44,481 bases of DNA from a virus, in the IMG/VR virus record IMGVR_UViG_3300044987_002232, positions 1 through 44,481 of that record; one strand, given 5' to 3'. The notes beneath the pieces were generated by a model. The model saw only the letters and a program-made list of their open reading frames with translations, was not told the origin of the DNA and searched no databases. A program made the position numbers and the translations under genes. Shown here in pieces: positions 1 to 44,481 of the stretch (positions are counted from its first letter, which is position 1; each line of letters opens with the position of its first letter).

Positions 1-160
1 CGCCGTGGCCGTGCCCTCATCGCCCGCCGTGGCCGTGCCCTCATCGCCCGCCGTGGCCGTGCCCTTGAAGCCCGCCGTGGCCGTGCCCTCATCGCCCGCC
101 GTGGCCGTGCCCTTGAAGCCCGCCGTGGCCGTGCCCTTGAAGCCCGCCGTGGCCGTGCCG
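1..160. repeat. 24-bp tandem repeat, left end
   Basis: Six full 24-bp units (1-144) and a partial seventh. Each is a constant 16-bp core followed by either tcatcgcc or ttgaagcc. Read from 1, the order of variable parts is tcatc, tcatc, ttgaa, tcatc, ttgaa, ttgaa. The array lies inside a leftward coding frame and encodes 8-residue units GTATAGDE or GTATAGFK. The same repeat occupies 44338-44481, so the sequence was opened inside the array. The two ends show no identical overlap, and true copy number may be collapsed. Confidence 0.95.
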
Positions 161-504
161 CCGATAATGGCCATTCCGTCGCAACCGTTCGCAACCAGGA
201 ATTCAGTCGCGCCTTTACGGTCGCCGCAGAAAACAACATCGCCTTTCGGAAACTTCACCTTACCAACCAAATCGCGCACGTCCGATTTAAGCACGCGCAC
301 AACAAGCCATTTAGCATCAACATCCCATTTGCCAAGCGACCCATCGCCTTCGCCGTTAAGCCAACCGTGCAAGCCGCGTCCGCAGTCGCCATCATCGCGC
401 CAATCGGGAGCTTCGACACGTCCGCTCTCGGGCCACTTGAAATTGTTGTAACTAGTCATATCGGCGTTGCAGGTGCGAAGAATCAAGACCGTTTCATTTT
501 CCAT
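1..504 (-). CDS. GTATAG-repeat phage protein, N-terminal part (continues at 44481)
   Basis: This is the first 168 codons of a gene whose remainder is at 44194-44481. The last codon here (GCG) is followed in frame by GGC at 44481, giving a predicted protein of about 263 residues. The ATG at 504 is preferred over the in-frame ATG at 459 because it has an upstream GAGG and adds ETVLILRTCNAD, a stretch I recall at the start of homologous phage proteins. The globular N-terminal domain (about residues 1-130, with WPESG and GLHGWLNGEGDG) is followed by octapeptide repeats GTATAG(DE/FK). Such proteins occur in many tailed phages and I know of no established function. The regular small-residue and Thr repeats suggest a beta-solenoid; that is inference. 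It follows a terminator-like hairpin and precedes the ParB-like gene. Confidence 0.85.
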   Translation of the reverse strand, partial: MENETVLILRTCNADMTSYNNFKWPESGRVEAPDWRDDGDCGRGLHGWLNGEGDGSLGKWDVDAKWLVVRVLKSDVRDLVGKVKFPKGDVVFCGDRKGATEFLVANGCDGMAIIGGTATAGFKGTATAGFKGTATAGDEGTATAGFKGTATAGDEGTATAGDEGTATA

Positions 505-529
505 TTTCGCCTCAAAATTATTGCGCTAT

Positions 530-567
530 CGAAATAACCCCGGACACCGGCAATCGCCGGGCCGGGG
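530..567 (-). terminator. Rho-independent-like terminator, leftward
   Basis: A GC-rich stem pairs 538-543 (CCCCGG) with 562-567 (CCGGGG) and 547-551 with 556-560 around an AATC loop. Reading leftward it is followed by TTATTT. It sits between the end of the gene at 590 and the start at 504, so it would end or attenuate leftward transcription before the GTATAG-repeat gene. Confidence 0.55.
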
Positions 568-589
568 CGTCCTTTCGGACCTGTTCACA

Positions 590-1390
590 TCAGAACGGCA
601 GCAGCTTTCCCGCCGCCGAATCGGCGTTGATCGCCGTGAGCACGCTCGCCCAATCGTCGCCCGTCATCGCGTCCTGGGTTTTTCCGGTCGCATCCGTGTA
701 GCCCCACCAGATCGTTTCGAGTTCCGTCTTGCGGTCGGCAGGCGTCTTGTCATCGAAGCTGGTCAGCTCGCAGAACCGACCGAACACGGAATCCATGTTC
801 GCCCCCACCGGCTTGACCGTAGGCATGGCCGGACGGCTCGGCGGGGCGGCTGGCTTGGCAGTGGCGGGTTTGGCGGGGCCGTCCTCCAACCCCTGCGGCG
901 GGGTCTGCGGGGGCTTGCGCGTCACCGGCTGGGGGCCGGCTGCGGCGCGGAACTTGGAGCCAAACTTGGCGAGAATGGATTTCTTCTCACCCTCTTCCGG
1001 CATCTTCAACCCGCGCCCGCCGCCTCCACCGGGCGGATTCACCCACTTGATTTCCGGGAACATCTTGCCGATGTACTTCTCGTTCGTCCCGTTGTAGAGC
1101 TTGTTCTCGACTTCGACCTCGACCTCGAAGCCCGACAGGTCGGCACCGACGAAATGAGAGCACAGGTTTTCGAGCGTGCCGTCCCACCCGTAGAGCGCCT
1201 TGAGCGTGTCCACGTTTTTCGTCTGAAGCATGTTCGGGTTTTTCGCGTTGCTACCCGAATAGAGGCAGTGCGAGCCGCGAATCTCGGGTCCGCCCTCGAT
1301 GGCGTAGATGATATAAACCATCAACGCGCCGCTTTTCGTTTCTTCAACCGTCGCCGTTTTCGGCCTCGCCCTGTATGTCCCGTTTTCCAT
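590..1390 (-). CDS. Putative ssDNA-binding / recombination-module protein
   Basis: A 266-residue protein; ATG at 1390 is chosen because the in-frame extension upstream runs into the preceding gene. Residues about 1-125 form a compact N-terminal domain with an FEVEVEVENK strand and GKMFPEIKWV. A Gly-rich stretch and a long Pro/Ala-rich linker (about 125-195) follow, then a short C-terminal domain ending DSAAGKLLPF. Position directly after a Sak4-like ATPase and a Cas4-like nuclease, and the OB-fold-like beginning with a disordered tail, fit the DUF669-type or SSB-like proteins found in phage annealing modules. That function is inferred from context and architecture; no diagnostic motif is visible. 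Confidence 0.6.
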   Translation of the reverse strand: MENGTYRARPKTATVEETKSGALMVYIIYAIEGGPEIRGSHCLYSGSNAKNPNMLQTKNVDTLKALYGWDGTLENLCSHFVGADLSGFEVEVEVENKLYNGTNEKYIGKMFPEIKWVNPPGGGGGRGLKMPEEGEKKSILAKFGSKFRAAAGPQPVTRKPPQTPPQGLEDGPAKPATAKPAAPPSRPAMPTVKPVGANMDSVFGRFCELTSFDDKTPADRKTELETIWWGYTDATGKTQDAMTGDDWASVLTAINADSAAGKLLPF

Positions 1391-1416
1391 GTCCTCGTCC
1401 CTTCGTTGTTGTTTTT

Positions 1417-2262
1417 TTAACCGATGATCTTGGCCCACACTTCCGACCCGTCGCCGTCCAGAGGAAGCTGCTCGTTCGTCGAGCGGCTTTTCGCCATGCA
1501 GTGCGGCAGCTCAGCCGTGTAGATGGTCCGCGTGCCGGAGCCCTGGCCCTTGCCGTCCTTTGTCACGTTCACGTCATACCCGACGAACAGGACATGATCG
1601 GCCCACTCGCGGGTCCGCAGGCGAATCGACGCCTTGCCCGACGCGGGCGATTGCAGGCGCGGCTCGTAGCGCAGCCAATCCTCGCCGGACGGGTTCGGGA
1701 CCGTGCTCGTGCAGTCGTGGCAGATGAGGACCACATTGCGACCGGCGCGGCTATGGCGATCCAGGTCGCCGAGCAGGCAGAGGAACGTGTCGAACACGTA
1801 GCCGTAACCCTTGCCGTAACCATAGCCCTCTACCGACGTGCAGCGCTTCCCGTCCTGCATCACGTTTTCAAGAGTCCAGGCAATCGCCAGTTCCTCGGCC
1901 TTGGTCGCCGTGTCGATCACGATGGACTTGACGCCCTCCCATCCGTCCGCCTGCAAGACGCCGCGCAGCGCCGCCCAATCGCGCACGCCGTCAACCGGCA
2001 TGATATTGGCAGTGCGTCCCGCCGCGTCGAGCTGGGGGCGCAGACGGGGCAGCGACTCGTCCAAGTCGATGAACGCCACCGGACCCGGCAACAGGGTCGC
2101 CAGCGTGGTCTTGCCGATGCCGCCAGGACCGTACAGCAGAATGCGGTGTCCGCTAGCCTTTTGGATCTGGCCGAACGTGACTTGTTTCCTCAGCTCAGGT
2201 TGCGCCTGAACAGGCGGGGCCGTGGGGCCGATGCGACGTGTAGGAATCGGGGTTGCGGGCAT
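1417..2262 (-). CDS. Sak4-like AAA/RecA-fold ATPase
   Basis: A 281-residue P-loop NTPase. A disordered N-terminus of about 28 residues leads to a Walker A GPGGIGKTT (about 45-53), a FIDLDES strand, and a Walker B-like strand SIVIDTAT (about 113-120). NVVLICHD fits the sensor strand. This is the pattern of phage AAA_24/Sak4 proteins, RecA-core ATPases that act with a phage SSB in single-strand annealing or replication-coupled recombination. Its neighbours, an exonuclease upstream and a putative SSB downstream, fit that pairing. The start is the ATG at 2262, 20 bp after the nuclease stop. The exact subfamily is inferred. Confidence 0.8.
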   Translation of the reverse strand: MPATPIPTRRIGPTAPPVQAQPELRKQVTFGQIQKASGHRILLYGPGGIGKTTLATLLPGPVAFIDLDESLPRLRPQLDAAGRTANIMPVDGVRDWAALRGVLQADGWEGVKSIVIDTATKAEELAIAWTLENVMQDGKRCTSVEGYGYGKGYGYVFDTFLCLLGDLDRHSRAGRNVVLICHDCTSTVPNPSGEDWLRYEPRLQSPASGKASIRLRTREWADHVLFVGYDVNVTKDGKGQGSGTRTIYTAELPHCMAKSRSTNEQLPLDGDGSEVWAKIIG

Positions 2263-2282
2263 GACTTCTCTCTCCTTGTGAT

Positions 2283-3362
2283 TTAACCGATGGAATCGCC
2301 AACAGTTGACAACTCTTCAAACTTGTTTCCGACCTGATAGCCGGGGGGCGGATTCGCCGGATCAACGGCGATGTTCTGCATACAGAACTGCTCATAGTCG
2401 CAGTTGCCGCACGTCATCTTGCCGCAGTTCCTGGCGAACGCGTGTTCCGCGCGAGCCGCCTTGCGCGACGCCGCACGCAGACCGATGATCTGGCGCGAAA
2501 TGCCGAGGCGCTGAACCTCGAACTCAGCAAGGTCCGCCTCCAGGATCGGCACCTCGCGGCGGGCGAAGTAGAACTCGGGCCGCGCCTGGATGTCGGCCAT
2601 GAGTCGTTCCCCGAACTGCTCGGCGGTCTCGGGCGCACCCTGGACGACCTCACCCTTTTCCTTGTCGGCAGTCTGTTTCGGAGTGCCGTCCTTTTTGACG
2701 ACGCGGGAGCCGTCCGCCGCCAGCACGATCTTGAGATTCTGTTCGTCGAGCGCCGGCACGTTCGACAGGGGGCGGATGCTCGGCTTGCGCGTCACGTCGT
2801 AGATGATCTTCGTAGGGTTCCAGTGGTGAATCCGCGCCGCGCCGACGTACTGGAAAATTTGACTGTTGAACCGCAGCACGTTCCAGTATTTCGACTCGGC
2901 TGAAATGTCCTCGCTGGTCGTCTTGTGTTCCATCAGGCACTCGTCGCCGTCCACCGTCACGCCGAGCCCGTCGATCTTCCCGGCAACGTCGAACGTGCGG
3001 GAGCCCGCGAGCGGGAAGCGGAATTCCTGTTCGGGGTAAAGATTCTTGATAATCTCCAACTCGCCGCCGTATTGAGCGTAGTACCCCGCGAGCATGGCGC
3101 TCAGCGTGGCAACGTCCAATTCCTCGAACGTGTCGGCCTTGGCGATTGCGGCTGCCAGGGCGTCGTCGTAGCCCATGCCCTGCCACCGGCACTCCATGGC
3201 GATATGCCAGGCCGAACCGAACCGGAGCGCGTGCGAGTTGCGGACTGGTTTCAGCCCGACCTCGTAGCGCCAGTAGTACATGCGCTGACACCGCAGAAAC
3301 GTGGCGCTGCATGATGCGGTAATCAAATCGCGGCCCTTGACAACTTTCGTCTCATCCGTCAT
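2283..3362 (-). CDS. Cas4/RecB-like PD-(D/E)XK exonuclease with Fe-S cysteines
   Basis: A 359-residue nuclease. Visible motifs are RFGSAWH (H about 53), GKIDG (D about 131) and LMEHKTTS (E145-x-K147), the RecB-family active site. Cys25 together with C318, C321 and C327 gives the C...C-x2-C-x5-C arrangement that holds a 4Fe-4S cluster in Cas4/AddB-type nucleases. The likely role is resection of DNA ends for Sak4/SSB-mediated recombination. ATG at 3362 has a GAGG upstream, and an intergenic hairpin (3397-3420) precedes the gene. There are no cas genes nearby, so this is a phage recombination nuclease and not part of a CRISPR system. Confidence 0.85.
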   Translation of the reverse strand: MTDETKVVKGRDLITASCSATFLRCQRMYYWRYEVGLKPVRNSHALRFGSAWHIAMECRWQGMGYDDALAAAIAKADTFEELDVATLSAMLAGYYAQYGGELEIIKNLYPEQEFRFPLAGSRTFDVAGKIDGLGVTVDGDECLMEHKTTSEDISAESKYWNVLRFNSQIFQYVGAARIHHWNPTKIIYDVTRKPSIRPLSNVPALDEQNLKIVLAADGSRVVKKDGTPKQTADKEKGEVVQGAPETAEQFGERLMADIQARPEFYFARREVPILEADLAEFEVQRLGISRQIIGLRAASRKAARAEHAFARNCGKMTCGNCDYEQFCMQNIAVDPANPPPGYQVGNKFEELSTVGDSIG

Positions 3363-3396
3363 TCTATGTACCTCGTTCGTTGTTTCTCGTTTTGGA

Positions 3397-3420
3397 GCCT
3401 CCCTGTACCAGCGGGGAGGC
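3397..3420. promoter_or_regulatory. Intergenic hairpin upstream of Cas4-like gene
   Basis: Perfect 7-bp stem GCCTCCC / GGGAGGC with a 10-nt loop, between the stop at 3425 and the start at 3362. Rightward it is followed by TTCTCTATTT, which would suit an antisense terminator. Leftward it precedes the ribosome-binding site. Its role is uncertain. Confidence 0.45.
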
Positions 3421-3424
3421 TTCT

Positions 3425-3625
3425 CTATTTGCCCGCATCCATCGGATGCAGATTAAACCGCCGCTTGTTCGCGACATATTCGCGGTACGTCGAGCTGGTC
3501 GGCTTAATGCCAGAGCTCCACGGCTCGCCCTTCTCAAACCCATCGTTGCTGTTCACGATGTCGGGCGCGGTCATCTCGACCAGTTGCCCTGATTCACAGT
3601 TGACAATATTCTCTTCCTCGTTCAT
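3425..3625 (-). CDS. Small hypothetical protein
   Basis: A 66-residue acidic, soluble protein beginning MNEEENIVN. The ATG at 3625 is preferred to the in-frame start at 3655 because GGAAGAGG lies just upstream. It contains an SSTYREYVANKR segment near the middle but no recognisable domain. It lies in the early leftward operon between the HTH protein and the recombination nuclease, with a hairpin on each side. Confidence 0.6.
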   Translation of the reverse strand: MNEEENIVNCESGQLVEMTAPDIVNSNDGFEKGEPWSSGIKPTSSTYREYVANKRRFNLHPMDAGK

Positions 3626-3648
3626 CCTATCGACCTCTTCCTTTGTTC

Positions 3649-3675
3649 GGCCCACTCGGTTACAGCCGATGGGCC
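3649..3675. promoter_or_regulatory. Intergenic hairpin / rightward terminator-like element
   Basis: GGCCCA (3649-3654) pairs with TGGGCC (3670-3675) and TCGG with CCGA, around a TTACAG loop. Rightward it runs into TCTTTTATTT, a good intrinsic-terminator tail. Leftward it sits between the HTH gene stop and the next ribosome-binding site. It may block antisense transcription or modulate the leftward mRNA. Confidence 0.5.
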
Positions 3676-3679
3676 TCTT

Positions 3680-3901
3680 TTATTTGCGCCCGTTTTCCCA
3701 CCACTCGATTAGATGCACCGGGCGAACGCGGTAAGACTTGCCGACCGCCTTGCACTTGATCCTTCCGGTACGCAGATATTTCCGCACCACGAGACGCGGC
3801 GACAGGTCCAGAATGACGCCTATGTCGTTCGGCGTGAGGCCGCGCTCGATCCCCTTCACGAACTCCCGCCTGACTTCAACACCGTTGACGAGTGCGCCCA
3901 T
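3680..3901 (-). CDS. Excisionase/MerR-like helix-turn-helix protein
   Basis: A 73-residue protein. The ATG at 3901 follows GGAGGG, so it is preferred over the longer in-frame start. The sequence LTPNDIGVILDLSPRLVVRKYL, then RIKCKAVGKSYRV and HLIEWWEN, has the layout of the short winged-helix HTH_17/excisionase family: a helix-turn-helix, a wing, then a Trp-containing helix. Candidate roles are an excisionase for the integrase at 5176-6309, or a small regulator. Its place in the early leftward operon controlled by the repressor fits excision on induction. Confidence 0.65.
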   Translation of the reverse strand: MGALVNGVEVRREFVKGIERGLTPNDIGVILDLSPRLVVRKYLRTGRIKCKAVGKSYRVRPVHLIEWWENGRK

Positions 3902-3909
3902 GTTCCCTC

Positions 3910-4164
3910 CTACCGCGTTGCCAGCACCCACACGAACGCCACCACAGCGCCTACCGCAAACGCCGCCATCGTCAGCGCGTCCGCCTTCGTCACCGTCGGC
4001 GGCGCGTAGACCGTGCGACGAAACGTGCTGGCCTGATACTCGCTCATCGGCAGGTGACTCGGCGTGACGCTCCTGGGCGTGCGGCCAGTGCGAATCTCGC
4101 GCATGTCGGCCTGTTCCTGGCGCTCGATGCGTTCGGCGCGTTGTTCGGGGGTTTCAGAGATCAC
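3910..4164 (-). CDS. Small C-terminally anchored membrane protein
   Basis: An 84-residue protein with a charged, Glu/Arg-rich N-terminal half and one hydrophobic C-terminal segment (about residues 63-82, AAFAVGAVVAFVWVLA), so probably a tail-anchored inner-membrane protein. It starts at a GTG that overlaps the upstream stop as GTGA, which implies translational coupling. No family was recognised. Small membrane proteins in early phage operons often act in exclusion or host takeover, but nothing here shows which. Confidence 0.6.
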   Translation of the reverse strand: MISETPEQRAERIERQEQADMREIRTGRTPRSVTPSHLPMSEYQASTFRRTVYAPPTVTKADALTMAAFAVGAVVAFVWVLATR

Positions 4165-4400
4165 TTGACCACCTCTTTCAGCAGGTTCGGATACTTGGCC
4201 TTAATCTTCGCTTCCAGCACCTTGCTCCGCCGACGTGACGCCACAGGAAACGATGCGACGCCGGAATCGTGAAGCATCCCCTTGAGGGTCATCCGCAGGT
4301 GAACGACGCTCACCCCGCAGACACCGGCAACGTCAGTAATCCCGACAAACCGAATCGACCGCCGCATCATCGGCTTCTTTTGGCTTGCGCCTTTTTGCAT
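4161..4400 (-). CDS. First leftward gene: putative HTH regulator
   Basis: A 79-residue basic protein. After a Lys/Arg-rich N-terminus, FVGITDVAGVCGVSVVHLRMTL reads as a helix-turn-helix. A basic tail ends AKYPNLLKEVVK. ATG at 4400 has AGGAG six bases upstream. As the first gene from the operator-controlled leftward promoter it occupies the position of a Cro-like or early antirepressor/regulator gene; that role is inferred from position and the HTH-like segment. Confidence 0.65.
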   Translation of the reverse strand: MQKGASQKKPMMRRSIRFVGITDVAGVCGVSVVHLRMTLKGMLHDSGVASFPVASRRRSKVLEAKIKAKYPNLLKEVVK

Positions 4401-4456
4401 GACTTACTCCTGGTTTTTAGGTATTCTCTAAACGGAACGTGTTGCTAATGTCATGA

Positions 4457-4485
4457 AAGATACACCGATTAGGTGTTCGGGTCAA
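4457..4485 (-). promoter_or_regulatory. Leftward early promoter (sigma70-like)
   Basis: On the minus strand, TTGACC (4485-4480) is followed by exactly 17 nt and TATCTT (4462-4457). The 15-bp operator at 4462-4476 lies almost entirely in the spacer, so repressor binding would exclude polymerase. It drives the leftward early/replication operon starting at 4400. Confidence 0.75.
4462..4476. promoter_or_regulatory. Repressor operator 1
   Basis: Perfect inverted repeat ACACC-GATTA-GGTGT in the spacer of the leftward promoter. Its position and symmetry suit a dimeric XRE repressor encoded at 4502-4972. Confidence 0.7.
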
Positions 4486-4499
4486 CACCGAATAGGAGT
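4485..4499. promoter_or_regulatory. Repressor operator 2, over the repressor RBS
   Basis: ACACC-GAATA-GGAGT, a near copy of operator 1 with one mismatched position in the right arm. It lies 23 bp from operator 1, centre to centre, about two helical turns. It abuts the leftward -35 and covers the AGGAG before the repressor ATG, so it could mediate cooperative binding and autoregulation. Confidence 0.6.
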
Positions 4500-4501
4500 T
4501 T

Positions 4502-4972
4502 ATGGGTAAAAATACCTTAGGTGATAGGTTGAAAATCCTGAGAGGAGGCCGCTCTCAGACTGATTTTGCTAGGGAATTTGGCTTGATTCAACAGACGTAC
4601 GCACGCTGGGAAAATAATTCTCGCGAGCCGAGCGTAGATGAAATTTTAAAAGTTTCACACCGTTGCGGTGTAACAACTGACTGGCTTTTGGGCGTGGACG
4701 ACGAAAAAACGGAGCACGCAAAGCCGCCCGTGTTGCGATCCACAGCGCCCCCGCAGATCACGCAAGAGGGATTGGAAAACCTGATCCTTCAAAACACGGA
4801 GCTGAGCCACGCCGCGAAAGACCTTGGCGAGTCGCATAAACAGCTCATCGCGATCAACGCCGATTTGTCGAAACAACTGGTCGAAATGTGCAAGGAAGCC
4901 CTTCGACAAAAAGCCTGCACGCCTGCCAAGGATGTCAAGGATGGTGGCGGGCGTGCCACGAAAACTGCATAG
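4502..4972 (+). CDS. XRE-family phage repressor (CI-like)
   Basis: A 156-residue protein. Residues about 5-63 form a classic XRE helix-turn-helix: LGDRLKILRGG, SQTDFAREFGLIQQTYARWEN, REPSVDEILKVSHRCGVTTDWLLG. A Pro-rich linker and a Leu-rich helical region (about 88-140) follow, probably for dimerisation. There is no Ser/Lys LexA-type protease domain, so induction is unlikely to be RecA-stimulated self-cleavage. The gene is divergent from the leftward operon and faces two operators. It is more AT-rich than its neighbours. Confidence 0.85.
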   Translation: MGKNTLGDRLKILRGGRSQTDFAREFGLIQQTYARWENNSREPSVDEILKVSHRCGVTTDWLLGVDDEKTEHAKPPVLRSTAPPQITQEGLENLILQNTELSHAAKDLGESHKQLIAINADLSKQLVEMCKEALRQKACTPAKDVKDGGGRATKTA

Positions 4973-4988
4973 GGATAAGGGGTGCGGT

Positions 4989-5192
4989 ATGATTGAATAT
5001 CTTCAGTGGGCTATTGGAACAGTTTTGTTCGTAGGCGGCTTTATGCTCTACGCTTACATCGACACGACAAAAACCAGATTCGAGAAATACGAGCAGAGAG
5101 AGTTCAAACTGATCGACCAAAACGGCGAGCTGATCGCCGAAAACAAGCGACTACGCGAAGCGCTGGAAAATCGGAATGCCCCGCCGAAGTAA
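4989..5192 (+). CDS. Small membrane-anchored coiled-coil protein
   Basis: A 67-residue protein with an N-terminal transmembrane segment (about 5-25, LQWAIGTVLFVGGFMLYAYI) followed by a charged helix with heptad-like Leu/Ile spacing (about 33-62). Topology is probably an inner-membrane anchor with a cytoplasmic coiled coil. It overlaps the integrase start by 17 nt, so both are likely in one lysogeny-side transcript with the repressor. No family was recognised; a lysogenic conversion or superinfection-exclusion role would fit the position but is speculative. Confidence 0.6.
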   Translation: MIEYLQWAIGTVLFVGGFMLYAYIDTTKTRFEKYEQREFKLIDQNGELIAENKRLREALENRNAPPK

Positions 5193-6309
5193 AAACCGAT
5201 ACGGGCGCGGCACGATCAACCCGGTAAAGATCGGGTCCGGGTTCGCCTGTTTCCTGTTCCACGATGGCAAGCGCCACCGCTCGCAGCAGACGACCCTTGA
5301 GGCGGCCCGCGCGTGGATCGACATGACCGAGAGCGCCACCGGGGCCAACCGCCCTCCGTTGACGAGGGTGCAGATGGCGGACGCGGCCAACGCCGTCAGC
5401 ATCATGCCGCCAGGGTTCACGCTCACGGACGCGGCCCGAGTCATGGCGGAACGCTACGGGACCAGCGCCATCACGCCTACGAGCCTCACGGATGCGCTCA
5501 GCCGGTTTGAGGCGGCACGCGCCAAGCGGGTCAAGGCTGTAACCATCAAGGGCTACCGCAGCGCCGTGAAGCGGCTGGCCGTGTTCGCCGGGGGCAACGT
5601 AGCCGACGTGACCGCCGAGCAGGTCGAGGCGTTTCTCGACGACCTCAGCCCGACGACGCGGAACTCCGTGCTGCGGAACCTGTCGGCGTTTTTCGGGTGG
5701 TGCAAGGCGAAGGGGCTCACGCGCTCAGTCGTAACCGATCAGATCGAGAAGGCCCGCACCGTAGAGCCGCCCAAGGGAGTGCTCACGCCGGCAGCCGCCG
5801 AGGCGCTACTCCGCGAGGCCGAGAAATCCGCGCCGCACTTCATCCCGTACTTCGCCCTGGGCCTGTTCGCGGGCATCCGACCGGGCGAGCTGGCCCGCCT
5901 GCTACCAGAGAAGATCAGCTTCATGTTCGTCATGCTGGACGGCGCAGTCACGAAGGCGGCAAGCGCCCGCACCGTCCGCATCCGCCCGAACCTCCGCGCG
6001 TGGCTGGACGCCTACCCGCCCAGGAGCCCCATCGCGCCATTCAACGACCGCAACAGATTCAGGGCCATCGCCCGAATCGTCAAGGCCGCTGGCATCGCGT
6101 GGCCCCCGGATTGCATGCGGCACTCATTCGCCACCTATGCCTATGACGAGACGCACGACGCCGCGCTCGTGGCGTCTGAAATGGGCCACGCCGGAACCGC
6201 CATCTTTTTCAAGCACTACCGCGCCATGTGCCACCCAGGCGACGGGGCGAAGTTCTTTTCCATCATGCCGAAAATAATAAACCCCGCCAGGGTTAATGGC
6301 GGGGTTTAA
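5176..6309 (+). CDS. int: Tyrosine-recombinase integrase
   Basis: A 377-residue site-specific recombinase. The N-terminus (1-45) has the basic arm-binding look. A SAM-like core-binding domain spans about 100-195. The catalytic domain carries R235 (AGIRPGEL), K260, R315 in CMRHSFATY, H338 in EMGHAG and the nucleophile Y348 in KHYRA. The first position of the usual HxxR motif is Asp (D312). It integrates the phage at a tRNA gene, judged from the attP immediately downstream, and follows the repressor and membrane-protein genes on the lysogeny transcript. Confidence 0.93.
   Translation: MPRRSKNRYGRGTINPVKIGSGFACFLFHDGKRHRSQQTTLEAARAWIDMTESATGANRPPLTRVQMADAANAVSIMPPGFTLTDAARVMAERYGTSAITPTSLTDALSRFEAARAKRVKAVTIKGYRSAVKRLAVFAGGNVADVTAEQVEAFLDDLSPTTRNSVLRNLSAFFGWCKAKGLTRSVVTDQIEKARTVEPPKGVLTPAAAEALLREAEKSAPHFIPYFALGLFAGIRPGELARLLPEKISFMFVMLDGAVTKAASARTVRIRPNLRAWLDAYPPRSPIAPFNDRNRFRAIARIVKAAGIAWPPDCMRHSFATYAYDETHDAALVASEMGHAGTAIFFKHYRAMCHPGDGAKFFSIMPKIINPARVNGGV
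6279..6307. terminator. Hairpin at the integrase stop codon
   Basis: Perfect 10-bp stem AAACCCCGCC / GGCGGGGTTT with a 9-nt loop, overlapping the integrase TAA. Leftward it is followed by ATTATTTT, rightward only by AAGTTG. It is probably a terminator, better formed for leftward reading or bidirectional, insulating int from the attP and structural region. Confidence 0.55.
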
Positions 6310-6385
6310 GTTGTCGGCGATATTTTCCGCGTTCAGATCATGGTGCCCTCCGTTCGCTGAATTTGGACTTGAAGGCATCACGGTA

Positions 6386-6403
6386 TTCCAACTTTTTTCC
6401 AAC
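6386..6403 (+). promoter_or_regulatory. Integrase arm-type sites, left pair
   Basis: Two copies of TTCCAAC (6386-6392 and 6397-6403) in the same orientation, 11 bp apart, one helical turn. They lie left of the tRNA-like core and mirror the right pair at 6592-6609. Confidence 0.55.
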
Positions 6404-6442
6404 GTCAACCTTAAACCGTTCGGCGGCAACGGGTGTCAGGAC

Positions 6443-6488
6443 CTTTCTAATCCGACGGTCGCGTGTTCGAGCCACGCCGGGGGTGCCA
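6443..6488 (+). other. attP: attP core: 3' half of a tRNA-Arg(TCT)-like gene
   Basis: The sequence reads as a tRNA from the anticodon loop (TTTCTAA, anticodon TCT) to the 3' end: variable region, T-arm GCGTG-TTCGAGC-CACGC (6461-6477), acceptor strand CGGGGGT (6478-6484), discriminator G and CCA (6486-6488). The 5' half and a matching anticodon stem are absent, so it is not a functional tRNA. It is the identity segment expected of a phage that integrates into a tRNA 3' end. The adjacent integrase supports this. The exact left boundary of the core is uncertain. Confidence 0.8.
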
Positions 6489-6591
6489 TTAAAAACCCCA
6501 TATTTTCAAGGGTTTCAGGCGGGTCCGCCGCGCCACTCCAAAAACAGTAAGGGGCGTTTAGGGGCGTTGAGCGGCTATTTTTGTCGTTTTA

Positions 6592-6609
6592 TTCCAACTC
6601 TATTCCAAT
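6592..6609 (+). promoter_or_regulatory. Integrase arm-type sites, right pair
   Basis: TTCCAAC (6592-6598) and TTCCAAT (6603-6609), same orientation and again 11 bp apart. With the left pair they bracket the core by about 40 and 104 bp, the P/P' arm layout of lambda-type attP sites. Confidence 0.55.
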
Positions 6610-6630
6610 TTATCGGATAGGTGCTATGGT
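6603..6630 (+). promoter_or_regulatory. Possible rightward structural promoter
   Basis: A weak match: TTCCAA (6603-6608), 16-nt spacer, then an extended -10, TGC-TATGGT (6622-6630). It precedes the first virion gene (6652) and overlaps an arm site. The -35 is poor, so this is tentative. The rest of 6310-6651 holds attP and shows no gene. Confidence 0.3.
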
Positions 6631-6651
6631 CCATTCTCAAAGCGAGGGACC

Positions 6652-7011
6652 ATGTGCGACCCCATTACATCAACGGTTGGAGTCACCGCGATAGGGGCGG
6701 GCATCAGTTCCATCGACAAGACGCGCCGCGACGCCAATAAGGCCGCTCGCGCCCAGGAGGACGCCGCTCGCGCCGCCCTCGAACAGCAGCAGAAGCAGAC
6801 CGACGCCATCAGCGCCGCCATGCAGCGCCCGACCGTCACCACCGAGGAACCGCTCAAGGCGGCATCCGACCGCGTTGACCAGGCCCGCGCATCCACCGAG
6901 CGCCAGCAGCTTCTCCGCCGTGGCGTTATGTCCACGTTCACCCGCTACCCCACCGCCAGCACCGCCGCGCCGAACCTCGCCGGCAAGGCGTCAACGCTCG
7001 GAGGCCGGTAG
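6652..7011 (+). CDS. Small virion-block protein, first structural gene
   Basis: A 119-residue, Ala/Gln/Arg-rich protein beginning MCDPITSTVGVTAIGAG, a short hydrophobic start followed by a long predicted helix (about 22-65, DKTRRDANKAARAQEDAARA) and a disordered tail. Such proteins sit just before the portal gene in related podoviruses. The opening resembles that of the internal virion protein at 22484, hinting at a shared membrane-active N-terminus. No function was recognised. An SD-like GAGGGA precedes the ATG, and the stop overlaps the portal GTG by one base. Confidence 0.7.
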   Translation: MCDPITSTVGVTAIGAGISSIDKTRRDANKAARAQEDAARAALEQQQKQTDAISAAMQRPTVTTEEPLKAASDRVDQARASTERQQLLRRGVMSTFTRYPTASTAAPNLAGKASTLGGR

Positions 7012-8732
7012 TGCCTAAGTTCTCATTCAAGGCCGACACCGCCGCGCTAAAGACTTGGCTCGAAAAGCGCAAGGCCAGTCTTGAGTCCGCCAGGACGCCA
7101 ATCGAATCCGTTTGGCTGGACGTGCGGAAACATTTCGAGCCCTATCTAGGAAAGTGCCTGCTCGAAGGCGATCCGAACCAACGGAACGCCGAACGCGAGG
7201 ACGAGAAAATCCTGAATACCGAGCCGCGCCTTTTGCTTCACCGCATGGGGGCTGGCCTTCAATCCGGCATCACCAACCAGGCCCGCCAGTGGTTCAAATT
7301 CTCCGTGCTCGACAAGCAGCTCGCTGAAGTGGCGACCGTCCGCGAATGGCTCGACAAGGCGACCGAATCCGTTCAGGCGACCATGAACCGCTCGAACGTC
7401 TACGCCGCGCTCGATCAGATTTACATGCACCTCGGCATGGGGACCGCGTGCGCCATTGCCGTTCCGGACCCCGAGACGCAGATTCACCTCCACATAATTG
7501 ACGAGGGCGCATACTGGATCGCCGAGAATCGCAGGGGCCGGGTCGAAACGCTTCTCCGCCGCATCGACATGACCGTCGGCAACCTAGTCGAAGAGTTCGG
7601 CGAGGGTTGGCTGCCCGACCAGATCAGCGAGCGGGTCAAGGCTGGCCGGCTGGAAGAACGGGTTATCGTCTGGAACCTCGTTTGCAGGAACGAGCCGAAG
7701 CGCTTCCCCGACATCGCCGCCGACCGCCTGTTCGCCTCAGTCTATTGGCTCGACGGCATGACCGACCCGAACAACGGAATAATCGCCATCCGCTCGTTTG
7801 GATACAACCCGATCATCGCGCCGCGCTGGTCCGTGTTCGGGTCCGCCTACGGTGTCGGCACGTGCATCCTGGGGCTGGCCGACGCAAAGCAGTTGCAGGC
7901 GCTCGAACTGGACAAGTTGAAGCTGGTCGCCGCCGAGGTCGATCCCGCCATGGTAGCCCCCGCCAGCATGAAGGGCGAGCCTGTCAACACTGGACCGGGC
8001 GGACTCACCTTTGAGCCGGACCAGGGCCTCGGCGGTCGCCAGAACGGCGGAGGAGTCCGCCGCCTGTTCGAGACGCGCCAGCAGTTGCAGGCCGTGCTGC
8101 TCGCCATCGAGGCCACCGAGAAGCGCCTCGGCAGGACGTTCTATTCTGACCTGTTCAGCATGATGCTCAATTTGAACATGGCCCCCAAGCAAATGACCGC
8201 CCGCGAGGTCAACGAGCTCAGCGCTGAGAAAGTCGCGCTACTCGGCCCCATCCTCACGCGCCTAAACACCGACCTGCTCGACCCGCTCGTGGACGCCGTG
8301 TTCGCGATCTGTTCCGAGAACGGAAGCCTGCCACCCCCGCCGCCGATTTTCGAGGGGGTCACGTTCAAGACCGAATACGTCAGCAGTCTGCACATCGAGC
8401 AGATGAGCGCGACCCGCATGTCCGGCATGTTCAAGCTCGTGGAGTTCGTCGGCGGCATCGCTCAGTTCAAGCCGGACATCATGGACAAGATTGACTTCGA
8501 TCAGATGGCCGATATCGCCGCGCAGTCATTCACCGAGCACGGCGTCGTTCGCGACGACAAGGACGTGACCGCCATCCGCCAGCAACGCGCCCAGACCGAA
8601 CAGCAGGCGCTTCGCGCCGAGCAAATTACCAAGGCCATACCCGCCACCGCCAAGGCCGCCCGCGACCTGTCGCAAGCCCCGCTTGGCACCGGGTCCGCCC
8701 TTGACGCCGTAGCCGCAGGAGCCATGCAGTGA
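7011..8732 (+). CDS. Portal (head-to-tail connector) protein
   Basis: A 573-residue protein of the T7 gp8-like/BPP-1-like connector family (Head-tail_con). Family-like segments are WLDVRKHFEPYLGKCL near the start, LLHRMGAGLQSGITNQARQWFKF, the GMGTACAIAVP strand, and FYSDLFSMMLNLNMAPKQMTAREV in the crown region. It forms the dodecameric ring at the packaging vertex through which the terminase at 34827-36332 loads DNA. Its length is normal for podoviral portals. Translation starts at GTG overlapping the upstream TAG. The next gene overlaps its end. Confidence 0.92.
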   Translation: MPKFSFKADTAALKTWLEKRKASLESARTPIESVWLDVRKHFEPYLGKCLLEGDPNQRNAEREDEKILNTEPRLLLHRMGAGLQSGITNQARQWFKFSVLDKQLAEVATVREWLDKATESVQATMNRSNVYAALDQIYMHLGMGTACAIAVPDPETQIHLHIIDEGAYWIAENRRGRVETLLRRIDMTVGNLVEEFGEGWLPDQISERVKAGRLEERVIVWNLVCRNEPKRFPDIAADRLFASVYWLDGMTDPNNGIIAIRSFGYNPIIAPRWSVFGSAYGVGTCILGLADAKQLQALELDKLKLVAAEVDPAMVAPASMKGEPVNTGPGGLTFEPDQGLGGRQNGGGVRRLFETRQQLQAVLLAIEATEKRLGRTFYSDLFSMMLNLNMAPKQMTAREVNELSAEKVALLGPILTRLNTDLLDPLVDAVFAICSENGSLPPPPPIFEGVTFKTEYVSSLHIEQMSATRMSGMFKLVEFVGGIAQFKPDIMDKIDFDQMADIAAQSFTEHGVVRDDKDVTAIRQQRAQTEQQALRAEQITKAIPATAKAARDLSQAPLGTGSALDAVAAGAMQ

Positions 8733-9067
8733 GCCACCTAAACGACATCGCAGCGAAGCACGCCGACGCCGACAACGCGCAGCTCGCCGCCGACGTGGCC
8801 GAGGTCATGAAGTCGCCAGCCGGTCGCCGCCTGTTCATGCGGATCATCGTCAAGGGCGGCATCTATCGCCAGTCGAGCGCGGCAGACGACCAAATCTATC
8901 TAGCCGGACGCCGCGACTTTGCCCTTGAAGCCCTGGCGCTCGCCAACCGCCACGCCATTGACGACGCGCTCAAGGCTCAGATCGAATCCAACGAGCAGGC
9001 CAAACACCGCGCCCGCGAATTGCAGTCCGCGCAGTCACTTGACCAGATCGAAAAAAGGAGCAAATAG
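8729..9067 (+). CDS. Bbp19-like phage structural protein
   Basis: A 112-residue protein starting at GTG that overlaps the portal TGA. The core SPAGRRLFMRIIVKGGIYRQS, AGRRDFALEALALA matches the Bbp19-like domain found between portal and scaffold genes in BPP-1-type podoviruses: a short RR-containing helix, a hydrophobic strand and an xGRR-x-F helix. Its role in head assembly is not established; position is the main argument. The C-terminal third is a charged helix ending DQIEKRSK. Confidence 0.75.
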   Translation: MSHLNDIAAKHADADNAQLAADVAEVMKSPAGRRLFMRIIVKGGIYRQSSAADDQIYLAGRRDFALEALALANRHAIDDALKAQIESNEQAKHRARELQSAQSLDQIEKRSK

Positions 9068-9069
9068 TC

Positions 9070-9810
9070 ATGGGCGAGGAACAGAAACAGGCAGCCGATA
9101 CGACCGCGAAAACGGAAGCCAAGACCGAGACGAGCGCGGCGGATCAGACCGCAAAAACCGACGCGACCGACACCGGCACCAAGACCACCGATCAGGCCAA
9201 GACGAGCGACGCGAAGGCCGAAAACTTTTTTGAAGCCAAGACGGACAAAGCCGACGCCGCGAAAACCGACACGGCGAAAGCCGATTCAAAGGCGGTCGAA
9301 ATCACCGAAGAGGCGATCGGCTCGTTCATCGGGCAAATCCCCGCGGTTGACATCGGCACCGGAGCAGACGGCAAGCCCATCCCGTTCGACCAAGCCGCCA
9401 TCAAGGCCATCGCCCCGGTCATGATGAAGCACGGCATTAAGGCGGACCAGGCCAAGGACATTATCACGGCCTACGCCGAGCACGCCAAGACGCAGGCCAC
9501 GGCGCAGACGCAGCAGGAGAACACGCTCGTCGCCGAGATTCAGGCCAAGACCAAGGCCGAACTCGGAGCCGATCTTCCCGCGTTCGTCGCCGACGCAGCC
9601 CGCGCCGGAAACGCCTTGTTCGGCCCGGAGCTCTGGGCGTTCTTCGTCAACATCCCGGCCATCAGCAACGACGTTCGGTTCATCAAGGCGCTGGCCGCCC
9701 AGGGCCGCGCCACCAAGACCGACGACGGAGCCGGGACAGGGGCAGGCGGCGGAGCGGCCAGCAAGGATTTCGCCGAAAGCTGGATCAAGTCCAGTAATCG
9801 ACAGGCGTAG
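9070..9810 (+). CDS. Capsid scaffolding protein
   Basis: A 246-residue protein. The first 75 residues are a low-complexity Thr/Lys/Ala/Asp region with repeated TAKT and TDKADAAKTD-like units. A helical domain follows (about 78-215, EEAIGSFIGQIPA to NDVRFIKALAAQG), ending in a Gly-rich linker and a short basic tail. This charged, helical, repetitive layout directly upstream of the major capsid gene is typical of podoviral scaffolds, which direct procapsid assembly and leave before DNA packaging. No protease domain was seen. Confidence 0.85.
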   Translation: MGEEQKQAADTTAKTEAKTETSAADQTAKTDATDTGTKTTDQAKTSDAKAENFFEAKTDKADAAKTDTAKADSKAVEITEEAIGSFIGQIPAVDIGTGADGKPIPFDQAAIKAIAPVMMKHGIKADQAKDIITAYAEHAKTQATAQTQQENTLVAEIQAKTKAELGADLPAFVADAARAGNALFGPELWAFFVNIPAISNDVRFIKALAAQGRATKTDDGAGTGAGGGAASKDFAESWIKSSNRQA

Positions 9811-9826
9811 GCGAGCGAGTGCTCGC
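9811..9826 (+). promoter_or_regulatory. Hairpin between scaffold and capsid genes
   Basis: Perfect GCGAGC-GAGT-GCTCGC stem-loop beginning directly after the scaffold stop codon. It has no U-tract, so it is more likely an mRNA stability or processing element than a terminator. Confidence 0.45.
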
Positions 9827-9860
9827 GCACGAAACACAGCCCTAAAAAAAGGAAACTAAA

Positions 9861-10886
9861 ATGGGCGTCAAAGGCAACACGGTACTGACCTATCGGGACC
9901 TGATGAGCGGGTTGAAGGGCGACAAGACCTTCGATCACGACATCGTGGAACTCATGGTCGAGCAGAATCCCATGCTCGACGACATCGTCATCTCGGAAGC
10001 GAATGACGGCACGAGCAACAAGACCACCATCCGCACCGGGCTCCCCTCGACCACGTGGACGCAGTTCTATCAGGGCGTCCAGGCGAGCAAGGGCTCAAAG
10101 CAGCAGATTCGCAACACGGCTGGCTCGCTCAAGACGAAAATCGAGATCGACGCCGACCTGTTCAACCAGGCCCCCGACAAGTCCGCCCTGCTGCTGGACG
10201 AGGTTTCGGCCCACTCGGACGCCATGATGAACGACATGGCCGACTGCCTCATCTACGGCAAGATCGCCAGCGAGCCGAAGAAGTTCAACGGCCTCATCAA
10301 CTTCTACGACACCCTTGGCGGCGTCACCTCGACCGACGACAAGGAGAGCAAGCACTATGTGTTCTCCGCGAAGTCGGCCACGCAGGCGAGCACCTCGGCA
10401 CTGCGGTCCATCTGGCTCGTCGGGTGGGGTCAGAAGTCCATTCGCGGATTCTACCCTCGCGGCAGCAAGGGCGGACTCAGCAAGGGCGAGTTCAAGAAGG
10501 TGGACGTGACCGACACCGAAGGCGGCACCTATGAGGCCATGCGCCAGTATCTCACCTGGCAGATGGGCCTCGACGTGCGCGACTACCGGTATGCCGGTCG
10601 CCTCGCGAACCTCCAGTCCGACGAAATGTTCGACACGACCGGCGTGCCGGAATACGTCGAGCTGCTGCGCCGGCTCATGTCCCGCGTCCACTCCAACGGC
10701 GTCCGCCAGGTGTGGTACATGGACAAGCTCACGTGGGAAGCGGTCGGCGTGTGGCTGGCCCGCAAGACCATGTCGAACGCCATCCAGTTCCGCGACATCC
10801 AGGAGCGCCCCAGCGAGACGCTGTTCGGCATCCCCGTCCGGATCTGTGACGCCCTGAACTCCAACGAAACGGAAGTCACGGCCTAA
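9861..10886 (+). CDS. Major capsid protein
   Basis: A 341-residue protein of the BPP-1/podoviral major-capsid type, which adopts the HK97 fold. It starts MGVKGNTVLTYRDL after a strong AAAGGAAA ribosome-binding site. Recognisable segments are DIVELMVEQNPMLDDI, GLPSTTWTQFYQGV, the KTKIEIDADL strand and VWYMDKLTWEAVGVWL near the C-terminus. Length and order (portal, Bbp19-like, scaffold, capsid, Bbp16-like) match BPP-1-like phages. Flanking hairpins and the good RBS fit high expression. Confidence 0.9.
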   Translation: MGVKGNTVLTYRDLMSGLKGDKTFDHDIVELMVEQNPMLDDIVISEANDGTSNKTTIRTGLPSTTWTQFYQGVQASKGSKQQIRNTAGSLKTKIEIDADLFNQAPDKSALLLDEVSAHSDAMMNDMADCLIYGKIASEPKKFNGLINFYDTLGGVTSTDDKESKHYVFSAKSATQASTSALRSIWLVGWGQKSIRGFYPRGSKGGLSKGEFKKVDVTDTEGGTYEAMRQYLTWQMGLDVRDYRYAGRLANLQSDEMFDTTGVPEYVELLRRLMSRVHSNGVRQVWYMDKLTWEAVGVWLARKTMSNAIQFRDIQERPSETLFGIPVRICDALNSNETEVTA

Positions 10887-10894
10887 CCCGCACC

Positions 10895-10914
10895 GGGGCG
10901 GGCCGACCCGCCCC
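10895..10914 (+). terminator. Hairpin after major capsid gene
   Basis: Perfect 8-bp stem GGGGCGGG / CCCGCCCC with a CCGA tetraloop, then AACTTTC. It is strong, but the tail is short. It may be a leaky terminator or a 3' mRNA stabiliser between the capsid and decoration genes. Confidence 0.5.
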
Positions 10915-10939
10915 AACTTTCACCGAAAGGAAATTGACC

Positions 10940-11350
10940 ATGCTGCTCAGCAAAGAAGATATGTTCTCCGAGGCCCAGGCCATCACCGGCACCGAGAACG
11001 CCGTCACCTACTCGACGAACGTTCTCGACTGGGGCGCTCACGGCAACGACATCGACAAGGAACTGCGCCTGTTCATCTTGAACACGCAGGCCGCTGTCGG
11101 CGCTGGCGCGTCCCTGACCATCGCGTTCGAAACGAGCGCGGACAACACCACGTTCACCACGCTCAAGTCCTACACGGCCATCGCCGTCGGCGGCTTGACC
11201 GTGGACACGTTCCTCGTCAAGAACGACGTGCTGCCCGACGGGCTCAAGCGGTACAACCGCCTGAGCTTCACCGTCACCGGCGCGGCGCTCTCGACCGTTC
11301 CGAAGCTGACCGCTGGCCTCATCCGCAACGACGGCCACGTTACCCGGTAA
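10940..11350 (+). CDS. Bbp16-like capsid cement/decoration protein
   Basis: A 136-residue beta-rich protein following AAAGGAAA. The motifs SEAQAITGTENAVTYSTNVLDWG, LRLFILNTQAAVGAGASLTIAFETS and RYNRLSFTVTGAALST match the Bbp16 family, which in BPP-1-like phages is the capsid-stabilising protein encoded after the major capsid gene. It probably coats the expanded head. The first in-frame ATG (10940) is used; a TTG six bases earlier is unlikely. Confidence 0.78.
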   Translation: MLLSKEDMFSEAQAITGTENAVTYSTNVLDWGAHGNDIDKELRLFILNTQAAVGAGASLTIAFETSADNTTFTTLKSYTAIAVGGLTVDTFLVKNDVLPDGLKRYNRLSFTVTGAALSTVPKLTAGLIRNDGHVTR

Positions 11351-11372
11351 CCCCCCCCCGCTCGCGCCTCGT

Positions 11373-11394
11373 CCGCCTGTCGCCATGCAGGCGG
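11373..11394 (+). promoter_or_regulatory. Hairpin after decoration gene
   Basis: CCGCCTG-TCGCCATG-CAGGCGG stem-loop in the gap between 11350 and 11424, with no U-tract. It is the third hairpin of the capsid interval. Confidence 0.4.
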
Positions 11395-11423
11395 GCGGGG
11401 CCGGGCTCTAAAAAAGGAGCATC

Positions 11424-11717
11424 ATGAAAGCCCTCTGCACGCACAAGTGTTTCTTCCGGGGCCGGTCGATCAAGCCCGGCGAAGTCATCGAAATCACCGA
11501 GGCCGAAGCCAAGACCGGCATCGTCGGCTCGTCGTTCGCCACCGAATTTGACCCCACCCAGGCCGCGCCCGTCAAGCCGGACAACGGGCTCACCGCCGAG
11601 AACCTGCGCCTTCGCCTCACGGAAATGGGGATCGCGTTCAAGGCCCGCGACGACAAGGCCACGCTCGAAAAGCTCTACACCGACGCGCTCGCCGCCAAGA
11701 CCGCAAAGCCGGAGTAA
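11424..11717 (+). CDS. Small structural-block protein with HeH/SAP-like C-terminus
   Basis: A 97-residue protein after an AAAAAGGAG site. The N-terminal half (MKALCTHKCFFRGRSIKPGEVIEI) looks like a small beta domain. The last 40 residues, LTAENLRLRLTEMGIAFKA, DDKATLEKLYTDAL, resemble the two-helix HeH/SAP fold used for DNA or protein contacts. It lies between the decoration and fibre genes, where head-tail or head-associated proteins are encoded. Function is not established. Confidence 0.6.
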   Translation: MKALCTHKCFFRGRSIKPGEVIEITEAEAKTGIVGSSFATEFDPTQAAPVKPDNGLTAENLRLRLTEMGIAFKARDDKATLEKLYTDALAAKTAKPE

Positions 11718-11723
11718 TCCGCC

Positions 11724-13004
11724 ATGTCGCTGCCGCTGACAGTCACCGTCAACACGACCAAGGCCACGCTCACCGCCGACCGCATCCTCGTACTCGGAAA
11801 CGGGTATGTCGTTTCGCTAGTCGGCGCGGCTGGCCTTGAACTCGTGCTGTCAGACTGTCACGGCAACGCCCTCGCGCAGACAGACGCCGGAATCCTCTCG
11901 CTCGCCACGCAGGCGCTCGTCGATGAGTTCGGCGACCATGCCGGATGCGCGTGCCAGAAGCCGTTCCACCTCTACGCCGTTGACAACGGGTCTATCGTCG
12001 CCTCGTCGCAGGTGTTCGTCAAGTGGGCTCCGCTCGACTTCGATGTAGCCGGCGAGTTCGTCCCGTTCACCGGTCCGCCCGGACCACCCGGACCCCAGGG
12101 ACCGGCAGGCCCCGAGGGACCTGAAGGCCCTAGCGGCGGACCCCCTGGACCGACCGGCAACACAGGCCCCACCGGGCCACGCGGACCCGTAGGCCCAGCA
12201 GGGGCAACCGGACCAGCCGGCCCAACCGGCGCGACGGGTGCCACCGGTGCCACCGGACCGACCGGTGCGACGGGACTGACCGGCCCCCAGGGCGCAACCG
12301 GCCCCATCGGGCCGCAGGGTGCCACTGGCCCCGCAGGTCCGACCGGTCCGCAGGGCATTCAGGGCGACCCCGGCGTCAACCTCGTGTGGCGCGGCGAGTG
12401 GGACGCTGAAACGACCTACTCGGCGGACGACCTCGTTTCCTATCTCGGCTCCGCCTACGCGGCAGTCACCCCGAACGTCGATACCGCGCCACTCGGCTCC
12501 GAGGACTGGGAATTGCTCGTCGCCAAGGGCGCACCCGGCGACGCCGGCCCGACCGGCTCCGCAGGGGCTACGGGGCCGCAGGGGGCCACAGGACCGACCG
12601 GGGCGACCGGACCCCAGGGCGAACAGGGGGAGCAGGGACCGACCGGCCCCCAGGGCGTCCAGGGACCGCAGGGCGACACCGGGGCGCAGGGGCCGACCGG
12701 CGCACAGGGCAACATTGGCGAGACGGGCGCAACCGGGCCGCAGGGCGACACCGGACCCGCAGGACCGCAAGGCGACCAGGGGCCACGCGGCTACCCCGGC
12801 GAGCAGGGCGCAACTGGTCCGGCTGGCCCAGCAGGTGCCGCAGGTGCCGCAGGCCCCCAAGGTCCGCAAGGCGAACAGGGTAACGTGAGTTCAATTCAGG
12901 TTGACCCCGCCATCACCATTCCCGCCACGTCCGACCCCATCGGGACAATCATCGAAGCCACGGTCGCTATGATGGAATCACTTCGCGCAAGGGGGCTCAT
13001 ATGA
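11724..13004 (+). CDS. Collagen-like tail fibre with carbohydrate-binding-like insert
   Basis: A 426-residue protein. The N-terminal domain (about 1-112, strand-rich, [19 protein letters not shown]) probably attaches to the virion. Two Gly-X-Y blocks follow (about 113-218 and 271-388), rich in GPT, GPQ and GAT triplets, giving a long trimeric rod. They flank a 50-residue module, [29 protein letters not shown], like the Trp/Tyr carbohydrate-binding modules inserted in phage fibres. A short C-terminal segment ends the protein. It is likely a host-recognition fibre, and the repetitive DNA is prone to copy-number change. It overlaps the next gene as ATGA. Confidence 0.85.
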
Positions 13005-14086
13005 AAAAGCTGGTCATCATTCTGCTGGCCATGGTTGCTGTCATCAGTCACGCCGAGGTGAAGCTCGGGGCGGCTACCACGAACACCACGCTGCTGACGC
13101 CTGAGGATATTGATGGGTTTATTTCGTCCGAAATTGACACGCTGGACGATGTTGTTCAACGCGGAAACGAAACAACGGGGTCCGTAAAAGCGAGAGGTGC
13201 CATTTTCGACGCGTCCAATTACAACGAAAATGTATACGGAGGCTCGATGGTGACGCTCGGGCTCAGGGTTAAGCATGGGGCCGATAATTTAGTGAGCGCC
13301 GATTACGCTCACGCCGAGGGGAGCAACACTATAGCCGGGGCATTGGCGGCTCATTCTGAAGGTGTTTCGACTGAAGCGTCAGGGGAAGGCAGTCACGTAG
13401 CCGGATGGGGGTCGATTGCGTCTGGAAAAGCCTCTCACGCTTCAGGCTTCAGCGCTATCTCTTCTAATGCCTCTTCCTTTGCGTGGCAGGGTGGTAGCGA
13501 TCCTGACGGAATGCACCCTGAAGGATATTACGGGAGTCACGGCCCCGGATCGTTCAACATCAATCCCGCTGGCGGGCTCGCCGGGTTCTGGATCGGGGAG
13601 CAAACCCTTGAATCCATTTTGGCCTCCTCGGTCGGGTCCGGCGCGTCCGCAGCCACCAACTACGCCGCATGGGTGGCCTCGACGGACTGGCGCGAGCTGC
13701 CCGTCTACACGTCCGGCGCGGCCTGCCTGCCCCTGTTCGCGCCCGTCCTGCTCAGCGGCTCGCCCTGGGGCGTGCTGTTCGGCACGTCGAACGTACAACA
13801 GCGCGTCCGCATGACGGCCACGGCCCCCGGCTCGGCCCTTGCGGCGACTCAGGCGGTCATCCGGGCGACGTGGTGGGCCAACAGCACCGCCGACGCGCTC
13901 GCCGTCTGGACGGGCTGGAATCAGGCTCAGACGAACACGCTCACGGCAGCGGCCACCGGCACCGTGCAGACCGCCGTGTGGACGAACGCCGCAGGGTCAG
14001 GCTCGATTTACGCCGACGTGCCTGTCACCGGCAACGGCACGAGCGGCTACACGGCTTTCCCGAGGTTGGAGGTCATATGGCGCTAA
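13001..14086 (+). CDS. Exported adhesin-like protein with YadA-head repeats
   Basis: A 361-residue protein starting with a Sec-type signal ([20 protein letters not shown]). Residues about 103-164 hold four exact 14-residue YadA/Hep_Hag head repeats ([56 protein letters not shown]) and a fifth start (SFAWQG). The C-terminal half is beta-rich ([26 protein letters not shown]). YadA-head repeats form trimeric left-handed rolls that bind surfaces. No membrane anchor is seen. It could be a receptor-binding protein with a hydrophobic start, or a lysogen-encoded secreted adhesin. Confidence 0.7.
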
Positions 14087-14793
14087 TCCTGGCCCTCATC
14101 CTCATGGCGTCCGCCGTGTTCGCCTCAGCGCCCGTCCCGCGCATGGAGGTGAACGGGCGAGTCGGGTCCGTCGTCAACACCATCGACGGGCGGCTCGCGG
14201 GCTCGTCTGATTGGAAGGCTGTCGGCGGGATGATCTGTTCGACCGGCCAGTGGGCCGAGTTGTCGTTCATGCCGGGGATCGCCTGCCGGGTGGCGGGATT
14301 TGAGGTTGTTCTGCGGACGGATGCGGTCGGCGCTGTTAAGGTTCCAGTCGGGTTGTCGATTCCGAACCCCGATTACTCGATCACTGGTTCGAACTATCTC
14401 ACGGCGTCAGTGACGAACTGGTTTGAGGAGGTGTCTCCCGCGACTTTTGATGGGATGCACTTCACTGGAGTTGATCCGTCTGAAATTCACGCACGGTCTT
14501 TCACGAATGTCTGGACTCATTTCGTGTTCGCTTACGACGCCGGGGCCACATCTTGCCAGTGGCGCGTGTGGCGTAATGGTGAGTTGTCCGGAGTTCGCAC
14601 GTCGAATCGGAACACGGCTCGCGCGTGGAACCCTGACGGGTTGTGCCGGTTCTCGTTCTTCACCGGGTTTTCGAACCCGGCCAAGGTTCAGATTGCATAT
14701 TTCCGTCCGTTTATCGCCCTGCGCGAACTGCGGGACGATGATTTTTATCGTCTATGGGCCGAGTGGCAGGCCCGAAGGATTTACTACCCATGA
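14077..14793 (+). CDS. Putative exported beta-sandwich protein
   Basis: A 238-residue protein, ATG at 14077 overlapping the previous gene by 10 nt. It starts with a signal-like segment [18 protein letters not shown] before PVPRMEVNG. The mature part is rich in aromatic strands (WAELSFMPGIACRVAGFEVVL, WTHFVFAYDAGATSCQWRVW, VQIAYFRPFIALREL), resembling a concanavalin/LamG-type jelly roll. This would suit glycan binding, but it is fold-level inference. It is followed by an ATGA overlap into the lipoprotein gene. Confidence 0.6.
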   Translation: MALILALILMASAVFASAPVPRMEVNGRVGSVVNTIDGRLAGSSDWKAVGGMICSTGQWAELSFMPGIACRVAGFEVVLRTDAVGAVKVPVGLSIPNPDYSITGSNYLTASVTNWFEEVSPATFDGMHFTGVDPSEIHARSFTNVWTHFVFAYDAGATSCQWRVWRNGELSGVRTSNRNTARAWNPDGLCRFSFFTGFSNPAKVQIAYFRPFIALRELRDDDFYRLWAEWQARRIYYP

Positions 14794-16058
14794 TTTTCGG
14801 AGCGAAAACGATAGCGCAAGATATGACCGGCGCGGGTGCGTCGGTTGGAACGAACGTGGACGCCTCCGCCGCGTACCTACGGCGTCAGGGTCAACTGCAA
14901 GTAGCTCCAAACATTCACCATCGCCGCCAGTCCCGGCCTGACCAGTCGGGCAGGTTCCGCATCCACCTGGCTCTCCTGGCGGCGATGGTTCTATTCTCCG
15001 GTTGCATAACGCTCGACGACCTGCCGAGCGTCCCGACCGACACCAAGCCCACGCAGACAGTAAGCGCCGCAGTCCCCGGCCTCGTGGCACCCGGCGCACG
15101 GGTCCGGCCAGTCATAGCGGCTGGCAAGGACGGACGGCTCTACGTGGCCTCCGAGGGGCCGGGAATGGCTTCGCTCGCGCTCTACGTATTCGACGGCAAG
15201 AAGTGGACGGGGCAAACCATCGTCACGGCCAGCAAAGCCACGGCGCTGCGCTGCTACGTTCCGGACATCGAAGTCGGCGCGGACGGAACGTGCTGGGTGT
15301 CGTTCCGGTGGGGGAAGAAGGAAGGCGGCGTTCTCCACGGCCCCGGCATCTACATCCGTTCGCCGGACGGAACCGGGAAGCTCGTCTATCCGCACATCAC
15401 TACCGGAGCGGCGCGGATCGAGCCGGACGGACCTGGCATCGTTCTCATGTCGAAGAACGGCGCGTTCGGGCGCATCGACAAGAGCGGCACCGTGACGAGC
15501 GGCGGGATGATGAAAGCCGGGCTCGGAACTGGCGAAAAGTTCGACCTCGACACGGACGGGCAGACGTGGGCGGTCGCGATCAACGGATGCACGGCGCAGC
15601 CATCATCCATCACCATCGGAACGGCGTCTGGCGGGAAGCGCGTCACCAGCTTTGACCACGGCCTTTTCCCGAGCCTCGGCGACGATCTGAATTACACGTC
15701 GGTCCTGCTCCACAAAGATACCGCCTGGGCGGCTATGATCGAGTCCGGCAAGCTGCGACTCAACGCCTTGACAGGCACGGCGCTCCGCTGGCCCGCCACA
15801 GCCCCGGCGAGCCTCGGCGCGGGAACGATGGACCAGCGCTGTCCGCCGCGTCTCGTAGCCGCCAAGGCCGGTCCGGCAGTCATTTGGCGGCGCGGCCAGG
15901 AAATCGTCATGGTGGACATCGAGAAGGGGCTCAAGGGAGCTGCCCCCGTCCGGCTCGCGTCAGGAATCTACCCGTCAGCCGCGACCGGACCGGACGGGCG
16001 GGTCCACCTCGTCTACGTTGACGGCGCAGGGTTGCATTACAAGGAGGTCGCTCAGTGA
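14790..16058 (+). CDS. Putative beta-propeller lipoprotein
   Basis: A 422-residue protein from the ATG at 14790, which overlaps the preceding TGA. After about 58 residues comes a hydrophobic segment ending in a lipobox, LLAAMVLFSGC, so a lipoprotein is likely. The signal lies unusually far from the ATG, so an internal start may be the true one. The mature part has repeated blade-like segments with Asp-Gly turns (GKDGRLYVASEG, EVGADGTCWVSF, GPDGRVHLVYVDG), as in BNR/sialidase-type beta-propellers. Catalytic residues cannot be assigned. The context is fibre and exported proteins. Confidence 0.6.
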   Translation: MIFGAKTIAQDMTGAGASVGTNVDASAAYLRRQGQLQVAPNIHHRRQSRPDQSGRFRIHLALLAAMVLFSGCITLDDLPSVPTDTKPTQTVSAAVPGLVAPGARVRPVIAAGKDGRLYVASEGPGMASLALYVFDGKKWTGQTIVTASKATALRCYVPDIEVGADGTCWVSFRWGKKEGGVLHGPGIYIRSPDGTGKLVYPHITTGAARIEPDGPGIVLMSKNGAFGRIDKSGTVTSGGMMKAGLGTGEKFDLDTDGQTWAVAINGCTAQPSSITIGTASGGKRVTSFDHGLFPSLGDDLNYTSVLLHKDTAWAAMIESGKLRLNALTGTALRWPATAPASLGAGTMDQRCPPRLVAAKAGPAVIWRRGQEIVMVDIEKGLKGAAPVRLASGIYPSAATGPDGRVHLVYVDGAGLHYKEVAQ

Positions 16059-16633
16059 TCGCGATATCGTCCGCCCAGATCGGCAAGGAACTGTACAAGG
16101 CCATCCAGAAGGACCAGGCCAACCGCTACAACCTGCTCAAGGACTGGACGCTCCCCAAGCTGGCCATTGCCGTGCCGGACTACCACGGCGGACTGCTCAA
16201 GATCGTGGACGGCGTGATCACGGTCAAAGCCTACACCGGCGACGTGTGCAACGGCTGTTCGCTTTCGCCCGATGAAATCGGATCATGGAACATGGTCGTC
16301 GGGGCGCTGTTCCATGATCCGTGGTATTCCGAACTGGACGCCATAGCCGATGCGTGGAACTGGCCCGCCAAGGCCGTGCGGAAGTTGGGCGACGAGATAT
16401 TCGCCTGCATCCTCGTGGCTACCGGGACGCCCCGCTGGCTGGCCCGCGCCTACCTCACCGGACTGCGTGCCGGGGGCGGCATCGTCCATTTCCTCAGCAA
16501 GGCTTTCGGCAAGGCAATCATGCTCTCGATCATCGCCGGATGGGCGTGCGGATGCGGCTGCCAAATCCCGAACCACTTTGACGACCAACCCGTTACGCCC
16601 CCCACCTATGAGGACGCCAACGATGCTGAATAG
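16055..16633 (+). CDS. DUF1353-like protein, possibly lysis-associated
   Basis: A 192-residue protein starting as ATGA/GTGA-type overlap with the lipoprotein gene. The segment GALFHDPWYSELDAIADAW, then LGDEIFACILVATGTPRWLARAYLTGLRAGGG, has the AxxHD and (A/G)D..F..L...G spacing of DUF1353-like phage proteins, whose function is unknown. A hydrophobic Cys/Gly-rich stretch (about 160-182, ending GWACGCGCQ) could be membrane-associated. With the next gene it occupies a plausible lysis locus, but no muralytic motif is visible. Confidence 0.6.
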   Translation: MIAISSAQIGKELYKAIQKDQANRYNLLKDWTLPKLAIAVPDYHGGLLKIVDGVITVKAYTGDVCNGCSLSPDEIGSWNMVVGALFHDPWYSELDAIADAWNWPAKAVRKLGDEIFACILVATGTPRWLARAYLTGLRAGGGIVHFLSKAFGKAIMLSIIAGWACGCGCQIPNHFDDQPVTPPTYEDANDAE

Positions 16634-17045
16634 CGCCACCAAAGAGAAGATCGAGCGAACCCGCGAGTACCTGCTCGAAAGCGACCTGCCCGAGGACGCC
16701 AAGGACAACCTGCAATCGCTTCTAGACTTCTCCGCCGAAGCAGCGAACGGGTCTACCGACAAGATAAAGGACATGGCGCAGGCGCAGCTCCAAAGCGCCA
16801 TGTTCCACGTCAAAAACGCCGTCCGGACGCCGAACGTCATCAAGGATATCGTCGCACAGCACGCGGCCAACTGCCCCGGCAAGAAGATCGTCGCCGCGCC
16901 GCAGCCCGCTCTGACCGGCAAACTCGCCGCGCTCTACGCCTTCCGCTGGCCCATCTGCATTATCATCAGCGTGATCGTGCTGGCCGCGTTCCTGTCGGGA
17001 AACTTCCCGGCGCTGCTGTCACTCGCGGAAAAAGCTCTCAAGTAA
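16623..17045 (+). CDS. Helical protein with one C-terminal TM (holin candidate)
   Basis: A 140-residue protein, ATG at 16623 overlapping the preceding gene by 11 nt. A long charged helical region (about 5-60, KEKIERTREYLLESD) and an amphipathic middle are followed by one transmembrane segment (about 110-130, WPICIIISVIVLAAFLSG) and a short Lys-ending tail. It may be a single-TM holin or a virion membrane protein; nothing distinguishes these. No endolysin gene is adjacent. Confidence 0.55.
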   Translation: MLNSATKEKIERTREYLLESDLPEDAKDNLQSLLDFSAEAANGSTDKIKDMAQAQLQSAMFHVKNAVRTPNVIKDIVAQHAANCPGKKIVAAPQPALTGKLAALYAFRWPICIIISVIVLAAFLSGNFPALLSLAEKALK

Positions 17046-17076
17046 CCACAACAGACCGAAGAAAGGACCAAGGACC

Positions 17077-17496
17077 ATGACCAAGACCCGCAGCATCATC
17101 TCCCTCATCATCGTGGCGCTCGTGGCGCTCACGATCCCGCAGGCGCAGGCAGGCGGCCCGAACATCTACGCCAACGGCGACAACCTCGTCATCGCCGCAG
17201 GCGCGACAAACGCCTATCAGGACCTCGTCCTCGAAAACATCCAGGGCAAGCTGGAGTGGGGCGAAATCCTCGGCATCCGCGTCAGCTACAACCGGGCGCT
17301 GACCGCCGATGTCGCGGTTGTCTGCACGGACCTGGGCGGCTCGGCCACCATCGCCACCAACACCATGAGCGGCTCCGGCGTTTGGGCGTCTACGGCGCTG
17401 GCCTTCCCCGCCAGAAAAGTGCGGATCAAGGTCGGTATCGGAAACGGCACCGCGACGAACTCGCAGACCTTCACTTACGCGATTTTCGCCAAGTAA
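17077..17496 (+). CDS. Small exported beta-rich protein
   Basis: A 139-residue protein after GAAAGGACC. A clear signal peptide (MTKTRSIISLIIVALVALTIPQAQA-GG) precedes a mature domain of about 113 residues with alternating strands (NLVIAAGATNAYQDLVL, ADVAVVCTDLGGSATI, VRIKVGIGNGTATN). It is unrelated in motif to the neighbouring tail-tube genes. This is the fourth open frame with an export signal in the 13-17.5 kb interval. Function unknown. Confidence 0.65.
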   Translation: MTKTRSIISLIIVALVALTIPQAQAGGPNIYANGDNLVIAAGATNAYQDLVLENIQGKLEWGEILGIRVSYNRALTADVAVVCTDLGGSATIATNTMSGSGVWASTALAFPARKVRIKVGIGNGTATNSQTFTYAIFAK

Positions 17497-17509
17497 GGAA
17501 CCCTCGAAA

Positions 17510-18085
17510 ATGACGACACTGGACATCTTCAACAAGGCCCTCGCCGCGATAGGGCGCACCCGCTTCCTTTCGTCCACGGCTTCAACCTTCGTTGAAGGTG
17601 TCCATTGTCGCGCCGAGTGGGATGGCGCACGCCAGGCCGTGCTATCCGCCCACGAATGGGGTTGGCTGGCCGTCCAGCTTCCCATGTGCAACGGGAGTGA
17701 GTGCGTATGCGAGGCGACCGGACAGCCCGCCTACAACTACCCCAGGCCCCCGGACGCGCTGCGAATCGCCGCCGTCATGGACGCCGAAGGCGGGCGCGTG
17801 AAGTGGCAGGCCGTCAACGGCGTCATCCAGTCGCCCGTCGAGGCGGTCGCCATCCGCTACATCCCAGACAGCGACGACCCGACCGGCTGGCCGTCCGCCA
17901 TTGTTGACGCCGTTGTCTACGAACTCGCAGCCCGCATAGCCATCCCGCTCACCCGCGACGGCCAACTCGCCAAGGCGATGAAGCAGGGCTCACTGCTTTA
18001 CCTGGGAACCGCCGTTTCCCGCGACAGCTCCGAAGTCAAGTACGGCGGGGACACCGAAAACCGATACGCGAAGGCGAGGCGCTAA
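17510..18085 (+). CDS. Tail tubular protein A-like (T7 gp11-like), copy 1
   Basis: A 191-residue protein with the gp11-like signature MTTLDIFNKALAAIGRTR, then CRAEWDGARQAVLSAHEWGWL, the PPDALRI strand, VAIRYIPDSDDPTGWPSAIVDAVVYELAARIA and an amphipathic C-terminal helix. Proteins of this family form the dodecameric adaptor ring between portal and nozzle. It abuts a second copy at 18086. Confidence 0.82.
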   Translation: MTTLDIFNKALAAIGRTRFLSSTASTFVEGVHCRAEWDGARQAVLSAHEWGWLAVQLPMCNGSECVCEATGQPAYNYPRPPDALRIAAVMDAEGGRVKWQAVNGVIQSPVEAVAIRYIPDSDDPTGWPSAIVDAVVYELAARIAIPLTRDGQLAKAMKQGSLLYLGTAVSRDSSEVKYGGDTENRYAKARR

Positions 18086-18628
18086 ATGACCACGCTCGAT
18101 CTGTTCAACATGGCCCTCGGCATGATCGGCCACGACAAGACCATCAGCGCCCTGCCCTCCACCAGCACCGAGGCCATCCGCTGCAACACGTTCTATGAAG
18201 CCGCACGCCGCTCCGTGTTCGGGCTCTACAAATGGCAGTGGCTCGCCCAGGACGTGAGCCTAACCTCGTCCTCAAGATTCGGCACGGCTGGCCCCTACAT
18301 CCACGCCAAGCCGACCGGCACGCTCCGCGTTCTCGACGTGACCAACGCCGCTGGGCTCCCGCTGGCCTATGACGTGATCGGCGCGAGCATCCACACCGAC
18401 GCGGCCACCATCATCCTGCGCTACATCGCCGACAGCACGGACCCTGCGACATGGCCCCCGCTCATCGCCGACGCGGTGGCGTGCGAACTGGCCGCCCGAA
18501 TCGCCATTCCAATGACCAGCAATTTCAACCTTTCCAAGAGCCTGCGGGCTCAGTCGGCGGGCTACCTCAGCGAAGCCGCCGCGCAGTACGGAGCCGAGGA
18601 AGAGGACCAGCCGAAGCAGGAGGAATAG
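18086..18628 (+). CDS. Tail tubular protein A-like (T7 gp11-like), copy 2
   Basis: A 180-residue paralogue starting on the base after the previous stop. It shares the MTTLD(I/L)FN start, the FYEAARRSVFGLYKWQWLAQD helix, ILRYIADSTDPATWPPLIADAVACELAARIAIP and the C-terminal helix, but diverges elsewhere and ends in an acidic tail EEEDQPKQEE. Either one copy makes the adaptor ring and the other a specialised ring, or the ring is hetero-oligomeric. The duplication is old, judged from the low identity outside these motifs. Confidence 0.82.
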   Translation: MTTLDLFNMALGMIGHDKTISALPSTSTEAIRCNTFYEAARRSVFGLYKWQWLAQDVSLTSSSRFGTAGPYIHAKPTGTLRVLDVTNAAGLPLAYDVIGASIHTDAATIILRYIADSTDPATWPPLIADAVACELAARIAIPMTSNFNLSKSLRAQSAGYLSEAAAQYGAEEEDQPKQEE

Positions 18629-18631
18629 GGC

Positions 18632-21600
18632 ATGGCAGTCCGCATCATTCAGAACAATTTCGTCAGCGGCGAGCTCTCCCCCGAGCTGTGGGGACGGCAC
18701 GACCTCAAGCCTTACTTCTCCGGGGCCGCTGAAATCCGCAACTTCATCGCCCGCCGCACCGGGGGCCTGCGCAAGCGCCCCGGAACGAGCGTCATCTATG
18801 AGTTGAACGCCATCACGAATCAGGTTGGAAACCGTTTCTTCGCATTCCCCTACCTTTTCGACAGCAACAGCGGCGGCATCGTCTACCTTTACGCCACCGG
18901 AACCACCGGAGCCAGGTCGATCTATGCCGGGTTCATCACGGTATCCGGATCGAGCGTCGCCGCCGTCGCCCCGTCTCTTCTCGGCATCAGCGCCACCCTG
19001 AACATCGGATCCGAAGGGCTTCTCGCCAGCATCCGCGCCAAGCAGATCGGCGACACTCTGTTTTTCACGCGCAACCGCAAGGCCGCGTTCAAGTGTGCCA
19101 TCACCTATTCGCCCACCAACCCGGCAGCGAGCACCCTCTCGTTCTCGATGATGCAACCGACCACGAGCGTCACGGCCCCGGACAATCTCACAGTTGTGGC
19201 CCGCAATTTCAAGTACCGTGAGAAGGCCGGAACAGACCCGACCACCGGGGCGCAGCTATGGGACAATTATCCCTACATGGCCGCAACCAAGAAATATGCC
19301 CTCTACGGCGTCAAGAACGGCGTGTTCTCGGCCCCGAAGCTCGTCAACCAGGGGATTTACATGCCTTGGTCCGCAGGGGCCTACGTCGAATTGTCGTTTT
19401 ATCCGAGATGGGACCTGCACGACTCCTATGTCCTCGGAAAGCAGAACGGCACACAATACGGGATCATCGGCGAGTTCTACCCGAATTCTACGCAGACGGC
19501 CACGCCGCCGCTTGAGTTCGACCGGGCCGACCCGGAAGGCGCAGGCCCCGGCAACACGTTCCGCGAAACGGCCACCGAAGGCGGGATCGCCTACCAGGTC
19601 GCGCCGTGGACCGCAGGCACCGGTCCGACCGGCGTAACCGCCAAGCTCAAGGCAGACCCCAACGCCGTGACCGCCGACACCGTGGACGTGGAACTCAGCA
19701 AGTACGCGTCGATCTACTTGAGCACGTCCTACCTGCATCCGTCCGAAGTCCTACAGGCCAAAGGCGTCATCACGCCTCAGTACGTTTTCCCCGACGGGTT
19801 CGGAGGGGGCCGCGCTCGCGTGTGCATCGGCGGGACCGTCAGGGCCATCGACGGCCAAGCCGAGGTTGTCACGAGTTACGCCGGCATGGCGCTCGTCGTT
19901 ACCCCGTTCAACTACTCGGCGGACGGCGTGACGTTCTACCCCGAGCAGGAAGTCACGGTAGGAGCCGGAAACTATTTCGACGTGGCCTTGCCGCTCTACA
20001 ACGCGAGCACCGAGCCGACTGGAATCAAGAACACCTACGGCCCGACCGTGGAGGACCCCGAGGTCATCGCCGCAGACGGAGCCGTGAAGCACATCGGGTT
20101 CAAGATCGAGTACATTTTTCCCGACGAAACCGGCGACCACGACGCCCGCATGGATGAGTGCCTTGTCATCAACGGCGTCGCCTTCGATGAATCCGCCAGC
20201 GGCACGTTCGGCTTGGCGCTGGCCGAATGCACAGGCAGCGACTCGTTCGTCTACGCGCTCGACAACACCGCCCCGGAGGCCACCCCAGGCACGAGCGCCG
20301 ATTACCTGACCACCGCTATCACCTGCGCGTGGAACTCGTTCAGCGGAGCCGAGAGCACGGCCATCAGCACAACCGAGCGTTACGAGAGTTTCACCGAAAA
20401 CGAGTTGGTAACGGTTTCCAGCTCAAATGGAACTTTCCACACGAATAGCCTCATCGTCAGGGGGACCATTTACGTGACATGGCCCGGAGGCGCTCCCGCC
20501 GCACTGCAAATCTGGCCGGGGGCCATCATGCAGCACGCGGACGGCACGCCCGCCACCTCGCCGACCCTTGACGCCGCGACCTCGGTTGTACTCTCGCAGA
20601 AGAACACGAGCGGAGCATGGACTCAAATTGGATCATGGAACGTGCCGAAAAGCTACTACCTCGACCCGGTAACGCGTGACATAAACACGACTGTCGCAAA
20701 CCCGACGAACGAGTTCAAACTCTACTTCGCCGAACGCACCATCATTCGCGGGCTCGCGCTGGTCGGCTCCGGGGTGCAGCAGGTGTTCAAGGACGACAAC
20801 ATCGCCGCAGGGTCAATCACCGGCATCCAGACCCGGCTGCAGGTCGGCGACAGCGACATGTCGTGCCGCGTCATGGACATCTGGGAGCAGCGGCTCGTCA
20901 TGGCGTCCAGCACGTCTCTCCCGTTCACGCTATGGTTCAGCGTGGCCGGCGACCTCTACAACTTCTACACGAACCGCCCGCAGACGGACAGCGACGCGTT
21001 TAGTGCCACGATCCCGGCAACCAAGGCATCGAAGATTCTCCATATGGTTTCCGGGCGATGGCTGACTATCTTCACGGAGTCCGGAGAGTTCGTCTGTGAC
21101 TCGTCCGGCAGCGAGGGTTTTTCCTACCGCTCCATTTCGATCAAGCGTGTTTCCTCTGTCGGCATTCACCCCGACGTGGAGCCGGTCGCCACCGAGGACC
21201 GGATTGTGTTCGTCGCGCACGACGGGCGCAGCGTCTACGAAATGCGGTATGATATCTCGCAGGACAGCGTGATACCGATTGACCGCTCCATCCTGGCCTA
21301 CCACCTCACCGAGGGGGCAACCATCGTCAAGGCGGCATACCAGCGCTTTCCAGACTCCGTGGTTTGGTTTCTGCTCAGCGACGGGACGATGCTCTCCATG
21401 ACCTTCATGCCCGACCAGGACGTGATTGCCTGGGCGCGGCACACCATCGCGCAGCCCTCCGGATTCACCGGAACGCTCAAGCTCGTGGACATCTTCGCCA
21501 TCGGCTCAGTTTCCTCGGCAACCGGCGTCGAGACGACCAGCGATATCATCCTCCAATTCGAGGTGTTCAGCGGGACCACTCGTCAGACGAAAACCTACCT

Positions 21601-22009
21601 TGAGCGAATGCGCCCCAACATTTGCACGGACGCCCCGGCCAACGACGCCGCACGATGCTCCGATCATATCGGCATCCCGAACCCGCCCAACGTGTCCGCC
21701 AAGCTCGTGACGCTCCGCCCGGAGTCGCCAGACTTCAACACGCAGGGGCTCCCGAAGAACGTCCAGCACGTCACGATCCGGGTCCGCCGCACGCACACCT
21801 TGAGCGTGAAGCCAACCAGCGACAGCCTTGCCGCCATCAGCACGACACCGGGGGCCACCGGGGTCAGCAACACGACCTTATTCACCGGGGACATGAAGGT
21901 GACGCCGCGCGGCTACGTCAATGACGACGGCCAGCTCGAAATCACGTCCACCAACAACATGCCATGCGAACTGCTTTCCATGGTGTTCCGGACGGAGGTG
22001 CAGCAGTGA
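18632..22009 (+). CDS. Tail tubular protein B-like nozzle protein (T7 gp12-like)
   Basis: A 1125-residue protein opening with the family hallmark IQNNFVSGELSPELWGR, then GAAEIRNFIARRTGGLRKRPGT. A long strand-rich body follows, including ADSYNF-like tail segments (TLWFSVAGDLYNFYTN, SDAFSATIPATKASKILHM) and ISQDSVIPIDRSILAYHL. This is the hexameric nozzle that closes the short tail. It is longer than T7 gp12 (about 800 residues); the extra length lies in the middle (about 350-700), possibly a fibre-docking or receptor-facing insertion. Confidence 0.88.
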   Translation: MAVRIIQNNFVSGELSPELWGRHDLKPYFSGAAEIRNFIARRTGGLRKRPGTSVIYELNAITNQVGNRFFAFPYLFDSNSGGIVYLYATGTTGARSIYAGFITVSGSSVAAVAPSLLGISATLNIGSEGLLASIRAKQIGDTLFFTRNRKAAFKCAITYSPTNPAASTLSFSMMQPTTSVTAPDNLTVVARNFKYREKAGTDPTTGAQLWDNYPYMAATKKYALYGVKNGVFSAPKLVNQGIYMPWSAGAYVELSFYPRWDLHDSYVLGKQNGTQYGIIGEFYPNSTQTATPPLEFDRADPEGAGPGNTFRETATEGGIAYQVAPWTAGTGPTGVTAKLKADPNAVTADTVDVELSKYASIYLSTSYLHPSEVLQAKGVITPQYVFPDGFGGGRARVCIGGTVRAIDGQAEVVTSYAGMALVVTPFNYSADGVTFYPEQEVTVGAGNYFDVALPLYNASTEPTGIKNTYGPTVEDPEVIAADGAVKHIGFKIEYIFPDETGDHDARMDECLVINGVAFDESASGTFGLALAECTGSDSFVYALDNTAPEATPGTSADYLTTAITCAWNSFSGAESTAISTTERYESFTENELVTVSSSNGTFHTNSLIVRGTIYVTWPGGAPAALQIWPGAIMQHADGTPATSPTLDAATSVVLSQKNTSGAWTQIGSWNVPKSYYLDPVTRDINTTVANPTNEFKLYFAERTIIRGLALVGSGVQQVFKDDNIAAGSITGIQTRLQVGDSDMSCRVMDIWEQRLVMASSTSLPFTLWFSVAGDLYNFYTNRPQTDSDAFSATIPATKASKILHMVSGRWLTIFTESGEFVCDSSGSEGFSYRSISIKRVSSVGIHPDVEPVATEDRIVFVAHDGRSVYEMRYDISQDSVIPIDRSILAYHLTEGATIVKAAYQRFPDSVVWFLLSDGTMLSMTFMPDQDVIAWARHTIAQPSGFTGTLKLVDIFAIGSVSSATGVETTSDIILQFEVFSGTTRQTKTYLERMRPNICTDAPANDAARCSDHIGIPNPPNVSAKLVTLRPESPDFNTQGLPKNVQHVTIRVRRTHTLSVKPTSDSLAAISTTPGATGVSNTTLFTGDMKVTPRGYVNDDGQLEITSTNNMPCELLSMVFRTEVQQ

Positions 22010-22491
22010 AAACCGTGATCTTCCGCCATCCCACGCAGAAGGATCAGGACGAGCTCGCCCGCAACATGCGCCGTTCCGATGTCGAAGAGGTAGCGGTCAT
22101 GTCCAAACTCACTCCCCAGGACGTAGTATTCTTCTCCACCGCCATTAGCAAGGTCTGCTACGCCATGCGAATTCAGCACGGCCCCCTGCTCTGCATCTTC
22201 GGGGCCGCGCTGCCCGAGAACATGCCGGGTGAGGCGTCTATATGGGAGCTCGGCACGGACGCCATAGACAGGCACCCGGCGCTGTTCATGCGCCATTGTC
22301 GCGCCGCGCTTCGCCTCGTAATCGACGCCATGCCCGACATCGACACGTTCTTCAATTTCATCCCCGAATCAAATCAGCGATCAACGCGATGGCTTCAGAA
22401 GATCGGGGCGCGGTTCAACGCCACGACCATCACCCACAACGGGATACATATTCGCGGATTTGTAATCGACAGGGAGGTTCATCATGTGTAG
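22006..22491 (+). CDS. Internal virion protein A-like (T7 gp13-like)
   Basis: A 161-residue protein starting at GTG overlapping the nozzle TGA. MKTVIFRHPTQKDQDELARNMRRSDVEEV, ICFGAA-like LLCIFGAALP, IWELGTDAIDRHP and the final NGIHIRGFVI give the GNAT-like layout of phage DUF2833/internal core protein A. In T7 this protein is needed to load the internal core. Its order before the gp14-, gp15- and gp16-like genes supports the call. Confidence 0.68.
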   Translation: MKTVIFRHPTQKDQDELARNMRRSDVEEVAVMSKLTPQDVVFFSTAISKVCYAMRIQHGPLLCIFGAALPENMPGEASIWELGTDAIDRHPALFMRHCRAALRLVIDAMPDIDTFFNFIPESNQRSTRWLQKIGARFNATTITHNGIHIRGFVIDREVHHV

Positions 22492-23134
22492 CCCCGCCGC
22501 ATTCGTCGCAGGGTCCGGAGCCCTGTCCGCAGGCATGAACGTTTTCAGCGCCTACCAGCAATCAGCGCAGATGCGCCAGCAGGCCAGCCTTTACGACATC
22601 CAGGCCGGAATGCTCGACAACCAGGCCGGGGCCTACACCAAACAAGCCGGCATGGCCCGCGCCATGGGCGGCTATCAGGCCGGACTCAGCGTGACCCGCG
22701 CCGCGCAGGCGCAGATGCAGTCCGAATTGAATCAGGGCGAGGCCGCAGCGGACCGCCGCCAACTCGTCGGGACCGGAAAGACCGCCTTTGCCGCCAACGG
22801 CGTGCTGCTGGAAGGCCGCGAAGGCTCCGCGACTGCCATGTGGGAGCAGGACGAGGCCGCGAGCCTCGCATGGGAACAGGGCATGATTAAGAGCAACGCC
22901 GACAATGAGGTGTTCGGTCATCTTGCCGACGCCGAAATGTCACGCGCCCAGGGCCGGATGCAGGCCGCGTCATTCATGGCACAGGCCGGGGCGAGCAGGC
23001 TCAACGCCTCATCCTCGCTCATGCAGGCCCAGCTCACCCGCTACCAGGCCAAGAACGCCATTATCAACGGCTACGCCGGGGCCATCGGAGCCGGGGCGCA
23101 GACCATCGGACAGTATGCCGCCGTAACCGCGTAG
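22484..23134 (+). CDS. Internal virion protein B-like (T7 gp14-like)
   Basis: A 216-residue Ala/Gln-rich protein. The N-terminus MCSPAAFVAGSGALSAGMNVFSAYQQ is a short hydrophobic segment, followed by long helices with Gln/Ala heptads (MRQQASLYDIQAG, DNQAGAYTKQAG). The TGKTAFAANGVLLEGREGSA turn and the helical tail fit gp14-type ejection proteins that form the outer-membrane pore of the ejectosome. Same relative position and size as T7 gp14. Confidence 0.78.
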   Translation: MCSPAAFVAGSGALSAGMNVFSAYQQSAQMRQQASLYDIQAGMLDNQAGAYTKQAGMARAMGGYQAGLSVTRAAQAQMQSELNQGEAAADRRQLVGTGKTAFAANGVLLEGREGSATAMWEQDEAASLAWEQGMIKSNADNEVFGHLADAEMSRAQGRMQAASFMAQAGASRLNASSSLMQAQLTRYQAKNAIINGYAGAIGAGAQTIGQYAAVTA

Positions 23135-23143
23135 GAGATCGCC

Positions 23144-25258
23144 ATGCCCGTAGTCCCGAGGAACACGACCAATCAAACCCGCGTAGAGCGGCTTCCAGGC
23201 GTCCGCAGCGTAAGCCCCCAGGGTGCCGAGGGTATCGGGGCGCAGGCGGCAGCCGTGGACCGTCAGGCCGATCTGGCTGGCGGCTACGCTCGTGCCATCG
23301 GAAACCGGGGCGAGTCGTTTCAGAACGTGTTCGCCAACACAGCCGCGTCCGCCATCATGGTAGACCGCGTGCAGCGCATCCGCGAGGCCAAGCAGGTCGA
23401 TGAGATTGAAACGCTTTGGAACTCGCACATGTTCAACACGCTCACCGGGGGCGTGGACCCGGCCACCGGCCAGCGCATTCCCGGCACGCTCGACACGCCG
23501 TTCAACCCGAAGGGCGAGGACGGCACCAAGGGAACCAGCGCCGAAGAGGCTACCACCACCGCGCACGCCGAATGGATGCAGGACGAGAGCGGCCCCCTGC
23601 GTAAACTCGCGCCACGCGCCCAGGAGTCGTTCAAGCAGCGCGTCGCCAACCGGTTTGAGTCGTTCCGGCAGACCGCCCGCGAACGCGACGCGCAGAACAT
23701 CGCCGCCCGCAGCAAGATTATCGACGAAGCTGCATCCGAGTCGAATAAGCGGTTCGTCGCCATGGCAGCCGGCGACATCACCGGGACCAAGTGGTCCGAC
23801 GCCAACGCCATCGGACGCACCCAACACGCCATGCGTATGACCCGGAATATTCAGGTTGATCCCGGAAACAACGACCCCGCAAAGCTCGCCTTCAGAATCC
23901 CCGAGGGCGAGGCGCTGTTCAATCAGAAAATGCGCGAATTCGACGCCGAGTCCGCAAGCCAGCGAGTCGGCACACTTCTCCAAATGGCGGACGCCGAACC
24001 CATCGGCACGCCCGAGAACGACGCCAGGGCCAAGGCGCTGACCGACTACGCCGTCAACTTCGCGCAGGGCTGGCCCAAGGAAGGCGAGCCGATCCTTACG
24101 CCCGACGCCATCGCCAAGGCCAAAGACGCCGCGCAGAAGATCGCAGCGGAACGCACCCGTCGAATCGCCTACCAGCGCGAGGTGAACTTTTCCGAGGCAA
24201 AGACGGTCGCAGCCGCCATCGTCAAAGGCACCGAACGCGACCCGGCCAAGCTCGAAGCCGCGATCCTGAAACTTGAGCCGACGCACCGTGCCGAGTTGAA
24301 GCGGTTCACGCTAGACGCCCGCGCCGCCGAGGACAAGATTCAGTTCGAGAAGTCTTGGAACAGCTACCTGCTGGCCGGCCATGACCGCATGAAGGCAGCG
24401 AACGATGAGGTCGAGAACACTATCGCCGCCATGGTGACGACCGAAGGCCGCACCCACGCGAAGAAAATGGTTCTTGACCATCAGTCCGCGCAGGAGTCCG
24501 CAGCGAAATCCGACCGGGCTGAAGCGAAGGCCGAGCAGCGCGAACGCGAGGAAGCGGAGAAGGAAGCCGCCAGGGCCACCCGCACCGCGTCCAAGGTTGC
24601 GCTCGACAGCGGTATCACGCTCACGACGGACGGCCAGGTCATCGCCATCCCGGAATACGACCAGATCGACCAAGGCTTGTCGCTTCTCAAGTCCGGCGCG
24701 ATCACGCCGGCAGACTTCCAGGAGTTCAAGGCCAATCTCGGCAAGAAGCGCGTGGAGCCGGTTGTCGCAGACCGCGTGCTGAAGCTCATCAGCTCAAAAC
24801 TCGGCATCGAGAACGCCGAAACGCTGTTCGATTACAGCACGACGAAGAACGGGTTTGAACTCGCCACCGTCACGAAGAAGGGCAAGCAGCAGCCCGTCAT
24901 GGACCCGACCGACGAAGCCGCCGTTCTCAAGTGGCAGGACGAAAAGGGCAAGGCCAGGAAAACACGCCTGTCCGCTCAGATCGTCGGCGACCTGCTCAAT
25001 GCCGCCATGGCCTACGAAATGCAGGTAAAGCCGAAGGACACAACCGGCAGGCCGCCCATGTCCCTCGAAGAACACCTGTCGTCCATGCTCGCGCCCGAGA
25101 CGAACGGAGCCGTCCGCGAACTCATGGAGCAGAACGTCCGCGACAACATCGAAGAGAACAGCGGCTTGCTTCGCGATATTCAGGCCATGCTCTCGGAACA
25201 GGAATTCCGGGCCGCCGTCCAGGGACTCGAAAAGGGGAAAGCCAATGCCAACGATTAA
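23144..25258 (+). CDS. Internal virion protein C-like (T7 gp15-like)
   Basis: A 704-residue, almost wholly helical protein rich in Ala, Glu, Lys and Arg. It begins MPVVPRNTTNQTRVERLPGVR with a short leader, then helical repeats (EAKQVDEIETLWNSHMFN, QERVANRFESF-like, EREEAEKEAARATR). Size and position equal gp15, the periplasmic tunnel component of the T7 ejectosome. Its last 14 nt overlap the start of the giant gene, implying coupling. Confidence 0.75.
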   Translation: MPVVPRNTTNQTRVERLPGVRSVSPQGAEGIGAQAAAVDRQADLAGGYARAIGNRGESFQNVFANTAASAIMVDRVQRIREAKQVDEIETLWNSHMFNTLTGGVDPATGQRIPGTLDTPFNPKGEDGTKGTSAEEATTTAHAEWMQDESGPLRKLAPRAQESFKQRVANRFESFRQTARERDAQNIAARSKIIDEAASESNKRFVAMAAGDITGTKWSDANAIGRTQHAMRMTRNIQVDPGNNDPAKLAFRIPEGEALFNQKMREFDAESASQRVGTLLQMADAEPIGTPENDARAKALTDYAVNFAQGWPKEGEPILTPDAIAKAKDAAQKIAAERTRRIAYQREVNFSEAKTVAAAIVKGTERDPAKLEAAILKLEPTHRAELKRFTLDARAAEDKIQFEKSWNSYLLAGHDRMKAANDEVENTIAAMVTTEGRTHAKKMVLDHQSAQESAAKSDRAEAKAEQREREEAEKEAARATRTASKVALDSGITLTTDGQVIAIPEYDQIDQGLSLLKSGAITPADFQEFKANLGKKRVEPVVADRVLKLISSKLGIENAETLFDYSTTKNGFELATVTKKGKQQPVMDPTDEAAVLKWQDEKGKARKTRLSAQIVGDLLNAAMAYEMQVKPKDTTGRPPMSLEEHLSSMLAPETNGAVRELMEQNVRDNIEENSGLLRDIQAMLSEQEFRAAVQGLEKGKANAND

Positions 25259-28200
25259 AGAACGCCGCGAAGGTTACAGGTCATCGGACGCGCAGCGGGT
25301 TCAGGGGGCGCTCAGCGTCCCCGACTTCGCCACCGACGACCAGAAGTTCAGCGCCGCTCGTGATCTTATGCGGACCGTCACAGGCATGGACTCCCAAGAC
25401 GGCTCGATCATCAACAAGGGCAAGCCGCTCGCCGCTGACGAGTTCCTGGGCCGGATGCGGAAGGTCGTATCGGACGGGCTCGGCACGCTCGAAACCGACG
25501 CATCGCGCACATGGAACGCGCTACCCGACGACGAGGAAGCCCGATACACCCACGCAGCCGGCCAGCTCGACTGGTGGAAGCGCAACGTATCCGCCAAGGG
25601 AGCCCGCGCCGTGGACACGTTCAGCACCGTGGACGAGCGAGAATTACCAGAGGACGCCACCCCCGAGGACCGCGAGCTCGTGAAGCGCCACAAGTACGCG
25701 AGCGACTATTTCAAGGCGTCGTCGGTGTCGGAAGGTGCAGCGGTGGACCTGGCCGCCCCCGAGCCGTTTACCCCGGAGCAGGCTCAGCGGTTCACCGTGC
25801 TCAAGGACCGGATCGCCAAGCGCCGCACCATCCGCGAGTACAACGCCGCCATGCAGGCCGAGAACGTGGCACTGCAATACACCCTCATCAAAGACGAGCT
25901 GTCGGAGCCCGCCCGCGAAATCGCCAAGGCGGCGCTGCGGACCAACAAAATGCCGCAGCACATGGTCGAGCAGTTCAGCCGGCTGCCCCTCGTCGAGCAG
26001 CAGTACGTTTCATCGCTCGTCTATGGGGCTAAGCACGCCAGCACGGACGGGGTCATGTTGACCGCTGGAAAGCAGTTCATGAACACGGCCCTTGACATCC
26101 CCGTCAAGGCCAGCCGCGCCCTATTCACCGACAGCGTTAAGCGCCAATTTATGACCGACGGCGAGTTCAACCGCTTCGCACAGACCCGCGCCCTGCTCAT
26201 GGAAGCCCAGGCCGACAAGCTGCCCGAGTTCGGCGGGTTCGGTAGCGCCGTTGTCGGGCTCGCCTCGACGCTGCCCTACATGGGATACGCCTCGATCCCC
26301 TACGCGGGAATCGGGCTCGTCGCCGGGTCAGCAGCCGACGACTTCGAGCGCCGCGTTGCCGCCGAGGGTGGCGACGTGACCAGCCTCGAATTCCGGGCCG
26401 CGAAGATTGCCACGGCTACCGCCTACGCCATGACCGAGCGGCTACAGGCCGACAAGGCGTTTAGACTCCCGTCCGCCATGCAGAAGCGGCAGGCGTTTCT
26501 CGGCTTCTGGCGGTCCGCCTACAAGGTCGCCCAGGTCGGCAAAGACTTTGCGGCTACGACCGGCGCGGAACTCGGCCAGGAGGGCATGCAGGCAGCCATG
26601 GAGGACGGCTTTGTCGCCTACGGGCTGGACCGAAACATCGCCCGCGAGGCTGTTCAAGGCGGGCTTCAGGAGCTCAAGGAAGCCGCAGGCACGATGTTAC
26701 TAACCAGCGCTGTAGGGTCCGCAGGAAAAGCCATCAGGATCAACGCATCGAAGCGGCTCAGCGTCGAAGAAATGATATCCTCGCACCTGCACCGTATCCA
26801 GTTGCGCGAAGCCTACACCGCAGGCGACCGCAAGGGAATCACCGAGAGCCGCGCCGCCATCGGCGAGCTGTTTGAAAAGTGGTATCGGGCAGGGAGCCGC
26901 GACAATGCCGTCGCCGAGTTTAAGCGAATCGGCTTCCACCCGGACGAGGCAGGCCGCATGGCCGACACGTTCAACATCGAATATCGCACCATTATGGAGT
27001 CCGACCAGTTCACGCCCGAGCAAAAACGCGATATCATCGGCGGCGACTCGGACCCGCGCGGACTGGTCCTCAAGCTCATGCCGGACGCCCAGATCGAGGA
27101 GGGCGAGGACGGCGCGTTCTCGTTCTCCCGCGACATGAACGGCACCAGGCAGACGTACAGCGTTCAGTTCGACGGCGGGGGCAAGTTCGACGCCAGCACC
27201 CCGGAAGCAGCCGCCAGCGTCTCGCAGGCGCTCAAGGGCAGGGGCGTTGAGATCACGCCCGAAGAATGGCTTGCCACGCCCGAGGAAAACCGCAAGGCCC
27301 TCATCGACGAGCACGGACTCAGGAAGAACGGATTCTTCTCGCCAGTCGCCCCCGGCGTGACCGAAGGCTCGCTCGGCGTGCTGGCCGGCACCATCCACCT
27401 CGACCGCGCAGCGCACCCGGCGACCCTGTTCCACGAGTATTTCCACGGCTTCGCCCGGATGCTCCGCGACAACGGGGTCATGACCGACGCCGACGTGTCC
27501 AAGGCGGTCGAGGAATTCGGACCCGCCCAGGCCCCCGGCGAGCTATTCAACGAGGAAGCCGCCGCCGACGCGTTCAGGGACTTCGCCACGGCCCGTTCCA
27601 ACCCGAAGCCTGGGAGCGTTCTCGGCCACATCTGGAACGCCCTGGCCGCCCTTGTGAACGGCATATCGCGCTCCAAGAACCGCAAGGCCGCCAGCGAGAA
27701 GGCCACCACGACGCGCGAAGCCATGTTCGAGCAGGTTCTCAGGGGCAATTTCACCGGAATCCCGGTCGCCACCATCCCGACCGCAGCCACGGCCACCACC
27801 CTAAAAACCCCTGCAAAAGCCTCGTTTTCTCAAAATCAACTTGCTACGGTTGCAAGTTCAACTGGAAACCGTTACCAGTTCAAGGCGGGCGATACCGTCA
27901 CCGGAACGCGGGTCAACAAGGCCGGCGAGCGCACCAAGGGGCGCACCGGAACCGTGCTCGACTCCGGTCCGGACGGATACCGCGTGAAGTGGGATAATGG
28001 CACGACCAGCACGCACCCCGAGTCGTTCTTCTTCCAGGAGTCGGCCCCACCCATGCGTCCGACGCTCACAGGCGACGCGGGCGGGGTCAGCTTCGCGCCA
28101 GTGACCGCCAAGCTCGCCGCCGAGGAATCGGCCAAGGTCGCCGCCATCAAGGGCGCACAGGGCCGTTTTGAGGCCACCACGCCGGACGGCAGCATGAAGG

Positions 28201-31200
28201 TGGGCGGGTATTGGGCTGCCATGGACCTCGGCGACATCATCACGAGCGACCGGCCCGGATACGACGCGCGGCTCCAGGGCCGCAACCGCGAAGGCATCGC
28301 GAGCCGTATCCAGATAAACGAGATCGCCAACAACGTGCAGCCGTCCCGCCTGTTCGAGTCTCCCGAGACGGACGGCGGCGCCCCGCTTCTCACGCAGTCC
28401 ATGAACGTGCTGTCGGGGAATGGCCGCGTGCTGGCCCTCCGCCAGGCGGAACGGCTCGGCAAGCTCGACGACTACGACCGATGGGTCCGCGTCATGGCGC
28501 AGGAAATGGGGCTCGACGTGGCCGACATGCGTCGCCCGGTCCTCGTTCGTATCATCGACTCGACGACCGACCAGGCCGAGCTGACCCGCATCAGCGAGCT
28601 CAGCAACCGCCCCCGCATCCTCGCCAGGAGCCCCGCCGAGACAGCCGAGGCCGACGCTGCTGCGATCATCGAAGGCGGCTTGCTGGCCCTCTACGCACCC
28701 GACGCGAACGGCAACATATTCGCCGCCAGCAACCGCGAGTTCCTGGGCGCATTCATCCGCGCCGTGAACGACGACGCCATGATCGACAGCACCGGCAAGC
28801 CGACCGACGAGGCAGGCGACCGGGTGCGCCGCGCCATGCTCGCCATCATCGCCGGACGCGGCCCGGACTCCCGCAACGTCGTTCGCGCCCTCGTGGAGAA
28901 CTCCCGCGCGGTCGGCATGGGTCGCATCGTTGACGGCGTGGCGAAGGCAGCCGGCGAGCTCGTGAACCTCGCCGACGTGAAGCCCGAGTTCTCGATCCTC
29001 GACGAGCTCGCCTTCGCCCTGCGCGAGTTCATGCAGTTCAAACTGGACGGCGCCGTGAACGTCGAACAGTGGATCGGGCAGGCCGACATGCTCCGCCCGC
29101 CGCGCCCCGCGATCATCGACAAGATCATCCGCGAAATGGGGAACCGATCGGGGTCCGGCATCTATGCCATGCTCAAGGACTACACCGACCGCGCCCGCGC
29201 ACTCGACACCAAGACGGGCGACATGTTCGGAGCCGCGCCGACCAGCAAGGAGGCCGTGCTCGATCTGGCGATCAAGGCGACGGCGGAAACGGGCGAGCGG
29301 TTGAGCGTGAGCGCGGAGAACGTGCGGATCACGGAGCCGGATGCAGTCGGAAGCTCGCACGGTCAATATGACTCCATCATCTACGCGAAGGACGGCTCCG
29401 ATGTTGTCGGATACATCGACCTTTCCGAGTACGACGGGACCATGCAAGCGCGAATGATCGAGGTTGAAGAAGAGTACCGCCGCAAGGGAATCGGGACGAA
29501 ACTGACTCAGGCCGCAGTCGATTACGCCAAGGCCAGAGGCGTCAAGTTCAAGCTGTCGAACACCACCGAGGACGGCACCGCGCTTCGCCGCTCACTCAAA
29601 CGCGCCGGGATTATCCGCTACTCCGTCACCGCCACCCAGGACCGCGCCTATATGGCCGCAGCCGAGGCAGGCGACACCGCGACGGCTCAGCGCATGATGG
29701 ACGAGGCCGCGAAGGCGGCGGGGTATAAAACCGCAGGCTTTCACCAGACTTCAAAGACCGCCATGGAGGCAATTTTCCGCGAAGGGTTCAGGCTCGACAA
29801 GGGCCGCGCCCGCCTCAGCGACGAGCAAGTTCCGGACGGATTCTTTTTCAAGCCGTTCGACAACGATATCGGAGTCGGGGCAGGCGACAAAAAGGACCAG
29901 GCCCAGATTCCGGTTTACCTGAAAATGGATAAAACGCTCGGGCTCATTGACCGGCAGGCGTTCATGAACATCCTCATGTTCCTGCCTGAATACAACAGGC
30001 TGGAAGGGGAACGCCGAAGTATTGACGCCAAAGAATTAGCCATCAATGACGCGATGGACAAGAAGCTGGTGGAGATCGCTAAGTCAAACGACAAAGAGGC
30101 TTATGGGAAATTGCTCGATGAAATGAGCGATCAGGTAGACGCGTGGGGCGCAAAGATGAAGGACGCCTCCACGGCTATGCGACGTGTAATAACTGAATGG
30201 ATGAAGGCCAAAGGATACGACAGCCTTGAAATTCTCCGCGACACCGGCAGCTTTGGCCGCACGGTTTCCACCATGGTCGTCCTCGACCCCACCCAAATCA
30301 AATCCGCCGACCCGATCACCCGCGACGACTCGGGCCGCATCATCCCCCTGAGCAAGCGGTTTAACGCCGAGTCGGCGGATATCAGGTATTCCGTGAGTGC
30401 GTCAGAAGCCAAAGAATGGAACCGCTCGCTCAATCTGTACGCATCCGGGGAACTCGACACGTCCAAGCCTATAACGGTGCTCGACGGAACGCCCGTCATC
30501 CTTCAACGGTGCGGAGCGGACAACCTGCCTATCACTATCACCAAAACGGCCCTTGACCACAGCATGAGCGGAAAAACCGGCGACGATCACGCCGTACCGC
30601 TCCGCGAAATGCGAAAGCTGCAGCAGGTGTTGGATGACCCTATCGCCGTGTTCAAATCAAAGAGCGAGCCGGACGCACTGGTCATCTATACGGAAATCCT
30701 TGAGGGTGGACGCAATACAGTTGTCGCTCTACATCTCGACACGCGAAGCGGACGCCACACTGTCAACGCCGTCAGGAGTATTTACGGGAAACCGCTTGGC
30801 GCTGTTGCAGAGTGGATGAAAGACGGGCTTGCGCTATACGTTCACCAGAAAAAAATAAGCGCCCTGTTCCAGTCCATAGGGGTCCAATTCCCCAAGGAGG
30901 GTCCAGGGCGCAAAGGGTATCTCACGGAACAGGAATTCAATATACCCCCGTCATCCGGCGATGTCAATACCCCACCCGCCCCCCGCAACGCCATGGAGGC
31001 CACACGCGGGCGCTACTCGCACGAGTCCAACCTAATCGCCAGCGCCGCCGCACGGCTCATCGCCGGGAAGGACGCGCCGCCCGAGCAATACGACCGGCTC
31101 GCCAAGGCGCTCGGCGTTCAGGCGACCGGCGCGGAGATCGTCACCCGCGCCAAGGCGTTCACCGAAGGCGAGGTTGCCGCCGCCGCCAAGAAGGCGCTCG

Positions 31201-34200
31201 CGTCAAAGGACCCCACGGCGGCCATCACCGGCATATCCAAGGCCGTCGAACTTGAGAAGTTCCGCCGCACGGCGACAGCCGGCGTGAAGAAGGGCGCGGC
31301 GCTTGAGCGGCGGCTCTCGGAACTCGGCAAGAAGGCCGAGGACGCGGGGCTCAAGGCCATGCTTGAACAGGTTCGCGGCGAGAACCTGCAACGGCTCGAA
31401 GTGGACACCGGGGCAGACCTGACCGGGACCATGCTCGAAGTGCTGCCCGAAGTGTTCGCCGAGACGCCCCCGAGCACCGGCGACACCGGGGCAGAACCGG
31501 AACTCATCAACCCCCTCGAATTCGAGCGCGTCGTCACGCAGGAGGAACTCGACGCCCGCGACGAGCGGCTCCGCAACGCCGTGGACATGGTGAAGGCGTG
31601 GAGCGCCTCCGAACGCGCCGCCCGCGAGAAGCGCATCGCCGAACGCGCCGCGAAGGCCGCAGCGGGTGGCCAGGCCGACGAGGACGCCGACGCCGAGCAG
31701 CTCGACGACACCGGCGTCATGGTCATCCCCAAGGCGCTGCTTGAAACGGCTCGCGTCAACCTGACCAGCGCCCGCGAGTTCGCGCACTTCATCCGGCTCT
31801 GGATCGGGCAGCACGCGATTGACCGCTCGGCTGGCCGCATCACGGCTCAAACCGTCTGGAAAGACCCGGAGAGCGTCGAGCTCTACCGCAAGACCGTGGT
31901 TCAGCAGCTCACCGATATGGCGGACCGGCTCGTGGACCCCATCGACCGCGCCCTCCCGACCATCAAGACCATCATCGGCGACATCGTGGCCGGCATGAGC
32001 CCCACGCAGATCGAGGGCATGAGCGCCTCGGCCCTGCGCCTCATCCAGAAGAACGCCATCCGGCAGAGCCAGGGCAAGCTGACCCGCGAACTCGCCACCA
32101 ACATCGTGAAACTCACGAAGGACGGCAAGGCGTTTGACACGATGAAGGAGGACATAAAGCGGAAGGTGACGGCGGAGGTCGAACGAGTCGCCCGAAAGCT
32201 CGCCAAGATCGTCTTTTACACCGACCGCAAGACCGCTGCCGAGATCGAGCGCCTCGACGCCGAGATCGAAGCCCGCGAACAGGCGTATGCCAACGTGACA
32301 GAACCGGTCGAATCCGACGCGCAATATCACGCCCTGTTCCTTGAGCGCCAGATGGTTGAACGATACGGCGGCCTGCGCTACCGTATGCCCGCCGACATCC
32401 TCAAGGCCAAGGCCGAGATCGAGGATTGGCTCACAGGCGAGAAACAGAAGCTCGTGGACCGAAACGTCCAGCGCGAGCAGGAAGCCGACCGCCTCTCCAA
32501 GGCCCTCACGGCAGGCACCGAACGCGACCCGGAACGCCACGGCAGGCCCGAGCGCGAGACGTTCGCCCAGGGCATGAAGGACGAGCTTATCGCCACTGTC
32601 CGCCAGCGGTTGCAGAACCTCGTGAAGTTCTCGACCGGCACCACGCGCACCGAGGCAAACGAGGCCGTCGAGTTCATCGCGCTCACCATGGGGCGTGGCT
32701 CGGAACTCTACGCGGCCACCATGGACCGCTACCGCAAAGAATCGGACGCCATCCTTGACGACGTGTCCCAGGGCGATCTGTCCGCCTACGTGAAGCACCT
32801 CGAAGAGCCGCTCCCGGCAGACGTGGCCCGCGCCGTGGCATCGAAGGAGCAGGGACTCGCCGAGCGCATGACCTACGGGCAGGCAATCCAGCTTTACGCC
32901 TCGATCACCCAGGGCAGCTACACCGAGAGCGTCCTCACCAACGGACGGCAGGAGCACGCCCGTATCCTCGCGGGAGCACTCAGCGCGGCAGACTTGCGGC
33001 TCGTGGAGAAGCTCCGCAAGCTCTACGCGGCCCGCCGCCTTGAGCTCAGCGAGGTAGTTCAGGAGGTTACAGGCACCCCCGTATGGTCGCCCGACCCGCT
33101 CTATATGCCCGTCAAGATGTTCCTTGGCGCAAAGGGCGGGTTCGCCACGGAGGCCCGCGCCTGGTCCCCGCTGGCCAAGGCGCTCACGCCGCGCGTGAAG
33201 AACCGCCGCGACTTCGACGAGACGTTCGACATCATGTCTATGCTCGCCATGTCGAACGAGCACAGCGCCCGCGCCATCGCGTTCGGAACGCGCGGCATCC
33301 GGCTCCGGGGTGTCCTGGGCCGCCGCGCCGTGCAGAACGCCATTATCCGCTACCATGGCCGCGAGCAGCTTTCCCGCCTGCTGGAACAGGTCAACGACCA
33401 CCTCATCGGGACCGAGCCGCAGCGTGACGCGGGGTCTAAGATGATCAAGATGGCGATGCAGTTGACCACCTTCACGGCCCTGTCGGGCAACCTGCTAAGC
33501 GCCATGAAACAGCTTGGCTCTATCCCGGCCTGGGGGCTCGTGCTCAAAGGCGGACTCGGCGAGGTAGCGGGTCATGTCCGCAACTTCGACCGGGCGACCG
33601 CCGCAGAGCTGGCCGACAGCGACGGCTTCCGCGCCCGGTACGGCGGCGGCATGATGCGCGAAATATCGGAGATCATCGCAGACGGTCGCGGAAACGTGCT
33701 CAAACGCGTCTACATGGCCGGTATGCAGCCCTTACAGGGTGCCGACATGGTGGCGTCACTGCTGGTCGGAACCGGGCTCTATAAGACCAGGCGCGACGCC
33801 TTGGTCAGACAGGGCATGGACCTCATGGATGCGTCCGCGCAGGCCAAGACCGAGACATTCAACCTCATCGAGGAATGCCAGCAGTCTAGCCGCCCCGAGA
33901 ACATGCCCCGCGCCATGCGCCGCGACGGCATCGCCTGGCGGTTGCTGATGCAGTTCGCCAGCTCGCCCATGCTCCAACTCAGCCACGAAATGCAGGCCGC
34001 CCGCGACTGGCGGGCCACGGTGGACCCGGACGGCACCATGAACCTCGCCCAGGTCATCGCCAAGAGCGCCAGCAACGCCGCGCAGGGGATCGACGACGGA
34101 CGCGCAAAGCTCGTGCGGTCAATCCTCATCAACCACGCGCTTACACCGGTCATCATGCAGAGCATGAGCAGCCTTTTCAACGCCATCCTTGGCGACGACG

Positions 34201-34505
34201 AGGAACCGGAGGAATTCGCCGCCGAGCTGGCCGTCCAGATGTTCGCAGGTCCGCTCAGCCGGGTGGTATTCTTCGGGGCCGCGCTCGAAACGATGGCCCG
34301 CAGGGTCATCGGAGCGCCCTACAGGGTGCCGCGCACCGTGCCGGCAGAGTCGGCGCTCAGGCTCATCGACAGGGGCTTCGTGACCGCCACGGACATCCTC
34401 ACGCTCGACTTCGAGAAGGCGCAGGAGGACCTCGTTAAGATGGTCGAATCGACCGGCGCACCGCAACGGCAGATCATCAAGGCCGTGCGGAATTATAGCG
34501 AGTAA
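25245..34505 (+). CDS. Giant polyvalent internal virion protein (gp16 position)
   Basis: A 3086-residue protein occupying the slot of the T7 gp16 ejection protein. Order of regions: helical N-terminus with a hydrophobic stretch (about 327-355); zinc-peptidase motif HEYFH (730-734); SH3-like segment (about 878-925, GDTVTGTRV, YRVKWDNG); DdrB/ParB-like domain (about 1005-1150, LSGNGRVLALRQAE, ELSNRPRILARSP); GNAT (about 1385-1465, RRKGIGTKL); ADP-ribosyltransferase-like (about 1490-1700, GFHQTSKTAMEAIF, PVYLKMDKTLGLID); BECR/MuF-C nuclease-like (about 1742-1855, DDPIAVFKSK, VVALHLDTRSG, SIYGK); coiled-coil rods; a conserved C-terminal region (from about 2738, LSGNLLSAMKQL). This is the architecture of polyvalent phage proteins, thought to be injected and to act on host targets. 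Domain calls are by eye. Confidence 0.85.
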   Translation: MPTIKERREGYRSSDAQRVQGALSVPDFATDDQKFSAARDLMRTVTGMDSQDGSIINKGKPLAADEFLGRMRKVVSDGLGTLETDASRTWNALPDDEEARYTHAAGQLDWWKRNVSAKGARAVDTFSTVDERELPEDATPEDRELVKRHKYASDYFKASSVSEGAAVDLAAPEPFTPEQAQRFTVLKDRIAKRRTIREYNAAMQAENVALQYTLIKDELSEPAREIAKAALRTNKMPQHMVEQFSRLPLVEQQYVSSLVYGAKHASTDGVMLTAGKQFMNTALDIPVKASRALFTDSVKRQFMTDGEFNRFAQTRALLMEAQADKLPEFGGFGSAVVGLASTLPYMGYASIPYAGIGLVAGSAADDFERRVAAEGGDVTSLEFRAAKIATATAYAMTERLQADKAFRLPSAMQKRQAFLGFWRSAYKVAQVGKDFAATTGAELGQEGMQAAMEDGFVAYGLDRNIAREAVQGGLQELKEAAGTMLLTSAVGSAGKAIRINASKRLSVEEMISSHLHRIQLREAYTAGDRKGITESRAAIGELFEKWYRAGSRDNAVAEFKRIGFHPDEAGRMADTFNIEYRTIMESDQFTPEQKRDIIGGDSDPRGLVLKLMPDAQIEEGEDGAFSFSRDMNGTRQTYSVQFDGGGKFDASTPEAAASVSQALKGRGVEITPEEWLATPEENRKALIDEHGLRKNGFFSPVAPGVTEGSLGVLAGTIHLDRAAHPATLFHEYFHGFARMLRDNGVMTDADVSKAVEEFGPAQAPGELFNEEAAADAFRDFATARSNPKPGSVLGHIWNALAALVNGISRSKNRKAASEKATTTREAMFEQVLRGNFTGIPVATIPTAATATTLKTPAKASFSQNQLATVASSTGNRYQFKAGDTVTGTRVNKAGERTKGRTGTVLDSGPDGYRVKWDNGTTSTHPESFFFQESAPPMRPTLTGDAGGVSFAPVTAKLAAEESAKVAAIKGAQGRFEATTPDGSMKVGGYWAAMDLGDIITSDRPGYDARLQGRNREGIASRIQINEIANNVQPSRLFESPETDGGAPLLTQSMNVLSGNGRVLALRQAERLGKLDDYDRWVRVMAQEMGLDVADMRRPVLVRIIDSTTDQAELTRISELSNRPRILARSPAETAEADAAAIIEGGLLALYAPDANGNIFAASNREFLGAFIRAVNDDAMIDSTGKPTDEAGDRVRRAMLAIIAGRGPDSRNVVRALVENSRAVGMGRIVDGVAKAAGELVNLADVKPEFSILDELAFALREFMQFKLDGAVNVEQWIGQADMLRPPRPAIIDKIIREMGNRSGSGIYAMLKDYTDRARALDTKTGDMFGAAPTSKEAVLDLAIKATAETGERLSVSAENVRITEPDAVGSSHGQYDSIIYAKDGSDVVGYIDLSEYDGTMQARMIEVEEEYRRKGIGTKLTQAAVDYAKARGVKFKLSNTTEDGTALRRSLKRAGIIRYSVTATQDRAYMAAAEAGDTATAQRMMDEAAKAAGYKTAGFHQTSKTAMEAIFREGFRLDKGRARLSDEQVPDGFFFKPFDNDIGVGAGDKKDQAQIPVYLKMDKTLGLIDRQAFMNILMFLPEYNRLEGERRSIDAKELAINDAMDKKLVEIAKSNDKEAYGKLLDEMSDQVDAWGAKMKDASTAMRRVITEWMKAKGYDSLEILRDTGSFGRTVSTMVVLDPTQIKSADPITRDDSGRIIPLSKRFNAESADIRYSVSASEAKEWNRSLNLYASGELDTSKPITVLDGTPVILQRCGADNLPITITKTALDHSMSGKTGDDHAVPLREMRKLQQVLDDPIAVFKSKSEPDALVIYTEILEGGRNTVVALHLDTRSGRHTVNAVRSIYGKPLGAVAEWMKDGLALYVHQKKISALFQSIGVQFPKEGPGRKGYLTEQEFNIPPSSGDVNTPPAPRNAMEATRGRYSHESNLIASAAARLIAGKDAPPEQYDRLAKALGVQATGAEIVTRAKAFTEGEVAAAAKKALASKDPTAAITGISKAVELEKFRRTATAGVKKGAALERRLSELGKKAEDAGLKAMLEQVRGENLQRLEVDTGADLTGTMLEVLPEVFAETPPSTGDTGAEPELINPLEFERVVTQEELDARDERLRNAVDMVKAWSASERAAREKRIAERAAKAAAGGQADEDADAEQLDDTGVMVIPKALLETARVNLTSAREFAHFIRLWIGQHAIDRSAGRITAQTVWKDPESVELYRKTVVQQLTDMADRLVDPIDRALPTIKTIIGDIVAGMSPTQIEGMSASALRLIQKNAIRQSQGKLTRELATNIVKLTKDGKAFDTMKEDIKRKVTAEVERVARKLAKIVFYTDRKTAAEIERLDAEIEAREQAYANVTEPVESDAQYHALFLERQMVERYGGLRYRMPADILKAKAEIEDWLTGEKQKLVDRNVQREQEADRLSKALTAGTERDPERHGRPERETFAQGMKDELIATVRQRLQNLVKFSTGTTRTEANEAVEFIALTMGRGSELYAATMDRYRKESDAILDDVSQGDLSAYVKHLEEPLPADVARAVASKEQGLAERMTYGQAIQLYASITQGSYTESVLTNGRQEHARILAGALSAADLRLVEKLRKLYAARRLELSEVVQEVTGTPVWSPDPLYMPVKMFLGAKGGFATEARAWSPLAKALTPRVKNRRDFDETFDIMSMLAMSNEHSARAIAFGTRGIRLRGVLGRRAVQNAIIRYHGREQLSRLLEQVNDHLIGTEPQRDAGSKMIKMAMQLTTFTALSGNLLSAMKQLGSIPAWGLVLKGGLGEVAGHVRNFDRATAAELADSDGFRARYGGGMMREISEIIADGRGNVLKRVYMAGMQPLQGADMVASLLVGTGLYKTRRDALVRQGMDLMDASAQAKTETFNLIEECQQSSRPENMPRAMRRDGIAWRLLMQFASSPMLQLSHEMQAARDWRATVDPDGTMNLAQVIAKSASNAAQGIDDGRAKLVRSILINHALTPVIMQSMSSLFNAILGDDEEPEEFAAELAVQMFAGPLSRVVFFGAALETMARRVIGAPYRVPRTVPAESALRLIDRGFVTATDILTLDFEKAQEDLVKMVESTGAPQRQIIKAVRNYSE

Positions 34506-34656
34506 AAAGCCAACTCGTTCATCGGGTCACGTCGCATAATATAGGCCACCAAAACAGGCTTATTCGTTGGGCTTTTTCTCAAATCTGGCGAAAAATAGCC
34601 TCGCTGTAACCACATGGAAAAGTAAAAATGTCTTGACGCATACCCCCGAAATCCCC
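34506..34656. other. Convergent intergenic region
   Basis: An AT-richer gap between the converging rightward and leftward operons. Imperfect inverted sequences, AAAAAGCCAACTCGTT just after the stop of the giant gene and TTCGTTGGGCTTTTT near 34564-34578, could pair across about 40 nt as a bidirectional terminator. The second ends in a T-run rightward. No convincing gene lies here. Confidence 0.4.
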
Positions 34657-34830
34657 TTAACTATCCCCGTTATTGAGCTTGTCCGCCTCAAGACCATCCG
34701 GCGTATTCCAGCAGCGCCAACACAGGTGCAGTCCCTCGCCCTTGCACGTCCGACAAAGCCACTCGCCGCAGTCAAGACACTGCGCGACCGTGCCGCAGGA
34801 ACCGCACCGCTGACAGGTGCGCGGGCTCAA
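34657..34830 (-). CDS. Small zinc-ribbon-like Cys-rich protein
   Basis: About 57 residues if translation begins at the TTG overlapping the terminase TGA (TTGA); a GTG at 34842 would add four. There is no suitable ATG. It has regularly spaced cysteine pairs (TCQRCGSCG, CLDCG, LCRTCKGEG, LCWRCW), enough for two zinc sites as in B-box/RING-like or ribbon folds. It is last in the leftward operon, directly after the terminase. The high Cys density makes it likely real, but the start is uncertain. Confidence 0.5.
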   Translation of the reverse strand: MSPRTCQRCGSCGTVAQCLDCGEWLCRTCKGEGLHLCWRCWNTPDGLEADKLNNGDS

Positions 34831-36332
34831 AACGGCTTCCACGCATTGTTCGTCTTGGCGACCTCGCGCACGCTGTCCGGCTTCGGGGCGACAGGGAAGC
34901 GGGCATTTGCCAACACGGTAGGATGCGCGATGTTCGCGAGGCAATCGAGCATATCGTCATGCCGGCAGACGGGATAGGTAGCGAATTCGTAATGCTGAAA
35001 ATCGTGCGTCCAGTCGTAGGTTTCGCCAAGCACCGACTGTTTCAGAATCCGGTTCGGCATCCATATCCGGGCCGACTCAAACAGCGGGACCAGCCACCCT
35101 ATGCGGTCCTCCTTCGGAACCGACTGCGCCAGCTCAATTATCGGGAAATGCCAACCCACGTCGTTCTGCTTCTCTTTGACGTGCTCCACATCGGACGCCA
35201 GGCCGACCTGCTCCCAGAAGGTCATGTTCGGAGCCCACGCCTCTACCAGGTCGAACAGGCACCGCGTCCGCTCGGCCAGGTTAATGCGGTCGCGCACCGC
35301 GTCCAGGACGTAATAGTTCTTGTCCCGACCCATGCCGTAGACGATGAAAGACGAATAGTCGTTTGTCTTTTTCTTCTTGTTCGCCGAATCGACGAGGATA
35401 TAGACATTCTGCTTTGAGCGTTCCGGCATGCGCTCAAGGGTATGCAGCCACCCGTCGCGGAACGTCCTGGTCCCCGCCGAAATGGGATTCTGTAGCATCT
35501 GCGCCGAAAACGTCCGTTCGCCCATCATACGCCGCTTCTCGCCGAGCTCAGCCTCGGGCATCAGGACCGACTTGCCGTCAGCCCCGTAGCAGGTCCGGCG
35601 ACGCTCCTTGAGCGCCTTCCGCTCGATCATCACGGAATAGGTGTCGTCCGGGTGGTAGCGCGTCCCGCAGTACCATTCCCGCCCGCCCTCAGACGTGCCG
35701 AGCGCAAGGGACAGCTCCCACGCCTTCGTCGTTTTCTCGATCACCTCGGGCGACGTGACGGAATCCTGGGTCACGATGTCGTCGTAAATCCGCAGCGCGT
35801 AGTGAGCTCCCACCGGCTGCCCATCGACCAGGCCGCCAGCCTGGACGGTCGGCTCCTTCGGGTTCGCCGTCCGCTTCACCACAAGGCCCGACTGCTTCGA
35901 CCAATTCCGCTGCGGCGGCTTGTCCCACAGGATATCCGGAAACAGCGCCACCAGCGCCGCCCGCTCAAGCTCCACCCGGATCTGATCGACGAACTTCTCC
36001 GCCAGGGGCCGGACGTTCGACAGAATGCCTATCGTGATGTTCGGGTCGCGCAGTATCTCCTGCACCGATCCAGCCAACGTGATCACCGTGGACTTGTAAT
36101 GAAACCGGCTCCACAGGTCCAGGAACCCGACCGGCTCCCGCTCGACCTCCCGGCACCGTTCATAAATCCACGGATGCAGCGCGTCGGCCCGCCCCATTAC
36201 GCAGGTCAACAGGAAGAACCGGTCATGCCGGCACATCCAACGCAGCTCATCCACGTCCGAACGGTCCAGAACAGCGCGATATTCCGCCTTCGCCTCGCCG
36301 AATGTCATGGCCTGTAGGGTCGCCTCGTCCAT
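34827..36332 (-). CDS. terL: Terminase large subunit (DNA-packaging ATPase/nuclease)
   Basis: A 501-residue packaging motor. The ATPase domain has a deviant Walker A SRFHYKST (75-82), as in several podoviral terminases, and Walker B ALRIYDDI (D184/D185). The RNase H-fold nuclease has ILVDSAN (D315), an FWEQ Glu (about 374) and RHDDMLD (D459/D460) as metal ligands. It docks on the portal encoded at 7011. It follows the small subunit by 3 nt and is transcribed leftward with the replication genes, opposite to the structural block. Confidence 0.92.
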   Translation of the reverse strand: MDEATLQAMTFGEAKAEYRAVLDRSDVDELRWMCRHDRFFLLTCVMGRADALHPWIYERCREVEREPVGFLDLWSRFHYKSTVITLAGSVQEILRDPNITIGILSNVRPLAEKFVDQIRVELERAALVALFPDILWDKPPQRNWSKQSGLVVKRTANPKEPTVQAGGLVDGQPVGAHYALRIYDDIVTQDSVTSPEVIEKTTKAWELSLALGTSEGGREWYCGTRYHPDDTYSVMIERKALKERRRTCYGADGKSVLMPEAELGEKRRMMGERTFSAQMLQNPISAGTRTFRDGWLHTLERMPERSKQNVYILVDSANKKKKTNDYSSFIVYGMGRDKNYYVLDAVRDRINLAERTRCLFDLVEAWAPNMTFWEQVGLASDVEHVKEKQNDVGWHFPIIELAQSVPKEDRIGWLVPLFESARIWMPNRILKQSVLGETYDWTHDFQHYEFATYPVCRHDDMLDCLANIAHPTVLANARFPVAPKPDSVREVAKTNNAWKPF

Positions 36333-36335
36333 GGC

Positions 36336-36788
36336 CTACTCGCCCAGCTTCTTGAGGACCGGCGCGTCCGGCGCGAACTTCACCGTCGATTCACTCTTTT
36401 CAGGCTCATTGTATCCAAGCATCTTTGCCAGCAGCTCGGCGCACTCCCGCTTGCCTGGCATCTTGATCTTGCCGGCCTCGGCGTCATGCTCCTGCGCCAG
36501 ATCGCTGTCCGGATCGACGTTCGCAATCGGCGTCCGCACCACCCGCGTCAGGAACTCGGCCAGTTCCGTGCGCGTGGCGATGGTCGCCTTGACGGGTATC
36601 TCTTGAAGCTCATCGACCCGAGCCGCAACAGCCGGCTTCTTGGAAAGCTCATAGGCCCGCTGATTGACCGCGCTCGACTTCCACTTTTTCGAGCGAGGAA
36701 ACACGTCGCGGTAACAGTCGCCCTTTGTCTTTTTGCCGCCCGCCAGAAGAACGGCGAACCGCTCATGCCTGTTATCTTTCAGCTTCAT
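36336..36788 (-). CDS. terS: Terminase small subunit (putative)
   Basis: A 150-residue protein; ATG at 36788 has GGAG upstream and is preferred to a GTG at 36818. The N-terminal half (RHERFAVLLAGGKKTKGDCYRDVFP, NQRAYELSKKPAVAARVDEL) is a Terminase_2-like HTH with the typical helix-turn-helix and KKP.V..RV.EL spacing. The C-terminal half is a helical/oligomerisation region. Its place immediately before terL supports the assignment; DNA specificity (cos, pac or direct repeats) cannot be read off. Confidence 0.78.
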   Translation of the reverse strand: MKLKDNRHERFAVLLAGGKKTKGDCYRDVFPRSKKWKSSAVNQRAYELSKKPAVAARVDELQEIPVKATIATRTELAEFLTRVVRTPIANVDPDSDLAQEHDAEAGKIKMPGKRECAELLAKMLGYNEPEKSESTVKFAPDAPVLKKLGE

Positions 36789-36839
36789 ATGCACACTCCG
36801 TTTTTCACCATATACCACATCACGGCCCGAAAATAAAGC

Positions 36840-37190
36840 CTACTCCTTGGCGCACTCCACGCACATCGCCTGATCATTCCGCACGACAGACGCCGGGCTT
36901 CCGCGCGCGCATGACACCGGCGCGTAGTTTGAAAAGTGAATCCGGTAGTAATCGCCGGTCCACCCCTCATAAGGACACGGCCCCACGTCAATCTTGAGCA
37001 CGCGCCGAACGATCCTGTGCTTGGCGCTGTACCCCCGCTGAAACGTGACGGTCTTGTATTCGCGCCCTTCAAGGCGTCCTTTCCAGTGAGGGCATATCTG
37101 GCGATACTCCACCAGCTTTTCGCCGCTTTCCACCTTGTCGAACCACAGGCCCGAAAGGATCAGAAACAGATTGTCGGTTTTCTCGTTCAT
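36840..37190 (-). CDS. ASCH-domain protein
   Basis: A 116-residue protein, ATG at 37190 (TGATG overlap). The order LFLILSGLWFDKVESGEKLVEYRQ, PHWKGRL, YKTVTFQRGYS, a long strand RRVLKIDVGP and a final YRIHF matches the ASCH fold (ASC-1 homology). The SGEK.VEYR helix is the hallmark. ASCH domains bind RNA, and some characterised bacterial members act on nucleosides or modified bases. It precedes the terminase genes. A role in RNA or modified-nucleotide handling is inferred from the family only. Confidence 0.75.
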   Translation of the reverse strand: MNEKTDNLFLILSGLWFDKVESGEKLVEYRQICPHWKGRLEGREYKTVTFQRGYSAKHRIVRRVLKIDVGPCPYEGWTGDYYRIHFSNYAPVSCARGSPASVVRNDQAMCVECAKE

Positions 37191-37690
37191 CACTCCCCCC
37201 TCCTGTTCCACGCCTCGGCTGTCGGCCTCTCGTTGTCCAGCGCGTAAAGCTGCAAGAACTCATCTACCACGCCGATGTCGCCACCGTAAAACCGCTTGGA
37301 CAATTCCCATAGATGGCGATGCAGTTCAACCAATGCCCACTTGTTGCCCTCGCTTAACTCCTTGATGCGGGTCAGCAGTCCGCTTGCCGACATCCGCATC
37401 CCGTTATGCTTGGGGCCAATAATCTCGCTGCGCCGCACCTCCACGCTTTCGCCCGCCCTGAGGCGCTTGATGGTGGCAAGCTCGGCGGTGCTTAACTCCA
37501 CGCTCTCCCCGCTCTCCGTCCGCTTCAGGAGGGCAACGGCTTTCTGGATGCGGTCGTAAACGTGATCATCCATCCATATCTCAGAAAACGGGCAAGAGTT
37601 TTCGCGCCCGTCATTCAGGAATTCGGCGCATTGAGTCGATCCCTCATCGCGCTCCACAAGCCCCCCGCACAGCTCGCATGTCTCGCTCAC
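37190..37690 (-). CDS. Hypothetical protein with N-terminal CxxC
   Basis: A 166-residue protein starting at GTG overlapping the previous TGA (GTGA). It opens with ETCELCGGLVERDEGSTQC, a possible zinc knuckle, followed by a helical body (VYDRIQKAVALLKRTESGE, STAELATIKRLRAGESVEV) and a C-terminal YGGDIGVVDEFLQLYALD segment. Not recognised. It sits in the chain of small overlapping leftward genes. Confidence 0.6.
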   Translation of the reverse strand: MSETCELCGGLVERDEGSTQCAEFLNDGRENSCPFSEIWMDDHVYDRIQKAVALLKRTESGESVELSTAELATIKRLRAGESVEVRRSEIIGPKHNGMRMSASGLLTRIKELSEGNKWALVELHRHLWELSKRFYGGDIGVVDEFLQLYALDNERPTAEAWNRRGE

Positions 37691-37881
37691 TTCCCCCCGC
37701 CTTTCTCTCGCTTCACCAGATTTTCCAACGCATTCGCCAGCATGTCCCTCATCCATCGGGCCTCGGCTCGCGTTCCAACCGGCGCAATCGTAAACGTCTG
37801 ACACCCGACTGTCAGAAGCGCAACATAGCCGCCGTCCCACTTGCGGATGCGGGTGTATCGCTTGCGGAGGTTGCCGATCAT
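37687..37881 (-). CDS. Small basic hypothetical protein
   Basis: A 64-residue basic protein from the ATG at 37881 (TGATG with the upstream stop). IGNLRKRYTRIRKWDGGYVALLTVGCQTFTIAPVG is strand-rich, with a helical tail ARWMRDMLANALENLVK. No family was recognised. Confidence 0.55.
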   Translation of the reverse strand: MIGNLRKRYTRIRKWDGGYVALLTVGCQTFTIAPVGTRAEARWMRDMLANALENLVKREKGGGK

Positions 37882-38081
37882 CAAGAGCCGCCTTTCTTTC
37901 CTGACTTCGGACGTATGTATTCAACGCCGCAGATATCGCCCATTCTCCATCCGGCAAACTCGGTAGGACAATACTCTCGCTTGTTGTAATCCCAAAACAG
38001 CCAGTTATACCGTATGGTCCTCCACGGAAAACGCCACACTCGCGCGTAGCCATTAGGAATAATTTCGCGTCCGTCACTCAT
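37881..38081 (-). CDS. Small aromatic-rich hypothetical protein
   Basis: A 66-residue protein, ATG at 38081 overlapping the upstream stop. It is rich in Trp/Tyr (RVWRFPWRTIRYNWLFWDY) and ends GVEYIRPKSGKK. Not recognised. It lies in the overlapping small-gene chain. Confidence 0.55.
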   Translation of the reverse strand: MSDGREIIPNGYARVWRFPWRTIRYNWLFWDYNKREYCPTEFAGWRMGDICGVEYIRPKSGKKGGS

Positions 38082-38341
38082 CCCCGATCCTCCTTCTTCG
38101 CCTTTTCCGTCACACACGCCGGATTGCCTACACGCCGATATCCCCGGCACATTGCCGTGCCACGATCCAGACTGCAACCAGGCTTGCCCGTTATCGGGCA
38201 GGGGTGCGCGTCTGCCGCCTGGTCCGCTTCCGTTCCGCGATCAGACTCCCATCCGTCCCCGCCGCTCATGCACTTGATGCAGTTCGGGTTTGTCGGTCCG
38301 TCCGACTCGTCATGCTTGCAGTTCCCGCACGTCTCTTTCAT
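38078..38341 (-). CDS. Cys-rich small protein, possible zinc-binding
   Basis: An 87-residue protein, ATG at 38341 (ATGA overlap). It starts KETCGNCKHDE and has further NCIKCMSGG, CPITGKPGC and MCRGYRR, three or four Cys pairs spaced for zinc binding. No DNA-binding fold can be assigned. Confidence 0.58.
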   Translation of the reverse strand: MKETCGNCKHDESDGPTNPNCIKCMSGGDGWESDRGTEADQAADAHPCPITGKPGCSLDRGTAMCRGYRRVGNPACVTEKAKKEDRG

Positions 38342-39027
38342 GCGCCATCCTTCTGCGTCCACCGAGCGCACGCCATGTCGTTTGGCAATTTCCATGTTTT
38401 AGTTGTGTCGCACAACATATGCGGCGGGCATGGAGTTGGAGGGGTCAGCGAGGCACACGTTCCGCACGCCCTTTCCGGCGCGGCAGATGGCTCCTTGGCG
38501 GGCGCGAGCAGGGGGCGCAACTTGTTAATCGCCTCTTCAACGGTTTTCTTGTACATTATGTGTGTCATGTGCTCCGTAAGAAGCGCAACCGCTTCGGCAA
38601 CCTTGGCGCGGAGGGCGGCGAGGGCGGATTCTGCCTTTGGCAAATGAATCCGCTTTAGATCACGCACGATGTTCGGTAGGTTTGACATCGAGGGGCTTTG
38701 AGCGGTGTCTGGACAGTCCATAATCCGCTCGCAATCCGTTACGACCCTGCGCCATCCATCCATCTCCCCCTTGACCTTCTCCATCTCGGCATCCCGCTCA
38801 TTGAGTGCCGCAGCATTAGCGTTCGCCCGTGTCGTTTCAGAGCACAAGGCTTCGCCGACCCTCTCCAACTCGGCCCGCGCCACGGCAAGCTCAAGCTCCT
38901 GAGTACGAGCAAAGTCAACGGTAACGAAAAGCCCCGTTCCGTCAGGGCAATAATCTGTTGAGTAGCATTGCCCGTCTATCGGCGTGATTCTGAACGACTG
39001 CCTATCCGTTCTTGGCGTTTTGCTCAT
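38338..39027 (-). CDS. Coiled-coil protein with C-terminal Cys motifs
   Basis: A 229-residue protein, ATG at 39027 overlapping the previous TGA. After an N-terminal domain with DGTGLFVTVDFARTQELEL comes a long helix with heptads (about 38-100, AELERVGEALCSETTRANA, ERDAEMEKVKGEMDGW) and a second helical block to about 175. Near the C-terminus, ACGTCASLTP and HMLC are possible zinc ligands. Many phages carry such ead/Ea22-like proteins of unknown role; relation to that group is a guess. Confidence 0.6.
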   Translation of the reverse strand: MSKTPRTDRQSFRITPIDGQCYSTDYCPDGTGLFVTVDFARTQELELAVARAELERVGEALCSETTRANANAAALNERDAEMEKVKGEMDGWRRVVTDCERIMDCPDTAQSPSMSNLPNIVRDLKRIHLPKAESALAALRAKVAEAVALLTEHMTHIMYKKTVEEAINKLRPLLAPAKEPSAAPERACGTCASLTPPTPCPPHMLCDTTKTWKLPNDMACARWTQKDGA

Positions 39028-39194
39028 TCTCCACCCGCTTTCGTGGCGACATCGTTCAAGTCCTGAATCTCGCGCCGTGCGCATTCAAGAAAGCGCTCTG
39101 CCTTTGCGTAGTTGCCCTTGTCGCTGCACTTCTTAGCCTCCCTCAAAAAGGCTATTACAACGTGCTCCCAATTTGTCAGGTCTAGCTCGCTCAT
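39024..39194 (-). CDS. Small hypothetical protein (56 aa)
   Basis: A 56-residue frame running from ATG at 39194 to TGA at 39024, with four-base overlaps at both ends. It reads MSELDLTNWEHVVIAFLREA, then a helix-turn-helix-like repeat pair (KGNYAKAERFLECARREIQDL) like a single TPR-type hairpin. The tight overlaps on both sides are the best evidence that it is real. Confidence 0.55.
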   Translation of the reverse strand: MSELDLTNWEHVVIAFLREAKKCSDKGNYAKAERFLECARREIQDLNDVATKAGGE

Positions 39195-39334
39195 CTTTCC
39201 TCCCTTACTTTTCTTCCACTCCCATCCCTCTCCCCGTCCCGCATCTCCTGTCGCACCTGATCCGCCCAGTGCTCAAGGGCGCAAGACTCTGCCAGTTCCT
39301 TGTCGTCCTTGTCCTGTTCGGAGTTATCGTTCAT
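39191..39334 (-). CDS. Small acidic hypothetical protein (47 aa)
   Basis: ATG at 39334 overlaps the nuclease stop as ATGA, and the stop overlaps the next ATG. The 47-residue product is charged and probably helical (NDNSEQDKDDKELAESCALEHW), with a basic tail. No family. Confidence 0.5.
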   Translation of the reverse strand: MNDNSEQDKDDKELAESCALEHWADQVRQEMRDGERDGSGRKVREER

Positions 39335-39753
39335 ATCGCCGCCTCGTAAATCTCGATCTCCCACCGCCGCCCCTTGCGCCCGCTCGTCCTGAGCCGCGCC
39401 CATATCCACGTCCAATCCGGGTAGAGGTGCTTCGCCTCGTCGAACCGACGCCGGCTGTCTCGGCTATGGATGTGCTCGCCCTTCGCCTCCACCGCCACCT
39501 TGGCCGCCTTGTCAACACCATCCGGGGTGTAGGTGGCCCCGCCGCAGATGTCGAAAGTCCGCCCCTCGAACTCGAACGTGCCGGGGAACAGTTTCAGACA
39601 TGCCGCCTCCGTCTTGTTCGGCCCGAGCGCCCCCCTGGCCGCCCGCGTAGGGCGTTTTGAGGGGGCCGGAGGCGTCACGACAGGCCCCCCGGCCTCAGAA
39701 CGCCGCCTGTAGGCGTCCAGGTCCGCCTGAGTCCATCCGGTGAAGGCGCTCAC
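39331..39753 (-). CDS. PD-(D/E)XK-type phage endonuclease
   Basis: A 140-residue protein. After a Pro-rich leader comes NKTEAACLKLFPG, a strand region ending ATYTPDGVD (the PD metal ligand) and VAVEAKGE (the E-x-K), then an arginine-rich helix HSRDSRRRFDEAKHLYPDW. This is the order NKTEA-YTPD-(E)xKG of a common small phage nuclease family found beside replication genes and thought to process branched or replicating DNA. All catalytic positions are present. It overlaps both neighbours by four bases. Confidence 0.75.
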   Translation of the reverse strand: MSAFTGWTQADLDAYRRRSEAGGPVVTPPAPSKRPTRAARGALGPNKTEAACLKLFPGTFEFEGRTFDICGGATYTPDGVDKAAKVAVEAKGEHIHSRDSRRRFDEAKHLYPDWTWIWARLRTSGRKGRRWEIEIYEAAI

Positions 39754-39938
39754 AGCTTCGCCCTCCCGGCAGCCAGCCGAACGGCGTACTCGAAGTTACT
39801 GGCGGCGTTCATCTTCGCCAGTTCCTCGCGCTGGTCATCCGTCATGTCTGGAAAGCGCTGCATCGCCTCACGTGCCTGTCCGAGCAGCTCGCTGTATAGC
39901 TCTCTAAGAGCATTCTCTGTTATATCGTAAGTACTCAT
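39750..39938 (-). CDS. Small helical hypothetical protein
   Basis: A 62-residue, probably all-helical protein (ITENALRELYSELLGQAREAM, EELAKMNAASNFEYAVRLAAG). ATG at 39938 follows a purine-rich stretch that supplies the ribosome-binding site. It overlaps the nuclease start. Unknown role in the replication operon. Confidence 0.55.
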   Translation of the reverse strand: MSTYDITENALRELYSELLGQAREAMQRFPDMTDDQREELAKMNAASNFEYAVRLAAGRAKL

Positions 39939-39961
39939 TACTATGACTCCCTCTCTCTCTT

Positions 39962-40363
39962 CTAATCTCTTCTTCTCTTATCTGGTGACGGTCTTGTGAC
40001 GGTGGCACCGTCACGCCTATCTTTCGACGCCCTCGACGCGGCCATGTTACGGGCGTGCAAGGCCCTTTCCTTCGCGCTCCTTCCGTTGTGAAGCGTCCAA
40101 CTCACGACCATCGCCCCGTCCGCCGAAAACTCGATCCATCGCACGGTTTCAAGCGATTGACCGATCCCCGGCAGCCCCGCTTCCTCGTCGCATCCCTTTT
40201 TCGTGAGGAACGGCACCCACCCGTCCGCCGTTGTCCGGTCCAGGTACACCCACAACCGGAACCACCGAGCGAACGCCACCTCGTTCGACACGCCGCAGTC
40301 CGCCGCGATCTTCTTTATCTCGGGCTTCGACGGCGTGTTTTCCTCGACTTTCAGCCAGGCCAT
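39962..40363 (-). CDS. Replisome-organiser-like / winged-helix replication protein
   Basis: A 133-residue protein. The opening MAWLKVEENTPSKPEIKKIA, SNEVAFARWFRLWVYLDRTTADGWVPFL is typical of the N-terminal winged-helix of phage replication initiators/DnaT-like proteins. A basic tail ends in KRRR encoded by AAG AGA AGA AGA, unlike the GC-rich codons elsewhere. It starts two bases after the primase stop. It probably helps load the helicase or primase; a full initiator would be longer, so this could be a reduced version. Confidence 0.62.
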   Translation of the reverse strand: MAWLKVEENTPSKPEIKKIAADCGVSNEVAFARWFRLWVYLDRTTADGWVPFLTKKGCDEEAGLPGIGQSLETVRWIEFSADGAMVVSWTLHNGRSAKERALHARNMAASRASKDRRDGATVTRPSPDKRRRD

Positions 40364-41203
40364 TTAGCCCATCCTCCACGTTGCGTTTTTAGCCAGCATG
40401 TCAAATTGTTGCCGCGTCGCACCCGCCGCAAACCACGCGCGGATGTCCTTCGCAGGCGGCACGACGACCCGCGCCATCCGCCGCACCTCGGCTATCAGCT
40501 TGGCGGTCCCCTCAAGGCCCGGATACCAGATCGAGCCGTCCGGGCGCTGGTGCGGCGTGTCATGATCCGCCACGATGGTCAGCGACTTGACCCGGAGCCG
40601 CAGGCACAGCGCCTTGAGTTCCGCCACGGCCCCCAGGCACGACGGGCGGCCCACGGCGGGCAGGTCGAGCGACAGCGCGGCTGCGGTGTCGGTCGGCCCC
40701 TCGCAGATCACGAGGTCCGGGCCGGCCAGCTCCGGCGCGTAGAACAGCCCGTCCTTTCCCCCGGTGACCGCCCACTTTTTGCCCTCGGCGTTGCGCAGCC
40801 GAATCCCCGTCACCACGCCGTCCCCGTCCCGCATCGGGAACGCCAGCGCCTCGTGCGCCGCGTCCCAGGCGGGTTGTAGCGCCTCAAGGGCGTACTCCCA
40901 CACGTTGAGCCGTTCAGCCCACGCGGCCACGTCCTCGGGCTTCCAGAGCCGCCGCAGCGCCGCGTGGTACTTGCTCATGTCCAGCAGCGAGGGACGAGGC
41001 GGCGGCGGGCGCAGGGCGGGCCGGAAGGGCGCGGGCGGAGCATCCTTGAGGCGGTGCAGCCATCCGCCGTTCGCCGTGGGGCGGTCAGACTTGACGCGCA
41101 TGCAGACAGCCCACACGCCGTCCGCCGAATAGCCGCACCAATCGGGATGTTGACAGAGGACGCACTTGTGCTTTGCCGATACTCGCTTGAGGGTGTCGGT
41201 CAT
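40364..41203 (-). CDS. Phage primase (zinc finger + TOPRIM)
   Basis: A 279-residue protein; ATG at 41203 overlaps the upstream TGA and is preferred over a longer in-frame start. The N-terminal zinc site uses C14, C17, C23 and C34 (KCVLCQ, DWCGYS, AVCMR). A Pro-rich linker (55-72) leads to a helical region and a TOPRIM domain: VICEGPTDTAAALS (E168) and LTIVADHD (D213, D215). It is primase without a fused replicative helicase domain; the separate SF2 helicase may supply unwinding, or a host helicase is recruited. Confidence 0.85.
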   Translation of the reverse strand: MTDTLKRVSAKHKCVLCQHPDWCGYSADGVWAVCMRVKSDRPTANGGWLHRLKDAPPAPFRPALRPPPPRPSLLDMSKYHAALRRLWKPEDVAAWAERLNVWEYALEALQPAWDAAHEALAFPMRDGDGVVTGIRLRNAEGKKWAVTGGKDGLFYAPELAGPDLVICEGPTDTAAALSLDLPAVGRPSCLGAVAELKALCLRLRVKSLTIVADHDTPHQRPDGSIWYPGLEGTAKLIAEVRRMARVVVPPAKDIRAWFAAGATRQQFDMLAKNATWRMG

Positions 41204-41547
41204 GCGCCCTCCCTTATAGGCGGCCATATGTCGCACACCCCGAGAATGACGCGCGTGCCGTCTTTATACCACGGCGTTCCGTGAACAACGCCCATCGCAA
41301 TCTCAGCCAACCAGCGGCCATCAGGAGTCTGTTCAATCAAAATGCATCGCTCCGTGTATGCGTATATAGTGCCGCCGGCGGCAAGATCAACGATGCACGA
41401 GTCTATGCTGCACGGCTTTCCGGCTTCAGGACCAGACCAACCCCAACACGTCCGCCATGATCGACGCTGAAAATCTTCCCGAGAATTTCCGCGAAAACGT
41501 CTTTGCGCCGCGTCAATGTCGGCAAGAAAATCAAGCTGCTCGTTCAC
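41200..41547 (-). CDS. Small hypothetical protein between helicase and primase
   Basis: A 115-residue protein starting at GTG overlapping the helicase TGA (GTGA). It shows several Cys/Trp residues (WRTCWGWSG, PCSIDSCIVD) and a strand-rich middle (GGTIYAYTERCILIEQT). It lies between helicase and primase with four-base overlaps on both sides. Not recognised. Confidence 0.55.
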   Translation of the reverse strand: MNEQLDFLADIDAAQRRFRGNSREDFQRRSWRTCWGWSGPEAGKPCSIDSCIVDLAAGGTIYAYTERCILIEQTPDGRWLAEIAMGVVHGTPWYKDGTRVILGVCDIWPPIREGA

Positions 41548-43106
41548 GCCGCACCCCGCCTGTTTCCGAACACCCGGTCAAGAGCCCGCGCCGCCTCATC
41601 ACGCCGCATGGGGGCGGTGAAGCCGTGGCGTTTCAAGTGCTGCGCCTGTTTGAACGACGCGAGCCCGTTGCCCCATCTGCGAAAGGTCTCGTTCAAGAGC
41701 TGCTTCGCCTGGCCGTATGGCAGGGCGGACGGGTCGATCCCCTGCTTCATCAGGATAGCAGCCTGCTTCTCGGACAGGTGCTTACCCTTGTCCCATCCGC
41801 GCTCCATGGCGGGCGAAATATCGAACACGTCGAATGGGTTGACGGTGGACATGGAGTATTTCGCCTTGGCCGTGAGCGCCGCACGCTTGAACGCCTCCAT
41901 TTTCTTTTTCGCCTCGATGGCCTTTTGGGCGGCCTTCAAAGCATCGCTCACGTTGACCGGTTTCGATGACTCCTGGGCCCTGCGGGTCACTTCCGCGATC
42001 ACCTCGTCGGAATAGTTGCCGCCGAGAATGTCCGCAGGCGTGATCAGTTTGTGACGGCCCGCGTTACCCACAAAGTCAATGATCTCGCATGACGGCTTGA
42101 TGCTGCCCGCGATCATGGCACGCCGCGCCTCGGCGTCAGGAACATCGTTCAGGAGGTGAGCCACCGACTCAGCGGGACGGGTGCCACGCCCGAGCATTTG
42201 AGCGTAAAGCGCCCGCGACTTTGTGGGCCGCCCCATGAACACGATTTCAACGCCGGCATCGTCAAAGCCCTCTGTCAGGACGCCGACATTCCAGAGAAAC
42301 TGAATCGCGCCGGATGCGAAGTCAGACAGGATTTTCCGGCGTGCGTCCTTATCGGTTTTGCCGCACACCCAGGCGGAACAACCGGGCCGATACGCGGGCC
42401 GGTTCATAATCTCGGAGCCGCGTTCGGCTTCAACGACGCTCGCGCAAAACACGATGCCCCTCCGCTTACCCGCAATGTCAATCATGACATCCGCCATGCC
42501 CATGAGGACTTTATCGTCCTCCATGACTTCGGCCAGGTCCGCACCGTTGAAGTCGCCGGCAACCGTGCCGCAGTTGGAAAGGTCGATCCCTTCAATGTGG
42601 ACGGGGTGCTGTTCAACCGGAACAAGCCAACCGTCATCAATCGCGTTTAATGTTTCGTAATCAAACGCCACATCGCCGAACACCTGGCCAAGCGCCTCCT
42701 CGTCCTGCCTGTCAGGCGTCGCCGTGACCCCCAATATCTTCAGGTCCGGATTGCCGTCAACGTACCACTTTATGCAGCGCCGGTAAGACGCGGATACGGC
42801 GTGATGCCCCTCGTCGATAACCAAGACCCCAAAGTCCATGGGGTTGAATTTGGTCATGCGCCCGCCGCCATCACCGCCCGCCGTCTGCGTCTGGATCGTG
42901 GACACGACTACCGGAGGCAGGCCCATGAGGGAATGCGTGTCGGCCCTGTATTCCGCCATTTCGACTTGAGCATCCAGCCCGGTAACGCGCTGGATTTTGT
43001 CCTGGGCCTGATAGATGAGTTCCGATCTATGCGCCAGAACGAGCGCCCGCGCAGGCTGCATCCGCCGAATGACTTCCGCAAACACGATGGTTTTACCTAA
43101 CCGCAC
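41544..43106 (-). CDS. SF2 DEAD/DEAH-type helicase, main part (P-loop split)
   Basis: A 520-residue open frame carrying all helicase motifs except the first half of Walker A: GKTIVFAEV (from residue 4), motif Ia VLAHRSELI, motif II VIDEGHH (D98-E99-x-H101), motif III GVTATP (127-131), IVFCASV, LTEGFD and motif VI QMLGRGTRP. It is of the T7-era phage/RAD25-like SF2 type. The missing start (LRPYQ..AVESVL and LPTGCG) is in another frame at 43097-43198. It could start at the GTG at 43106, but that would give a protein without an intact P-loop. See the finding on the frame break. Confidence 0.85.
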   Translation of the reverse strand: MRLGKTIVFAEVIRRMQPARALVLAHRSELIYQAQDKIQRVTGLDAQVEMAEYRADTHSLMGLPPVVVSTIQTQTAGGDGGGRMTKFNPMDFGVLVIDEGHHAVSASYRRCIKWYVDGNPDLKILGVTATPDRQDEEALGQVFGDVAFDYETLNAIDDGWLVPVEQHPVHIEGIDLSNCGTVAGDFNGADLAEVMEDDKVLMGMADVMIDIAGKRRGIVFCASVVEAERGSEIMNRPAYRPGCSAWVCGKTDKDARRKILSDFASGAIQFLWNVGVLTEGFDDAGVEIVFMGRPTKSRALYAQMLGRGTRPAESVAHLLNDVPDAEARRAMIAGSIKPSCEIIDFVGNAGRHKLITPADILGGNYSDEVIAEVTRRAQESSKPVNVSDALKAAQKAIEAKKKMEAFKRAALTAKAKYSMSTVNPFDVFDISPAMERGWDKGKHLSEKQAAILMKQGIDPSALPYGQAKQLLNETFRRWGNGLASFKQAQHLKRHGFTAPMRRDEAARALDRVFGNRRGAA

Positions 43107-43198
43107 CCCGTCGGCAAAACCAACAGGGTGCTATTTTTCTCCTTCCATTGTTCGAGGACTGATTCGACGGCCTTGATTTGGTACGGGCGCAGGTTCAT
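43097..43198 (-). CDS. SF2 helicase N-terminal fragment, ends at TAG in the P-loop
   Basis: 33 codons, then TAG at 43099-43097. MNLRPYQIKAVESVLEQW is the Q-motif region and LLVLPTGCG is the Walker A up to the second glycine; the continuation KTIVFAEV is out of frame just downstream. The ATG overlaps the ParB-like stop as ATGA, so the start is normal. The break may be a mutation, an assembly error, or a site of translational recoding. Confidence 0.8.
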   Translation of the reverse strand: MNLRPYQIKAVESVLEQWKEKNSTLLVLPTGCG

Positions 43199-44190
43199 CC
43201 CTTGAGTTCCCCCGGCACCACGTTGTCGAAACGAAACTTGCTCATCATGCCGAGCTTCTTGCACATGGCGCACCCGATCCCCTGGCATGACGGGCAGAGG
43301 CACCATGGTTCGGCACTGGTCAGCTCTTTGAACGCCATGTCCAAGTGCGACAGCACCGATGAGAAGTTGATTTCACCGAACAGCGGATCGTTGCCCTCTT
43401 GAGCAGCCCGCAGGTCGCACCGGACCTTGCTGACCTGCTTGGCGAGTGCCGACACTTCGCCGCGCCGGTTCCAGACTTCGACCAGTCCGGGCGGCACCTG
43501 CTTCCCGCGCTCGTCGTTCGGCAGGACAGGCGGCGCGGCCTTGCGGGACGGCGCAGGGGGCGCGACGGGCGGACGGACGGGCGGCGTGGGGCGGGAAGGG
43601 GGCGCGTCGCACATGTCGCCGGACCCGTCCTCGGGGTCGGGATCGGCAGGCGGCGGAGCCGGTCGGCGGGGCGGCGGAGGGGGCAGCGTGCGGGTTCTGT
43701 TGTCAGCTCCCGTCGTTGTTGTTCGATTGGCCCAACTGGCGATTTTCGCCAGTTGACCAGACGCGGTTTCGTGGTTGCACCCAACCAAATCAGCAATCAC
43801 GCGAGCCGAAACGTCATCCGGCAGCCCGAGCTTTTTCCGCTGCTCGTAGGCCGTCGAAATAGCCGTCTGCACATCGGCACGGGTCCGCCTCATGCCGTGC
43901 GTCACGTTGGCCCCCAGGGCGGCGCGTAGGGCGTCCACGAACTCGCCGTCCGTCACGTCACAGCACACCTTGGTCTTGCCGTTCTGACGGTACGCGGCGA
44001 GCCGGTGGAAGCCGTCCGCCAGCCAGTACTTGCCGGCTTTGTCGCGGAACACCTCAAGGGGCGGAAACACGGCCTTGCGCTCGCGTTCGGCCTCGGCATA
44101 TTCGCGCACGGCGTCCATGTCCAGAGCCGCCCGCATTTGCAGGCCGGTTGTCTGGATCAGTTTGATGTCGATGAATGTTTTTTTCGGCAT
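43195..44190 (-). CDS. ParB/Spo0J-like nuclease-domain protein with zinc knuckle
   Basis: A 331-residue protein. The N-terminal ParB-like domain has the box ADGFHRLAAY (58-67; GFHR 60-63) after VFPPLEVFRD, then an HTH region (about 104-155, RADVQTAISTAYE, VIADLVGCNHETASGQLAKI). A long Pro/Arg-rich linker (about 165-245) leads to a C-terminal domain with a Cys cluster WCLCPSC-GIGCAMC (297-310), like a DnaJ-type zinc knuckle. It may act as a DNA-binding partition or replication-initiation factor; phage ParB-box proteins also include nucleases, and no function is proven. Confidence 0.75.
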   Translation of the reverse strand: MPKKTFIDIKLIQTTGLQMRAALDMDAVREYAEAERERKAVFPPLEVFRDKAGKYWLADGFHRLAAYRQNGKTKVCCDVTDGEFVDALRAALGANVTHGMRRTRADVQTAISTAYEQRKKLGLPDDVSARVIADLVGCNHETASGQLAKIASWANRTTTTGADNRTRTLPPPPPRRPAPPPADPDPEDGSGDMCDAPPSRPTPPVRPPVAPPAPSRKAAPPVLPNDERGKQVPPGLVEVWNRRGEVSALAKQVSKVRCDLRAAQEGNDPLFGEINFSSVLSHLDMAFKELTSAEPWCLCPSCQGIGCAMCKKLGMMSKFRFDNVVPGELKG

Positions 44191-44193
44191 GGG

Positions 44194-44481
44194 TTATGCA
44201 ACCTTAAATTCGTGTTTTTCGTTCAGGCGATATTTCACACCAGCCTTAACATCGTTTTCGCCAACATAGGCGACTGCCATCCGGTAGCGGTTGTTTTCGT
44301 AGTCATAATATTTGATGCACAGCAAACCGCTTTTGCCCGCCGTGGCCGTGCCCTCATCGCCCGCCGTGGCCGTGCCCTCATCGCCCGCCGTGGCCGTGCC
44401 CTTGAAGCCCGCCGTGGCCGTGCCCTTGAAGCCCGCCGTGGCCGTGCCCTCATCGCCCGCCGTGGCCGTGCCCTTGAAGCC
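44194..44481 (-). CDS. GTATAG-repeat phage protein, C-terminal part (continues from 1)
   Basis: The final 95 residues and TAA stop (44194-44196) of the gene starting at 504. After the octapeptide array comes a conserved C-terminal cap: SGLLCIKYYDYENNRYR, AVAYVGENDVKAGVKYRLN and a short charged end. The cap contains two or three strands and resembles the C-terminal domain seen in homologous phage proteins. The stop lies 3 bases before the ParB-like ATG. Confidence 0.85.
   Translation of the reverse strand, partial: GFKGTATAGDEGTATAGFKGTATAGFKGTATAGDEGTATAGDEGTATAGKSGLLCIKYYDYENNRYRMAVAYVGENDVKAGVKYRLNEKHEFKVA
44338..44481. repeat. 24-bp tandem repeat, right end
   Basis: Six exact 24-bp units of the same array as at 1-160. 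Order of variable parts: tcatc, tcatc, ttgaa, ttgaa, tcatc, ttgaa. No suffix of this end equals a prefix of the left end in whole units, so the two parts appear distinct and not a duplicated overlap. Confidence 0.95.

Follow-up and report, generated by a model that had tools for sequence, protein, structure and literature searches.

The attP sites of the mycobacteriophages L5 and Giles, as described in PMC3203893 from the primary work that it cites, carry integrase arm boxes which occur as directly oriented pairs on both sides of the common core, and arm sequences are reported to differ between related integrases (PMC3203893). Integration into tRNA genes forms the basis of Islander, which works from anticodon-loop tDNA sites and displaced 3' tDNA fragments and reports 2083 class A islands (PMC4383910). 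Given the islands of the one account (PMC4383910) and the L5/Giles arm pairs of the other (PMC3203893), the tRNA site described below, with its L5-like paired arms, is of a kind already known. What is added here is a prediction of the host class, a set of relatives in which arm geometry is near-fixed while the boxes change, and an attP/attB pair that can be tested.

The locus lies in a 44,481-nucleotide stretch of viral DNA (IMG/VR virus record IMGVR_UViG_3300044987_002232, positions 1 to 44,481), referred to as the window. Its segment 6386-6609 is very probably the attP of a temperate epsilon15/BPP-1-like podovirus which targets a host tRNA-Arg(TCT) gene, with Kiritimatiellia as the likeliest source of the host. 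The core (6444..6488, + strand) consists of the 3' half of a tRNA-Arg(TCT), from tRNA position 32 to the CCA, and includes the anticodon loop (TTTCTAA, 6444-6450) with the anticodon TCT at 6446-6448. The left arm twin (6386..6403, + strand) comprises TTCCAAC at 6386-6392 and again at 6397-6403, 11 bp apart and at -58/-47 from the first anticodon-loop base, while the right arm twin (6592..6609, + strand) comprises TTCCAAC at 6592-6598 and TTCCAAT at 6603-6609, likewise 11 bp apart and beginning at +148 from the loop. The preliminary description of this DNA had proposed two direct 11-bp pairs of TTCCAAY boxes beside a tRNA half, and both pairs were borne out at 6386/6397 and 6592/6603, all on the + strand, the core lying 40 bp from the left pair and 103 bp from the right one, in agreement with it. 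It was also right about the tRNA-Arg(TCT) 3' half, but had begun it one base too far to the left, at 6443, where the phage has C and the host tRNAs have A; identity with the host starts at 6444, and the phage letters immediately to its left end in ...GTCAGGACC. ARAGORN called no full tRNA anywhere in the window, as is expected of an element that holds only half of one, and an Rfam scan returned a sub-threshold match only.

Single boxes carry little weight, since TTCCAAY occurs 14 times in the whole window against 8.25 expected, which is not significant. The 11-bp twin, on the other hand, has just two occurrences in the whole window, one on either side of the core, and appears in 0 of 100 shuffles. 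The site thus has repeated boxes on both sides of its core, as is required of the arm sites in an attP used by a phage tyrosine recombinase. Direct-orientation arm pairs on both sides of the core are shared with L5 and Giles; in contrast, the box sequence and the host phylum differ, the window has four boxes only where L5 has additional sites, and no mycobacteriophage was present among the tblastn matches of the window integrase.

The integrase gene (5176..6309, + strand) encodes a tyrosine integrase of 377 aa with a Phage_int_SAM_4 core-binding domain (PF13495, E=1.4e-6) and a Phage_integrase catalytic domain (PF00589, E=1e-5; at 25.9 bits this match fell under the 27.1 cut-off in one scan and was above it in the genome search), and it matched the PHROG integrase family phrog_1 (E=4e-28). 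The residues R235, K260, R315, H338 and Y348 are present, so that an integrase with the catalytic residues is encoded beside the site, and they are invariant across 10 aligned integrase homologs. An aspartate (D312) stands in the place of the first HxxR histidine in 10/10 of the aligned integrases. The family profile matches the solved structures of the lambda and HP1 integrases in their core-binding and/or catalytic domains; these matches leave the N-terminal arm-binding region uncovered, and the family differs in that the first H of HxxR is D in all ten members. A hairpin over the int stop codon (6279..6308, + strand; AACCCCGCC..GGCGGGGTT, read directly) is probably the int terminator.

Two regulatory genes were found in the vicinity. 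The HTH_3 phage repressor (4502..4972, + strand; Pfam HTH_3, E=8e-12; PHROG transcriptional regulator/repressor) is consistent with lysogeny. The gene at 3680..3931 on the - strand encodes an 83-aa HTH_17 protein (Pfam HTH_17, E=3.7e-7) without an NCBIfam match, and by its position and fold class it is a candidate excisionase or directionality factor. Its presence nearby raises the question of whether the twins bind excisionase instead of integrase and so serve direction control and not the synaptic complex, the more so as recombination directionality factors often bind direct repeats. Excisionase sites, however, usually lie on one arm. Matching twins on both arms, as here, resemble the putative integrase arm sites of L5 and Giles (PMC3203893), and we regard the excisionase reading as quite improbable.

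Relatives of the integrase were sought in 288 genomes of the class and then in two orders, and were found to share 36-50% identity with it, mostly over the full length. At 10 of the 11 loci read, the sequence directly after int is the 3' half of a tRNA and begins with the anticodon loop; the eleventh (L031, in G186) has an intact tRNA-Leu there instead. The displaced halves belong to Thr(TGT) in G252 (contig C201), G340 and G040, to Thr(CGT) in G160, G052, G131 and G219, to Met(CAT) in G194 and a Met(CAT)-like tRNA with a degraded T-arm in G252 (contig C25), and to Arg(CCT) in G328. Their anticodons were read by eye, and those of the partnered Thr halves match the ARAGORN call on the intact copy.

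Intact partner tRNAs were located on the same contig in G131 and G040 and on another contig in G052, G160, G252 and G219, most of these pairs sitting on separate contigs of a metagenome-assembled genome (MAG). In G131 a single contig carries int and both ends, the tRNA copies being 23,174 bp apart. Identity between intact and displaced copies starts at the first loop base, with 0 extra bases, in G052, G160, G252 and G040, and likewise between the window and the host tRNAs L010-L012 considered below, and it starts 2 bases earlier in G131 and G219. In G052 and G160 the pairing is supported by a right twin, while the pairs in G252 and G219 are less certain, as no matching right twin accompanies their tRNA-Thr copies, and these intact copies may not adjoin the element. 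The tRNA-Thr(TGT) pair of G252 (L064/L085) has an identity that runs past the CCA to 66 bases, longer than in other pairs.

The class A layout of Islander (intact tRNA, int, 3' fragment) was accordingly recognised on a single contig in G131 and G040 and across contigs in G052 and G160. The window resembles it in having an attP with a 3' tDNA fragment from the anticodon loop, such that integration would restore the tRNA and displace the 3' fragment. It differs in that Kiritimatiellia are concerned, int lies away from the restored tRNA, and the target is Arg, Thr or Met among related integrases.

The arms of the relatives were compared with coordinate 0 set at the first anticodon-loop base, each twin in the interval -62 to -54 being scored out of 7. 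Left 11-bp twins with a score of 6 or 7 near -58 were obtained in the window and in 7 of the 10 relatives (G131, G052, both contigs of G252, G194, G340 and G040); the twin in G160 was weak, at 4 of 7, and none was found in G219 or G328. Per-locus shuffle fractions for the eight positives ranged from 0 to 0.012, and are somewhat optimistic because the -58 twins had been spotted by eye before the interval was fixed. The better control is the contrast with other spacings: at 8, 9, 10, 12, 13 and 14, no locus reached 6 in the same interval. Right twins in the same orientation as the left were found at +161 in G131 and G052, +159 in G160 and +160 in G040, and within each of these four elements their box is the same as, or near-identical to, the left box. 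The right twin of the window, at +148, is 11-13 bp nearer than in the relatives, or about one helical turn. TTCCAAY itself is not conserved, the relatives using TGCCAAC, TGACAAC, TGTCAAC, AGCCAAC, TGGGAAC or TAGGCAC.

We somewhat favour the view that, in this Kiritimatiellia integrase lineage, the 11-bp arm geometry (about -58/+160) stayed nearly fixed while the box sequence (TTCCAAC to TAGGCAC) and the target tRNA (Arg, Thr, Met) changed. If true, the relatives would form a natural series from which the code that the N-terminal domain uses for arm recognition could be read, fixed spacing with drifting boxes being in effect a natural experiment on how the arm-binding domain chooses its sites.

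These comparisons also bear on whether the tRNA piece could be a dead remnant and the TTCCAAY twins boxes with another role, for example in repressor binding or replication. Integration of this phage itself was not seen, and TTCCAAY repeats occur without a recognised att site in three other phages, as would be in keeping with such a remnant. Against this, int, the two twins and the core between them are arranged as in the integrated relatives, with the left offset unchanged, and the boxes match on both sides within each element; we consider a dead remnant highly improbable. The three phages had come up as double-twin matches and were rejected as att sites, L004 and L005 being TTCCAACC-rich with no integrase in the part read and L013 a long TTCCAA-rich array. 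In a further phage, L003, which is AT-rich and looks like a Bacteroidota phage by eye, 11-bp TTCCAAC twins lie on both sides of a short region (2086-2286) adjoining an integrase-like gene, in the opposite orientation relative to int.

The preliminary description had called the site an arm/core/arm integrase substrate, and this is supported by the relatives in the class, which keep int, the displaced tRNA half and the left 11-bp twins at the same offset. It had further predicted a host tRNA-Arg(TCT) whose 3' half equals 6443-6488. The exact 44-base core had no match in 84,980 species searched with one genome per species. A relaxed pattern, in which the variable positions were freed, was run on the GTDB species genomes and matched only 3 MAGs, labelled Kiritimatiellae, Lentisphaerae and PVC-group bacterium; the three belong to one class, G002 and G003 being grouped in the class of G001. 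ARAGORN called an intact tRNA-Arg(TCT) in each of L010, L011 and L012, and the core agrees with it at 44/45 bases in L011 and L012 and 43/45 in L010, with all differences in the T-loop. No closer match was found in the order of G001 (162 genomes). The prediction thus holds in part: a near-identical attB is available over 6444-6488, at 44/45 bases, but an exact equal is absent among sequenced genomes.

The description had also suggested a search for prophage junctions at this tRNA gene. None of this phage was seen, but displaced 3' halves of the same tRNA with unrelated sequence upstream, left by other elements, were found in three genomes (G204, G217 and G002), which indicates that the tRNA-Arg(TCT) gene serves as an integration site in the class. 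In G204 the displaced half lies 3,239 bp after the intact copy in the same orientation. The insert that separates them (L066 4114-7397, 3.2 kb) encodes a 494-aa recombinase-like protein of a differing type, named from its sequence, and carries CATACAA twins of its own, likewise 11 bp apart, at -67/-56 and +199/+210; here a further integrase type shares both the arm spacing and the tRNA with the phage. A distant tyrosine recombinase beside the tRNA-Arg(TCT) in L011 was rejected as junction evidence, the contig having no displaced half.

From the core, the twins and the integrase as they stand in the window, together with their conservation and the tRNA/fragment pairs in relatives, we infer the binding, crossover point, reaction and host of this phage along the following lines. 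The N-terminal domain of the integrase would bind the 11-bp TTCCAAY twins on both arms while its catalytic part holds the core, and the core would recombine with a host tRNA-Arg(TCT) gene at its anticodon loop. Strand exchange is expected within the 7-base anticodon loop, in keeping with established knowledge of tyrosine integrases, and the crossover is placed there because in most pairs this is where the block of identity starts. As the phage carries the tRNA 3' half from position 32 to the CCA, integration would rebuild an intact tRNA at one end and leave the displaced 3' half beside int at the far end. No attL or attR of this phage was found in the genomes examined. The window offers a predicted pair of integrase and attP that is complete and has a defined target.

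The portal or head-tail connector gene (7011..8732, + strand; PF12236, E=9e-109) is the first large structural gene to the right of attP, and is followed by a major capsid gene of the GP7 type (9861..10886, + strand; PF20911, E=3.5e-79). The matches of its portal, capsid and repressor identify the phage as an epsilon15/BPP-1-like temperate podovirus. It shares portal homologs and a GP7-type capsid with BPP-1 (Bordetella) and epsilon15 (Salmonella), but the portal is only 31-34% identical to those of epsilon15/BPP-1-like phages, and the integrases of BPP-1 and epsilon15 were absent from the tblastn matches. The terminase-like large protein (34827..36332, - strand), called a terminase by sequence reading, matched L059 at 42% (tblastn, E=3e-114).

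The element on contig C80 of G160 is a prophage, its int-side end being the displaced tRNA-Thr(CGT) half. It has in common with the window the integrase, the repressor, the portal and the next gene, and the terminase-like protein and its neighbour. This kinship, with the portal at 49% against 34% for the best annotated phage, is the strongest evidence on the host, this class being the only one searched with these proteins. Most likely, judging from these sequences, the host is a member of the class Kiritimatiellia.

A true tRNA attP whose host lies outside Kiritimatiellia, in an unsampled lineage with the exact tRNA-Arg(TCT) 3' half, has to be weighed against this. The absence of the exact core from about 85,000 species genomes speaks for such a host, as does the finding that the nearest annotated-phage integrases, those of Akkermansia phages, are only 27-29% identical. 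Yet the relaxed tRNA pattern matched only three MAGs of one class, and within the class, where the protein searches covered it and two of its orders, integrases reach up to 50% and the portal 49% against at most 34% for the portal in annotated phages. An outside host is thus unlikely, and Kiritimatiellia remains our preferred assignment, linking an environmental phage to a little-studied class. The integrases of the three Akkermansia phages (27-29%) were dropped as candidates, since int has no TTCCAAY twin in its vicinity and the sequence read downstream of it shows no evident tRNA half. A search of phage DNA at blastn sensitivity returned no match, and none of the open-licence papers searched was found to combine Kiritimatiellota, prophage and integrase.

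Some further features of the window were noted. The same 24-bp tandem repeat is present at both ends of the record (1-159 and 44335-44481), suggesting that the contig is circular and was cut within a repeat array. A single ORF of 3086 aa occupies 25245-34505 and may encode a giant protein of the polyvalent or internal virion kind, and the 426-aa protein encoded at 11724-13004 contains long collagen-like GPT/GPQ repeats.
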